A DNA stretch of 64,000 nt from positions 496,001 through 560,000 of the forward strand of contig NC_092654.1 in the NCBI RefSeq assembly GCF_032118995.1, written 5' to 3'. Every line of letters starts with the position of its first letter. Within the stretch, counting starts at the first letter, position 1. Below, piece after piece: positions 1 through 64,000 of the stretch. The stretch is from Asterias amurensis (Eukaryota; Echinodermata; Asteroidea; Forcipulatida; Asteriidae). A program made the position numbers and the translations under genes. The notes under the pieces were generated by a model. That model ran no database searches, was not told where the DNA came from, and worked only from the letters and a program-made list of their open reading frames with translations.

Positions 1-3000
1 AGTAGGGTTACCTGGCAACACAAGACGATTCTGTCCCTTTAATCTCACATTTTGCCCAAGTTCATCTCAAGTCTCACTACATTCCTACTGGCCTACGTGT
101 CGTAAGGAGCATGGTTGAAGGTACGCTCAAGTCGCATTCCTAGGTTCTCCAAACTTCAAAGGAAAGAATGATTGAAATAAAAAAAAAAAAGGGGGGGGGG
201 GGGAAAAAATCACCTGAACTTAATGGAATTGCTTTGGACCGTAAATTATATCATTATACTATTCAGTGGGATGCCATGGGAGGTCAGAAAGTGTGGGAAT
301 TGAAATCTGAGGCTAGAAATTATATATGTTTCCCCCATGGGAAAAACAATCCCAAGACATATTTTAGATTTGTTGCTTGTGAGTTGTAAAATGAGTTTGA
401 ACTTGAAGTGCATCATTTTGGAACCAAGAAGCATCTGCCTCTTATTTATGAGGCTTTTGTGATGTTAATATATGTATTTAAATCTTCCACAAGTTCTGAG
501 GCATTTTGAAAGCATTTCCGACTGTTTTTTGCAAATTGATTTGGTGTTCTGAGCTATTATACAGTCATGCCAGAAAGACTTTGGGTTTTTTGCTGTTTTG
601 TTTTGGTAATCATCTCTTTGAGTAACAAAAGATGTTATCATGCATTAACTTCGTGGACAATTTTACTTTCAACTCAATCTTCTTAATTTTTTTTGTTTGT
701 GAACCATTTCTGCGCCTTTTTAATACCATTATTTATGTATCAACCACATTTTTTACATTTCTGATTTGGTAGTTGATAGTAAAACGTGAAGTTTGAAATG
801 TTTTGAATGAATTCGTTAGAGTGAAAAAAACATCACTGAATTGACTAAAAGCTGCCATGTGTGGTGACTTTTAATTGAACAAATATGTTGCTGTGAGCTG
901 TTTTTTTTTAAAATGTGAGCACCCCATGAAATGTTCATGTCACTTGATTTTCATGATGTTTTTTGACAACTGGATGATTTGATCGACAGGAAGTCCTAGG
1001 AAGTACTTACCAAAGGCAGAATCGTTTCTACTTGAAATAAGAACCCATGACTGAAAACCAGTCTCGGACTTTGAGGCAATGGCCTTAAATTATATCAATT
1101 TCTCTCTGTGCCTGGAGTTGACATGCCTTTGCCATGCTTTCACCGGTGCCCTGGTGCTGTAAATTGGATGCAGAGCAGGGTTACCGGCCCCTCAAGGTGA
1201 CTGGTATCATTTATGTACGTGTGCAACATGTGCATTGCTCATGGCACATGGTTGGCTTTGGGTTGTGGTCATGAACACTTGTACACCATTGGGAACTTGC
1301 ATCAAATGTTGGCCAGGTTTTTTATGGTGCGGTATTGCTTGGTTATGTAGGTTGGCTTAGTTTTTACAATAGTTTGGTAATGACGAACCTGGGACATTTG
1401 GGTCAGTTGTGGTGATTGAGAATGCTAAATAAACAGCCTTGTACACACAATGTGACAAACTGTGTCTTACCCTAACTGCCCTACATCCAGTCTCAGTTTC
1501 CATGACTTACAAGAGGCAAACAGAATTAGTTATGACACAAACACGAGTGGAATACGGAAATTTATAGCGCTTCTGCGTTCCATAGCCAATGAGGCCAAAG
1601 GCACACATGTAAAAACTAATTTATCTTCAAACAAACTTGACGCACAGAAAGACACAATACTTGGAATACATGTAGGAACAGCTGTCTTTTTGTGTTTACT
1701 GAGATAGTGCAATACGCTAAATTGGGAACATATACATATTATACTTTTATTACTCATGAAGAATACACCACGGGCAAAATAGCTACCAGCTTTATTTCAT
1801 CCAAATTGGCATCTAGATTGATTAAAAAGATTAATTACAGGTTTGGTAATATCAGGAAAACAAAATGTATTTTAAGACCAGGCCTGGAATTACGCGCAGA
1901 CCTTGCCCTCGGCCTTGGTGCCCCTTCAAAAATGTCCCATTGTCTTTAAGATTTTCCAATGATAGTGCCCTTTTCAAAATGAAAACGACCTTGCCCTTTC
2001 AAAGATACAGTCCTGTGATAAGTTAATTAATTCTTGAGTCAGGCGTTGATGTTGGGAAAGAATAGCCCTACTACTAACAAACTCATGTTGAATGAAGGTT
2101 GGGTCCACGCTGTTCAAGTAATGGAGATGTAAAGCAAAGAGATATTGGAGGTTGATAATAAAAAAAATTGAAGGGAAAGGTCGATCATCTAGGGAGACAA
2201 AAGAGTAGGGAGGTTCATATTATACATAGAGTGTAGTGTTTGTTACGAGGGAAGCATTTACATGCACAATAGGTATACAAGATTTAAAGCCCATATTGCG
2301 CATATATATGAGAGTAGAGAGGAAAATGTATAAACGTGCCTGTTGACACTCAGATGGAATGGACCCCCCCCCCCCCCCTCATGCCGCTGTATTTCAAAGC
2401 TATTTTAAATCTACACAGCACATTACACATCGTGGTGTTAACACAACAAACTGAATTGATACCTCACCATGCAATGTACTTGAAAAAGCGCCGGCTCATT
2501 ATTTTACAAGTAATATTGGACACAAAGTAACCATTTTTCCTTCTTTCGAAATGATTGTAGCATGATCACCCATTTGTATAACTGTATGATTTATTTTGTC
2601 TAAAAACCACATATCAAAAATATTCTTGTCTAAATGTTTTGTATTCACAAGCAGAAAATGTAAACAATATTTATTGAACAGTAAAATGTATCCCTTTTTC
2701 CCTTTTTGATTCGCCTGTAGAATCCCTTTACCCACTCCCTTTTGGATTGCCAGACCATGTCGTAGACAAGACCCATCAAAGCAAGAGCTTTTCTGGTGCC
2801 ACAATGCCTACCGGCAGTCAATAATCACCTAGGTGATCTCTTGGTAGTGACCTTTTTGTTGAAACCATAATGCTCTAGATACTTAACCTACATCAGGTAC
2901 TAGTGAAGTAAAACGCACCTTTTCTCACGCTCGGAACCCATGTGTGGCTGACTAGCTCTCAACGCAAAGGGGTTATATTGATGTGTGTGTGTGTGCGTTG

Positions 3001-4995
3001 TAACTGAAGGACTGCCATGTTGTCCTGTGTATTCATTGTACATGCAACTACAAGCAGCTTTCATATCTAACAACCCAAACGCCATTAAATCTACCCGTTT
3101 TATTTTTAACAACACTATCAGTTAACGACTACAAAACAAACTACAAAGGTGTTCTCTTAATACAGTTATCATTAAGAGGGTCCTAATTAGTTTTGGGGGG
3201 TAAAAATGGCGTGTAGCATGACTGAGCAAAACTAAAAACTATATCCTGCGTTCTGAAACTGTTTTAAAACTGAGCAAAACATCCTGCCACAGGATTTTGA
3301 TGGCCTATTTTTAATGCAGAATAAAAAGTTTCAAGAACACATCATGGTTGATTGATGTCCCTTTTTCCCCTCCCTGCTTTCTCATTGACACGTTTTGAAA
3401 TTTTTAAACTAATGGAAGATTGGTTTTTATTTTTGGTCTTCATTTTTAAAAAATGAAGCTGTTAGAATTGGCAATTATAATACTGACCGAAAATAACCAT
3501 GATTGTGCTGAGGTTGTCAATGACTTAGCCCACTTGGATGACTTGCTTGTAAACACTTTACAGGTTGAACAAAAATTATATTATGTTATTTGAACTATTT
3601 TGTCAATGATGATACCTGGTACTGAAAGAAGCAAAATCTGTAGACAGTAAATTTAAAGCAACATGCTTGTGTAGATTGTACATGTACAATCAACAATAAA
3701 TGGATTGCCTAACTAAAAATATAGAAGGAAGCCAACCAACGCACAAATTTGATCAATCCACTTTATGTCAAGGATAGTGAAATATAATAATTACAGTTTT
3801 CTTTGAAACCATATAAAAATATTTTCGCAAATTTTTTTCCATTTTGTCCTATATCTGTCCCTCATTTATTACTGAATATAATCACCAGTTCACCTTCAAT
3901 GACCAACATTGATTTTGCCATCGGTGGAGATGAAAATTATGCTGGAAATGTTTGTTATAAAGCAGAGCAGTTCCAAGGAATAATTCAATCAAAATCCTTC
4001 AATCGATTAGAGCGTTATATCCGGCTGTGGTTTGTAATTGAAGGACTGGTTTATATTGATATCCCAACCACCATGCGCTGCATCGTTATTCATGTTATAT
4101 TCACAAAATAGGCCTACACACAAACCTACATTTATACTCCAAAGTCAAGTTCAATCGTATAAAGTCAAGTTCAATCGTTAAGTTGTCATGCCAAATATTT
4201 CCCCTGCAAATTGTCCGACAAATTTTCTTGTGTTGAAAACGATTTGACATACTGAAAAATTATTTCAATTGCAAGTTGTCTCAATTATGAATAAGAGCAC
4301 AATTCATGTTCAATATGTAAGCCATGTTCAGAATGAATTACCAAGCTACTGATCAATTTCAACATCTTGTGCTAAGAATGCAGTCAAATGTAGTTTGGTT
4401 ACCTCCCTGTATATGATGCAAATAAAACGGGTTTCTTGTCTGTTCTAATTACAAATGTCAGAGATGTCATTTACATGTAAATCATAATTAAATAGGTGAG
4501 ATTATTCATCAAAGTGGGAGGTTGGACTAACCAAAGGTCTAGGTCTATTATCATACAGCACAAAAAGGTAGCTACATGTAAGCACAACAAAATTATGCCT
4601 TTAAAACAGAATAAAGGTTATCAGCCAAAGTACCATGTCTCATGTTCCATTCATGACTGGTATCCTGCTTATTGGTGCTTAGCGGAACATTGTTAAGCGA
4701 CTGTTTGGTACATGTAGTCTAGTTTTCCCTCACCAATCCACTACCCAATATGTTCCATTCTCACACCCCCTCATTCCCCATTGATGCTAAGTTTCCACCA
4801 AACCCTCTCCTCAGGCCCACATTTGACTCTCTTCGAACATCTGCGTTTTTTTCTGTTGGAGTCAGGGTGTGTTTCCCATCCATCAGGCCTCCAATAAGCC
4901 ATTCCTTCCTCACCCTTTAAAAGCCAATTATGGTACTTTAGGGCATGTTTTCTTTATAACTGTCCTGATTTGAGTTATTTTTGAACACAAGGGTC

Positions 4996-5008
4996 TGACC
5001 TCTGACCT
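4996..5008 (-). promoter_or_regulatory. Perfect DR1 nuclear-receptor site
   Basis: Minus strand AGGTCAGAGGTCA: two exact AGGTCA half-sites with a 1-bp spacer. DR1 sites are bound by RXR homodimers, RXR-RAR, HNF4 and COUP-TF. The same 13-mer occurs at 16702. Binding is untested. Confidence 0.5.
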
Positions 5009-5074
5009 TAGCCTGTCAAAGACTAAGCAGAGCGCACCTGTCCGACCCTAAAGATATGATTGGGACCAGCTGTT

Positions 5075-5093
5075 AAATTAGGTCATTAGGTCC
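5075..5093 (+). promoter_or_regulatory. RevDR2-like site (RORE half plus second half-site)
   Basis: AAATTAGGTCATTAGGTCC: an 11/11 match to the RORE/RevRE monomer WAWNTRGGTCA followed, after 2 bp, by AGGTCC (one mismatch). RevDR2 elements bind Rev-erb homodimers; DR2 also binds RAR-RXR. Confidence 0.45.
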
Positions 5094-5204
5094 TCCATGG
5101 TACGCCCACAGCATGCCCCTCCCTATGTGTAGATTGGGTTCCATTTTGTTTTAATTATGCTGTTAGTTCAGGAGTGCTCTCAGCAAGAACTATATCCAAG
5201 AGTC

Positions 5205-5575
5205 TTTCGTCAGAACCAACACTACTCGTAAGAGACTTACACATGGTGCAACCGCAAACCTCACCTGATTATACTCCCACCATGCAATATATTATATAGA
5301 AAGGTTTGCGGTAACACCATGTAATGACTATCTCTAATGAGTTGGGGTGGTTCTGAAAAGAACCGTTAGTTTCAACACGACGCTTCGATCAGTATACTCT
5401 GATCATCGTCTTCTGCTCTCTCCAGAAGACGATCAGAGTATACTGATCGAAACGTTGAGTTGAAACCAATGGTTCTTTTCAGAACCACCCCAACTCATTA
5501 GAGATAGTCATTACATGGTGTTACCAGAAACTTTCTATATCGTATTTCCACCATGCAAAGTTTCAAATCCTACTT
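5205..5575. mobile_element. Hairpin MITE with about 118-bp inverted arms
   Basis: Arms at about 5294-5414 and 5425-5540 are near-perfect reverse complements around a 10-bp loop (GCTCTCTCCA region). Flanking parts (5205-5290) carry AACACTACTCG and ACCGCAAACCTCAC, shared with the element at 47736-48190. Too short to encode a transposase, so non-autonomous. Confidence 0.75.
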
Positions 5576-7122
5576 ATGCAATATATTGTTAGATATTTCA
5601 ATCTTGTACACAACATTGACTGTGATACTGATAACAAAACCTTTACACAACAAAAACCAGTGGTAATATTTATGAGAAAATAGTAGTCAATGACTTGGAT
5701 GTTTTTGTTATAGTTTTATGGTCAACAAAAATGTATCAGGACTCACCCTAACAAAACACGTAACGTTAAACCAAAGTTGACAGTACTTTTGATGGTATGT
5801 TTCTTCAGATCGTTGTGTTTACTCGAGACTCAAAATACTCTATAACATAACAAGAAAGGGTTTTCTTAAATGTAGGGGAAATTGTACGAATGTTATCACT
5901 ACATATATAGGACAAGTTCGCTGGTAAGTGCACTTTATTTTAAAAGTACCGTACAAGTTTAGTTTTCGGTAGAATAATTTCATACATACATTTACTAATT
6001 GGTTTCATTTAATAGTTGCTATTGTGTTTGGCAGTGATGACCTACAATAGAAACTGTTTTCCATTGTCCCTGTTGTAATGTAAGACTAAAGAAATGAAAT
6101 GAAAATAATTTTTTTGTAAACATTCTGTTATTTTCTCAATAGCAGCTCATTCTGTGGTTGATACCAATTAAACTTTGTCGTTACAAAGGTTACAATTTAA
6201 CCAAGCTCAGTTCCGGACCCAGGAAAGCCTTCCTGTCCTTCAAGAATTCACAATCTTTGAAATCAGTTCCTTCACAACTTCCTTTCAGCTTCACTGAAAT
6301 TTGTTTTAACTTGTTTTATTATGTTATTACTGCCCTTCCCCTTATTTGCTGACCGTCCCTCATTCCGTTTGTTTAGGTCTCTTATTTTAACATTCATTTT
6401 TGCTTTTTAAAAATAAAAATGTGTTGTATTTTAAAGCACATTTTAGAGGTATATGATGTTGATCTTTAGCAGTGAGTTTCACTTTTCTTAATGACTGTGT
6501 GGTTCACTTTCAGTCACGCACTGCCACGTAACTTGATGAATGATTATAAGACATTGACTCCCTTTGCTATTATTGTAATTTGTGTGACTAGGCATTGAGG
6601 CTCATCTTTCTCTCAAACAATACACAACTCTCTGTTGTTTATCAGAGTGAGATGTTTGTTTGTTCTTGTATAAATTATTAACCCCCCCCCCCCCCTTCAG
6701 AATAGCGGTCAATGCAGTCAATTTCATGAACTTCTTTTTATTAATTGGTTATTTCTTCAACTCATTGCCCCTCTTTTTAAAATTTACTTCTTCATCCATA
6801 TTGACATTTGGTCTCAACTTCCCTCCCAATTTAGACAAGACAGTATTAAAAAATTAGAGCAAAGCAATAAGAATAAAAAAATTCACTGAAAAGGCCCCTC
6901 CCCTCAACAACATTAAGTAAAATAAATAAATCTTAATAAAATTAACAAAATACAAATATTTTTTAACCCGGTTTTGGAATTAAGTGTTTTTTTTGTGTGT
7001 GTGCAAAAGTTCACGCAAATCAACCCCTCTACCCCCTTTCCTCTTTCCACTTATAAATGAGCAAATGAGAAAGTTTGTGCTGATATGACTGACTGAGTTT
7101 GTTCCTTTTATGTGTTTTTCAG

Positions 7123-7322
7123 ATCCAGGTTACATGCAGTATTCAATGCCGGCCGAGCTACCAGTACCCGTAGCCTTACATCATTCACCCATGTCTGGTC
7201 TTCCTACGTGTTCATCTAGTGAGTCTCCTTCACCCCCACCGAGGGTTTATAAACCTTGCTTCGTCTGTGAAGACAAGTCATCCGGGTACCATTATGGTGT
7301 CAGTGCTTGCGAGGGATGCAAG
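7123..7322 (+). CDS. RAR: RAR exon a: end of A/B region and first zinc finger
   Basis: Acceptor TTTTTCAG precedes 7123 and donor GTACGT follows 7322. The exon starts with two bases of a split codon, so an upstream coding exon ending in phase 1 is required. It encodes a Ser/Pro-rich stretch, then YKPCFVC through CEGCK. The intron after CEGCK is the usual RAR position. An in-frame ATG at 7134 could serve an alternative transcript. Confidence 0.95.
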
Positions 7323-10300
7323 GTACGTACCTAGCCAAAGCGATAGCTTCGGCAGTAGATGGCCCTGGCAAAGTATCTCTAAGGCTAACTGACCAAAATT
7401 GATTGTTGCGTCCCAATTTTGGGTAGCAGTGGGTGATTTGCGTGACAGCAGACATACCAGGTAAGTCTGCTGTTGTTGGAAATGCGCGCATGCTCAGAAC
7501 TATGTGTACAATGTCTGCTGCCACCTAGCATCACAAAATCTTTTCTCACAACTGATGGTTGTTGCAACTCTTTTAAGAATTCAGTTTTCTAACCTCCTCT
7601 TCACCCTTTCCTGCTTTAACTCGGGAGTTGAAAACTAAAGCATGGCCCCTCCAAGAGGTTTGCCTGCTTCCCCTGAGTTTTGACTCCTGCCCCTGCTTGT
7701 ATTTTCCTTGGTGTTGGTTGAAGCTTAATTTAGACCCATGTAGACAAGACGGTCTGCAAAATACCCTCTCAGCAATCGACAGACAACTCCCGCTACCACT
7801 CTGGGAGGCCTAGAGACGCATTCCATGCTCGATGCCTTTGTCTCAAAAGAACTCCTAATGACTGCAAATCCTTCATCATGAAATGCCTGGTTCTCGTATT
7901 CCCTAAGTTTTCTTTAAATGTCTATCTTATTTTGAATTGAAACAGGGCTTCTTCAGACGGAGTGTACAGAAAAGCATGCAGTATACATGCCACCGAGACA
8001 AGAAATGTGTTATAAACAAAGTCACCCGAAATCGCTGTCAGTACTGTCGTCTCCAGAAGTGTTTTGAGGTCGGAATGTCAAAAGATTGTGAGTATTTAAC
8101 AAGGAATAAGTTTTCTTAAAATCTCAACTCAATAAGTAAAGTTCATGCCTAAAGCTACTAGAAATTTATTTTTCCTGTGCCCTGAAGATTCCATCCCCAG
8201 TATAAACTTTAACAACACTACTTAGCATTTATAAAATGATTTCGCCGTACAAGTTTAGAAAAAGAAATCCATTAAGTTTGATTTCATGTGGCCTGTAGCA
8301 GTGTTATCTGCCACTACTTGGCTGCTTAATAATCTCATACGCGCTAGGCTATAACTCAGGTCCTGACATTTTGTGTAGTGGCATCAACAACATTTCTCGG
8401 GTGCTGGGTGCATAAAATAAATGAATGTTATGCGAATTTACGATCCAGTATTGTATGAAAACAATGAAAGCTCTAATGCTTCGTCTAAAGAGGTATCAGA
8501 CCGTTCAATCTTTTGGCCTCATTTTGGTAACACAGATTTTCTGTAGCATAATGCCATTCCATAACTGGAGTAAAATGGCTCTGGTTTATGAATAGAAGGT
8601 CTAGTGATACTTGGTAGTCGCTAAGGCATGAAGTGCATTGGTCTTGCTCCACTGGGTAGCAATGGCAGTTTTACCTACTGTCAAATTAACACAATAGTTG
8701 TTTCTTGTGCTAAACACTGGGAGCCATTATGACCCAGTCATAGGTTCTTTTTGTATTGGGTACGTCACTGTTGATCTATTAGGCGTGCACTACCATTATT
8801 GTCTGCAAGGCACTGCTGAATTGCAGTTGGGTCTCAATAGAAAGTCTTTAAAGATATATTGTATGAAAATAACAAAACCTATTTGATCAGAATGTAAATA
8901 TTTTTTTTTTACTATTGCGCAAGCAACTTACTCCTTTTAAAAAGTTCAACAAAGAGGAGAGTGTTGCACCCTTAAGTCACCGAAAGAACCAAATCACGAT
9001 CCCCTGACTCAAATTTCCCAGCAATTTTGCAATTTTCTTACCCTAAATGCATGTTGAAATGACTCACAAGAGGGTTCTCGTCGTGTCCCCCCCCCTCCAT
9101 GAAGTTTAAATCATGTTTTTAGTTGGTTCTTGGCATGAAGTTTCATTAGTCCCGCTTCTGCTCTGTGTCACTTTACCGGACAACTTAAGGGCGGAAGTTT
9201 GATCTACGATATCGGTCCATAATTGGGTAATTTGTGATGAGATAAAATCTGGGAAAGTGCAGTTTTATAGAGAGAATTAAAACGACAGTAAAATGTCAAG
9301 AGTGCATCGGCCCCAAACACATGCATGAAGAAGTGAAAATAAACCACATTATGTAAATGCCAGTTTAGATTCTCTACTCTTAATTAAAAGATCACTAGCT
9401 GGTGACAGGGGATGGTGGGTTCCGATATTTAGCACTTACTTAGAATATTGAGTAACATCCTATCAGAAATACATTAAATCAAACAAGTCCGCCTCCTGAA
9501 AGTTCTTACAATGTGAAGCTCAAGTTATTTAGAGGACATTGGTTGTCTCAAACCGTAGAGATGGATTACGAGGCTACCTGAGCTAAGACAATCGAAAGAT
9601 GAAATGAACACTTAAATGCCATGTACTTCGGTAGTTATCTCAGTAACTTGAACCATGAAACAATTTCACTCATTATGAAAACAGTGGGTGGATTTATGAT
9701 GGTAATGTTCTAGTCATGAAACGAGACACCATTTGTACTCTAAACTCGGTCTGATTGGGTAAAGACTTTGGGGAATAATTTGCTTTCTCTTTTAAGACGT
9801 TCCTAAGGTAAGGTCCCTACAGTTCTTCTATATGAATCATTTACGTCTAAATCAACCCCCTACACGCACAGAGGAAAAAATCTGAGTGGGAACACCGACA
9901 ACTTTAGACCATTTTGTCTGGACACCTTTCAGCACATCTTTCAGGACTTCCGTTATTGAAATACATGACTGCAGTCTGCGCATCATCGGGTCTCTAGAGA
10001 AAACCCACTATAAATGCAACCTTCCCCCGCTTCTAAAAAGAGAAACAGTCTCTTCGCCCTTTTCCCTGCCAGTCATAAATTGAGGTCAAGGTCTAGAAGC
10101 CTGCTTCACTTTCCATTTTTTTCAATTTTGAAGTGAAGTGGTAAAAGCTTTCTCTCTTCAAACCCCATGAGTCCTGGCGAGAGAGAATGAGGGAGAGAAA
10201 ACAGACACGTTCACTTTTGATTCATTTTCGCAGTCTGTTTCATCCAGGCACATAATTTGATATCTACCACCACTCCCCCCTAAGGTTTGCCTTCCACCTG

Positions 10301-13300
10301 TTGTATAAAAAAGGGGGGAACTAGGTCACATTGAGCTGCCTTGTCCCAACCCCCTTCCACTGGTGTGTTCTCAATGCTCGTAACCTATGACCTTAGCATA
10401 GTACTCCGATGGGGAAGTGCAATACATGTGTTCGCACCTGCCACCATGTGCTGTTAGTCATGAGTGCATCAGCAGGCTCAAAGTTATTAATCCAGATGGT
10501 CTAGAATATAAAGGTTGTCAAATGGAAACTGACAGGTCTTACCTATACGTGTCATTTTAATACCCAACCAATCCCTGATGCTCTGTTCCATGGTGACACA
10601 GGTGGATTTCACAAAGAGTTAAGACTACTCTTATAGTTAGGACGAGTGTCCTAAGTTAGGATATCTTTGTGAAATTGACCCCAGCAGTTTAAGTTTTGAT
10701 GGATTCCTCACTGCTTGTCTTTGGATCTCTCTTTGCCAATATAAATACTATTTTCTTTTGTGTTGAAGTAAACACAGCCCATAGTTGGGAGTTAAATGAA
10801 AACACTCAGTACATTCATCATTCAAGACTGAGGAACTATCGAGTTCTCTCCTGTCTGATTATTCCTTTCCTTACCCTCTCATACGTCTGTTTTACAGGTT
10901 TAATAGTTCACAAAAATGATCACCAAAACAAAATTGTCTCTAGTGGAATACATGTACTACCACCTGCAATTTATCACGGTTTGAGCAAAAAACAAACAAT
11001 GGGTTTTACTTAGATTTGACAAAATGAAAGTGAAATGTATCTGTGTCCCGCTAACAACACATGACATTGATCAATCTTTTCCCCTCGCCTTCTTCACAGG
11101 TGTTCGAAACGATCGGAACAAGAAGAAGAAAGTCAAACCTGAAGTCAGCGAGAGTCAGACGATTCCACCGGAGATTGAAGACATTGTACAGAAAGTGTTA
11201 CAAGCTCATGTAGATACCTTCCCTGCAGACCCTATTGGGCCTGCCTTCAGTGTGGTACGTGTAGTCATGTTCATGTGAAAAGGGAGGAATGTGGGGTAAA
11301 GGTTTTGGGAACAGGGGAAAGGTTTGAGGAAAGGGGATAACGTTTGGGAAAGGGGGTAAAGGTTGGGGAAATAGAGGGTTAAGATTCCGAAATGAAGGGA
11401 ACATTTTGAAAATGGGGATAAAGGTTCAGAAAATAAACGGAGCAATTTGAGAAAAGGGGTTTAGGAAAACCACCCAAGTCGAAATCCAAGCTCTGGTGTT
11501 ATCAGCAGGAAGAGTGTGGGTTCGCATCCCAGTCGTGACACTAATGCCCTTCAGCAAGGCACTTAACCAATTGCTTCGTAAAAAGTTGGGACGGTAGTGC
11601 ATTCTGCTATTCAAGCCAGGCTCCTAGTGGAAGATACCCATGCCTACATCCTTACAGACTGTGTTTCAGCCCAAGGAGTAGGTGGCAATGTTTCCCTGGT
11701 GACATTTAGGCGTAGTCCTCATCTTGAAGTTGCCCTATCGACCTTATAATGTTAGGCGATCTCTCATAATTTCTTTTTTTTTAAATCAAGATAGAAGACC
11801 TTGACAGAAGTCATCATAGTAATAGTCGGCGAAAGTGGGGTTGGTGATGGTGGTGGGAGGGGGATGCCCAGTACAGTCTGTGAAGATGGCCCAGTCTCCT
11901 GTTATTTAGTATACGTGTTGTGTGTGTGTGTGTGTTTGCTTTGTCCTTCTATCCATTTATCACCCAGTCTGTCTATGTCTTTACATGTAGTCTGGTTCCT
12001 GCCTCATAGTATCGTCAGGATTCTGTGAATTCTTAACCTAGCTTTAAAGGAAGTGGTTGTCGGTTGTACATCTGTAAATGTAATACTACGCCGTCAAATA
12101 ACATACTGTAGTTTTCAACCTAGTTGACAAATGTTTCTCAAAGACCATTCTTTGAAAGATTAAAAAAAAAACTCTTAAAGGAACACGTTGCCTTGGATCG
12201 GACGAGTTGGTCAAAACAAAAGCGTTTTTAACCGTTTTTTATATAATGCATATGGTTGAAAAGATGTTTTAAAAGTAGCATACAATGATCCACACAAGTT
12301 TGCCTCGAAATTGCGTGGTTTTCCTTCTACTGTGCGAACTATCACCGTCGGCCATTTATGGGAGTCAAAATTTTGACCCCCATAAATGGCCGACGTGTTA
12401 GTCGACGAGGTAAAAGGAAAACCACGCAATTTCGAGGCATGTTTGTGTGGATCATTGTATTCTACTTTTACAACATCTTTCTACCCATATGCATTTTATA
12501 AAAAACGGTTACAAACGTTTTTCAAAGACCAACTCGACCGATCCAAGGCAACGTGTTCCTTTAAACTAGTTATTGTTGTTAGATATTAATACCATTTCAT
12601 TCAGCATTTTATATTCAGGTTGAATTTAGTCCTTACCCCAAATATATTAAACAATTTAAAGAAGTTGAAACTAAAGCTTCAATGAACATAGATCGTTGTT
12701 ATAAATTGTGAATCCATCCCTGACTTATAGAGTCTTTTAATTCAAAGACAATATACACCATAGAAGACATACAGAGTTTACTGTCTTTAAACCTCAAGAA
12801 GAATACACTATACCCCACCATATTCTGGTTTTCTCATGGAAGCCACCTTGAAGAGGAGATTCCTAAAATAGTCTGTAATGGTTTTTCCTTCCTTTTGAAT
12901 CTTATCTTAAACACACCCATGTAAGAAAATCATTTGAGTAATTGCCAGTATTGAACTCATCCTTTAACCACTTGGTCTTGTCAAGATAATGTATCCGAAC
13001 TAGACTCCCTCTATATGACATAACCTCATCACTCAATGAACTACCCTCTGACGCAAATATTTACCAGTATCAAGCTACCATTCAGTCAGAGGTACTGATA
13101 AGGTAATTGTAGGACATACAGCTCCCTATACCTTTCAACAGTGATGTAGGGATGCCTGCAGTTAACCAACCAACACCCACTAAAAAGAGCGAAGGGAGAG
13201 AGAGAAAGCATGTAACTGATAAGAGAGTTGGCGTAATGTATGACAGACTTGTGTATTTGTGTAACACCAGGACCAATGTTGGGGTCTGTCTGCGGCTAGC

Positions 13301-16300
13301 ATGTGAGTTATTGCAAGCTGAGGAGTAAAACAAATTAAGGCCATACTGATGATCAAAGATTCTTTCACTACAGATGCTTCTCATTCTGAACTCAATACAC
13401 CCTCTAAAATGCCCCCATTCCCTTTAAAAAAATGTCTGTTTGAAAAACTACTGATCGCTCCGTACTTGGGAGCATTTCAAAGATGGCCGACACATGGTTA
13501 CAAATTTATCGATTCAAAACATTTAAATACAAAACAATTTTAAGGAAATGAGTGTTTAGTTCAATAATGTCCGACACAACAAGGTTACAAATTGATCGAT
13601 TCAAAACATTTAAATACAAAATAATTTTCAGGAAATGAGTGTTATGTTTCTTTTGCAAACACTAAAGTTCACTGTCTGGAATAGACATTTTGGTGCGATC
13701 AATTTAATATTGACGACAAAAGACCTTCTATAAATCCTTGTTTGTTTAACGAGATATTTTTATGTTCACATTGATATATGGACCAATGGGCAACTCTACA
13801 GTGACCTATTCTGAACTTTGTTCCCTTTTCATCTCCTCAGTATTTGCCTTTGTTAATATTTGACCAATTTAGTTTGATATTAAATTTTATTGTGCACGTG
13901 AGGCTAGTTTTATACATGTATGCTTCGGCTTACATTTCTATATCCTACACCCCCCCCCCCAAAAAAAAATTGTTTTTAAAAAAAAATCCTCGCCAGAAGT
14001 ATCTGCCAGAGATGTCTGCCAGTGCCCTTCAAGGAAACAAAAGGACTAAATTCATTACTCTGTTTACTCAAGGTGAAATAATTGACGCTTACTACAGAAG
14101 TATACAATTCGTTTCAAAATTTAAGCGTATTTCACAAGTTAGCAAGGAATCGTTGTTTGTGTCATTAGCACGTTACTGAGCATTATTGGCTTACCCAGCT
14201 AGCGCATTATTTCAGCACTAGTGCTGTAAGCAGAGAATGGTGACCATAAGCATAGACTTCTGCAGTAAGCAGAACCATGAAATTGGCAAGGAATCGTTGT
14301 TTGTGTCATTAGCACGTTACTGAGCATTATTGGCTTACCCAGCTAGCGCATTATTTCAGCACTAGTGCTGTAAGCAGAGAATGGTGACCATAAGCATAGA
14401 CTTCTGCAGTAAGCAGAACCATGAAATTGGCAAGGAATCGTTGTTTGTGTCATTAGCACGTTACTGAGCATTATTGGCTTACCCAGCTAGCGCATTATTT
14501 CAGCACTAGTGCTGTAAGCAGAGAATGGTGACCATAAGCATAGACTTCTGCAGTAAGCAGAACCATGCTTCAATAGGGATGTTCCCATGTTGGGTTTTTG
14601 GTTCAACTTTTGCGTGATGTTTGAAGATAAGCAGTGAAAGACATTTTTTGTAATCATCCCCATTACCCAGTCAGGAAGGAATCACTTTGAGCAGGAAATG
14701 GCTCTCATCTTAATTGATTTTGATTCAATTCTCACATTAAGAGAGGAGTTCCAGTCACTGTCAGTCATGCAGTTTGTTTTTGTATAATATTGACAACCTC
14801 TGAAGGAAAACGGAAGGTGATGGTGAGAACTGATTGAGTGCGGTTTTCACAGATATCTTATATGATGGTTATAGGGGTGTTGGCGTTGGTTCTTATTGTC
14901 ACTGGCCCCTGTTTTGAAGAACAACACTTTACAATCGTGTCCGCAAAGTTGTGGTACACTTAGGTAGGAATCTTAACACTCGACACAGTTACTTCATTTT
15001 GGTTGTTTGTTTGTTTGTTGGGATTTTTGTTTGTACGTTTGTTTTGCTTGTAAAATTGCATTGAAGGATTTCTGAAAAATATTGCGCTGTAATCAACTTC
15101 AGTTTTTTGAATCCTTTGATTTATATATAAATAAGTAATAGTTTTGTGAAATTTTCAAGCTAATGTTACTCTTTAAAGTAAATAAATGTGTACATGTATG
15201 TATTTTTTTAATTAGTCCGACATCAATATTAATTATGGGTTTAATGGAAAACTAATCCATTCTAATTATATTTATGATTAGCGTCACAGCTTGCCTGATA
15301 TGAGGCGGATTCATGTCCCATCAAGGGGGTTCCATTACAATCGACACCCCATCATTACTTTGATTTTTTCCAACAGTGTGAACTATTAACAGATCAACAC
15401 AACAACAACAACAACAACAACAACATAAAAATGCACAATTTTTAGTTCTTTTGTTTTTCTTCCCTCCGTTGTTTTCTCTCTTCTCTACTCTCTCTCTCTT
15501 ATTCTCTCTACATCTCCAGGCTGTTGAAGATGATCGCGATAAGCTACGCATTTCCAAGGATAGTAACAAGGGTGACGCAGCAGATGGCACTAATAACAGT
15601 GATAGCACCAGCCTACTCAAGCTAACAGTGGTGGGGAAAAACAAACAATCCAAACAATTCATTCTAATTGCAAACCAAAATTCTTCAAAACCCTCCGTAA
15701 AAAAAGTCATTCCTTGTAGCTTTGTTGTTGTTTTTTCTTCTTTTCCACAAAGAAGAAATCATTCATGTTGTTCAAGAAATAATTTTTGTCAAGAAATCAT
15801 TCATGTTGTTTATTTATTGATGCATTTATTTATTTTCTGCTATTGCATATGTTTCATTCAGAAATGCCCAAATGGATTATCTGGATTAAGCTGATCAAGA
15901 AACCTGCTTCTATCAGGAATCCCTTTTCCCCTGATCATATCAAACTGATTTATTCCATTCTTTATTTATTGTTTGTTCGCACTATTTATTTTATTGCTTA
16001 TTTTATTCGATGCACAGGTTTTACTGAAACTTTCTAAACCATCCAACACTTCATCTAGCTTATCTCAGTTACAACATCAGTTCTTCTTTAAGAAGCCCTG
16101 AATAGAACAATCAGTCTGGTCCCGCTTCTGCTTTACAATCTTTGAATATACATACACTATAAGACCATGATTACCACCTTGTAGTCTGGGTATCAGACCT
16201 CAACATCATCCCTACGTCTTCATGATTATGGTATCTATGATATGCTGTCATTATCTCATCATCTTAAAAAACTAAGACAGTTCACATTCACTCCAAATGA

Positions 16301-19300
16301 CCCAGTCACTTTTCAAGTGCTCGAAGCATAATGTCGGCTGTACAACGCTCAGCCACAACCCATGCTTTTTTACAACCCACATATATCCGCCCCGTGGGTT
16401 TATCCTCTGAAACTCCTAAATCAAAGTTCACATTTTTCTTGTTCTTTCATTTCTTCATTCACCAAAATATTTAGTTTTAAAGAGAGACTTGATTTTGGTT
16501 CTTGGTTTTGTTTTGCTTTGTACTTTGATGAAATTGTTCAAATCCTAATTGATTTATTTTTAATTTTTTATCGATTTCGATAAAATATATTCTTCATTCA
16601 CTCCAAAACCTCAGACATCATACATGTAGCTTTAGCAAAGTGCCAACCCTCCCCATGGCAGGCATAAGAAATGATAGCTCCTCCCCATGCAGCGCGACAT
16701 TAGGTCAGAGGTCAGCAAGTCATGGGATGGTCCAATAACTCATCCCGTTGTTGCTGTAATGTTGTTAATGTTTCTCTATAGAGGATCCATCATAAATGTT
16801 ATTATTTCCAACTGAGTGTGGGGGTAGCGGGGTATATCTAGAAATTATAAACCACTGAGAGTTGGTTCAATTATAATTTGTTGTCATCAGAGGGAAGGTG
16901 TCAAACATCAAACACTGTTGGTTTGGGTTTAGGGTTCTTTTCTTTTATTGAAGTGTCGAGAGATGATTTTTTTTCATGTAGCTGTTAGGTCACACAAAGT
17001 GCTGATACTGTGCTTTGACAATTACTAATTTTGCCATCATGATTCCAAAATTACGCTGTTGAGTTGGCAAGAACATGACCACCTAGTTTGAGGAAATTTT
17101 AACACGGTCATATTATGTTTTGGGGTAACTAGAGGAATATAATGAATGTACCCTTTCCAAAGATCACAAGTTAAAAAATTGAAACATGAGGTGTAAAAGT
17201 GTGGGAGTTCAAACTGAAATGTGCTGATGGATCGTCCATGAACCAGATGACAATAATAAAGAGCATGAGATCACACTCCGCCACAGGAACATTCCCTTTG
17301 ATTGATTGCAAATCTCACACCCAGTTCATGACTTTCAGTTTCCATGTTGAATGTGCAAGGTCTTATGATCCCATGAGGTGCATCATTCAGTTGGTGTCAC
17401 ATTCTGCAACACAAGACCCAATTAAATAAAGCTGCTAAAAAATCGAAAGCCTGGCTTAGCAAATTTCTTAACAAAGCAAACACAAACGAGGTACCAGTCA
17501 CAATGTCCATAGCATGACATTTTGGTTTGTGCCCTGCCCTTTTTAACATTTTGCTAAGCAAGTTTTGGCAATTACTAATGCTAGAGTCATTCTTCCAATT
17601 TTACACTGTTATCTTGACAAGAACACGACCACCTAGTCTGGTGACATTTTAACACATTGCTAAGCAAGTTTTGATGTGCTTAGCAAGTTTTGATGCCAAA
17701 ATTAAGCTATTAGCTGTTATAGCTGAGGCTTGATTGTTCTGGGGGGGGAGATATAAATTGTTCTGGGGGGGAGAGAGATAGAAATTGATCATGATGTGGA
17801 TCGACTGTGACAGGATAAAACATTAAGTGTAGCGGATATTGGTTTTTGATTTAATCCCTGGCCATACTCAAGGTAACGAGATTCAACAGAAGTACACTCT
17901 TGTTGGATTCTGTTGTAATCTGTTAAACTCTGTATGTAGGGTGTGTGATGTGCAGGGAGAGGATGTGGAATTGTGACAAGTCAGATTCTGGGCAGAGTTA
18001 AGAGACCTTTTGGAGAGTTGTGTCTTCACATTGTTCAGGTCATCATTGTGATGTATTTTGTAGTGCTCAGTAGTCTTGTGTTAAACTGTTGGAGTCCATT
18101 GTGGTGATAGTGCACACTTCAACAATTACTTTCAGTGATAATTAGCCAGTGTATTGTAAATAGCGTCATAATTTAAAAAACATTGGAACTGGTTATGGAA
18201 ATCTCTGTATGTCTTGGGAAGAGTAACATATATATTTTTGTTTTCTGTGTGAACCCGGAATTGATATGTTTTATGGTGTGTTTTTGTTTAAGTCAATATT
18301 TTGAAATGAGTTTTTACTTCCCGCAAACTATTGGCCTGTTTTCCTCTCAGACATTACAATATTATTTGTTGATGAGTCCATTGGCTGTCATGACCTAGTT
18401 CAAGAGATGCTGTTTTTAAAACCTAGACTACTAGTCCAGTTGTTTGTCTTTTTCATTCAGTTAGTAATAACCATGAGTTGCTACGGTTTAGCAAAAGTAC
18501 ACAGCTCACATGATACTACTATAGCACTTTTTTAATAACAAAAGTTCAATTTGACAAGATTTTTCTCATAGAAAACAACTTCGCAATGCAAATTTTTAGA
18601 ATGACTAGGAGTTTTTGCTTTCGTTGCAATTTTTTTCAGAATGATTTGTAGTTTTTGCTTTCGTTACAAACTCCATCTTAATGACTTGTAGTTTTTGCTT
18701 TCGTTGCAAAATTTGTCAGAATGATTCGTAGTTTTTGCTTTAGTTACAAAGTTAACATGAACGGAACATGATACTAAAGAAAAGGTTTGATACCATGGTT
18801 CTAGTTTGTCTTCTTTAATAGGATTGAAAAGACAAGGAAACTAAAACCAGAAACTCAAGACATAAACCAAAGACTACAAATAAACAAAAAGAGTTGGTGT
18901 GTGGGTTCAGGGCCATTAGCGATGCGGTTACCGGTTTGAGGTTTCATAGCCGGTCAAACAGAGGCCAAGCGCCAGGGAAGGTTCAAAAGGACAAGAGGAA
19001 GTGAACGGGTTTTATCTGAGAAACAAAAAAAAAAGTTCAGCAAATTCTCTGGGAAAAAACCTTTTGTTGGGGAAATTCTAATCTGTACACAAAAGGTAAA
19101 TCCAGGAAGCTTCTTTGTAACTGCAACCTTGTGTGATTATAGTCCTGATAAATGATTCTAAAATACATATGTACATTCAAACCTCCCCTTCTACTTGTGC
19201 CTGAATTGTGGAGTATACAAAAAAGAAGAAATGAGAACCAAGATATACATAAAATAATTGGTTGTCAAAAAATGACTAAGTGATGTTTTTTCCCTGTAAT

Positions 19301-22300
19301 AATTAAATGACAAACACCTATAATAAAACCACTATGACCTGCAGATGTCGTGGTTAAATCCATCCCACCTCAATAAAATACAATAATTTTGTCTGAAAAT
19401 TGTTTTTTAAACAGGTTCTTCCCTCAAGCAATCTACTTATTCCAGAGCCTGCCCCCCCCCCCACACCTTTCAAACAACCAATACATTGTATTCTTTTGAA
19501 TTTGGATCCATTTTATCTCCTCCACAATTCCCAAAGAAACTTGTCACATTTTGAATGGTAAACATATAAATCATACCCAAATGCAATTTCTACATTCACA
19601 AGCTTCAATGTGGAACCCTCCTGTGCTTCAGTGATTTTTATGGAGCAATAAATTGTCAGAAACTACTGCCAGGAAATTTATTCAGGGAAGTAAGTTTAGT
19701 TGATACTATCATTCTAAAATAAACAAATAAAAATAAAAACTTTAAATCTTTTTGAGTTGTGAACAATATTTTTTTCTTTTTCTGTGTGGGGTGAAACAAT
19801 TTTTTTTTTCCTTTTGCAGAAGTCAAATGTTTTAAAAGATTTATTATCACAAATGGCGGCCCCCTATAAAAATTGTCTAGCGTTTAGAAAAAAGTTCTTG
19901 TTCACAAATACTTGTATGGTTTTTTTGTCAATGACGTCATCTGAACTAACTCTTGAATACCCAGAAATTGAAACATCCGTCTCAGTAAATAAAAAAAATC
20001 AACAATAACAAATAATAATACACACAGAATGGTTTGGTTTGGTTTGGTTTGGTGTTGTAGTCAGGAGCTTTAAGTGTAGTAGTTGGGAGCTTTAAGGACC
20101 CCCGTGAGAGTTTCTCCTCCCAATTGGAGGAGGAGAATCGGGGACATCGTGGTGCCTTGCTGACACTGAGGCCAATTCATGTCATTGATCATTGTACAGT
20201 TTGGCTCACACCCAGGAATCCTCCTGACTCCTTGCTGTGGGTTGGCTGTGTTCACACCACGCTTTATTACTTCCACACTGATAGTGCCTGTGGTTTGTCC
20301 AGAGTTTGTTTCCTGATTTCAAGATTTCCTAAAGAGATTCGTCTTAGATCTCTTGCCTTCAAACTTGAATGAATGACATGATATATACCATTAATATAAG
20401 ACAGGCTTGTTGTGTCAAAATCTCCTTGTCTACTTATGATAATGTAAAGAGTATGGAAATCCTTTTAGGACCATGAAGAAGCCATTTCCAGCTTTGTTTT
20501 TATTTTATGTTGAACGGATTCCCTGGAGGTGTTCGCTAGAATGGAGGGAACAAATAAATGGATTTATAGGTATGGGAAGGGTTTTTGCAGTTTGGGGGGG
20601 GGGGGTTAAGGGGAGGGGGCTTAAGGAATGATGATTGGTTTCTGTGATTTTATAAACATATTTTTATTCTTTTAAATGTGAATTTTTGTTTGTAAACTTC
20701 AGTTTTGTATAAACTGATCCTTTAAATCATTTTGACTAACAGTTGTTAGAGCTTCATAGTGCTGGGTTTGACCAATAAGGGACCTCAACGTTTTGACGAG
20801 ACAGACTACATCATTCAGATCACTTAACTTCTTAGCTGAAATCTCCTCTCCCCCCCTGGAAATTAAATGAATTCTAGGAAATTCACTGTACAATATCGAA
20901 AGAGAAACATAAAGCAGGAAGAATATGTCTGTCAGTACGGTCCTATTAAAGCTTGTCATGTTGTCATCATCTTGGTAATCACAGAGTCCGACTGCTGTCA
21001 ATTAAAGCCTTTCAGTGGTTCACGCTGCTCATGCTGCTTCTTGGAGTAAATCTCCTATGTGTGTGTGTGTGGGGGGGGTCCAGTGTCTAGTTTGAAGGGG
21101 GGTCCAGTTACATTGAGTTAGCTTGTAGTGCTTGATGCACAGATTGACTCAAGCATAAGCAACCTGGCCCAAATAATACATTTCTGAGTTCGTAAGGGAC
21201 TTTGGGGGAAAATGAAAGAGGATGGGAAAGTGACATTTAGAAATAGTGACAATTTGTTTAGGTTTCAAAGGTATCATTTTTATAGATAAAGAGACTTGAT
21301 TTATAGGGTGAACCAACATGAGTGTGTTACAGTTTTATGATCGTGGCTTCAAGTGATGCAAACTTCATTGTATGAAGAATATCTTTGTGTTACTATATTT
21401 CTTATAACTAGCACCAGCACTGCAGAGTCTTAAGATTCACAATAAGAGTCTTAGCCATTGACTCAAGGTGGACCAATGGGCAACTCTACAGTTACCCACA
21501 ACCATCAGTATTCTCTTTAGTTTCTTTCTTCTGAAACTTTCTACTATCATGTAAAATATCAACAAAATTTCAACGTAACAAGTCAGAAAAAAACACCAAT
21601 TAGATTTAGTTGTGTTTAGTGTAATGTGAGTAACTGTGGAAATGGCCAAAATGTATAAAAGCCAGTTAAGTTGTTGATTATTCATTGCTCGTTAGTATTT
21701 TTAATTTATTCATATATGGTTTCTCTTTGTTCTTGCAGCCTGAGGAGTCGCCGGTCCGTCTTGACATGTCCGACACCAACCTAACCTTGTTCAACTATGT
21801 CACAGACATGTCATCCAAGGCAATCATAATGGTGGTGGACTTTGCTAAGAAGCTACCTGGATTCTTAACCCTGACTACCCAAGACCAGATTACTCTGCTC
21901 AAGGCAGCCTGTCTAGAAATCATGGTGAGAGATCGAACCTAGGGCCTAGTCTTTAGTATGGATCTATTACTAACGGACTTTGCTCCTAATTAACTAACCC
22001 TCTCTCCCGAGTCCTGTGAACAAGTATCACATGCATGTTACTCGGGTGGGATTCGAACCCACGATCGGTTCCCACCCGAGTAACATGCCTGTGATATTTT
22101 TTCACAGGACTCGGGGAAAGTACTGAGTATACAGTGCTAACACACATCGGTGTATGGGTAAAAAACCAAAATTAATATTCTTTATCCTGATGCAAATTTA
22201 ACATCTATTATAACCCTCGCTCATCCTACCTTCTTCTATTAACTACCCCTCTCTCACCCTACCTACTTTTACGTTTTTTTCAATGCTGCCATAAATCACA

Positions 22301-25300
22301 GAATAGTACCAAAATTTATATAACCAAATTGACAGTTATGCATATTTTACAAAAGTTAATGTAAAAGTGAACTTTAAACAAATATTGTGCTTTGCTTGTA
22401 TAAACATTATTAGCAATCTAATTATCTTTGAACATTGTAGGATTTGTAGAATGTTTATACTTGCAGAATATGATATTTTAAAAGTTGCTATTGTGCTGTG
22501 TATTTTTATCCACTGTTCATTATAATATTTGTTGGTGCATTTAGATTATAATTTGTTTGTAAAGCGCTTTGATGCTTTGGAAAGACGCTATATAAATGTT
22601 TAAGAGTCAGTTCAGGTAAATAATTGACATAGTTGCTCACGGTCAAAAAATGAATTTTTTTTATACTTTGTGGGTGGAAGGGCCTTGGGGTGCAAGTAAA
22701 CAAAATTGCATTTTCAATTCTATATATAGCCCGTTGCCATGGTTACGGCTCATTTTGTTTTTTGGCCATTTTAGGCCGATTTTGGGGTCTGAAAAACTGG
22801 TTTTTAGCTCATATTTACAACTCCACCCCACCAAAATGCAACATTATTTCAAAAAACCTTTTATATCACTACAAAGTATCATCCTTGGCCTTCCTTGAGA
22901 AAAAAAATTATTGCTTTAAATATCACCCTTGTGCTATTTTTGCATCATGCATTACAGTATGTTTTTAGAACTTGCAAAATCGACATTTTTACCCTATTTT
23001 TGGACCCCAAAATGTCAACTTGCCAGGGGTCTCAGAAAATTTTCCTTTCGGCTGTGATTAGGGCCAACATTGGTCTTTCCATATCTGGTGTCAAAAACTT
23101 GGGCAATTGTATCCTGTTGTGACAGTACTGCCTCAAAACTAGACTTTTTTCCCCAAAACGTGAAAAATGCCTTTTTAAGGGTCTTTTCACATAATATCGA
23201 CATACGTGTCCACGGTAAAAAAAAGGAATATTTTTCTTATACTTTGTGGATGGTAGGGACTTGGGGTCCAAATAAACAACATTTACATTTCAAATCATAA
23301 TACAACACGTTGCCATGGTAACAGTTCATTTGTGTTTAGGCCACTTTAGGCCGATCTTGGGGTATGAAAAACTGTTTTTTTAGTTAATATTTACAACTCC
23401 ACCCCACCAAAAAAACAAAAATATTTCATAAAACCTTTTACATCACTACAAAGTATCATCCTTGGCTTTACTTGAGACAAAAAAAATATTGCTATAAATT
23501 TCACCCCTGTGCTATTTTTAGAACGTGCATTAGAGTATGTTTTTAGAACTTGCAAAATCAACATTTTTACCATATTTTTTGCCCTCAAAATTTCATTTTT
23601 TTCAGGGGTCTCAGAATATTTTCCTTTCGGTTTTGATCAGGGCCAAAATTTGTCTATTTATTTCTGGTTAGAAAAACTCGGGCAATTGTATCCTGACGTA
23701 ACAGAACTGTCTCAAAAATATACCCTTTTCCCCGAAAACATAGAGAAATGCATTTTGAAATATTTGCTTCATTTTGAATTTATAACATTAAGAAGTTAGT
23801 AATAATTCCATCAATCTGGCAGCTTTTCATAAGCACTCTGTAGGCTTAGTGCATTACCAAACATTGATCAGGACTTGTTGATGACCTAAATCTTATAATT
23901 TTCCCCGCCCCGGCCCCACCCCGGCCCCGGCCCAATCATATTTCTTGACATTGCATAAAATAAAAAAAAGTTTTGTGAACAGCGCCTCTTTTTTGAAAAT
24001 CACATTTTTTAATTCCCCTTGCACACCAAGAAAGTTTGTATTGTCTTAATGTTTTATTGGTTCTCAGAATATTTCCCTTTTTGTTGTGATTGGGCTATCA
24101 TTATGGTTTGCATGTCTGCTGGGGAGAAACACTTTGGTTTATTGTATCCTGTTGTGACACTTCTGCCTCAAACATGGTAATTTTTCCAAAAACAATAAAA
24201 ATGCATTTTGAAGTTATCCCTAGTTTGAATTGATAAAAAACAAAAACGAGCATGCTTGTTAAATAAGTATGGCACTGTTTCCATGCTCTTTAAGTAACAA
24301 ATAAAAAGTTTATAACCATGCTTACCACTGAGAGTTCTTGTTTTGTCATGACTACTTTACTTAGTTGTACAGGTATGATTCACATTGCAAGAAGAGAAGT
24401 AGTGCGATGAGCATTCTTTACTATTCTTGTCTATACATGGCCTTATAACAGTCTTCTTGGTCCCCTGCCCGCTACCAAACTAAACATTTTCATCCCTATC
24501 AGAACAAAGAGGCTCTAAAAGTGAGCAAGTACTGTATCCAAAGTATCTAAATGGCCATTCACCTGCTTTGGCCTTCTGTAAGCAGTTCCCCCATCTATGG
24601 TGGGGTTCCTTTCAATTGTACTGTTGCAAACAATAAAAGAGTTGGTTTATTTAACGTAATAAACAATTCAGCAGGTAATGTTTGACAATGTTTTTTGTTG
24701 ATCGTTCTCAGAGACATATATAATAATTATAAATTAGTAAGATAGTGAATGGAAAAAGTAATCAAACTAGCCTGAATAGACTTTTGTCTCTGCAAATGCA
24801 TCTTACTTATTTATGTTGAGCAGGTGCAAGTATTTACAACTTCTTTCAATGTTGTTTCATTAAAGGAACACGTTGCCTTGGATCGGTCGAGTTGGTCTTT
24901 GAAAAGCGTTTGTAAACGTTTATTACAAAATGCATATGATTAGAAAGATATTTTAAAAGTAGAATATAATGATCAACACAAGTATCACTCAAAAACATCT
25001 TTCTAACCATGCATTTTATAACAAACGGTTACAAACGCATTTCAAAGACCAACTTGACCGATCCCAGGCAACGTGTTCCTTTTAAATGATCTCTTACGCT
25101 CATCTTGCAAATCGTTAGTATCATTGTTTTTAATAAGATCTTGGCAAACTTTTCCAACACTTTTAAGCGGGCTTTTTAAATTCCCACATTTGTGTTGGAC
25201 ATGATTGGATGCTCCAAACCATCTGCCTCAAGCACAGAAACTACATTGTTTATGATCTCTATCTCTATGAAAAGTTTTACATTTGGTAGCAGGCAGGGAC

Positions 25301-28300
25301 CAAGGAGAGTAGGCCCTGTTTTAAAGACAACTTGTAAAGAATGCTCATCGCACTCTACTTGCAATGGGAATCATACCTGTACAATAGGTAAAGTAGCCAA
25401 ATCAAGAACTCTCAGTGGCAAAGCATTGGTTATGGTTTGGTTGGATACCATTATGTTTAAATAAAAACTCTGTATTCATTACTCAAAGGGCATGGAGACA
25501 GTGCCAGATTTTTAACAAGCATGCATTGTTTTTGGAAAAATTACTATACTTAAGGCATGATCAGTCACAACAGGATACAATAAACACAGTGTTTCTACCC
25601 AGAAGACATGAAAACACCAATAACAACCGAAAGGGAACACTTTCAAAAAAAGAGGCGCTATTCACAAAACATTGTTTTATGCAATGTCAAGAAATATGAT
25701 TGGGGCTGGGCCGGGCAAATTGTAAAATTAAGGTCATCAACAGTTCCTGATCAATGTTGGGTAATCCACTAGTGCTTAGGAAAAGCTGCAAGATTGAAAG
25801 AATTATTACTTTTTAATGTTAGAAATTCAAAATGAAGAAAAAACAATTCAAAATGCATTTTTCTGTTTGGGGAAAAAAGTATATTTTTGAGACAGTACTG
25901 TTAACATCAGGATACACTTGCCCAAGTTTTTCTTACCAGAAATAAAAAAGACAAATTCTGGCCCTGATCAAAACCGAAAGGAAAATATTCTGAGACCCCT
26001 GAAAAAAATGAAATTTTGAGGGCAAAAAATGTGGTAAAAATGTTGATTTTGCAAGTTCTAAAAACATACTCTAATGCACGTTCTAAAAATAGCACAAGGG
26101 TGAAATTTATAGCAATATTTTTTTGTCTCAAGTAAAGCCAAGGATGATACTTTGTAGTGATGTAAAAGGTTTTATGAAATATTTTTGTTTTTTGGTGGGG
26201 TGGAGTTGTAAATATTAAATAAAAAAACAGTTTTTCATACCCCGAGATCGGCCTAAAGTGGCCTAAACACAAATGAACTGTTACCATGGCAACGTGTTAT
26301 ATTATGATTTGAAATGTAAATGTTGTTTATTTGGACCCCAAGTCCCTACCGTCCACAAAGTATAAGAAAAATATTCCCTTTTTTTTTTACCGTGGACACG
26401 TATTTCGATATTATGTGAAAAGACCCTTAAAAAGGCATTTTTTCACGTTTTTGGGAAAAAGTCTAGTTTTGAGGCAGTACTGTCACAACAGGATACAATT
26501 GCCCAAGTTTTTGACACCAGATATTGAAAGACCAATGTTGGCCCTAATCACAGCCGAAAGGAAAATTTTCTGAGACCCCTGGCAAGTTGACATTTTGGGG
26601 TCCAAAAATAGGGTAAAAATGTCGATTTTGCAAGTTCTAAAAACATACTGTAATGCATGATGCAAAAATAGCACAAGGGTGATATTTAAAGCAATTATTT
26701 GTTTTCTCAAGGTAGGCCAAGGATGATACTTTGTATTGATATAAAAGGTTTTTTGAAATAATGTTGCATTTTGGTGGGGTGGAGTTGTAAATATGAGCTA
26801 AAAACCAGTTTTTCAGACCCCAAAATCGGCCTAAAATGGCCAAAAAACAAAATGAGCCGTAACCATGGCAACGGGCTTCATATAGAATTGAAAATGCAAT
26901 TTTGTTTACTTGCACCCCAAGGCCCTTCCACCCACAAAGTATAAAAAAAATTCATTTTTTGACCGTGAGCAACTATGTCAATTATTTACCTGAACTGACT
27001 CTTAATAATAATAATAATAAATAATAATGATTGCCGTTCCTCCCTGATCACCAGATTCTCAGGATAAGTTCTCGTTTCAACATCGATGACGGCAGCGTGA
27101 CATTCACCAGCGGCCTCCAGCTTTCACAGGATCAGTTGAAGAACGGAGGTTTCGGCGGACTCCTAGAGACTATACTCCAATTTGCGACGGCCATCACTAA
27201 GCTGAAGATTGACGAGACGGAGGTGTCGTTGCTTTCGGCAATCTGTCTCATTAGTGGAGGTGAGAATCAACATCTGCCCAAACTTTCTTAAAGTCATTTC
27301 ATGTCTCAAAAGTACAAGACCTTTCTGGCTTCTGTAAATGCCCCCAGATTGGTTTGCTCTGTAGCTATGTTTCATTTAATTTTCATTAATTATTTTCTTG
27401 ATCTGTTCTTGACTGTCTTTGATTCAAAATCATTGTACTGAATTTGATTATTTTTCTCTTTTTTGACCAATATGGAAATAATCAGTGATTGATTTGATTT
27501 GAATTGAACTGAATTGAAAGAAAAATTGCCTACTAGGACCGGATATTTGCCATGAAATTTGCATTTTCTACATTTACTTCCAATTATGACAAAAACCTAT
27601 GTGGCCTCTCTAACCTTATCAAGATATGATATGAAGAAATTGATTTGCCGAAAGACCCTTATGTATTTTAAAGAGGTTATTTCATCCTTAAGAAGTAAAA
27701 TCCATATATTAGTTTTATCTAACATAATTATGCTCCTCTTGACAGATCGCTCTGGCCTTGAGAACCCAGTCCAGATTGAGAAGCTTCAGGAGCCTCTCCT
27801 TGAAGGGCTACGACTTTATGTTAAGAAACGGCGCCCTCTTGAACCGCATATATTTGCGAAAATCCTGATGAAGATTACAGACTTGCGAAGCATCAGCGTG
27901 AAGAGTAAGTTTAGATGCAGGGGCTGAGGGTTTTTATTTATTTAGGAGGGAATATGTAAGGGCCATGTAACTCGGTGCAATATTCAGGCAACCAGGTCAA
28001 GTAAATCTTCAAGAAGAAAAAGTATTACGCTTTCATCTTCGAATTGTCTTGGAGTCAGTAAGGCCATGTCCGACTGTCCCTTGACTTTGGCTACAACCAC
28101 AGCCAGTGTTGAAGTATAGGCAGATCTAGCCGCAGCTGTTAGCCAAAGTCGCTGTCTCAGACAAGGCCTAAGATACTGTTTTGAAGATGTCTCTTGTGCT
28201 GCCGAAGTGTTCCTTTTGCATGTAGTGCAGGTGGTTGTCTCTCCAAGTTGCCTGAAAATATTGCCCTGTGCGACAAAGGCATTTAGACTTTCAACCCTTG

Positions 28301-28906
28301 TTTTGTATATTGGAGTTGCTTATTACTGTAACCTGAAGCCAGTATGTGTCATCACTCGCAGCAGTTAAGCCAATAACTGTAACATAAATTCTGATGAGTC
28401 ATATTGGCATGAATTGGCATTGACAGCTTGATTGAGAGTCGTTGAACTGAATCTCTTGTCGGAAGATTTCAGTTTCTTGACTCCAATAGTATGACAGTCT
28501 TAAATATTAATTGTTGACATTTGGATGCAATTTAATAGTTACCACCAGAACAATACTTGTTTATTCTTTACATTATCGTTGTGTGATTTCTGTTCTGAGG
28601 CGATCGCAAACAAATATGATGTTGCGAGGAAATGGTTGATATGAGAGACAGTTACACAAGAACCCTTTTGCTAGCCTACTGGTGGATACATCAAGTCAGA
28701 CTTTGTCTCTCAGCATTTAAGTCAGACTTTGTCTCTCAGCATTTAGGTATAAACTGCATATCAAACCCCCTATTCCTATTAATGGACTATTCTGTTTACT
28801 TCATTAATCAACAGGTGCTGAGAGAGTGCTCCATCTGAAGCTAGAGTTACCCAACCGGTTCCCCGCCCTCATTAATGAAATGATTGACAGAGCCGATAAC
28901 CAATGA
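7123..28906 (+). CDS. RAR: Retinoic acid receptor (RAR, NR1B), C-terminal 379 residues, 7 exons
   Basis: Ligand-regulated nuclear transcription factor, expected to bind DNA with RXR. The exons are 7123-7322, 7946-8087, 11100-11254, 21739-21924, 27055-27259, 27746-27904 and 28815-28906, and all junction phases agree. In the joined product (residue 1 partial) the zinc-finger cysteines are C46, C49, C63, C66, then C82, C88, C98, C101. The P-box is CEGCKGFF. The T/A-box extension [10 protein letters not shown] is RAR-typical. The ligand-binding domain spans about 165-379, with [21 protein letters not shown] and [11 protein letters not shown]. Arg235 matches the carboxylate-binding Arg of human RAR (Arg276 in alpha). 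The nearby Ser287 equivalent is Thr246. The AF-2 core LINEMI (368-373) keeps Glu371. The protein ends six residues later, so there is almost no F domain. The A/B exon was not found; the first exon starts inside a codon. Introns hold a foldback element, MITEs, a SINE and DR1 sites. Family assignment is very secure. Confidence 0.95.
7946..8087 (+). CDS. RAR: RAR exon b: second zinc finger
   Basis: Starts GFFRRSVQK after a CAG acceptor and ends after GMSKD plus one base, before donor GTGAGT. The finger spacing C-x5-C-x9-C-x2-C is intact. Joining to the next exon makes a Cys codon where vertebrate RARs have Ser (GMSKES). Confidence 0.95.
10319..10328 (+). promoter_or_regulatory. RORE/RevRE monomer site in RAR intron 2
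   Basis: AACTAGGTCA fully matches AWNTAGGTCA. A DR1 with one mismatch (AGGTCATAGGTTA, minus strand, 10381-10393) lies about 50 bp away. Confidence 0.35.
10606..10675. mobile_element. Short palindromic element
   Basis: About 70 bp bounded by ATTTCACAAAGA and its complement TCTTTGTGAAAT, with an inner AGTTAGGACGAGTGTCCTAA palindrome. A small foldback MITE remnant. Confidence 0.55.
11100..11254 (+). CDS. RAR: RAR exon c: T/A box, hinge, start of ligand-binding domain
   Basis: Acceptor TTCTTCACAG, donor GTACGT. Encodes [10 protein letters not shown], then [16 protein letters not shown], which corresponds to helix 1 of the RAR ligand-binding domain. Ends in phase 0 after PAFSV. The sequence just past the donor is a run of G-rich, GGGAAAGG-like units. 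Confidence 0.93.
11470..11755 (+). mobile_element. tRNA-derived SINE (partial)
   Basis: Contains a pol III B-box-like GGTTCGCATCCCAGTCGTGA followed by CTTCAGCAAGGCACTTAACC, a combination I associate with SINEs of marine invertebrates. The 5' end with the A box is eroded. Lies in RAR intron 3. Confidence 0.6.
12179..12560. mobile_element. Complete MITE, family AGGAACACGTTGCC, TTAA target duplication
   Basis: Ends AGGAACACGTTGCCTTGG and its complement, with exact TTAA on both sides (12175-12178, 12561-12564). The arms are about 190 bp and meet at the centre near GGCCATTTATGG. TTAA targets are typical of piggyBac-type transposases. Other copies are at 24864-25081 and 59756. Confidence 0.85.
13479..13643 (+). 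repeat. Direct duplication, two units of about 85 bp
   Basis: Two copies of a segment with GGTTACAAATTxATCGATTC and GGAAATGAGTGTT. Confidence 0.7.
14142..14567 (+). repeat. Three tandem copies of a 144-bp unit, essentially identical
   Basis: Units start at 14142, 14286 and 14430; the third ends six or so bases early. The unit contains the palindrome AGCACTAGTGCT and AAGCAGAGAATGGTGACC. Identity between units by eye indicates recent amplification or an assembly effect. Lies in RAR intron 3. Confidence 0.9.
15520..15630 (+). CDS. Candidate in-frame cassette exon of RAR hinge (37 codons)
   Basis: A long pyrimidine tract (15478-15516) and an AG at 15518-15519 precede an open stretch rich in Asp, Ser, Asn and Lys ([14 protein letters not shown], then [11 protein letters not shown]). 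If the donor is the GTGGGG at 15631, the exon is 111 bp in phase 0. It would then fit exactly between RAR exons c and d, both phase 0 at that junction. The inserted segment would lie where vertebrate RARs have a loop (KYTTNNSSEQ) between helices 1 and 3. The donor is weak and no homologue is known to me, so it may be a chance ORF or an alternatively spliced insert. Confidence 0.35.
16702..16714 (+). promoter_or_regulatory. Perfect DR1 site in RAR intron 3
   Basis: AGGTCAGAGGTCA, identical to the 4996-5008 site but with unrelated wider flanks, so the two are not copies of one repeat. Confidence 0.5.
18598..18752 (+). repeat. Four-copy tandem repeat of about 50 bp
   Basis: Copies share GTAGTTTTTGCTTTCGTT with small changes. 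Confidence 0.75.
21739..21924 (+). CDS. RAR: RAR exon d: ligand-binding domain helices 3-5
   Basis: Acceptor TTCTTGCAG, donor GTGAGA; 62 codons in phase 0. Encodes [10 protein letters not shown], the helix-3 segment FAKKLPGF with its conserved Lys, then [14 protein letters not shown]. The Lys in FAK and the LLKAAC helix form the coactivator groove and ligand-pocket wall in known RARs. Confidence 0.95.
22006..22115. mobile_element. Snapback element with tRNA-like B box in the loop
   Basis: Arms begin CCCGAGTCCTGTGA and end TCACAGGACTCGGG. The centre reads GGGTTCGAATCCCACCC on the minus strand, a full B-box match. The adjoining segment (22116-22200) recurs inverted at 49035-49110 in an NR1D intron, so it belongs to a dispersed family. 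Confidence 0.6.
22603..27001. mobile_element. 4.4-kb foldback element with TTAA target duplication
   Basis: Left arm about 22603-24505 and right arm about 25250-27001 are reverse complements. Exact TTAA flanks both ends (22599-22602, 27002-27005). Termini are GAGTCAGTTCAGGTAAAT and its complement. Each arm contains about three diverged sub-units (about 560 bp; marked by GTTGCCATGGT, CTCCACCCCACC and CAATTGTATCCTG). Short ORFs in the arms have no recognised domain, so it seems non-autonomous. A smaller TTAA MITE sits in the loop. The element fills RAR intron 4. Confidence 0.85.
24864..25081. mobile_element. Deleted MITE of the AGGAACACGTTGCC family, nested in the foldback loop
   Basis: Same termini as 12179-12560 with TTAA flanks, but the GGCCATTTATGG core is lost. 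Its place inside the loop of the larger element shows it arrived later or travels with it. Confidence 0.75.
27055..27259 (+). CDS. RAR: RAR exon e: ligand-binding domain helices 5-8
   Basis: The acceptor (CACCAG) lies only about 50 bp after the end of the large foldback element. Encodes ILRISSRF, with the conserved ligand-anchoring Arg, then a beta-turn where VTFTSGL replaces vertebrate MTFSDGL. It ends at [10 protein letters not shown] plus one base, donor GTGAGA. Confidence 0.95.
27746..27904 (+). CDS. RAR: RAR exon f: ligand-binding domain helices 9-10
   Basis: Acceptor CTTGACAG, donor GTAAGT. Encodes [26 protein letters not shown] and [13 protein letters not shown], which align closely with vertebrate RAR and form the RXR dimer surface. 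Ends in phase 1. Confidence 0.95.
28060..28169. mobile_element. Imperfect hairpin element in RAR intron 6
   Basis: AAGGCCATGTCCGACTGTC and GACTTTGGCT are answered by AGCCAAAGTC, then CTGTCTCAGACAAGGCCT. Resembles a short foldback MITE. Confidence 0.5.
28815..28906 (+). CDS. RAR: RAR terminal coding exon: helices 11-12 and stop
   Basis: Acceptor ATCAACAG. Joins as [14 protein letters not shown], then [12 protein letters not shown] and TGA at 28904-28906. Helix 12 (AF-2) is intact, so a ligand-activated receptor is expected. The F domain is essentially absent. Confidence 0.94.
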
Positions 28907-31537
28907 GAAGGTTTGCATGGGTAGTGAAGAGGTTCGACCAAGCCTGGAAATCACAGATCAATCAGATTGCTTTTTATGAATTTAAAAAAGGGAGGGTTAT
29001 TTTCGTGATTATAAACTTAGTTAGTTTAGATAAAACCATCAAGGAAGTTGAAGATGGTGACAGTCTTGGAAACTACAGTGGAGTAGACGGGCATCAATCT
29101 GTGAAATATCTTCAGGCCCTCTGTGGTTGACCAGCAGAATGGATCCACTGGCAATACAAGGCATGCCCAGATGCACCAATCAGAGAGCCTGTTACTGAAA
29201 ACAGCCAACCAATTGGGAGACTCGTCTGTTAACTTGGCATTGGCTGCTCCTTGGAGATTACAAAGAAAACAATATTCAGATCATTATTATTAGTTTTTAT
29301 TTTTTTTTCAAAATGAGAATCGTTTACACAAGGATCTTGGTTTTTGATAAGAAAAAAGAGTCTTGTGCTGTCATGACAAAGTTGCCAAGAAATTTTTAGG
29401 AACTGAAATTTAGTTTTGTCTGTTTCAAAAACAGATGAGCATCAAAGTTTTACGAAGTATTGCTATATTGACTAAAAGTCTAAATTGCCATCTTAATGCA
29501 TCAAATTATTCTATTATGTTGTTTGGGGTTTTTAATAATCTTTGTTAACCATGTCATTTTGAAATGATGACTTTATTTAGATTTTGGCAAGAAGGAAGCA
29601 AGGCTTGGTACCAACATCCAAAGAAGATGTTGGGAACAGTTAGAAGGTGTAGAGTTTCATGCAATACCCAAAGGAATTCTATCTAATCAAATTCAACTTG
29701 ATTGTGTATATTTATACAAATGAGGATTAGAAAAGGTTGATGTTTTCTGATAATTCATTGACCCACTGACTGTTTATGTTGTCATTTCATGACCTTTTTT
29801 ATATATACCATCTGTACAATCCACTGCCCAACATTAAAGGATTTTAAACTGGTTACTTTTTTGAAAATATCAAGTTATAAACATTTAGAAGAGAGGGACA
29901 TGCTGGCATGACACACATATAGTGCAGTTCAACCTTAACAAAGTTGAACATGAAGTGAACTTTCTTGCATTGGCTGTGGGAAAGTGGTATTGTGATTATT
30001 TGCATTAAGGAAATTCACTTCGCAGTTTCCACATGAAGTATGAAACAGGTTTAACACTTACGATCTGCATACCATACAGAAAAGCTAAAGAGAGCATTGA
30101 CTCGTTAAATGGGTCATATTGACCTACACAGAGGTAATATTGACTATCTGAGAGGTCAGATTGACTGTTGGGGTTACACTGACTATTCAGGGGTCGAATT
30201 GACTCTTCCAGGGGTCATGTTGACTATCTTAGTGGTCAGATTGACTCGTCATTAATTCTTTGTGGATCAGTATCAGGTGATTTAACGCTGCATCACATGA
30301 CTCTTCCATCATTCCATATTTCATATGCACATTGATCGTCAACCATAAGTGCCGTCTAAATGACTCAAGTAAACTGTACATTAGTATCAACATTACAAAA
30401 ACATCTTGCTGTCTATTCAACCGGTAATATTCAGTAGCTGTTCTTATCTGTGACCTGTGCCCAATTTCATAGAGCTTATTAGGAGAGCTATCTCAACTAC
30501 TGATTTAGAACATTGCACTGATAAGCATTTTTTGTTAAATTTGTTACAGATTGGACTGGGAAAAAAAAAAAAAAAAAAATCAAATCCTTGACCCGAGTTT
30601 GGTTATTAACAAAGTGTCTACCGACCAATTTTTTTCACAGCCTGTTTGTTTTCTCACACTTGGGGTGATATTCTGCAAGATGTCGCAGCAGGTAAAATCA
30701 GAAGGCACACTAATGAGTTATATGAAACATATCGCTTAAAGTTCACTTGGCTAAAAAAGACCTGAATGATTGAAAAGCGACAATTTAAACCACTCTGTTC
30801 TCTACAACTCCTTAATTTTAGAGAGAAAAAAACTATTCTGAATCTGTGGATTAAAAATCCTCTTAAAATTATTTTGAGCTAAAGACCATATTTGTGTTTT
30901 TATCAAAAGAAATTCTTCCCTCACGAAATTGATCAAACTGAAATGTAATTTCAAAAAGATTGTGATCACACAACTTGTCATGTTTCTTGCTCTTACCTGA
31001 AATTACCTGTATTTACTTGTATTTTTAACAAATCCAACAAAAGAACCCAAAGGGTAACGGATAATTCATCTAAACTAACCAGGCAAGCTTTTTTTGTATA
31101 AACATAAGTTAAAGGGAAGTTTTGAATGAACATATTAATGTGGTAAATGAATCAATGGATAAATTTGCAAAGAGATACCCATGTGGTAAGATGATAATTT
31201 AATTAGTAATCGGTTATTTTATCAACAATAGTTGAGTCAAGAAATATAAAACCAGTTAAGGGAGAGTGGTATTTGTTTTCATTGTTCAGGTTAACGTATC
31301 AGATGATCTTGTGTACAGGAATACCAACTATTTTTAAGACTTCTTTAAACAAACCAACCTGTATATTATGTAAATTTGTTTAAGTCATTGGGGCCTCATT
31401 GCAAATGGGTTGACACCCAAACCACTTCTAGCTAGTTCATCTAATGAAACTCCTAAAAGAATTGAATCATGTGCCATAATCATATGTAGTTAACCACTAA
31501 TTTGTTTTTGCCTGATTGTGTATAAGTATTGTTATCA

Positions 31538-31570
<33 letters not shown>

Positions 31571-34312
31571 TTGTTTTTGTTCTTGCTGGCTTAAAGCTGA
31601 CTGGTTGTAAAATAGTTGTTTATTTCCATGAAATTATTAGCATGTGATATTTGAGATCGAGTGTAGTGTTTCATTTTAATATTTTGTTTTTAAGTTTTTG
31701 GTTTATTTAGAAGTGTAGATGTTATTCTCATCAAAAACAATAACGTTACAAAATCTATTGCCCACCTATTTCAAATTCTTATTTCCTTCAAGTTACTTGA
31801 AAAGTTTTTTTAAGTCCACCTTTGTGACAAAGTTAGAATTTTTATGTCTATAATGTTTAAACTTGCTCAAACTAAATACAAAGGTAAAGAGAGTTAGTTT
31901 AAGATGTCTGTAGAAACCATTGCCATTGTTGAATATGTTGAGTCAATTCTAAGCTTTTGCTTTTTGTTTTACTATCCAACTTCTCAACACCCAAGCTAAA
32001 AATGTATACATTAAATTTGCCAAGCACATGAAAAACAAGCTTAACAAAAACAGGTTATCGGTCAGAATACAATGTAATGTGCATTGCAGTTTGACTGGTG
32101 CCCTGCTATTCTTGCTCAGCAAAAATAAAGTTAAGTGATAATTTTGTTGTTGTCTGATTTACGCTTATATAATGGTACCTGGCTTGGTTTAGTGTGAAGG
32201 CCTGATTAGATATGGGTCTTGTGTCCCGACTGCTTTTTGCCTTGGTTCTAATACGCATTAGATTGTGTTGCAGAAAAACAATCCAAGGTTTTTTTTCGAA
32301 AGCACAGCTTTGTTTTTACCTCAGGTTTAGGCTTAGTCTTGGGTTCGATCCACCTATTTGAAACTCAAATCTGAAACAGCACATTTTTGAAATAATTGAT
32401 GGATCCCTAGCCTAAAAAACAAAACTGAACCTGGGGTTTGGAAAATTGGCATTGGGCATGTTGGGTGCAATGTGTCCTGTTTCCAAAGACGTGTAAGTCA
32501 TTTCAGAAGTAAAAATAATTTCAACGAAAGGATAAGGTTATAGAGTAATCTAAAACTTAAAATAACTGTAAAATAGATGAAAATTAAATCATGCTATATT
32601 TAAAAGGATTCTCAGCCAAACTTTGGTAGTATATAAAACTTGAAAGATTTGAGATAAGTTGACTGTCACACAGATACAAACAAATTCCAAATCATGAACA
32701 ATTCCTGTGATTTGTAAATTTCCCATTTTTTTTTCTTTTGCTGAAATAGTTTTTTTTCCATTTTGTTTGTGTTTACTGTTTTTATGTTATCCTTTAGAGT
32801 AGCAGATACTAAGTATTGGCTTGAATACTGTTATTGAAAACGTCTTTAAAAAACAACTCTTTTCCTTCAGACATGGATGCATACATTTAGGTTCTTAGCC
32901 AGTTTTTTGTTAAACAAATAATCCCTTTTTTCATTATATTAACTGTCCCTTTTTACTCAATTGAAAAAAAATGTTTTAATGCTTCCATTGTCCTGAAGTG
33001 TTGTAACAAATTCTATCTAAATGTCCTATAGAAGTGTTTAACATATATAATATATATATAAATAATATCTCCAAGATAAAATCTTTATCATTGTAAACTC
33101 GAATGTGTGACGGATCCCAAAGTAGTTTTTGAAAAGTTATTCTTAGAAAGACGACGTATTGCATTTTTGAAGGAATTGTTCGTGCTAAATCTGGGACCAA
33201 TTGGATACAGTTAAATTAGTGCAGACTCGGAATGAACTTATCACTCTACATCAAAATGAAAAGAACATATATTTTTATTTGTTCAATATTCAAAAGATGT
33301 AAGATTCAACGTTGTTACCCCTTCACACTTTAGTGTATGGCTTTACAAAACCCTCATGTGTACTGAACTTGGATTACTTTTCCAGGTGTTACGTTTAGCA
33401 ATGGCGTTAGCTGTACTGTACTAACTCCATTGGCAATAACAGAAGGGCCTGGAAGGTTGGAACGGTAATGATCTAGGAAAATCTAAAAGTTTGTTGGTTA
33501 AGAATGTTTATGCGTACAACTATCTGCTGGCTCAGTTTGTGCATCACAGAACTGTATTCAATATCTGGTCATTCACGCTCAAATAGTCAGAAATATGAAT
33601 CATGTTTTCATTGTTTGTAAAGTTCAAAATGTTAAATTACTGGACTATAATTGTTAACTAGATTGAATTGATATACAACATCAATTAAACCCTTAAAGCA
33701 TGTCGCAACATGAACACAGTCAGGTCCTAATACAGATTAAATTTACTGAACTGTTTTCTTTGTTAAAATCTGATTGCTTAAGTGCTTTCATGTTAGAGAT
33801 CTGTTTAGTTTTTCATGATTATGTTGATTATTGTATCATGAAAAGGAGGTTCAGATTTCAATTAAGAAGTTTGTTACCAATCCTTTTATTTTCAAAACAA
33901 TAAGTGTCCAGGTAACCAATATTGTTCCTTACTCATGCAGTAAGTACCATGTCCAATATTGGATACCAGACTTTGTAAAAATTACTTCATTGGACCATAC
34001 AAAGCCATTGTCTTGATGTAAGATAACAACTAAGTTCATTTTCCCCCGTTTGTCAGATAACAATTTCTCTAGAGAGAAGGTGCCACTTGGTTCAATCTAA
34101 AAGTGTAACAAAATCATGCCAGAAATATTTTTAGTCAATTTGTGTGACAAATTTTAAACACTTAATAAATAAGTAAAACTACTATGATAACAATGCCATA
34201 GGCTTGTCTGTTAAAGCTTCTATTACCTGCATGTACAAAGGCAATGAAACAAATAAATCACAACTGATAGGTTTCTGAAGAGCTTGTAAAAATTGTCTCT
34301 TGTTTCAAGTTT
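28907..34312. other. RAR 3' UTR and intergenic region
   Basis: No gene seen. Holds a candidate ATTAAA (29833-29838), the GGTCA/TTGAC tandem (30110-30255), a poly-A run (about 30559-30579), a TTA microsatellite (about 31541-31570) and an AATAAA at 32124. The RAR 3' end cannot be placed. Confidence 0.5.
30110..30255 (+). repeat. Degenerate tandem of about 20-bp units bearing GGTCA and TTGAC
   Basis: About seven units of the form GGTCA-x-ATTGACT-x follow one another after RAR. The first contains GGGTCATATTGACCT (30111-30125), a palindromic IR3 of the estrogen-response type. The run could be a receptor-binding array or simply a decayed minisatellite. Confidence 0.55.
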
Positions 34313-34318
34313 TTTATT
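34313..34318 (-). terminator. Candidate CCDC103 polyadenylation signal
   Basis: AATAAA on the minus strand about 200 bp after the CCDC103 stop codon. Position and orientation fit, but such hexamers are common in AT-rich DNA. Confidence 0.4.
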
Positions 34319-34518
34319 TCCCGTTTCTTTTATGGTGTGTATCCCCCTGCTGTGACATATTTTTGTGGCTGTATTAATAGCATTGTCTACTCTTCAATGG
34401 GGTCTCTTCTGTCATTGTTCTTACTACAACTTTTATGTTTGTATACAAAAGTGTATACACTGGTACACGTTATACCCAAAAATGTTGGGGTTCTTGTAGG
34501 TGCCTACAGCAGCTGAGC

Positions 34519-35001
34519 TCATATTTTGTACAATTCCTTCACTCTACTTAGTTTATCTTTGAACCCATCGTCGTTCTCCTCTGCCACAATGTCTTTCCTC
34601 TTGTCAGCATCCTCACAATATTCATCTCCAGAGTTCTCAGTCTCATCTTTAGAGTTTGTGATTTGTGATCCGTCTTCAAGATCAGCAAGTTTCTGGAATA
34701 GTTCCCCAAGCTTCTCTCTCTCGATCTTACTGAGGAAGTCTAGATTGAGTCCAAATCTCTTGGTTTCTGTTAGACTCCACATAATATCAACCACACAGTG
34801 CAAGTCATTTGCCTGAAACTCCTCATTCATTATTGTAAGAATTTCTCCAAGAAGTCCGCAGCTGATCTCGTTACGGAATATTAAGGCAAGTCCTTCACTG
34901 CCAATGCACTTCAGAAGGTTGTATTTCTCGCTGGTTGTTTTGTAGATCTGTTTCCAGTCTCGGGAGAAAGCAGTGGAGGATTTGGGCAACTTGTCTGGTG
35001 T
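34519..35001 (-). CDS. CCDC103: CCDC103 exon 3 (RPAP3_C-like domain and acidic tail)
   Basis: Acceptor ATTTACAG, then TPDKLPKS, the helical domain and an acidic C-terminus ending VKELYKI and TGA at 34519-34521. Confidence 0.92.
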   Translation of the reverse strand, partial: TPDKLPKSSTAFSRDWKQIYKTTSEKYNLLKCIGSEGLALIFRNEISCGLLGEILTIMNEEFQANDLHCVVDIMWSLTETKRFGLNLDFLSKIEREKLGELFQKLADLEDGSQITNSKDETENSGDEYCEDADKRKDIVAEENDDGFKDKLSRVKELYKI

Positions 35002-35724
35002 CTGTAAATGACAACAAGATTCATTAAATTGTTTGATTGATTATTGGTTGTAGAGAAGAAGAAAAGCAAGGATTCTTTTTAGTTAGTCTGCCTGACACAA
35101 ACATAAAAATGTTAAAAGAAAACGAAATTGAAGACCTTACCTTTGAGGAGATATCACAAGACTTGGAAGAGGCTGAAGATTTGGAAGAATCATGAGTCGT
35201 TGACTTTGAGGTGTAAGGATTCCAAGGTTGGTTCCGCTTTCCCTGACCAATCTTATCCTCCTTCTCAAGAGGTTTAATATGAGCAGCTGCAACCATGTCC
35301 CTGGAAATCAATGGGTACAGCAAAAAGGATGTTTAATCTACAAAAAAGGGATTGCAGTTTCAGTGAGAGTGACATTGGTTCCAAACTGTTTTAAAGTATT
35401 GTTTCATTTCCACATGAAAGATTACAGATATGTTTTAGCAGGGGAAACTTAATATGTTTTAGGGCTGGAAAAAAAAACTTGGGAAAACGATTTCACCTCG
35501 ATCCAATATACACATTTTGGTTATTCTGAATGAGCTCGAGTGGAAATAGACAGCGTCCAGTCATTTCAATCTCACCTGAATTGCTCATATGACTCAACCT
35601 TCTGGCCAACAGCCCGCATTTTGGCGTCATTCTCACGCCAGTACCGTGCATCCTTCTCTACAGCTTGTGAGAGTTCCTGCTCTAGTTTACTGAAATCTAT
35701 CCAATCCTCTTTCAAGTTTGCCAT
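34519..35724 (-). CDS. CCDC103: CCDC103 / DNAAF19-like dynein-arm assembly factor, 263 aa, 3 exons
   Basis: Exons on the minus strand are 35724-35576, 35300-35141 and 35001-34519, with GT donors (GTGAGA, GTAAGG) and CAG acceptors. The start at 35722-35724 gives MANLKEDWIDFSKLEQEL; human CCDC103 (242 aa) has a similar N-terminal helix (INFKALEKELQAAL, KLRAVEQRVASYEEF). Residues 37-49 here read MRAVGQKVESYEQ. The middle keeps HIKPLEKEDKIG, like HLKPLERKDKMG in human. Residues about 115-215 form an RPAP3_C-like helical domain (FSRDWKQIYKTT, CGLLGEILTIMNE), also found in RPAP3 and SPAG1. The tail is acidic. CCDC103 binds axonemes and is needed for outer dynein arm attachment in motile cilia. The gene lies between two nuclear receptors, head-to-head with the NR1D-like gene, with about 1.3 kb between its start codon and that gene's putative first exon. 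A minus-strand AATAAA lies about 200 bp past the stop. Confidence 0.9.
35141..35300 (-). CDS. CCDC103: CCDC103 exon 2
   Basis: Acceptor TTTCCAG, donor GTAAGG. Encodes DMVAAAHIKPLEKEDK, then a Ser/Lys-rich linker. 160 bp; phases fit both neighbours. Confidence 0.9.
35576..35724 (-). CDS. CCDC103: CCDC103 exon 1 (N-terminal helix)
   Basis: ATG to donor GTGAGA. The coiled-coil-prone helix ends in SYEQF plus two bases, joining to exon 2 as an Arg codon. Confidence 0.9.
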
Positions 35725-36789
35725 GATGGACGTAGGCTTTGATTGATGGGCGGGATTCGATGAATGTTTTTTACTTCTGCATCACTTTAGCTTATTATGA
35801 TATTATTATCTGTTGATAAAAATGATACGTGACTGTATGTTTTTGTAATGTTACTTTCTGCACAATCAACAAATACACTTTTAGTTTTAATATCACTGCT
35901 GTATTCGACAGTGTTTCTTTTGAGTACTAAAACTGGGTTAAATTCAAAGGTACCGTTACAAACAGCGCTGGAACGAGCTGGTTTAAACGTAAATAAAGCC
36001 ATAAATGGTTTACATTTCTGTTTACTTCTAATCTTGTAAAATCTAAAAACAAAAAAGGGAATTAATAAGACGGAGTTTTCCGGCAAGAATTGAAAAAACT
36101 GGCCTTCTTAGAGAGTTAATAGAAACCACATGTAAATGATGTTCATCATTCCTACAATTTACACTTCAAATGTGGCAATCTAATAAGTCAAAACTTACTG
36201 TTCATCAGAAACAAAACGCTAATGACACCCAAGCAACCGACAACAACACAACTCAGCGGCCATTTTGTAGTTTCAATAATTTTGCATACCGCCCTCTCTT
36301 GGAGTCAATTATTCCTGATCCTCTAGATAACTTCGGAAGATTTTGCCAAAAAGAAGGCGCTGTTACACATGATCAAACATCAATTCTACGCAAAATTTGC
36401 CGTAGGGATGGGGTAGAGGACACTGCAAAACACTCCCCAGGTAAATTTTACTTCATTTTAATAACTTTTTGGGGACAAAAAAAACAACAAATTTGGGGGT
36501 AATAATTCAGAAACAATTTTGTTGAACTTTTGACAGCTCATTGACATTGTGGCGACACCAACTCCAAAGACAATTTCAGACAAAAATCATCACAAATTCG
36601 AATTTAGTTTACAGTACTCTTGTCTGTGCCCTCGTTGTATTGTATTCTTGGGACGAGTTGCAATCGTAGAGTTTAAACAACATCCCTGGAATAAACTGAT
36701 AGTGATAGCCATAAATTAATTGTTTTGGGATAACAACTTTTGGAATAGCGCCCTCTTTTAATACAATCAAATTATAGAAATCATTCTAG

Positions 36790-37246
36790 AATCTGATTGG
36801 GTCACTGAGTTGAAAGCTCTACGTACTTGACCTACTTCTCACCCGCACATGGTGCATAAAGCACACGGCGTACAGTGCTACACAATGGCTGAGCGATGTC
36901 TGTTATTAAGCTAAGCCGTCAGAGAGGTCAGTGTGAACTTGCAATCTCGTTTCTTGGGATCAGACCCGAAGTAGGTCAGTGTGTCACTGTTTTTCTTTTA
37001 CGTTCCATTTTTGGAAATGAATGAAGAAACGCTGCTCGTCAAAAAACTTCATGCTATAGTTGGTGATTCAGTAGCCAAATAATCACAACTATAGTGTCAC
37101 AAAGCTTGCTAGATAACAAATGCAACTTTGACTCTGTCTTTGTTTTGGAAAGGCAACTATTTTCAGAGGCCTTTTTTTCGTACAGCTGGTCGCCGTGTGT
37201 GGAGTATCGGCCGGGTACAGTGCAGTCCTATCTCTGTGGCCGTGTG
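36790..37246 (+). promoter_or_regulatory. Putative promoter and 5' UTR exon of the NR1D-like gene
   Basis: This stretch is less AT-rich than its surroundings. It contains GGTCA half-sites at 36799-36804, 36828-36838 (minus), 36925-36930 and 36968-36978. It ends at a strong donor, GTGAGT at 37247, with no downstream ATG ORF of note, so 37000-37246 may be a non-coding first exon spliced to 38273. It lies between CCDC103 (minus) and NR1D (plus), so it may be bidirectional. The transcription start cannot be seen. Confidence 0.4.
36828..36978. promoter_or_regulatory. Pair of RORE/RevRE sites in the NR1D upstream region
   Basis: GAAGTAGGTCA on the minus strand at 36828-36838 and the identical 11-mer on the plus strand at 36968-36978. 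A bare AGGTCA lies between them at 36925-36930. The plus copies share the longer AGGTCAGTGTG. Mammalian Rev-erb alpha represses itself through such sites in its own promoter. Confidence 0.45.
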
Positions 37247-37551
37247 GTGAGTGTACATGTTTACTGTAGTAAAACAATTTTACCGTGTTGGTTTACCTCC
37301 ATTGTTGTGATAGCAGCCTTGTCACGAGTGGCCACTATCGTTTTAAGACTAATCTTTTTTAATTATAGCTCAGTTTATTTTTTCCATTTATCTGTTTAAT
37401 GTTTATTCAATTGACAACATTGTGCACAGGTAGTTAAAAAGTAAATAATCCTGTGTTTTGTGTTGGGTGTAACTCGCTGTTGGAGTGTTGGAGGCACCTG
37501 GGACGGGTTGAGAGGAAAATTAAACCAGATTAAAAACTAAAGCTAATAATA

Positions 37552-37987
37552 TGTGACCCGCTCTGTGAAAATGAGTCGGATGTAGGCAATTTCTGGAATT
37601 GAGTTATATGCATGGCTGGAAAGAACACATCAGCAGCAGTAATTTGGTATGTGTCTAAGCTTTGGGGTGTATCGCGTTGCTGAGTTACTCCCGTTTGAAA
37701 TTAGCCACTACACCATTTTTTGTGAAAAATGAATTACAATTTTACGAGTAAAATGATATTTTAAACTACCATTGTGTGGAAAAGGATACAAATTAGACAT
37801 TAGTTTGATCACAAAATTGTTGTATTCATAGCTTTATTGCCTAAAAGTAAGTGTTCTAAAGGTTAACCATGCAACTAAAGATGTTTTTTTTTTTTTTTTT
37901 TTTTTTTTTACACTTTCCGCATTAAACTATCCATAACTTAATATTGCATTGGGCGACATGTGACTCATTTTCACAGAGTGGGTCACA
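37552..37987. mobile_element. MITE with 26-bp terminal inverted repeats
   Basis: Ends TGTGACCCGCTCTGTGAAAA and the complement of TGTGACCCACTCTGTGAAAA, each continuing TGAGTC; one mismatch. Contains a 27-bp-class poly-T. Lies between the putative 5' UTR exon and the first coding exon of NR1D. Confidence 0.8.
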
Positions 37988-38315
37988 TGCTATGGACATT
38001 CTCTCACAGGGAGATTGTATTACTTTGAAAAGTTGGTGGACATTTTCTGAAAGACTCAGCTAAGGCCTGAGATTCCATTTTGGAATTGTCATGCCCATTT
38101 TTATTTGAAAAAGGGTGTTTCCATTGGAAAAAGGAGACAGAGACTGTGGCCTCTGTGGCTGCTTTGGAAAAACAGTAGAACTTTATAATTTCTAAATGAA
38201 ATGTTATTTTTGTGCATCCATGCAGTTAATATAATAACACTTCTGAACAAGAGACCGGTTCCTTTGAGACAGAGCAACCAAAGCAAACCTGGCAGGTCAG
38301 GAGACCAGATGCAAA

Positions 38316-38358
38316 ATGGAATGGGAAGTACGAGATCGTGTTGGATCAGGTGCTTTGG
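38316..38358 (+). CDS. NR1D: NR1D first coding exon (14 codons plus one base)
   Basis: ATG in good context (A at -3, G at +4) opens [14 protein letters not shown]. The exon ends one base into the next codon at donor GTGAGT, exactly the phase that exon 45573 needs, which restores an Asp codon. A possible acceptor, GAGACAG, ends at 38272. The choice rests on phase and Kozak context only. A fallback start is the in-frame ATG at 45585 in the next exon. Confidence 0.55.
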
Positions 38359-41300
38359 GTGAGTCAGGATTTTGTATTCCTAGAACATTTTGAAAACCAC
38401 AGATTTGGCTTGTACTCTAGTTTTAGGCTAAGTCAGTGAAACCACAGCTCCGACTTGTTGTAAGCTTTTTTAGTTTCGGACCTTTTTGATAGTATTTATT
38501 TTCCTTATTTCTTGCTTTTATATTGTTTTTTTCCATTAATGTTCTGTCTTGTGCTATTGTAACTTGGTGTGTTTGTATTGGTCAAATAAATAGTACAAAT
38601 AATAATAATAACAACTCATGCCTGTTTTCCTACTTCCATGGTTTACATAATGAGGTTGTAACTGAGCATTTTGGCCATAAGGCCTACTTCTGTGCTACTT
38701 GAAATTCATGTTCCTAAATTCTAAGGTGTAAATTCTGTTGGACTGTTCACTTCCCCACTTTGCCAAGTTTCCTTTCTGTTTCTCATGTCTATAGAGCTGA
38801 TCATATTATTAACCACAAAATACATAGGTTTAGCATTAAAGAATGTCTAGTTTTATTTATTATTTTATTACTTTGTAAAGGTGCATTCTCCAGCGTCATG
38901 GCATTGTCTGATATTTAACAAATAATCATATTCAGTTGTGATTTAAGTCCAGGAAGATATCATGTGCAAAAAGCTTTTCACTCTCTTATACTGACGTCAT
39001 CCATTTCCCCTTTTAAATGTTGTTGTTTTCTTCTCCATGTTTGACCTTTTCAAAACATTAATGGGAATGGATAATGGAACAGCATTTATTAGTCAATCCA
39101 GTAGGAATGTAAAGCGAAGCTGTATCTCTCCAACATATTGTTGGTGCTCAAATATAATTTTGCCCGGTCTTTTTATTTTGTACTCTTTTTAACAATTATA
39201 AAGCAGTGCATAGTAGAGTTATTTCTTAGGGGGTATTTGTCATTTTATAATCAGTGAGATTGTAGATTTAAGCTAAAATTATACTTGGATTGATATTACC
39301 CATCCTGTTGTTTTGTTTTTAAGTCATAATTTTGTAATTTCTTTGTACGAATTGTTTGAATAAATATTGTACTTTTTTCTATGCATAAAACAGACCTCAA
39401 AGAGCATCCAGTCAGTCTATTGAATGAATGCCATTCAAAACAACCTATCATGTTTATTTAACCCCTTTTCCTGTTATATGAAGATCTTCGGTTACTGGGT
39501 GAATCAAGTAACTTCCAATAATATTTAAACTCCCGGCCCGTGAATAAAACCATGATGGATGCACAGGATGTAGAATAATAATTTGCGACCTTTTTCTGAG
39601 CTGCGATCTTTTACAGAGCTGTGACCTATTTCTGAGTTGTGACCTTTTACTGAGTGTAAGGTATACATGTACTTTGATGAGTTACACAGAATAAGAAGGT
39701 AGTGCAAATCATCCATGTATCTATGGTTTAGCAACAAATTACCACTTTACTCTTTTTGAAGTATCGTTTAATGGTAATGTGTAATGAAGGGGATGTACAA
39801 CAGGGCTTTCAATGCTCTCTGAACCACTGGCTTAAGTTCATGTGTGTTTTTAACTTTAAAGTGCGCGATTTCTGTTTCCTCCATGTTAAAGCAAACTATT
39901 TACAGGTCTATTGACCCAGTAAACCTCTGGAGAAGAAAAAAAGACAACAAAAGTTGGATAAGAACTAGACAGCAGAACTTGTTCAGTAGCCTAATTGGCA
40001 ATATTGACTGGACTCTGGCCAGACCATTTGTTACTCTAGTAGCCCTGAGTGCCCCTGAATGGTCTACTGATTTCTCTTGTCTTAAATTCAGACAATTAAG
40101 ACTAAATTCAAGAATTTAGTTGTTGAAGACCATCAAATAACAATTACTTTAAGATTTTTTGATGCCGTTCATGTAACCAAGCTCTTACAAATACTTCATT
40201 TATTTACGCTAATGTCTAGTTTTAGATGGACTTTTTATCAACTCTCATTGTGTGAACAACTCTTCTTATCTTATTAGTCTCCCCTAATTATAATTTCAAA
40301 AGAGAAATTAATCCCCAATGTATTGTTCAAACATTCTGGGTCAAGTCATTATTTTAGTCCATTGATCATCTTCTCTGAGCCTGTTTACAGAAAGGTGGGT
40401 CCCAAGATAGATTGGTAAATTCTCTGGTTAAATATTAATCGTTAATGACGTTATTCTATCAATGCTCTTTGTCAAAGGAGTGTCTAACCCTGTGCCATCA
40501 TGTCACACATGACACGGTTTCGGCAACCTCTGCCATCCAGGATGCCCTAGAAAAATGTGACCTGTTAATGTGTACAGCCCATGCTGTAGGCATGCTGTAG
40601 GTACTGTCTTGGTCCAGTAGGCCATTTGCAAGTTCAATTTAAATATTATTTGGTGTGATTACATGTAGCCCTACTTCTTGGTCACAGGTGAATGTTCATT
40701 GATTAATCCAGTCCTGATAAGGTGTGGCAGTTGTTCTTCAAATGGCACAACTAAGAGGGAAATGTAAACTTTTACTGCAACATTTAAGAGGGCACTAAGG
40801 CAATAGCAGGGGGCATTTGGGCAGTTGCTCCGATGATGCCCCTATGAAGCTCAGGCATGTTACTTTCTCAAGTATAATGTAGTAATATAGTGTAGGACTA
40901 CTCTGCTTGGTTCACACGTTGATACACTTGAAATTACAACATCATTTTATAAGTGCACTCACAAGATATTTTTTACATTTAACATTTTTGTAGAGCTGTG
41001 AGTCAAAGCACTCCAATGGAGCACTTTCCCTTTTAATAAGGAAGGGTTGTTCCAAGAAATTTTGGGTTAGGCATTGCTTTCAACCGCAATTGATGACCAA
41101 CTTAATTTTTGACAGGTGAAAGTACTGTACAAGTTTGTTCACTGGGTGGCAACAAAACAATTGAATTAGTTCAAATATCACTTGGATATGCTACTGTCCA
41201 ACCCTATCATCATGGGGCTTGACTCCCGTGGAGGAAATTTGTAATATTAGTGAAGTGTTTATGAAGTGAAATTAAAACACAGGAAGAAATGCCGATGGTC

Positions 41301-44300
41301 AGAAATAACATCATGAAGTAAAATTAGCTGTACTGTATGACTTCAACATGACTATTTGGAATAATTATGGTATGGAATAAATTTGTTATTTTTGCTCTTT
41401 TGAATTTATTTTATTAAGTACATTTCTGTAGGGGATACAAATTTAACAGACTTTGTTTGTTTGTTTGTAGGTCTTTTGTTCAGTAATGGCTGTTTTTCCT
41501 CATGTAGGCGCCACACTGCCACAACAGCACAACCCATGCACTAAGGGGGGTCTCATCCCAACGAGTCATATTATTTCTGAGAAATGTAAATTACCTCTTT
41601 GACCTCAAATCTAATCCATTGTGGTCTACGTGGACTTGTAACCTGTGTGGGGTTTTATTGAGTTCATATTTAATAGAGTGTATGGGTTGAACCACGGTTG
41701 AATATTAGTAAAGGAATTGTTAATACCACAAGTGAATAATGAAAAAAAAATTAATGCAGGCATGCAAGATGAAAGTTGCAGGTCTGTTTGAAGAAGTTGT
41801 TTTAATTAATCAAGAAAAACTAATTTGGGGAGCTATCACATTCTTTGGAATCCACAGCTCTTCCTGCGTCTCTAAATAACTAAAACAAAACATTTTATTA
41901 AGTATTTTGGCATTCAGTAATTTGTTTCCATGTCGAATAACCATAGAATTACTAAATATATATAAAAAAATCGTTGTCAACCCCAAATCATATAAAAATT
42001 ACTCAGTCAGTTGCCTTTTGTAGTTTATAATTTGAAGGAAAAAAAAATTTGTGCGACCAGAAAATGTTCGCTTCTTTCATGTTTGTCTGGGAAAATATCT
42101 ATAATTCAATGGAAAAATCCTGAAGCGATTAAATGCATTATTGTACCACAACCATTTTTTTGTTGTGCCTTATTTCAGTCAGATTTACCAACATAGTTGA
42201 AAACACACTTTTTATTACAGTATTTTTTTGTCACGCCTTTACCACACAAATAGAAAATAAGCCTTATTGTGAGCCAGAGGCTACATCAACAGCTGTCTGC
42301 TTTGCTAACCATTTCTAAATTTATACAAATAAAATACAACAGATTACATCAAAATAGGCAATTATTTCCAATAACAGAACTTCTCTGCCTTTTTTTAGTT
42401 CTGTTCGGTCTGTGAACTTTTAACAATAGTCGCAGGTTTCCCACGCTTCTCTTTAAACCAGTACCGGGTCAGGGACTCCATGTTCTTTGTGACTCTTCCT
42501 GTTTAGTTGTCAAAATAACATATTTAGCTTTGGGAAAATCCAACACTGTGTTAATAAGTGGAATCAGAGTTGAGGAAATGGTTGTAAGAGGAGGATGTGT
42601 GGATCCATTTCATGCACCGTTGACTTTCATTAGGAATTGTGCGGCTGGGTTTTTTAAAAAAGACATTTAATTTAAGGTTTGGTCCTGGACTGGGCCAAAT
42701 TTCAAGGCTCTGCTCACCGCAGAGGTCTGGCTAGTTTTCTTTGATTGCTGTGGAAGACAAGAATGCTTACAAGTTGACATTCTTCATAACATGCTTCATT
42801 CATGTAGTTCCCCTTTAAAACCAACAAATGACCTTTTACTTTCCAGTTCACTCCCCTGACCTACTTTCTGTTATCTGAATAATAATAACCCATAAATGAA
42901 AATACACAGTCATATCATTCCATCATACTTTCAAACCAAACCATGTAGTTGAATCTCTTATACCTGGAAGGGCGGGGGATCCCTGATCATAAAAAACCCT
43001 AACAGAAAAGAAAAACTAAATGTGTTACTTGAATCATTGATCTCGACACATTCATTACTTACTGTGTGAAATGTAATGTATGCTACATGCCAATATTATC
43101 AGACATCATATTCAGCACTGATCATATTACAGGTTACTCAGTACTCTCATGTCTGGCCAGAAAACCGCAAAGAACCAATTCCTACTTTTCTAGAATGTTG
43201 TTTTGTAATTCCTCATTGTAATAGGAGCATTTTCAGTTTCTAGAAAATGTGATTTTATTTGTCTGTCACTAGCAGTGAGTTCACATTGGTTTTTTTTTTT
43301 TTGGCAGTAGAGTTCAGCGTGCCAGGCAACTTCCCGATAGGAAAGTCTGGAACGTTATATCCTTCTTCCCATGTGGTTTAAATATTAACATGAAGTTCAG
43401 GTGAACTCATCACAACCAGGGATTTGTGGGTCAAAGTTTTATCTAAATGAAGGACATAATTATTGAAAGTAGGCAAGTACTATAGTGTGTAAATGTTTCA
43501 AGTTGAACCAGATGGTTTGTTGGCTATGACTGCACAGCTGAACTATTTGTTTTGCTGATTTGTTTTACAGGAATGGTCTGTGTTTGAGTTGGTGTGCATG
43601 AGGTTAAATGAAGAACACAAGTATAAATGTGTTCTGTTTTATGATGTCAAGTTTTCTGTAAATAGCAAGTAATATTAGGGTTCCCTTTATACCTAGCGAC
43701 TGGCAAGGTATAAAATTACAAAGAACGGTTTTACAAAATTTAGTATAAATTGTTATTGTTTTTATGACAATTAAGGTATGAGTCCTGTGGCATACTGTTG
43801 TGTATTTTTGTGTTAAACAATCTAACTTAATTAAATTGAAAAAATAGTTAATGGCCAGACGTTTCGACCCTAGCAGAGGCTCTCAAAGGCTAAAACTAAT
43901 TAAATTTAATAAATAGTGGGTAAGGACTTTTGTTTAAATGTGGTATGAAACATGCTCAGGCGAAATTTATAATTAAAATCCTGTGAACATCATGCATTAA
44001 ATTGCCATAAATTTGGTTCTAGTATATTAAGGTCACTTGTGGTTAATGCCACACTGAGACCAGCTCTGTTATTTTGGTCAGTCCCTCCACTGAGTGTAGC
44101 CTAAGGGTACTGACCATCAATGGCCCGAGACAATGGGTCAAGGCTCTAGAACACCTAGCCTGTAAATCAAACTGATAGAATTTGCGGACAATGGACAATT
44201 AGATTTGCTCCAGGATTTATGGCTCAAATATTTTATAATTAAACTTTATAGACAAAATGTGGGTCACCATCATGTCAGTTGTAATGCTCCATTACCATGG

Positions 44301-47300
44301 AGGTGTGCTGGTTGTATTTGGAGCTGAATATTTCATGACCAAAATGGCTGAATATTTCAAATCGTTGTCTTCCTGTTCTTCCAGTACTTTCACATAATCA
44401 TGCCTGTTATTTGCCAGAACTTTTTCCTGATTCTTCTGAGGATCTTTTAGGAAATGTGTCAGAGTGTCAGAGAGGGTTTTGTAAACAGGTCAGTTGGGTG
44501 ATGATTTTGTAGAGGAAATCAATCGCAGAATTAAGGGAACACTACAGATTGGTGGCAGCAGACTATACCAATTAATTCCACAAATACATTGTTCTCAGAA
44601 ATTCACTAGGAAAGCCACCAACTGTTTCAAAGTCTCCCATTGTGCATGCATTATATCATTTTATATTATATTTTCCTTTTGTCTGAGAGAGAGAGAGAGA
44701 GAGAAAGAGAAGAAAAGGGGAATATCCTGTTGATATCTAGGATTGAACTTTGTACATTAATCCAAGTACGTACTTATCAGAGCCATGCAGCTTAAGCTCA
44801 TATCCTCTGGAGAGACAAGAAAAACAGGGTCAAGATCTCCCTCTCTCCAGAAAAAAACAAGGTCAAAGGTCACACGTCATTCACAACTACTTTGTTATTG
44901 TTCTTGGAGTACAGTAATCATGTATTGTATTACCTTTAAAAGATTTCCAATCCTATAATTGATTTTTAAGATGTATTTTTGAACTGCCATTTGAACAACT
45001 TGCACTTGTGATGAGTCACTGGATAAGGATAATGATATGGATTTACAGTTTATGCTTTTTTTAAAGTGGATCAAAGTTGATAAGTCTGGGTCAGTAATTA
45101 AATGGGTCACTGCTGGTGGTGGTCAGAAGCTAGGCATGGAGGCCGGATGTACTTGCACAATAGAACAATGGTTTTTTGGTAATATCGGTCAAGGATTGGG
45201 GGAATGGTGTAAGGCGGTCACTTGTTCGTAGTGTGGGGAAATAGAAAAGGGGCAGTGATCATTTTGCTAATGGTCAAAAACACAATTTGTTTTGGCCTGG
45301 AAGATTAAGCTTTTCCATCTGACACAGTGTTAGCTTTTCGAAAACTGACCCTCAGATCTCAAATCTTAATAAAAACATCAACGATGTATCAAACATCGAA
45401 GACTCCCAACAAACAAAATAATTGTAACAACCTTTTGGACGAGTTTTAATTGACATCGGTACATAATTAAAGGAAAGAAATATAGTTTTAATTTTTAAGA
45501 TTTCCACACACCTTTATTTTTTCAAAGGGATTTCTTTATGTCACTTTTAATGACTTTGTTTTTATATTTCAGATTTTGATATCGACATGAACATTTTGTG
45601 TCAGATTTGCTGTGATAGGGCTTCAGGGTTCCACTATGGGGTACATTCCTGTGAAGGCTGCAAGGTATGACTGGTAGACAAACAAACAGATAAACACCCA
45701 CATGTTTAGTAGAGCAACATTTTGGGCTTTCTCCAAGGTGCAGTTCCTATGAGGAAAAAAAAACCCAACAATGTCTATCCTTGAATTTTGGCACAGCAAT
45801 TTTCAGAAGCCATTCAACTTGTAACTGCCGTAAAGCCAGGGATCACACCGAAGTGTACATAATGTAACTTAATTTTGTTGCAATAAAACATAAATTCATC
45901 CTAGTAGTAGTTCAGGGTTATTATTAAAAACCAAAATATCAAGTTTATCATTATTTTCAAGCTAAGACTCGTTCTTAATGTTTATTTCTTTGTTGTTTGT
46001 TTATTGTAGGGTTTCTTCCGAAGGACTGTGCAGCAGAATTTGACATACCGACCCTGTCTCAACAATGAACAATGTGAAATCAAACGCAGCAGTCGGAACC
46101 AGTGTCAATCCTGCCGCCTGAAAAAGTGCAATGACATCGGAATGTCTAGAAACGGTAAATCAGGCAACCTCTGACCCCTGTCATGGCTACAAAGTTTAAG
46201 TGTGTCCCTTTCATAAGCATTAATTTCTACTGCGCAAATAAATGAGGCACATGCTAGTGTTGATAATGACAGGTTTTTGTTATTGAGACCAGCATGCACC
46301 TCATTTCACATCAAATCTGACGTAGAAATTGTATTTGTGAAAATACAGCCCAGTTTCATCTAGCTGTTATAAGCAGAAAAGTAGCTAAGCACAACATATG
46401 TTTTCTTACAAGATTAAGGTAACTAGAGCAAATACTATATTGAATTTGACTTGGTTACTACTGGATTTTGCCTATCAAAAGAACATTATGCACAATTCTG
46501 CTGAAGCAGCTGATAGACCACTAGGGTAAACAGTTAATTCAAAAACATTTATATATCAATTATCCTGCGCTTACACTCTAAAGAATCACTTGGTGGTTGT
46601 CAGGATTGTGATCAAAAGTGACTTTAATTTACCATTGACCTTTATTCTTACAGCTGTTCGCTTTGGTAGAATGTCCAAGAAAGAGAAAGACAAGCTCTTA
46701 GCCGCTAAGCAGCAGGTTGTGAGACGGACGGACCTTGTTACTCTGGAACCACTGGACCTTAGACAATCAACCAGTCAAGAGACAACGGACAAATCAACTT
46801 CCAAGACAGACACCCTCTCGCACAAACTGAAAACACCAAATGGGAAACTGGCAAACTCAAGTGCAATAAGGGGCTCGTCACGAGGTGGAAAGAAACAGAA
46901 GAATCTAACTCCAGAGGGCGCTATTGATATCACTCGACAAAAGGGTTCTGAGACCAAAGCAGTGCTTGGTCTTACTGCATCGGCCACAGCGCACAGGAAC
47001 CATCCTTATATAATGACCAATCCACAGTATTTATCTGCAGCCAACCGCCTTCGATATCTTGCTTCTATACCACGCTGTGAAACATCTGAAATTCCATCAG
47101 GTGTTCTCTTGATCGGCAATCCTGCTCAAAGTCAATCGAGAGAATGTGAACCTACTCCAACGCAGACTGCAGTTGATCAGAGAACAGAATCTGAATACAG
47201 ACAGAACAAATCGTCTCTTTCCGCAAGTGAAAAGAGAAAACTTTCTGAAATGCAAATCACTCCTGTCAAAGCGCAGGGGAAAATATCTCAGGGTTCCTGC

Positions 47301-49888
47301 GGGAAAACCGGCCATAATGCCGTCTTGCAGTATGAAAACGGAACCAAAGTCTTACTGAGTGTCTCTCAGAGAACTCCAAGAGACGGACCTCACCAGCGCC
47401 AAGTTCTTTCACCCGTCCAACATGAAATTCAAAGCCCGAAGACCAAACACAAGTGCAATTACCCAGTGCCAACCAATGCAAATCCCCACCTTGGGAACAA
47501 TGATCGGAAAGGAAGCAATGTTACTAGAGAGACAGGACGCCATTTTAGAGTAGGGTCTAATGGCATAGATACAGTAGACACCATATGTGAGGCTTATGCT
47601 GAAGTCATGGAGGATCAATGGAACAATCTAGAACATATTCTACTCATTGCAATCAGGAAACATCTTCCAGACGAGAATTCCAAATCATCAACTCTTCCCC
47701 AGGTTTGTGTTTTTGTAGATCTTAAGCAATTAGTCGAGGTTTGCGGTAGAACCATTTGTATTAGTCTCTTTTGAGTAGTGTTGGTTCTGGAGACGATCAG
47801 AGCATACTGCTTCCAACCATCGCTTCTTTAGTGTTGGTTCTGGAGACGATCAGAGCATACTGCTTCCAACCATCGCTTCTTTAGTGTTGGTTCTGGAGAC
47901 GATCAGAGCATACTACTTCCAACCATCGCTTCTTTAGTGTTGGTTCTGGAGACAATCAGAGCATACTGCTTCCAACCATCGCTTCTTTAGTGTTGGTTCT
48001 GGAGACGATCAGAGCATACTGCTTCCAACCATCGCTTCTTTAGTGTTGGTTCTGGAGACGATCAGAGCATACTGCTTCCAACCATCGCTTCTTTAGTGTT
48101 GGTTCTGGAGACGATCAGAGCATACTGCTTCCAACCATCGCTTCTTTTCAGAAGCAACACTACTCGAAAGTGATTTGCACCGCAAACCTCACTTCATGTT
48201 ACTCCTGCCATGCAAAACTTCAAATCCTAGCGACCAGGATAAATTCCTCCAGAAATAGAGTTGTAAAACAAAAATAAAGAAAGCACGATCACACACTTTT
48301 AAGAATGGGAGAGAGGACTCTTGTGGGTGCTATTGTGACCTGTTTTTTTGTTTTTGTGTGGGGGGGGGGGTAAACGAGTAAACAATTGATGTGTTTAGTC
48401 ACATGTTCAAATTTTCACTCAAATGATAAACCATTTAACTTTCGTCTTGTCTCTGCAGAAGTCCAGCGCCAATACAGAGTCCATCTCGGAAGAACTGTTT
48501 TCTCATTTATTTTCTCCGGCCATCGGACGCATCGTTGCCTTCACTAAGTCCATCCCAGGATTTGATACAATTCTTCATTCTGATCAGGTAACAAGGACTT
48601 TGGACTTACGGTCTTCAAATTAATTTTTGTTGTCTGTGCTGGTGAATACTTAGTAGGATTTGATACTTCGCACGCTGAAATCTCCGGTGCTAAATTATAA
48701 ATCAATTGCCAATTGTTACAAAATGATTTGATAGGATGAAGCAACCATGTAACAATACCTTGAAAGGAATACTAGAATGGTTTTCATTTCTTAGACAAGT
48801 TTGTGAAGCGTTGATAGAATGACAACATGATGTTATTTTTCTCTTATAGGTTGTTCTCCTGAAGACAGGTTGTTTTGAGGTACTTCTTCTTCAGCTGTGT
48901 GAGATACTAGACGTAAGCCAAGACTCTGTTCTCTTGGTAGGAGAGAACTTCACCAGAGAGATGGTCAAACAGACAGGTGAGAAAAAACAATTCAGTCATT
49001 TCTTTGTTCTGCTCAATTTTTAATTTCTTCAACATTTATTCTTTATATTCATTTTGGTTTTTACCCATATACACTGATATGTGTTAGCACTGTATACTCT
49101 GTATTTACTCTGAGAGGCAGTTCTAGCAGCGGGTACTGCAAATTACATATGCAAAACAAACTATACAAGAGTTCATTTCCTTTCTTTATTAAGTAATTTG
49201 AAAAGGTTATTACTTTATATTTACTTTGTGAAGGTTACTAAATTGTACCTTGGTTTTTATGTTTGAGGCCTTGGTTGTAAGGGTGAATAATTTGTAGCAG
49301 GATCATTTTTGCTTAGCTTATGCCAGTGTTTTTGGTGTAACATATTTGTCTGTCTTTCTTTTTTTCTTGCTACAGAACTTGGAGAGTTAATGGAAGCAAT
49401 GTTCTCCGTTGCCAAGCAACTCCTTATTCTAAAACTGACTCGAGCAGAAACAGTTCTCTTACATGCTATTGTTTTAATAGCATCAGGTTAGTCAGTGTTT
49501 TTTATTATTAATTTTTTGTTTTTCAAACTAAGTGAAAATGGCAAGTTTTGTTTTTATGTATGTGCAAATTCAGGTCCCATTTTAATTGTGCTGCTTTCAA
49601 CCGATTACTATGCAGCATGCATTTACTATAAGCACAAACTTTTATCAACCTGGTCTCAGTTATAGGACTATTTGATGGAAATGTTTGATTTTCTCACTAG
49701 ATCGTAAAGGCCTCACTAACCCAGAAGCTACTCGTGGAGTTCAGACCCAACTCTCAGGATTGTTGGAGCAATACTTGTACCTCAGCCACGGTCCAGACAA
49801 CTCCATCTTCCATCGATGTCTTCAGATTGTCTTAGATCTTCGTATCTTAAACATCCAGCATGCTGAGAAACTTGCTTATCAATCCTAA
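38316..49888 (+). CDS. NR1D: NR1D/E75 (Rev-erb-like) nuclear receptor, about 627 aa, 8 coding exons
   Basis: Coding exons are 38316-38358, 45573-45664, 46010-46154, 46654-47702, 48459-48587, 48850-48976, 49376-49486 and 49701-49888, with consistent phases. The DNA-binding domain spans about 24-90: [40 protein letters not shown], then MSRNAVRFGRM, a Rev-erb/E75-type C-terminal extension. A long polar hinge (about 95-400) follows. The ligand-binding domain spans about 400-627, with [33 protein letters not shown] and [13 protein letters not shown]. The last matches the helix-11 heme-His region of Rev-erb and E75 (MHSEKL). The protein stops eight residues past that His, so helix 12 is missing, as in Rev-erb. 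A corepressor-recruiting role is inferred. The first finger has CC where most receptors have CG. No Cys resembling the second heme ligand is evident. Whether it is orthologous to Rev-erb, to E75, or to their common ancestor cannot be settled by eye. Confidence 0.88.
39622..39631 (-). promoter_or_regulatory. RORE/RevRE monomer in NR1D intron 1
   Basis: Minus strand AAATAGGTCA, inside a degenerate run of about 23-bp units (39583-39653) that repeats the (G/T)GACCT or GATCT motif about four times. Confidence 0.35.
42857..42867 (-). promoter_or_regulatory. RORE/RevRE monomer in NR1D intron 1
   Basis: Minus strand AAAGTAGGTCA, an 11/11 match to WAWNTRGGTCA. Confidence 0.4.
44860..44872 (+). promoter_or_regulatory. 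Perfect DR1 site in NR1D intron 1
   Basis: AGGTCAAAGGTCA, the textbook DR1 for RXR, HNF4 and COUP-TF, about 700 bp before the zinc-finger exon. Confidence 0.5.
45099..45109 (+). promoter_or_regulatory. RORE/RevRE monomer before the NR1D zinc-finger exon
   Basis: TAAATGGGTCA, an 11/11 match to WAWNTRGGTCA, about 460 bp upstream of exon 45573. Confidence 0.35.
45573..45664 (+). CDS. NR1D: NR1D exon: first zinc finger
   Basis: Acceptor TTATATTTCAG, donor GTATGA. Encodes [18 protein letters not shown] through CEGCK. The intron after CEGCK is the same as in RAR. Confidence 0.93.
46010..46154 (+). CDS. NR1D: NR1D exon: second zinc finger
   Basis: Acceptor TTATTGTAG, donor GTAAAT. Encodes [15 protein letters not shown], then C-x5-C-x9-C-x2-C with [11 protein letters not shown]. 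Ends in phase 1, as the matching RAR exon does. Confidence 0.94.
46654..47702 (+). CDS. NR1D: NR1D exon: C-terminal extension, long hinge, start of ligand-binding domain
   Basis: 1049 bp. Begins [19 protein letters not shown] after TTCTTACAG. About 300 polar residues rich in Lys, Ser, Thr and Gln follow without recognised domains, then a helix-1-like segment [19 protein letters not shown]. Ends in phase 0 at LPQ with a weak donor, GTTTGT. Reading continues open for a short way into the intron, up to a MITE. Confidence 0.92.
47736..48190. mobile_element. MITE with seven-fold internal 53-bp tandem repeat
   Basis: Terminal repeats GAGGTTTGCGGT and ACCGCAAACCTC. Inside, seven units of 53 bp start at 47779, 47832, 47885, 47938, 47991, 48044 and 48097 (each with TGTTGGTTCTGGAGAC). 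Related to the hairpin at 5205-5575. It begins 33 bp after an NR1D exon end. Confidence 0.8.
48459..48587 (+). CDS. NR1D: NR1D exon: helix 3 region
   Basis: Acceptor GTCTCTGCAG, donor GTAACA; 43 codons in phase 0. Encodes [18 protein letters not shown] and ends HSDQ, matching the E75/Rev-erb helix 3-4 signature. Confidence 0.92.
48850..48976 (+). CDS. NR1D: NR1D exon: helices 4-6
   Basis: Acceptor TCTTATAG, donor GTGAGA. Encodes [20 protein letters not shown] and a beta-turn region ending MVKQT plus one base. Confidence 0.9.
49376..49486 (+). CDS. NR1D: NR1D exon: helices 7-8
   Basis: Acceptor TTGCTACAG, donor GTTAGT. Encodes [16 protein letters not shown] and HAIVLIAS. The phase-1 intron after this segment is at the same place as the RAR intron after AICLISG. 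Confidence 0.9.
49701..49888 (+). CDS. NR1D: NR1D terminal exon: helices 9-11, stop
   Basis: Acceptor TCTCACTAG. Encodes DRKGLTNP, a diverged helix 9-10 region, then [19 protein letters not shown] and TAA at 49886-49888. No helix 12 follows. Confidence 0.92.
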
Positions 49889-51610
49889 CCAGGCATTGTG
49901 TGTAGCTTTGATGCTCGTTATTAACTGAAAAAGCATTGACGGTTGGTGGCAGAGATGCGTAGATAGCTTGATGACATGATATAACCAAAGTCAAGAACCA
50001 AGTGAAACTCAGCAAACTGCTGATGTCAAAAGTTGTTTTCCAAGTCTTTAGACCACTTAGCCATAGAATTATATGATAAAGTTGCAATTGAAGTATAGAT
50101 TATTGACTGTTTCTAGTTTTTACACATGAATAAAAAATCACTTAGTGTTACGTGATACAGTTGATATTTATGTCTTTTCTTTTAAGTTTTTCATGGCTGC
50201 AATTTTATTACTGCAACGCTAAATTTGAAATACTCAGCAATATGGAAATAATTTCAGATATGCAGTGACAGATTGTATAGATCAAGTGTAATATACATGA
50301 ATCTAAAATTGTATTTTTGCATCGCAAAATAGAAAGTATTGAGATACTGTTTATTTCATAAATTAAAGTTGGTCTTATTATTGGTGCCTTCATTAGAAAA
50401 TGTAGTTTATTGGTGGTTAATTTATTTATATGTGAACATTTTCAATTAATTATGGATTTTAAGTGTTACTGTTACTGTGCTGGCACATTCTAATGGTAAC
50501 TTTGTACAACACGATATCATCGGTTTATGTTTTTGCCAAGTTAATCGTCCATCATTCATACTTCCCCACGCTGCATCAGGAATTAAGTTTGTGCAAGGTT
50601 TAATATGCAAAAGAATTGTCATTAGCCTGGGATATACTTCACCTGCCATGGTGCTGCATCAATTTTAATAAACAAGATAAAAACAAATTTTATTTACTTC
50701 ATGGTGTATTTCAAATAATATCGGGACCCAATTTAATACAGATGCACAAAAAATAGGCTAAGTAAACAAACTTATGCTCATCAGAATTTGTGATTGATAT
50801 CCTGTCTGTTATTGCTAAGCAGAATTTGTTTTATGAGTATTAAATGCTTAAGCCACTCTGAAACTTGGCCCTGAACTTAAAATGTTGATAGAATATTTTC
50901 ACTATAATATATCTGATACTCCTTTAATGTCTATTTACTGTTAAAAATTCAATGTTTTGTTTAATCAGAATAGGCCGTTACATTATTTCTTGTATATAAG
51001 TAATCTTTAATATTCACCAGACATATAAGGGCAATGTCTTTCTACAGACAATACAAATTCTTATAAAATGTTTGTAAAAAACTACACATTTTGATTTTTT
51101 TTTCGCAATTCTCAATATTTTTGATATCATTAGGTTTTTTAAAGTGGTTGCCACAGAACATAGTGGAATTTATCAAAATATGACAGTGAAAACGAACAGA
51201 AATAAAAGAAGAAAACTTTAAATGCTCAAAATATAAAGATGTGTTTCTCCTCAAGTTTGTTTAAAATAATGTTTTGAGGTTTTGTTTTCAAAAAGTCTTT
51301 AAGACAATCCTTTTTAAACTAGGCCCTTTAAAATTAATTGTATTGGCCCATTCAAATAGGGGGCGGTGTATATCTATCTGTATATGTATTGGGGTCCCTT
51401 TTTAAAACTTGTGCCACTCCTTTAACAAGTGGTACCGCCATGGTGTGTGCCAAACTTACCTTGAAGAGGTCGATATCACTCCGCCATAGAATGATTATCA
51501 CGGGGGAAAGAGCTATTTGCCTCTAAATATGATATTAAACACTGCAATATCAATTAACTCAATAGAATTATTTAATTGTCTAAAATATTTTTTTTAAACT
51601 TTTAATATCA
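49889..51610. other. NR1D 3' UTR and intergenic region
   Basis: AT-rich, with AATAAA at 50129 and about 50667. No gene seen. Confidence 0.5.
50129..50134 (+). terminator. Candidate NR1D polyadenylation signal
   Basis: First AATAAA after the stop codon, about 240 bp downstream. A second AATAAA lies at about 50667. Either could end the transcript. Confidence 0.35.
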
Positions 51611-51623
51611 ACATTTGGGAACT

Positions 51624-52724
51624 ATGATGCAGGGTGTATGCATAGTTGAGTGGGACATGCGCACTCGGGTGAAAAGAATGGCGCTCGTCGCTCAGCACAC
51701 GCGTGGACGTTTACGTCTTTCAGACGACGGGAAAATGTCCCAAAGTTACATGTTTTTGATGCACTTAGACAAGTTGGCAAGTTCCGCAAGAATTGTAGAA
51801 CATTTTGGTAAGTAACTGTTGCTTTTTGAACATGAAAATGCTGAAATAATTGTGTTTTTCGTCGTCGATACTGCTCACTTGAGTTGAAATGTTTCATTAG
51901 AGCGCCACCTACCGACAGGAGTAGGACAAGCCTGTACAACTATGTGGGCACAATCATCATCACACCATAGTAGTTAGACTGTGACGAGAGGGGATAGTCG
52001 GCACAATTTGTTCACTTAGAATATGATTCTACATTTATTCAAGACTGTACTTCTACCAAAAATTACACATTTTTACGAGAGGCCACCATCTACGAGTACA
52101 ATTAACACAACAGCATTGTATTGTCCACTCTCAATCTCATACCAGCATAGTTTCTTCCCATTTCCCAAGTGTCATCTGTACTATCTGGAATACCCTATCT
52201 GTTTACTTGCACCTTGACCTCAGTTTCTAGCACTTTTTTTTATATTTGTTCCCGTGACCAAGCACTTTTGCACCCAAGTATGACTATACTCCTCTGGCTG
52301 GAGGGATGTAATCATTGGAATGTAGATAGACAGACTACTCCATCCAGGTACTTCGTACATGTATATCGATAAGGTTCATGATCCACTTTTTGTGATCCAT
52401 ACGCTTTACCAATGGCCTTGAAAGAGCTCGTAAACAACTCATTTTTGAATCTTTTAGTGTTGACAAATGATTAATTGTGGGCAACTTGTACACTTGGTTT
52501 ATCATTACTTGTTCAAGTTCCTTGTTTAATTTCAATAAATATTAAAGTTTGCTTTTAGTACTTACCTCCGAAGTTTGTAAGTTTGAAATAAAAATGAAAC
52601 TTGAATCTAAATCTCTTCTTCAGTTTTCATTTCATTTACAGATCAAGTGATCCAAACGGAGGTTGTCAGGTCAGTCATTGTGGCTGTTTGTTGCACAGAA
52701 GAGATGTCTCAAGCTACTGCTTAG
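51624..52724 (+). CDS. Hypothetical two-exon ORF, 88 aa
   Basis: Exon 51624-51807 ends at a consensus donor (GTAAGT). Exon 52642-52724 follows a good acceptor (TTCATTTACAG). The junction restores an Asp codon and the frame then runs to TAG. The first exon is richer in CpG than its surroundings, as promoter-proximal exons often are. An internal ATG (MALVAQHTRGR) has better context than the first. The product has short hydrophobic helices (SYMFLMHLDKLASSARIVEHF) and no domain I recognise. It precedes the FLAD1-like fragment but shows no similarity to FAD synthase. It could be a small protein, a non-coding RNA or chance. Confidence 0.28.
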
Positions 52725-53243
52725 AAGCCTAGTGTCCAGCAAACTCCGATTCTGCACTATTACACCTTGTTAATATGCAATTATGAAAAGGTAATTACAT
52801 ATTCACCCTAATTTATCTGCAATTTGGCATTTTGATCAAGCCATGTTTTCAATTGTTTGACCAAATAATGAACAATTATGATTTTTCTCTTGTTTATCTC
52901 ATTGCTTTTCTGCTTGTATTAAATAATTTCATTATGTGAATATTTTTGTTGTATATTAATAACACATGTTCTTCCCTTGTGTCTTGCTTATGTTTTTAAA
53001 TAATTTACTTTTATATTTTGTTGGAGAATAATAACAACCGTTTTTCCTCCTTTATTTGTTGCTAATCATGTATTTTTAAACTATTTAATGTTGTGAATAT
53101 TTTTACTGTATAATATTACCCCCCCCCCCCCCTTATTTCAACAATTTTCTGATTGTTATATTTTATAAATGCACTTGCATTTTTATGCCAGTCCCAAGAC
53201 ATTAAATAAATTCTCAATATTTTATTTTATTCAATTGTAACAG

Positions 53244-53342
53244 GAAGTTTCCAGATCTGACTGAGCCTCTTCAAGTTTTGTACATTGATACAAAAAGTTC
53301 CTTTTCTGAATTTGATTAATTTCTCAATGAATCTGTGCAAAG
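53244..53342 (+). pseudogene. FLAD1-like exon, copy 1
   Basis: 99 bp, acceptor AACAG, donor GTATGT. The frame has one in-frame TAA after SSFSEFD. Confidence 0.7.
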
Positions 53343-53963
53343 GTATGTATTATTAATATAAAGAAAAACAAAACATAACCAATCAAATTAATATTGTAGA
53401 ATTTAATGTTATCAAATATAATAAGGTTTTGTTTGTTCTTTTTTTTATCAACTGTTTTTCTCAAATTTGAAACGATTCTATCAAAAGTCTAAAAATAGAT
53501 TTGAATGTTTTTACCATTTTGTATGTTTCCACAATTCTGCTTTTTGGCCAAGCCATGCTTGTTATTTGAATACACAATAAATGATCAATGATAACCTTTT
53601 CTCTTTTTTATCTGCTTCTTATCTTGTATTTGTTGAATAATTTAATTCTGTGAATGATTTTGTTGTATAATAATAACAAACATTCTTCCCTTGTGTCTTG
53701 CTTATCGTGTGTTTTTAAATAATTTACTTTTGTGAACATTTTTGTTGTAGAATAATAACAACCGTTTTTCCTCCTTTATTTGTTGCTAATCATGTATTTT
53801 AAACTATTTAATGTTGTGAATATTTTTACTGTATAATATTACCCCCCCCCCCTTATTTCAACAATTTTCTGATTGTTATATTTTATAAATGCACTTGCAT
53901 TTTCATGCCAGTCCCAAGACATTAAATAAATTCTCAATATTTTATTTTATTCAACTGTTATAG

Positions 53964-54062
53964 GAAGTTTCCAGATCTGACTGAGCCTCTTCAAGTTTTG
54001 TACATTGATACAAAAAGCTCCTTTTCTGAATTTGATTAATTTCTCCATGAATCCGTGCAAAG
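53964..54062 (+). pseudogene. FLAD1-like exon, copy 2
   Basis: 99 bp, acceptor TATAG, donor GTATGT; same TAA as copy 1. Confidence 0.7.
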
Positions 54063-54661
54063 GTATGTAATATTAATAACAAAATGAAACGTAACCAATC
54101 GAATTTATATTGTAGATTTTAATGTAATCAAATATAATAAGGTTTTGTTTTTTCTATTATTTTTTTATCAACTGTTTCTCAAAGATTCTACCACAAGTCG
54201 ATTTGATTGTTTTTATCATTTGTATGTATACAAAATTCCGTTTTTGGCTAAGCCATGTTCGTTATTTGAACACACCTTTAATGAATAATGATAACTTTCT
54301 CTCGTTTAAATCTGTTTCATATATTGTACTTGTTGAATAATTTAATTTTGTGAATGATTTTGTTGTATAATAATAACAAACATTCTTCCCTTGTGTCTTG
54401 CTTATCGTGTGTTCTTAAATAATTTACTTTTGTGAATACTTTTGTTGTAGAATAATAAACGTTTTTCCTCTCTTATTTATTGCTAATCATGTATTTTTAA
54501 ACTATTTAATTTGTCGAATATTTTTATTGTATAATATAACCCCCCCCCCCCTCATTTCAACAATTTTCTGATTGTTATTTATACATGCACAATTTGCATT
54601 TTCCTGCCAGTCCCAATACATTAAATAACTTCTCAATATTTTATTTTATTCAATTTTACAG

Positions 54662-54769
54662 GAAGTTTCCAGATTTGACTGAGCCTCTTTAAGTTTTGTT
54701 TATTTTGTACATTGATACAAAATGAGCCTTTTCTGAACTTGATGAATTTCTCCATGAATCCGTGTAAAG
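54662..54769 (+). pseudogene. FLAD1-like exon, copy 3
   Basis: 108 bp: a 9-bp insertion (TTTATTTTG) before the GTACATTGATAC motif. The TAA at the SEFD position is absent (GAA there), but two other stops are present. Acceptor TTACAG, donor GTATGT. Confidence 0.7.
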
Positions 54770-55382
54770 GTATGTAATATTATTAACAAAAACCAAACAA
54801 AACCAATCAAATTTATATTCTAGAATTTAATGTAATCAAATATAATAAGGTTTTGTTTTTTTTCTATTATTTTTTTATCAACTGTTTCTCAACGATTCTA
54901 CCAAAAGTCTAAAAAGTAGATTTAAATACTTTTAGCATTTTTATGTTTACACAATTCTGCTTTTTGGCCAAGCCATGTTCGTTATTTGAACACACCTTTA
55001 ATGAATAATGATATTTTTCTCTCGTTTAAATCTGTTTCATATATTGTGTTTGTTGAATAATTTAATTTTGTGAATGATTTTGTTGTATAATAATAACAAA
55101 CATTCTTCCCTTGTGTCTTGCTTATCTTGTGTTTTTAAAGAAATTTACTTTTGCGAATATTTTTGTTGTAGAATAATAACAACCGTTTTTCCTCCTTTAA
55201 TTCTTGCTAATCATGTATTTTTAAACTATTCTATTTTGTGAATATTTGTATTGTATATTATCCCCCCCCTCTCATTTCAACAATTTTCTGATTGTTATAT
55301 TTTATAAATGTGCTTGCATTTTCATGCCAGTCCCAAGACATTAAATAACTTCTCAATGTTTTATTTTCTTCAATTATTATAG

Positions 55383-55481
55383 GAAGTTTCCAGATCTGAC
55401 TGAGCCTCTTCAAATTTTGTACATTGATACAAAAAGCTCATTTTCTGAACTTGATTAATTTCTCCATGAATCTGTGCAAAG
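55383..55481 (+). pseudogene. FLAD1-like exon, copy 4
   Basis: 99 bp, acceptor TTATAG, donor GTATGT; TAA at the same place as copies 1 and 2. Confidence 0.7.
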
Positions 55482-56079
55482 GTATGTAATATTAATAACA
55501 AAATGAATCATAACCAATCAAAGTTATATTGTAGAATTTAATGTAATCAAATATAATAAGGTCTTGTTTTTTCTATTATTTTTTTATCAACTGTTTCTCA
55601 ACGATTCTACCGAAAGTAGATTTGATTGTTTTTATCATTTGTATGTTTACACAATTTTGCTTTTTGGCCAAGCCATGTTCATTAATTGAACACACCTTTA
55701 ATGAATCATGATAACTTTCTCTCGTTTAAATCTGTTTCATATATTGTATTTGTTGAGTAATTTAATTTTGTGAATGATTTTGTTGTATAATAATAACAAA
55801 TTTTCTTATCATTTTCTTATCGTTTGTTCTTAAATAATTTACTTATGTGAATACTTTTGTTGTAGAATAATAACAAGTGTTTTTCCTCCCTTATTAATTG
55901 CTAATCATGTATTTTTAAACTATTTAATTTGTCGAATATTTTTATTGTATAATATTACCTCCCCCCCCCCCCCATTTCAACAATTTTCTGATTGTTATTT
56001 ATAAATGCACTTGCATTTTCCTGCCAGTCCAAATACATTAAATAACTTCTCAATATTTTATTTTCTTCAATTGTTAGAG

Positions 56080-56178
56080 GAAGTTTCCAGATCTGACTGA
56101 GCCTCTTCAAGTTTTGTACATTGATACAAAAAGCTCCTTTTTTGAACTTGATAAATTTCTCCTTGAATCTGTGCAAAG
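56080..56178 (+). pseudogene. FLAD1-like exon, copy 5 (open)
   Basis: 99 bp, fully open: AAA replaces the TAA of copies 1, 2 and 4, giving FFELDKFLLESVQR. Its donor GTATGT joins in frame to the exon at 56723 (R then YNLKLL). It is the best-preserved copy and lies nearest the remaining downstream exon. Confidence 0.75.
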
Positions 56179-56722
56179 GTATGTAACATTAATAACATAA
56201 CCAAACAATAAGCAATAGAATTTAATGTAATAAAACAAATAAGGTTGCGTTTTTTTTACTATTTTTGTATCAACTCTTTCTCTCAAATTTGAAACGATTC
56301 TATCAAAAGTTTAAAAGTAGATTTGAATGTTTTTACCATTTTGTATGTTTCCACAATTCTGCATTTTGGCCAAGCCATGTTGTTCTTTGAATACACCATC
56401 AATGAATAATGATAACTTTTCTCTCGTTTATCTTGTATTTTGTATCTTGTATTTGTTAAATAATTAGTATTTTTGAATATTTTTGTGTATAATAACAAAC
56501 TTTTCTTCCCTTGCTTCGTGATTATCTTGTGTTGTTAAATAATTTACCTTTGTGAATATTTTTTGTTGATAATATTAACAACCGTTTTATTCCCTTATTT
56601 CTTGCTTGCTATGTTTTTTTATTTTTTTACATTTAATTTTGTGAATGCTTTTATTGTGTAATATTAATTTCCCCCCCTTTATAAATATTGTAACTATTAT
56701 TATTTATTTTATTATTTTCCAG

Positions 56723-56850
56723 GTACAACTTGAAGCTACTGAGGGTCACAGGTCGTATTAAAGCGCCTTGGTAATCTTGCAAGAGCAGCATCCAGAGAAT
56801 AAAGCTGTCTCGATGGGGACCAGGAAGTCTGACCCTTATACCAGTCAAAT
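56723..56850 (+). pseudogene. FLAD1-like downstream exon, one frameshift
   Basis: Acceptor TTTTCCAG. YNLKLLRVTGRIKA is followed by a one-base deletion relative to the family; the next frame then reads LVILQEQHPENKAVSMGTRK and SDPYTSQ. No donor or later exon (WPAFMRINPLLDW in FLAD1) was found. Confidence 0.7.
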
Positions 56851-57139
56851 TAATTTAATAACACTAGAAAAATTAATAATAATAGTGTCTTCTTATAAAG
56901 CACATATCTGTCACTAAGTGTAGCTCAAGGGTACTTCAATTTGTCAGTATTTTCCAGTTAGGTATATGGGACCTACTGCTTTTAAATTATGGGACCTACT
57001 GTTCTCACAAAGCACCATGTAATGGTCTACAAGATGCCATTTGGTAAAGGGCATCCTATGAGGAAATTTTCATTTTTGGGGGAGTAGTTCAACAGCGCCA
57101 AGACAATGACCAGGGACTGAAATTTGCAAAGCACTATTT

Positions 57140-57660
57140 TCTGCTGACAGCTTTATGCAATTGGGCCCATGTACAAGTTTAAACAAGTACTGAGTTTTAA
57201 CTTTCTGCATTGCACAAATGGTACACGGCTAAAATGTAGGGAAAACCCAAATATTACAGAGTAGAGACCATGTGACTGATAATATAAACTTACAATGACA
57301 AAAAAGCTCAAACTTCCTGCAGGCACAAATTGTACACAACTCAAATTTAGGGGGGAACCCAATAAGACAGCATAGCTTGTAGCTCAAAATATGTTCTGGC
57401 CCAGTGTTTAAAAGATCAGACTTAACATGAGAAGAGCAAAATGCCTACAAAGCTCAATATTTTCTTTATCAAAAAAATTAAATTAGTTAGAGACCATGTG
57501 ACTGCTGATATCTTAGGTTTACAAGTATTGAGTTTAAACTTTCTGCAGTCACAAATTGTACACAGCTCAAGTTTTTTGGGGAAACCCCACATAGTAAGCA
57601 CCTTAGAGACTACATGACTTATGACATAAGGTTACAATTACAGAGTTAAAACTTCCTTGG
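57140..57660 (+). repeat. Four diverged tandem units of about 120-130 bp
   Basis: Units share AAACTTTCTGCA-type and CACAAATTGTACACA motifs and an AGAGACCATGTGACT motif. Sequence between 56851 and 58860 otherwise shows no gene. Confidence 0.6.
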
Positions 57661-59479
57661 GTCATCAAGATAGATCTTACTAATTAGGACTAGTCCTAGG
57701 AATATTTAAAACTAGGAACTTTTTAGATATCACCGAACATTCAAAACGGTTTTGTCCAGGCAGAAAGAATAATCCCCAAAAGGAAAACAATCTGAAATGC
57801 CTTACTGCATAACGCTTCTCAGATTAAAGTTTTCATTTGTGGATGTTTTAGTTTTGTGTTGTATAAAAAGTACCTATCCCCTTTAATGCCTGTGACAAGC
57901 CAAAAGATAGTTTCATCTATGTTATAATATTTGAAATTAATAAAGATGTATTATACTTAAATTTATTTTCCTATAAGTGGTGTTTTAATGCAGAAGATAT
58001 AACTTTTTTATGTATAATGAAGGTTGTCATTGAAATTTGTAATAAATTATTCATGAAATTTGCCACTTTGTCTTTGAAGATTTGTCTGTTTGTGTTCCTA
58101 TTTATCTTTAAAAGTAACAATTAATTTATTTTCCCACACATATATTTTCATAAGAGAATTACTACTTTTCTCTATATCTGGTATACCCAAACATTTATTC
58201 ATTAGTACCTTGATGTAGTTGGTGTGGGTTCAAAAGTTAAAAGGCAGTCAATTGGCACCAAAATGGGTTATTTTCGCTGAAGAAGATGAAATTTAACACA
58301 AAACTAAAATACAAAATTCCTGAACTATGCTAACTTCACTTTAGTTAGAATTAGTTTTTTACCCGCACCACTGCCTTTTAAGACTGAGTACTTCCCTACG
58401 TTCTGTGAAGACAAAATCCAGACTCGGGAGGGATTGGAACCCATTACATTGGTGAAAAGAAAAAAAATATGTCTTTATTCCAGATGCAAAAATATAAACA
58501 TCTATTAAATTGTTGGTGCAAATGCAATAGGTTCTTTTTAAATGTTCCATTCAACATCCATATGATGCAAATATAGGAATGGTTGCAGAAACTATAGCTG
58601 TGACAGTTAACTGAACATTAAAGACAATAAGCAAAGTGAATTGGTCACCCCCACCCTTCCCTGGCCCCGCCCCCACGGCAACCTCCCCGCCCAGTTTAAT
58701 GCCCTTTTCGAAACCACTGCATTTATGCTCCGGCTCAGTCACTTACGAAGCTTTAACCATTAAAATAGAGGTCAAAGCCTGATAGTCCAAGGCGTACTAC
58801 CGTGGTTTCGAAAAGGGCATAGTATCATTGTGCGCTCATCTCAAGAGGGCGCTTTGGTCCTGCGCATGTGCATTCAGTACCAAACTCCCTAGCCTGCACA
58901 ATTTACGTAAACATGTCGTCTGCTCACACGAAGACTTCAAATCAAAATGTTTTCAAACCAAAACATCGGTAAGTAATGATTTGTTTGTTTAGTTTATTGT
59001 TTAAATCGTCTGGAAATAGCTTGTAGATTCTTGGTGTGTATCTATACGCCGTTGTGCACAGTTTTATCACCCTTTTGTAAAGTGAGGTTAAATTTTATGA
59101 AACTAAAACTTGTTTGTCGATGTCGTAGTGTTGGCAATGGTTGGCGTTAACGTTAGTCACTTAGTGGACTAGTGTTGTTGAATGTCATTGATGATTTGGG
59201 GTTACTTTAGCTTTCGTATTCCTAACTATGTTGTTAGTATGTTACCGTTCCTTCAAGCAATGAGTACGGACTGGCTAAAGTGATAGAAAGAAGTCATTTA
59301 ACAATAACATAGGACGATACTCTCATCATCCATAGGACATAGAGCCCCATGCCCTGGTTGTAGGACGTCAGTCAGTGCCTCTGCATGCAACGGAGGAGTC
59401 CAACCTGGCTAGGGTCAGTCGGTGATTTCTTTCTGTCCCTGCCTTTACCCTCTAGCTCTAGCTCAGGCAGGGGCAGGTT

Positions 59480-59620
59480 CCTCTGAGGCTCTGTGAACCC
59501 GATTCAATTCCCCGACCGGAGCCTAGCCCTGCATGTGGACTGTGTTTTTTAGTCCTAGCATGACTGTAGGTTTTTTTCCTTAATAAGGGGTTTTCCCTCC
59601 CACGTCTAAAACTGAAATTT
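59480..59620 (+). mobile_element. Possible SINE fragment
   Basis: GATTCAATTCCCCGACCGG resembles a decayed B box; CATGTGGACTGTGTTTTTTA and TAGCATGACTG follow. Assignment is from general resemblance only. Confidence 0.3.
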
Positions 59621-59755
59621 GTCCACTTGACTGTCTTCTTTGAAAAGAAAGTTGGTGTGATGTTTCCGTTAGGATGCTTTGTCGACTACCGATCGACATA
59701 TATATCGATTTGTAGTACGGCATATATTCAAGCTTGTTACAGAGAGTCACGTTAA

Positions 59756-59945
59756 AGGAACACGTTGCCTTGGATCGGTCGAGTTGGTCTTTGAAAGGCA
59801 TTTGTAACTGTTTATTATAAAATGCATATGATTAAAAAGATATTTTAAAAGTAGAATATAATGATCCACTCAAGTATCACTCGAAATTGCATGGTTTTCA
59901 TTTTACTTTGCGAACTAACACGGTCGGCCATTTATGTTCACAAAT
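59756..59945 (+). mobile_element. Half MITE, AGGAACACGTTGCC family
   Basis: One arm only, from TTAA (59752-59755) to the GGCCATTTATG centre. The second arm is missing. Confidence 0.75.
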
Positions 59946-60509
59946 GGCTCCAAAGATTATGATTGACTCACATTGAGCCAAGACTGGTTCAGTCAAAGTT
60001 GAGCCACTGGCTCAAGTGTTTATATTATGAGGACTATTATAATATGGGCTAATAGTTTTTATCAGTCCCTACTCCAAAAACTGAGGTTCGTTCCGTGGCA
60101 CAAACCTCATACTTCTAGGAGTAAGCAGCACATACCTTTAACATGTGTTTCATTTCAATCACGGAGGAAGGAAAAGTTGTAAAGACTTAGTTTTTAAAAT
60201 GCATGAAAGTTAACACCCCATAAAAGAACCAATTTTTTACTCAAATTTTTGCTGTTTACCCTTTTTTAGGAATCCTTGAAGTAACTTTGGTTTGTGTTCA
60301 TCGTTATTGGTTACGGATGCAACAGACAGGATTGTACCCATCACCAAACATAACCACGTGAGAAGTCCTTGTCAGATGACAGAACTGTTCCATCTTGAAG
60401 TTACTGCAAATACTGGTGAGTTATGCCTTACTTTGTTTATTTTTCTTGCGATTTAGTTTTGTTATCAGTACTGCATAATGCTGAAATTGCTCAATGCACA
60501 CCACCATTC

Positions 60510-61590
60510 TGTCAATCTGGAACCGCCCCAAAAATATAACCCTTTTTACAACCAGCCTTGTACATCAATCCCAAACTCCCCCTAATATTGAACTGCCCCC
60601 AAGATTTAACCCCTTGTTCTACCCGACCTCCCCTTTCCTTCAATCTTGAACTGCCCCCAAGATTTAACCCTTTCTACTACCAGCCTGTACTTCAATCCCC
60701 CTCCCCCACTTTCTTTCAATTTTGAACCACCCCAAGATTTAAACCTTTTTCCTACCAGCCTGTACTTCAGTCCCCCTATTCTTTCAATCTTGAACTGCCC
60801 CCAAGATGTAACCCCTGTACTACCAGCCTGTACTTCAATTCCCCCACTTTCTTTCAATCTTGAACCGCCCCCAAGATGTAACCCTTTCTACTGTCAGCCT
60901 GTACTACAATCCTCCCACTTTCTTTCAATCTTGAACCACCCCCAAGATTTAATCCTTTCTTCACCAGACTGTACTTCAATTCCCTAACCCCACTTTCTTT
61001 CAATCTTGAACCCCCCCCCCAAGATGTTCTACTACCAGCCTGTAATTCAAACCCCCCACACTTTCTTTCATTCTTGAACCACCCCCAAGATTTTCTACTA
61101 CCAGCTTGTACTTCAATACCCCCACTTTCTTTCAATCTTGAACCGCCCCCAAGATGTAACCCTTTCTACTGTCAGCCTGTACTACAATCCTCCCACTTTC
61201 TTTCAATCTTGAACCGCCCCCAAGATGTAACCCTTTCTACTGTCAGCCTGTACTACAATCCTCCCACTTTCTTTCAATCTTGAACCGCCCCCAAGATGTA
61301 ACCCTTTCTACTACCAGCCTGTACTTCAATTCCCTCACCCCACTTTCTGTCAATCTTGAACCGCCCCCAAGATGTAACCCTTTCTACTGTCAGCTTGTAC
61401 TACAATCCTCCCACTTTCTTTCAATCTTGAACCACCCCCAAGATGCAACCCATTCTTCTACCAGCCTGTACTTCAATCCCCTACTTTCTTTCAATCTTGA
61501 ACCGCCCCCAAGATGTAACCCTTTCTACTACCAGCCTGTACTTCAATTCCCTCACCCCACTTTCTTTCAATCTTGAACCAGCCCTAGTGC
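60510..61590 (+). repeat. Minisatellite, about 15 units of about 71 bp
   Basis: Units read CTTTCAATCTTGAACC, GCCCCCAAGATGTAACCC and CCAGCCTGTACTTCAATCCC with small changes. A stray unit lies at about 61800-61870. ORFs on both strands here come only from the repeat. Confidence 0.9.
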
Positions 61591-62269
61591 AACCCCTTAA
61601 ATTAATACCAGCCTTGGTCCCATTTCATAAAGCTATCAAGCACAAAATGCTGCTTAGCAAGTTTCTAGGCTAAGCAATACATGAGTGGAGGTTACTAGTT
61701 TGAATTTTGACTCTGCAACTAGTTTCTGTTTAGCTAGCAAGATTTGTTGGTGCTTTATGCTATCGTGGCTTTATGAAATTAGGGCCCCTTTCCCAAATGT
61801 GCACCCCACTTTTCTGTCAATCTGGAATTGCCCCCCAAGATGCTACCCTTTTCTGACAGCAGCCCCCCCCCCCCCCCGCCCCAACAAAAAAATGCATGAT
61901 TCCACTTGCTTATGTATGCAATACCACCACCAGTATGCATTCATACATCTTCCGACTACATGCTAAGCCTAAGCTATTCTGTCTCAACTATGTATCTCAC
62001 ATTTTAAAAATAAAAAAAGTCAACAACTGAAATAATTTTATTCCATCATGGATTTTTTAATTGCATTTCTTTACCGTACAAAAAAACTCAATTACAATAG
62101 TTGAACAAATACGGGTTGATACGTGCGCATTACAAGTCATATTATTATACTATTATTATTAAATAGATTTCTGCTAAAATTACTTCTCAATTTCATTTGA
62201 TTAAGACAGATGTTTGTTAAAAATGCAAGCCTGAAATTTCATAACCAGTGGCCAGTTTCAATGAGCAGT

Positions 62270-62400
62270 TTATTTGCCTCAAAAGTAGCTTAGCACAAAG
62301 CAATTTTCCTTTGAATACCAGAGTAAGGTTGCCAGCCAAACTGCCTTGTCACATGTACTATTTGTAACTCATAGCCTGCTTCCTTTTGCTTAACAGAAAA
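62270..62400. repeat. Dispersed AAGCACAA-type repeat (one of several)
   Basis: Segments with TTAGCACAAAGCAA, GGTTGCCAGCCAAA and TCCTTTTGCTTA recur in variant form at about 4560-4700, 17440-17580, 32010-32130, 46350-46430 and 61630-61760. Probably one old dispersed family; boundaries are unclear. Confidence 0.4.
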
Positions 62401-63504
62401 ATATTAACAATAGTTCAGAAGAAGTTGACAGTCCACAAGAGGTGCCCTTTTAAAAATAACAAAAATACATAAAATCTGTTGTGGCCTAAATCTGCCATGT
62501 ACAAACATGTGACATGTCATTTTGCTTAGGCCTATATAGTTCAATAAATATAACCTAAAGATGTATCTTTTTTCCAGGCACTTTTACACCAAAGGCCCTA
62601 TGCTATTTTTAACTTATACTGTGATATGTCCAGACTGTTAAGTTGGATCAGTGGCTCTTATAATTGTGTACTAATTATTCTTTTTTCTTGTATTTCTGTT
62701 TATAGGTTCATTAAGATGATGAGGAGGAGCAGTTTCCACACAAGAGATGCACCAGGGCTTTGATAGGAACACGTAAATTGCAGCGTCATCATGAATTCAA
62801 ACACTTCATCATCTCTTTACTACAAGCTTCTTGTACTTCAACTCTGTAAACTACTCAATACTGGGATAAGGTAGGCTTTTTTGTTTTATTTATGAATTGT
62901 AAAAAGGTCTGTTTACAAATATACACTTTGACGGGGCTGCACTTTGACAGCATCATCAATATACTTAAATTGCCTCGCAGTCCAGGCCCCGGGGGAAAGC
63001 CAGGGTTGTACAAAAACAAGTCCCCACTCGATTAGGCAGTAGCAGGAAGGCTTGGACTATCACCCAAGGCCAATTTTACTTCCCTGATCCATCCCGACCA
63101 TGTTCCCCCCTAGTCCTGGTCCCCCTACAATATTAAAATTGTGCAAAAAAGCAATGAGGTAAATTTGTTGAAGTCTTAACATTTTGTAAACAGACCTTTA
63201 CTAATAACCAGTCCATTTATTGCGACTGTTGATGTAAGGTAAATCATTGATTGGTGCTGGCAGAAGAATATTTAAAGTTACATACTTATGCCATTTTGCT
63301 GGCAAAACTAAGTACAACAATCAACTCATAAGCAGAAAGCACACTATAATTTGCAGTGGCCACATTTCTGCTAAAGCTGAAAAATAAACATGTGTTGCTA
63401 CCATGTAGAATTGCTCTTATCCAGTTATTCCTAATTCACTCTCTTGGAGAGTGTAACTGTCCTACAAAGACCAATAAATGTTTGGGTTTATCGAACTCTC
63501 CAGC

Positions 63505-63580
63505 TCAGCTCATAGCGTTGCCAATTCTGAGGAGTTTATGCCGGGCGTACTTCTCCTGAAGTCCTTCTGCCAGCACACAT
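63505..63580 (-). CDS. C-terminal exon of an unrecognised minus-strand gene
   Basis: After a good acceptor (TTTTACAG on the minus strand) the frame reads CVLAEGLQEKYARHKLLRIG, then NAMS and TGA at 63505-63507. The peptide looks like a helical protein end, rich in Leu, Lys and Arg. A minus-strand AATAAA at 63216-63221 could be its poly-A signal. Earlier exons would lie beyond 64000. The family is unknown to me. Confidence 0.35.
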
Positions 63581-64000
63581 CTGTAAAATGATTGAAAGAC
63601 AATTAATTAGTATGTGTAGTATACAATCATAAATCTATGTGACGGTTAAGTGGCGGTTAAGGTATGGGTGTACGTATGACGTAGTTTTGTCGAAGATCAG
63701 TTTGTAGTAGTTTCAAGTTATGATTTTAGATTCTATCAAGAAGTAAACCACAAGGGAAACTGGTAGTGTAAACTGTAGATAATTTAGTGTTGAAAAAAAA
63801 GAAAAAAAAACTGACTAGAGCACTGGGTGTGAACCAATTACGTATTTAATTATGCCAGCGCACAACTTAGTGAGCCAGCCCTATGTAGGTGGTCTCCCTA
63901 TTATGTCAATGTTTGCTTCGGATACCATTTCTTGTATCAAGCCAAATTCATTTTAAGTTATAAGACGATCACTCTTTTTGATCCCAGTAAGCATGTATCC

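Follow-up and report, generated by a model that had tools for sequence, protein, structure and literature searches.

The window, that is, the whole stretch of 64,000 nucleotides analysed here (C7:496001-560000), contained between positions 53244 and 56178 five tandem copies of an exon of FLAD1, the FAD synthase gene, arranged in exon-intron units of 0.7 kb (array A; Table 1). The distances from one exon start to the next were 720, 698, 721 and 697 bp, and all five copies had AG upstream and GTATGT downstream, in agreement with the original prediction of a FLAD1 exon recurring in units of 697-721 bp with sound splice sites. Of the length of 99 bp and the matching phases that had also been predicted, the phases, read from the sequence as 2 at either end, were right for all copies, and the length was right for four of the five but not for A3 with its 108 bp. 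One stop had been expected in three copies and an open reading frame in the last, and exactly this was found (the stop in A1, A2 and A4; A5 open). The first stop of A3, a change from CAA to TAA, also occurred in copies B4 and B7 of array B. The assignment to FLAD1, for which a protein search had been proposed, was borne out by the translation of A5, all 33 residues of which aligned with human FAD synthase (8rom, E 0.0007; 8ron, E 0.0019). Chance is excluded as an explanation of array A.

The FLAD1-derived segment started at about position 52752, inside the 3' terminal stretch of the FLAD1 exon that comes before the repeated one, and extended beyond the right edge of the window. The next FLAD1 exon, YNLK, had been described as frameshifted; relative to the parental exon on C22 it had indeed lost one base and then ran into a stop, and the parental donor GTAAGAG was missing. 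Similarity between the window and the C22 locus was determined with blastn, and the blocks among the matches listed were 67-90% alike. A tandem repeat of 71 bp with 13.4 copies (window 60627-61584) was located inside a block common to the C22, B and C loci.

Table 1. FLAD1-derived features of the window (window positions) and arrays of exon copies on C7
Feature	Position	Strand	Remarks
Remnant, 3' end of preceding FLAD1 exon (with NGGKDC)	52752..52791	+	85% over 40 bp
Intron sequence with 82-bp minisatellite	52811..53243	+	blastn similarity to parental intron, C22 locus 10812-11684
Exon copy A1	53244..53342	+	99 bp, stop GAT-TAA, AG/GT intact
82-bp minisatellite, in the unit's intron	53618..53838	+	2.6 copies
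Exon copy A2	53964..54062	+	99 bp, GAT-TAA stop as in A1, AG/GT intact
82-bp minisatellite, following unit	54336..54540	+	
Exon copy A3	54662..54769	+	108 bp (9-bp insertion), three stops unlike A1/A2/A4, AG/GT intact
83-bp minisatellite, unit after that	55040..55257	+	
Exon copy A4	55383..55481	+	99 bp, stop GAT-TAA, AG/GT intact
Exon copy A5	56080..56178	+	99 bp, open, AG/GT intact
79-bp minisatellite, 3' of last exon copy A5	56443..56596	+	
Next FLAD1 exon (YNLK)	56723..56841	+	roughly 90% identity with the parent, a single-base loss and a stop close behind
Junction of founding fragment	56842..57317	+	unmatched in parent; partly common to A, B, CL and CR loci
FLAD1 3' flank	57318..64000	+	67-79% blocks vs C22 locus 15875 onward, also B and C loci; extends past window
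Array A	window, C7	+	5 copies
Array B	C7:1192130-1198009	-	9 copies
Array CL	C7:1837411-1841607	-	7 copies
Array CR	C7:1852222-1856977	+	8 copies
Array D	C7:2407303-2408147	+	3 copies, one (D1) a 5'-truncated fragment without AG

When the genome (491,506,623 bases in 23 contigs) was searched with the exon, at least 31 places were found, one of them on C22 (13,426,355 bases) and at least 30 on C7. When the fetched loci were scanned with a profile from five seed sequences, one of them shifted in register by 1 base and another by 3, the result was 33 rows, made up of 32 copies on C7 and the parent on C22. The KFPD exon, which is the exon multiplied in the arrays, was found on C22 at a single place and was open there, as were the FAD-synthase-domain exons read at this locus. 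A protein of 240 amino acids joined from the C22 exons gave a colinear match to human FAD synthase (E 6e-72). Nine parental coding stretches followed each other in order between positions 6735 and 14746 of the C22 locus, and a MoCF_biosynth match was present at C22:11396669. An intact FLAD1 gene elsewhere in the genome had been named as something to look for, and the C22 gene, with its exons read as open, is apparently this gene and the parent of the C7 copies.

C22 ended in TTAGGG repeats, which places FLAD1 about 2.0 Mb from the telomere. The C7 arrays were located between 0.55 and 2.41 Mb into the scaffold, in the first 2 kb of which no telomere array was seen. At the C22 locus the parental exon lay between the two copies of a direct repeat (10747-10957 and 11853-12063, 74.5% alike), and the intron upstream of it contained a minisatellite with 6.7 copies of 80 bp. 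The parental donor was GTATTT, that of the copies GTATGT. The 82-bp minisatellite was also clustered elsewhere on distal C22. A block of 1.6-1.9 kb from the FLAD1 3' flank (L024:2102-4011) had eleven further copies on C22 (C22:10766511-13095416, 90-92%), five on C7 (83-85%) and three on C8 (80%). The 3' flanking DNA of the gene has itself a tendency to be duplicated, and the FLAD1 exons may have travelled together with this block. An inverted cluster of the 82-bp minisatellite was observed about 5-9 kb from eight of the eleven C22 copies of the block.

The 32 exon copies found on C7 formed five arrays (5+9+7+8+3) within 1.9 Mb. The five-fold amplification claimed in the original prediction was thus correct for the window and an understatement for the chromosome. 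Nine parental coding stretches were tested, and only KFPD, present at every C7 locus, and YNLK, present at A, B and both C arms, occurred at more than one of these loci. Besides these, A had a 40-bp trace of the NGGKDC exon and D a 165-bp trace, 73% alike, of the last coding exon; five other stretches gave no match at the C7 loci at E 1e-4. The YNLK exon was not found at D, and it was disrupted in A, CL and CR, that is, in three of its four copies. At B it was open and in frame behind the open copy B9, and the donor was lost there too; the B locus therefore retains two intact-looking exons in series. The trace of the last coding exon was located beside array D at L031:8949-9100, and none of the remaining C7 loci matched it at E 1e-4.

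Blocks of the A and B loci were 70-93% alike, and the two C arms were 76-92% alike, with the best match over 4.4 kb. The region C7:1829001-1865445 is a large imperfect inverted repeat, the arms of which bear CL and CR with the arrays facing outward. The two arrays diverge in orientation and are about 10.6 kb apart. As repeats are the places where assemblers fail, a misassembly could in theory have multiplied one exon copy. This is very improbable, as the exons of array A differed by 6.7% on average and had private changes, A and B partly shared the order of their arrays, and the published PacBio HiFi assembly of A. amurensis was made from reads with a mean length of 12.5 kb at 22.7x, against an array of 3.6 kb. 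If the genome used here is this published assembly, a collapse of the array in long reads is unlikely.

Only eight of the 32 copies were in frame and open, while 11 were in frame with stops and 13 were frameshifted, so that 24 contained stops or frameshifts. Copy B5 had a deletion of 8 nt with GTATGT intact. Among the 31 copies other than D1, the changed states were distributed over codon positions 1, 2 and 3 as 32, 25 and 28, and synonymous, nonsynonymous and stop changes occurred in the ratio 24:56:4 (0.29/0.67/0.05, random expectation 0.25/0.71/0.03). As the latter ratio is close to random and the three codon positions changed to the extent given, protein constraint is not apparent. A gene with a tandemly repeated coding exon that is read in series, comparable to LPA KIV-2, is extremely unlikely and was rejected because of the stops, which occurred in four of the five window copies and left no array wholly open, and because of the near-random substitution ratio. 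Matching phases, the eight open copies and the open pair of last copy and next exon at B are what such a gene would have; on the other hand, the next exon was disrupted in three of four copies, and seven other parental coding stretches were missing from the C7 loci except for the single traces at A and D.

A retrocopy was rejected as well, because the introns were kept; intron and 3'-flank sequence was common to the copies and the parent. In comparison with the parent (D1 left out), the exon copies were 10-22% different and the near upstream intron mostly 13-27%, with outliers of 40% and 49%. These divergences fit a parent under constraint and copies free of it. In the 120 columns 3' of the exon the difference was 42-59%, and the sequences were scarcely alignable. 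Since the copies possess a stretch after GTAT that is missing in the parent, either the parent or the copies may have changed there. The original description of the locus as a decaying segmental copy agrees with the parent on C22, the lack of amino-acid constraint, the disruption of 24 of 32 copies and the repetition of the locus on C7.

The AG and GT at the exon ends were invariant in all 31 complete copies. In comparison with random columns, exon and intron pooled, this gave a P of 0.0018 for the four bases and of 0.00055 for the donor hexamer, which had changed once across the whole tree; in comparison with exon columns only, the value for the same four bases was about 0.02 (0.38 to the fourth power). 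Rates were compared in 22 of the 32 copies (A1-A5, B4-B9, CL2-CL6 and CR2-CR7), and the more diverged B1-B3, CL1, CL7, CR1, CR8 and D1-D3 were left out. In A and B together, 0.32 changes per column were counted in the exon and 0.46 in the near intron (base-stratified permutation, P 0.03). The corresponding values in C were 0.26 and 0.51, a difference reached in none of 5000 permutations. The exon columns changed 0.5 to 0.7 times as often as those of the near intron; against a wider intron stretch the ratios were 0.48 and 0.59, with P values of 0.0003 and 0.01. A sliding-block control of the same size was equally low in 25% (A and B) and 10% (C) of places, so that the exon was not significantly slow by this measure. 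In nearest-copy pairs, from which D2-D3 was excluded because of overlapping stretches, the exon differed by 5.8% (69/1186) and the intron by 8.0% (430/5407; Fisher P 0.011). The introns are AT-rich and consist in part of minisatellites, which may raise their apparent rate. The conservation of splice ends and exon is a weak hint at splice signals that have been kept.

The invariant splice ends would allow spliced non-coding transcripts, and are at most an indirect argument for the transcribed non-coding locus that the original description named as its second possibility. Arrays that are transcribed and spliced into useful multi-exon non-coding RNAs, which might for example regulate FLAD1 by sequence similarity, are nevertheless unlikely. 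The invariance of AG and GT, the single change of the donor hexamer and the mildly slow exon would fit such transcripts, as would the divergent orientation of CL and CR, because a read-through transcript over the 10.6 kb between them would carry inverted copies. Against this stand the sliding-block control and the shortness of the exact matches to the parent, the longest of which were 19, 19, 18 and 21 nt for the KFPD exon (A, B, C and D) and 32, 29 and 28 nt for the next exon (A, B and C). Moreover, no Rfam family was present in or near the window array or in the searched parts of the C22 and B loci. The inverted C arrays may have a role as small RNAs or hairpins, although their exact matches to the parent are short. 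That all five arrays yield spliced multi-exon RNAs maintained because of how they are spliced or of what the exon sequence is, and not for a protein, with a metabolic-gene exon as the repeat unit of a novel type of starfish RNA locus, appears quite doubtful on these data.

Much more probable is a pseudogenic origin, for which the order of events can be outlined. To the right of YNLK the loci of A, B, CL and CR had sequence in common that was missing from the parent. Beyond this junction, similarity to the parental 3' flank resumed at about 15.9-16.7 kb of the C22 locus coordinates among the matches listed. As the junction is shared by these four and lacking in the parent, a single piece of FLAD1 seems to have founded four of the five arrays. 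The array unit contained the parent's pieces in identical order with fewer minisatellite copies. In a tree of 31 copies and the parent (the fragment D1 left out), D was placed next to the parent, A was intermixed with B, and CL with CR. Copy A5 paired with B9, A3 with B4 and B7, B5 with B8, and B4 with B7. The pairings of A5 and A3 with B copies mean that at least part of the array is older than the duplication that separated A and B, and the pairings within B point to enlargement by a multi-unit step. Well-supported inner branches numbered 11 of 29, eight inner branches were left open, and CL1, CR1, D3 and the parent formed long branches; because of the few supported branches and the long ones, the branching order is tentative.

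In the history that we propose, a piece of FLAD1 would have been copied from distal C22 to C7, presumably in this direction. It would have begun in the end of one exon and run through its intron, KFPD and the exon after that to the 3' flank, with a gap before the flank by which the last coding exons were removed. On C7 the exon and its introns were probably multiplied in tandem by unequal exchange, a mechanism suggested by the structure of the locus, with the 82-bp minisatellite and the direct repeat flanking the parental exon as likely substrates. The array-bearing locus would then itself have been duplicated, giving A and B at a distance of about 0.64 Mb and C with its outward-facing arms. 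Array D, which kept a trace of the last coding exon, would be a separate or early branch, and the copies would now be drifting without protein constraint. Alternatively, the array may have existed in the parent and may later have been reduced there to one copy. The C7 arrays are in all probability a non-coding pseudogenic relic of a FLAD1 duplication with secondary amplification of an exon, presumably without function. This is an ordinary, neat decaying duplication, a new instance of a kind that is already known.

Other features of the window were also noted. A search with Rfam of the window and five fetched loci (L022, L023, L024, L037 and L038) gave one match, a histone 3' UTR stem-loop far from the array (window 5324-5369, minus strand, 34.3 bits at a gathering score of 34), which suggests a replication-dependent histone gene nearby. 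An open frame of 414 amino acids (46530-47774) had no Pfam match and was directly followed by a 53-bp tandem repeat with 7 copies and 98% matches (to 48147). A perfect 144-bp tandem repeat with 3 copies was present at 14142-14567. The stretch 12174-12565 (about 390 bp) matched the spacer of the C arrays, 98% in one orientation and 87% in the other, and is perhaps a mobile element.

The locus is a clean example of a single exon that left its gene with a duplicated flank and was then multiplied into arrays. The parent still displays the flanking repeats and the minisatellite that were the probable seed of the multiplication. At the C7 arrays, gene prediction programs may wrongly report multi-exon genes that resemble FLAD1. 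If spliced RNAs were nevertheless made from the arrays, the locus would offer a tractable example of a coding exon turned into non-coding RNA.

A literature search for such exon arrays gave no description in the listed titles and openings of abstracts, and FLAD1 was absent from one set of the papers listed. In the main text of two A. amurensis papers, one of them PMC10625585, neither FLAD1 nor segmental duplication is mentioned. The C7 loci resemble duplicated non-processed pseudogenes in segmental duplications in their introns, disabled exons, copied flank and parent elsewhere, and differ from them in the further amplification of a single 99-bp exon, together with its introns, to 3-9 copies in each array. 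A recent segmental duplication is defined by a length of 1 kb or more and 90% or more similarity; the C7 loci are long enough, but mostly too diverged (C7-C22 blocks mostly 67-90% among the matches listed). LPA KIV-2 consists of exon-plus-intron units in tandem that are in frame. The FLAD1 arrays are built in the same way and are in principle in frame as well. KIV-2 is reported to be a protein-coding VNTR with 5.6 kb per unit and 1-40 units (PMC11462820). The window array does not belong to the coding-exon VNTRs, with stops in four of its five copies and a frameshifted next exon; unlike KIV-2, the units here measure 0.7 kb, lie apart from the gene and are for the most part disrupted. Pseudogenic 'decaying exons' of mammals are reported to be single exons that were duplicated, were disabled by frameshifts or stops and show decay-type substitutions (PMC2718932). 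According to the abstract, these are considered in the surroundings of annotated genes, whereas the FLAD1 copies are located on another chromosome and in arrays.
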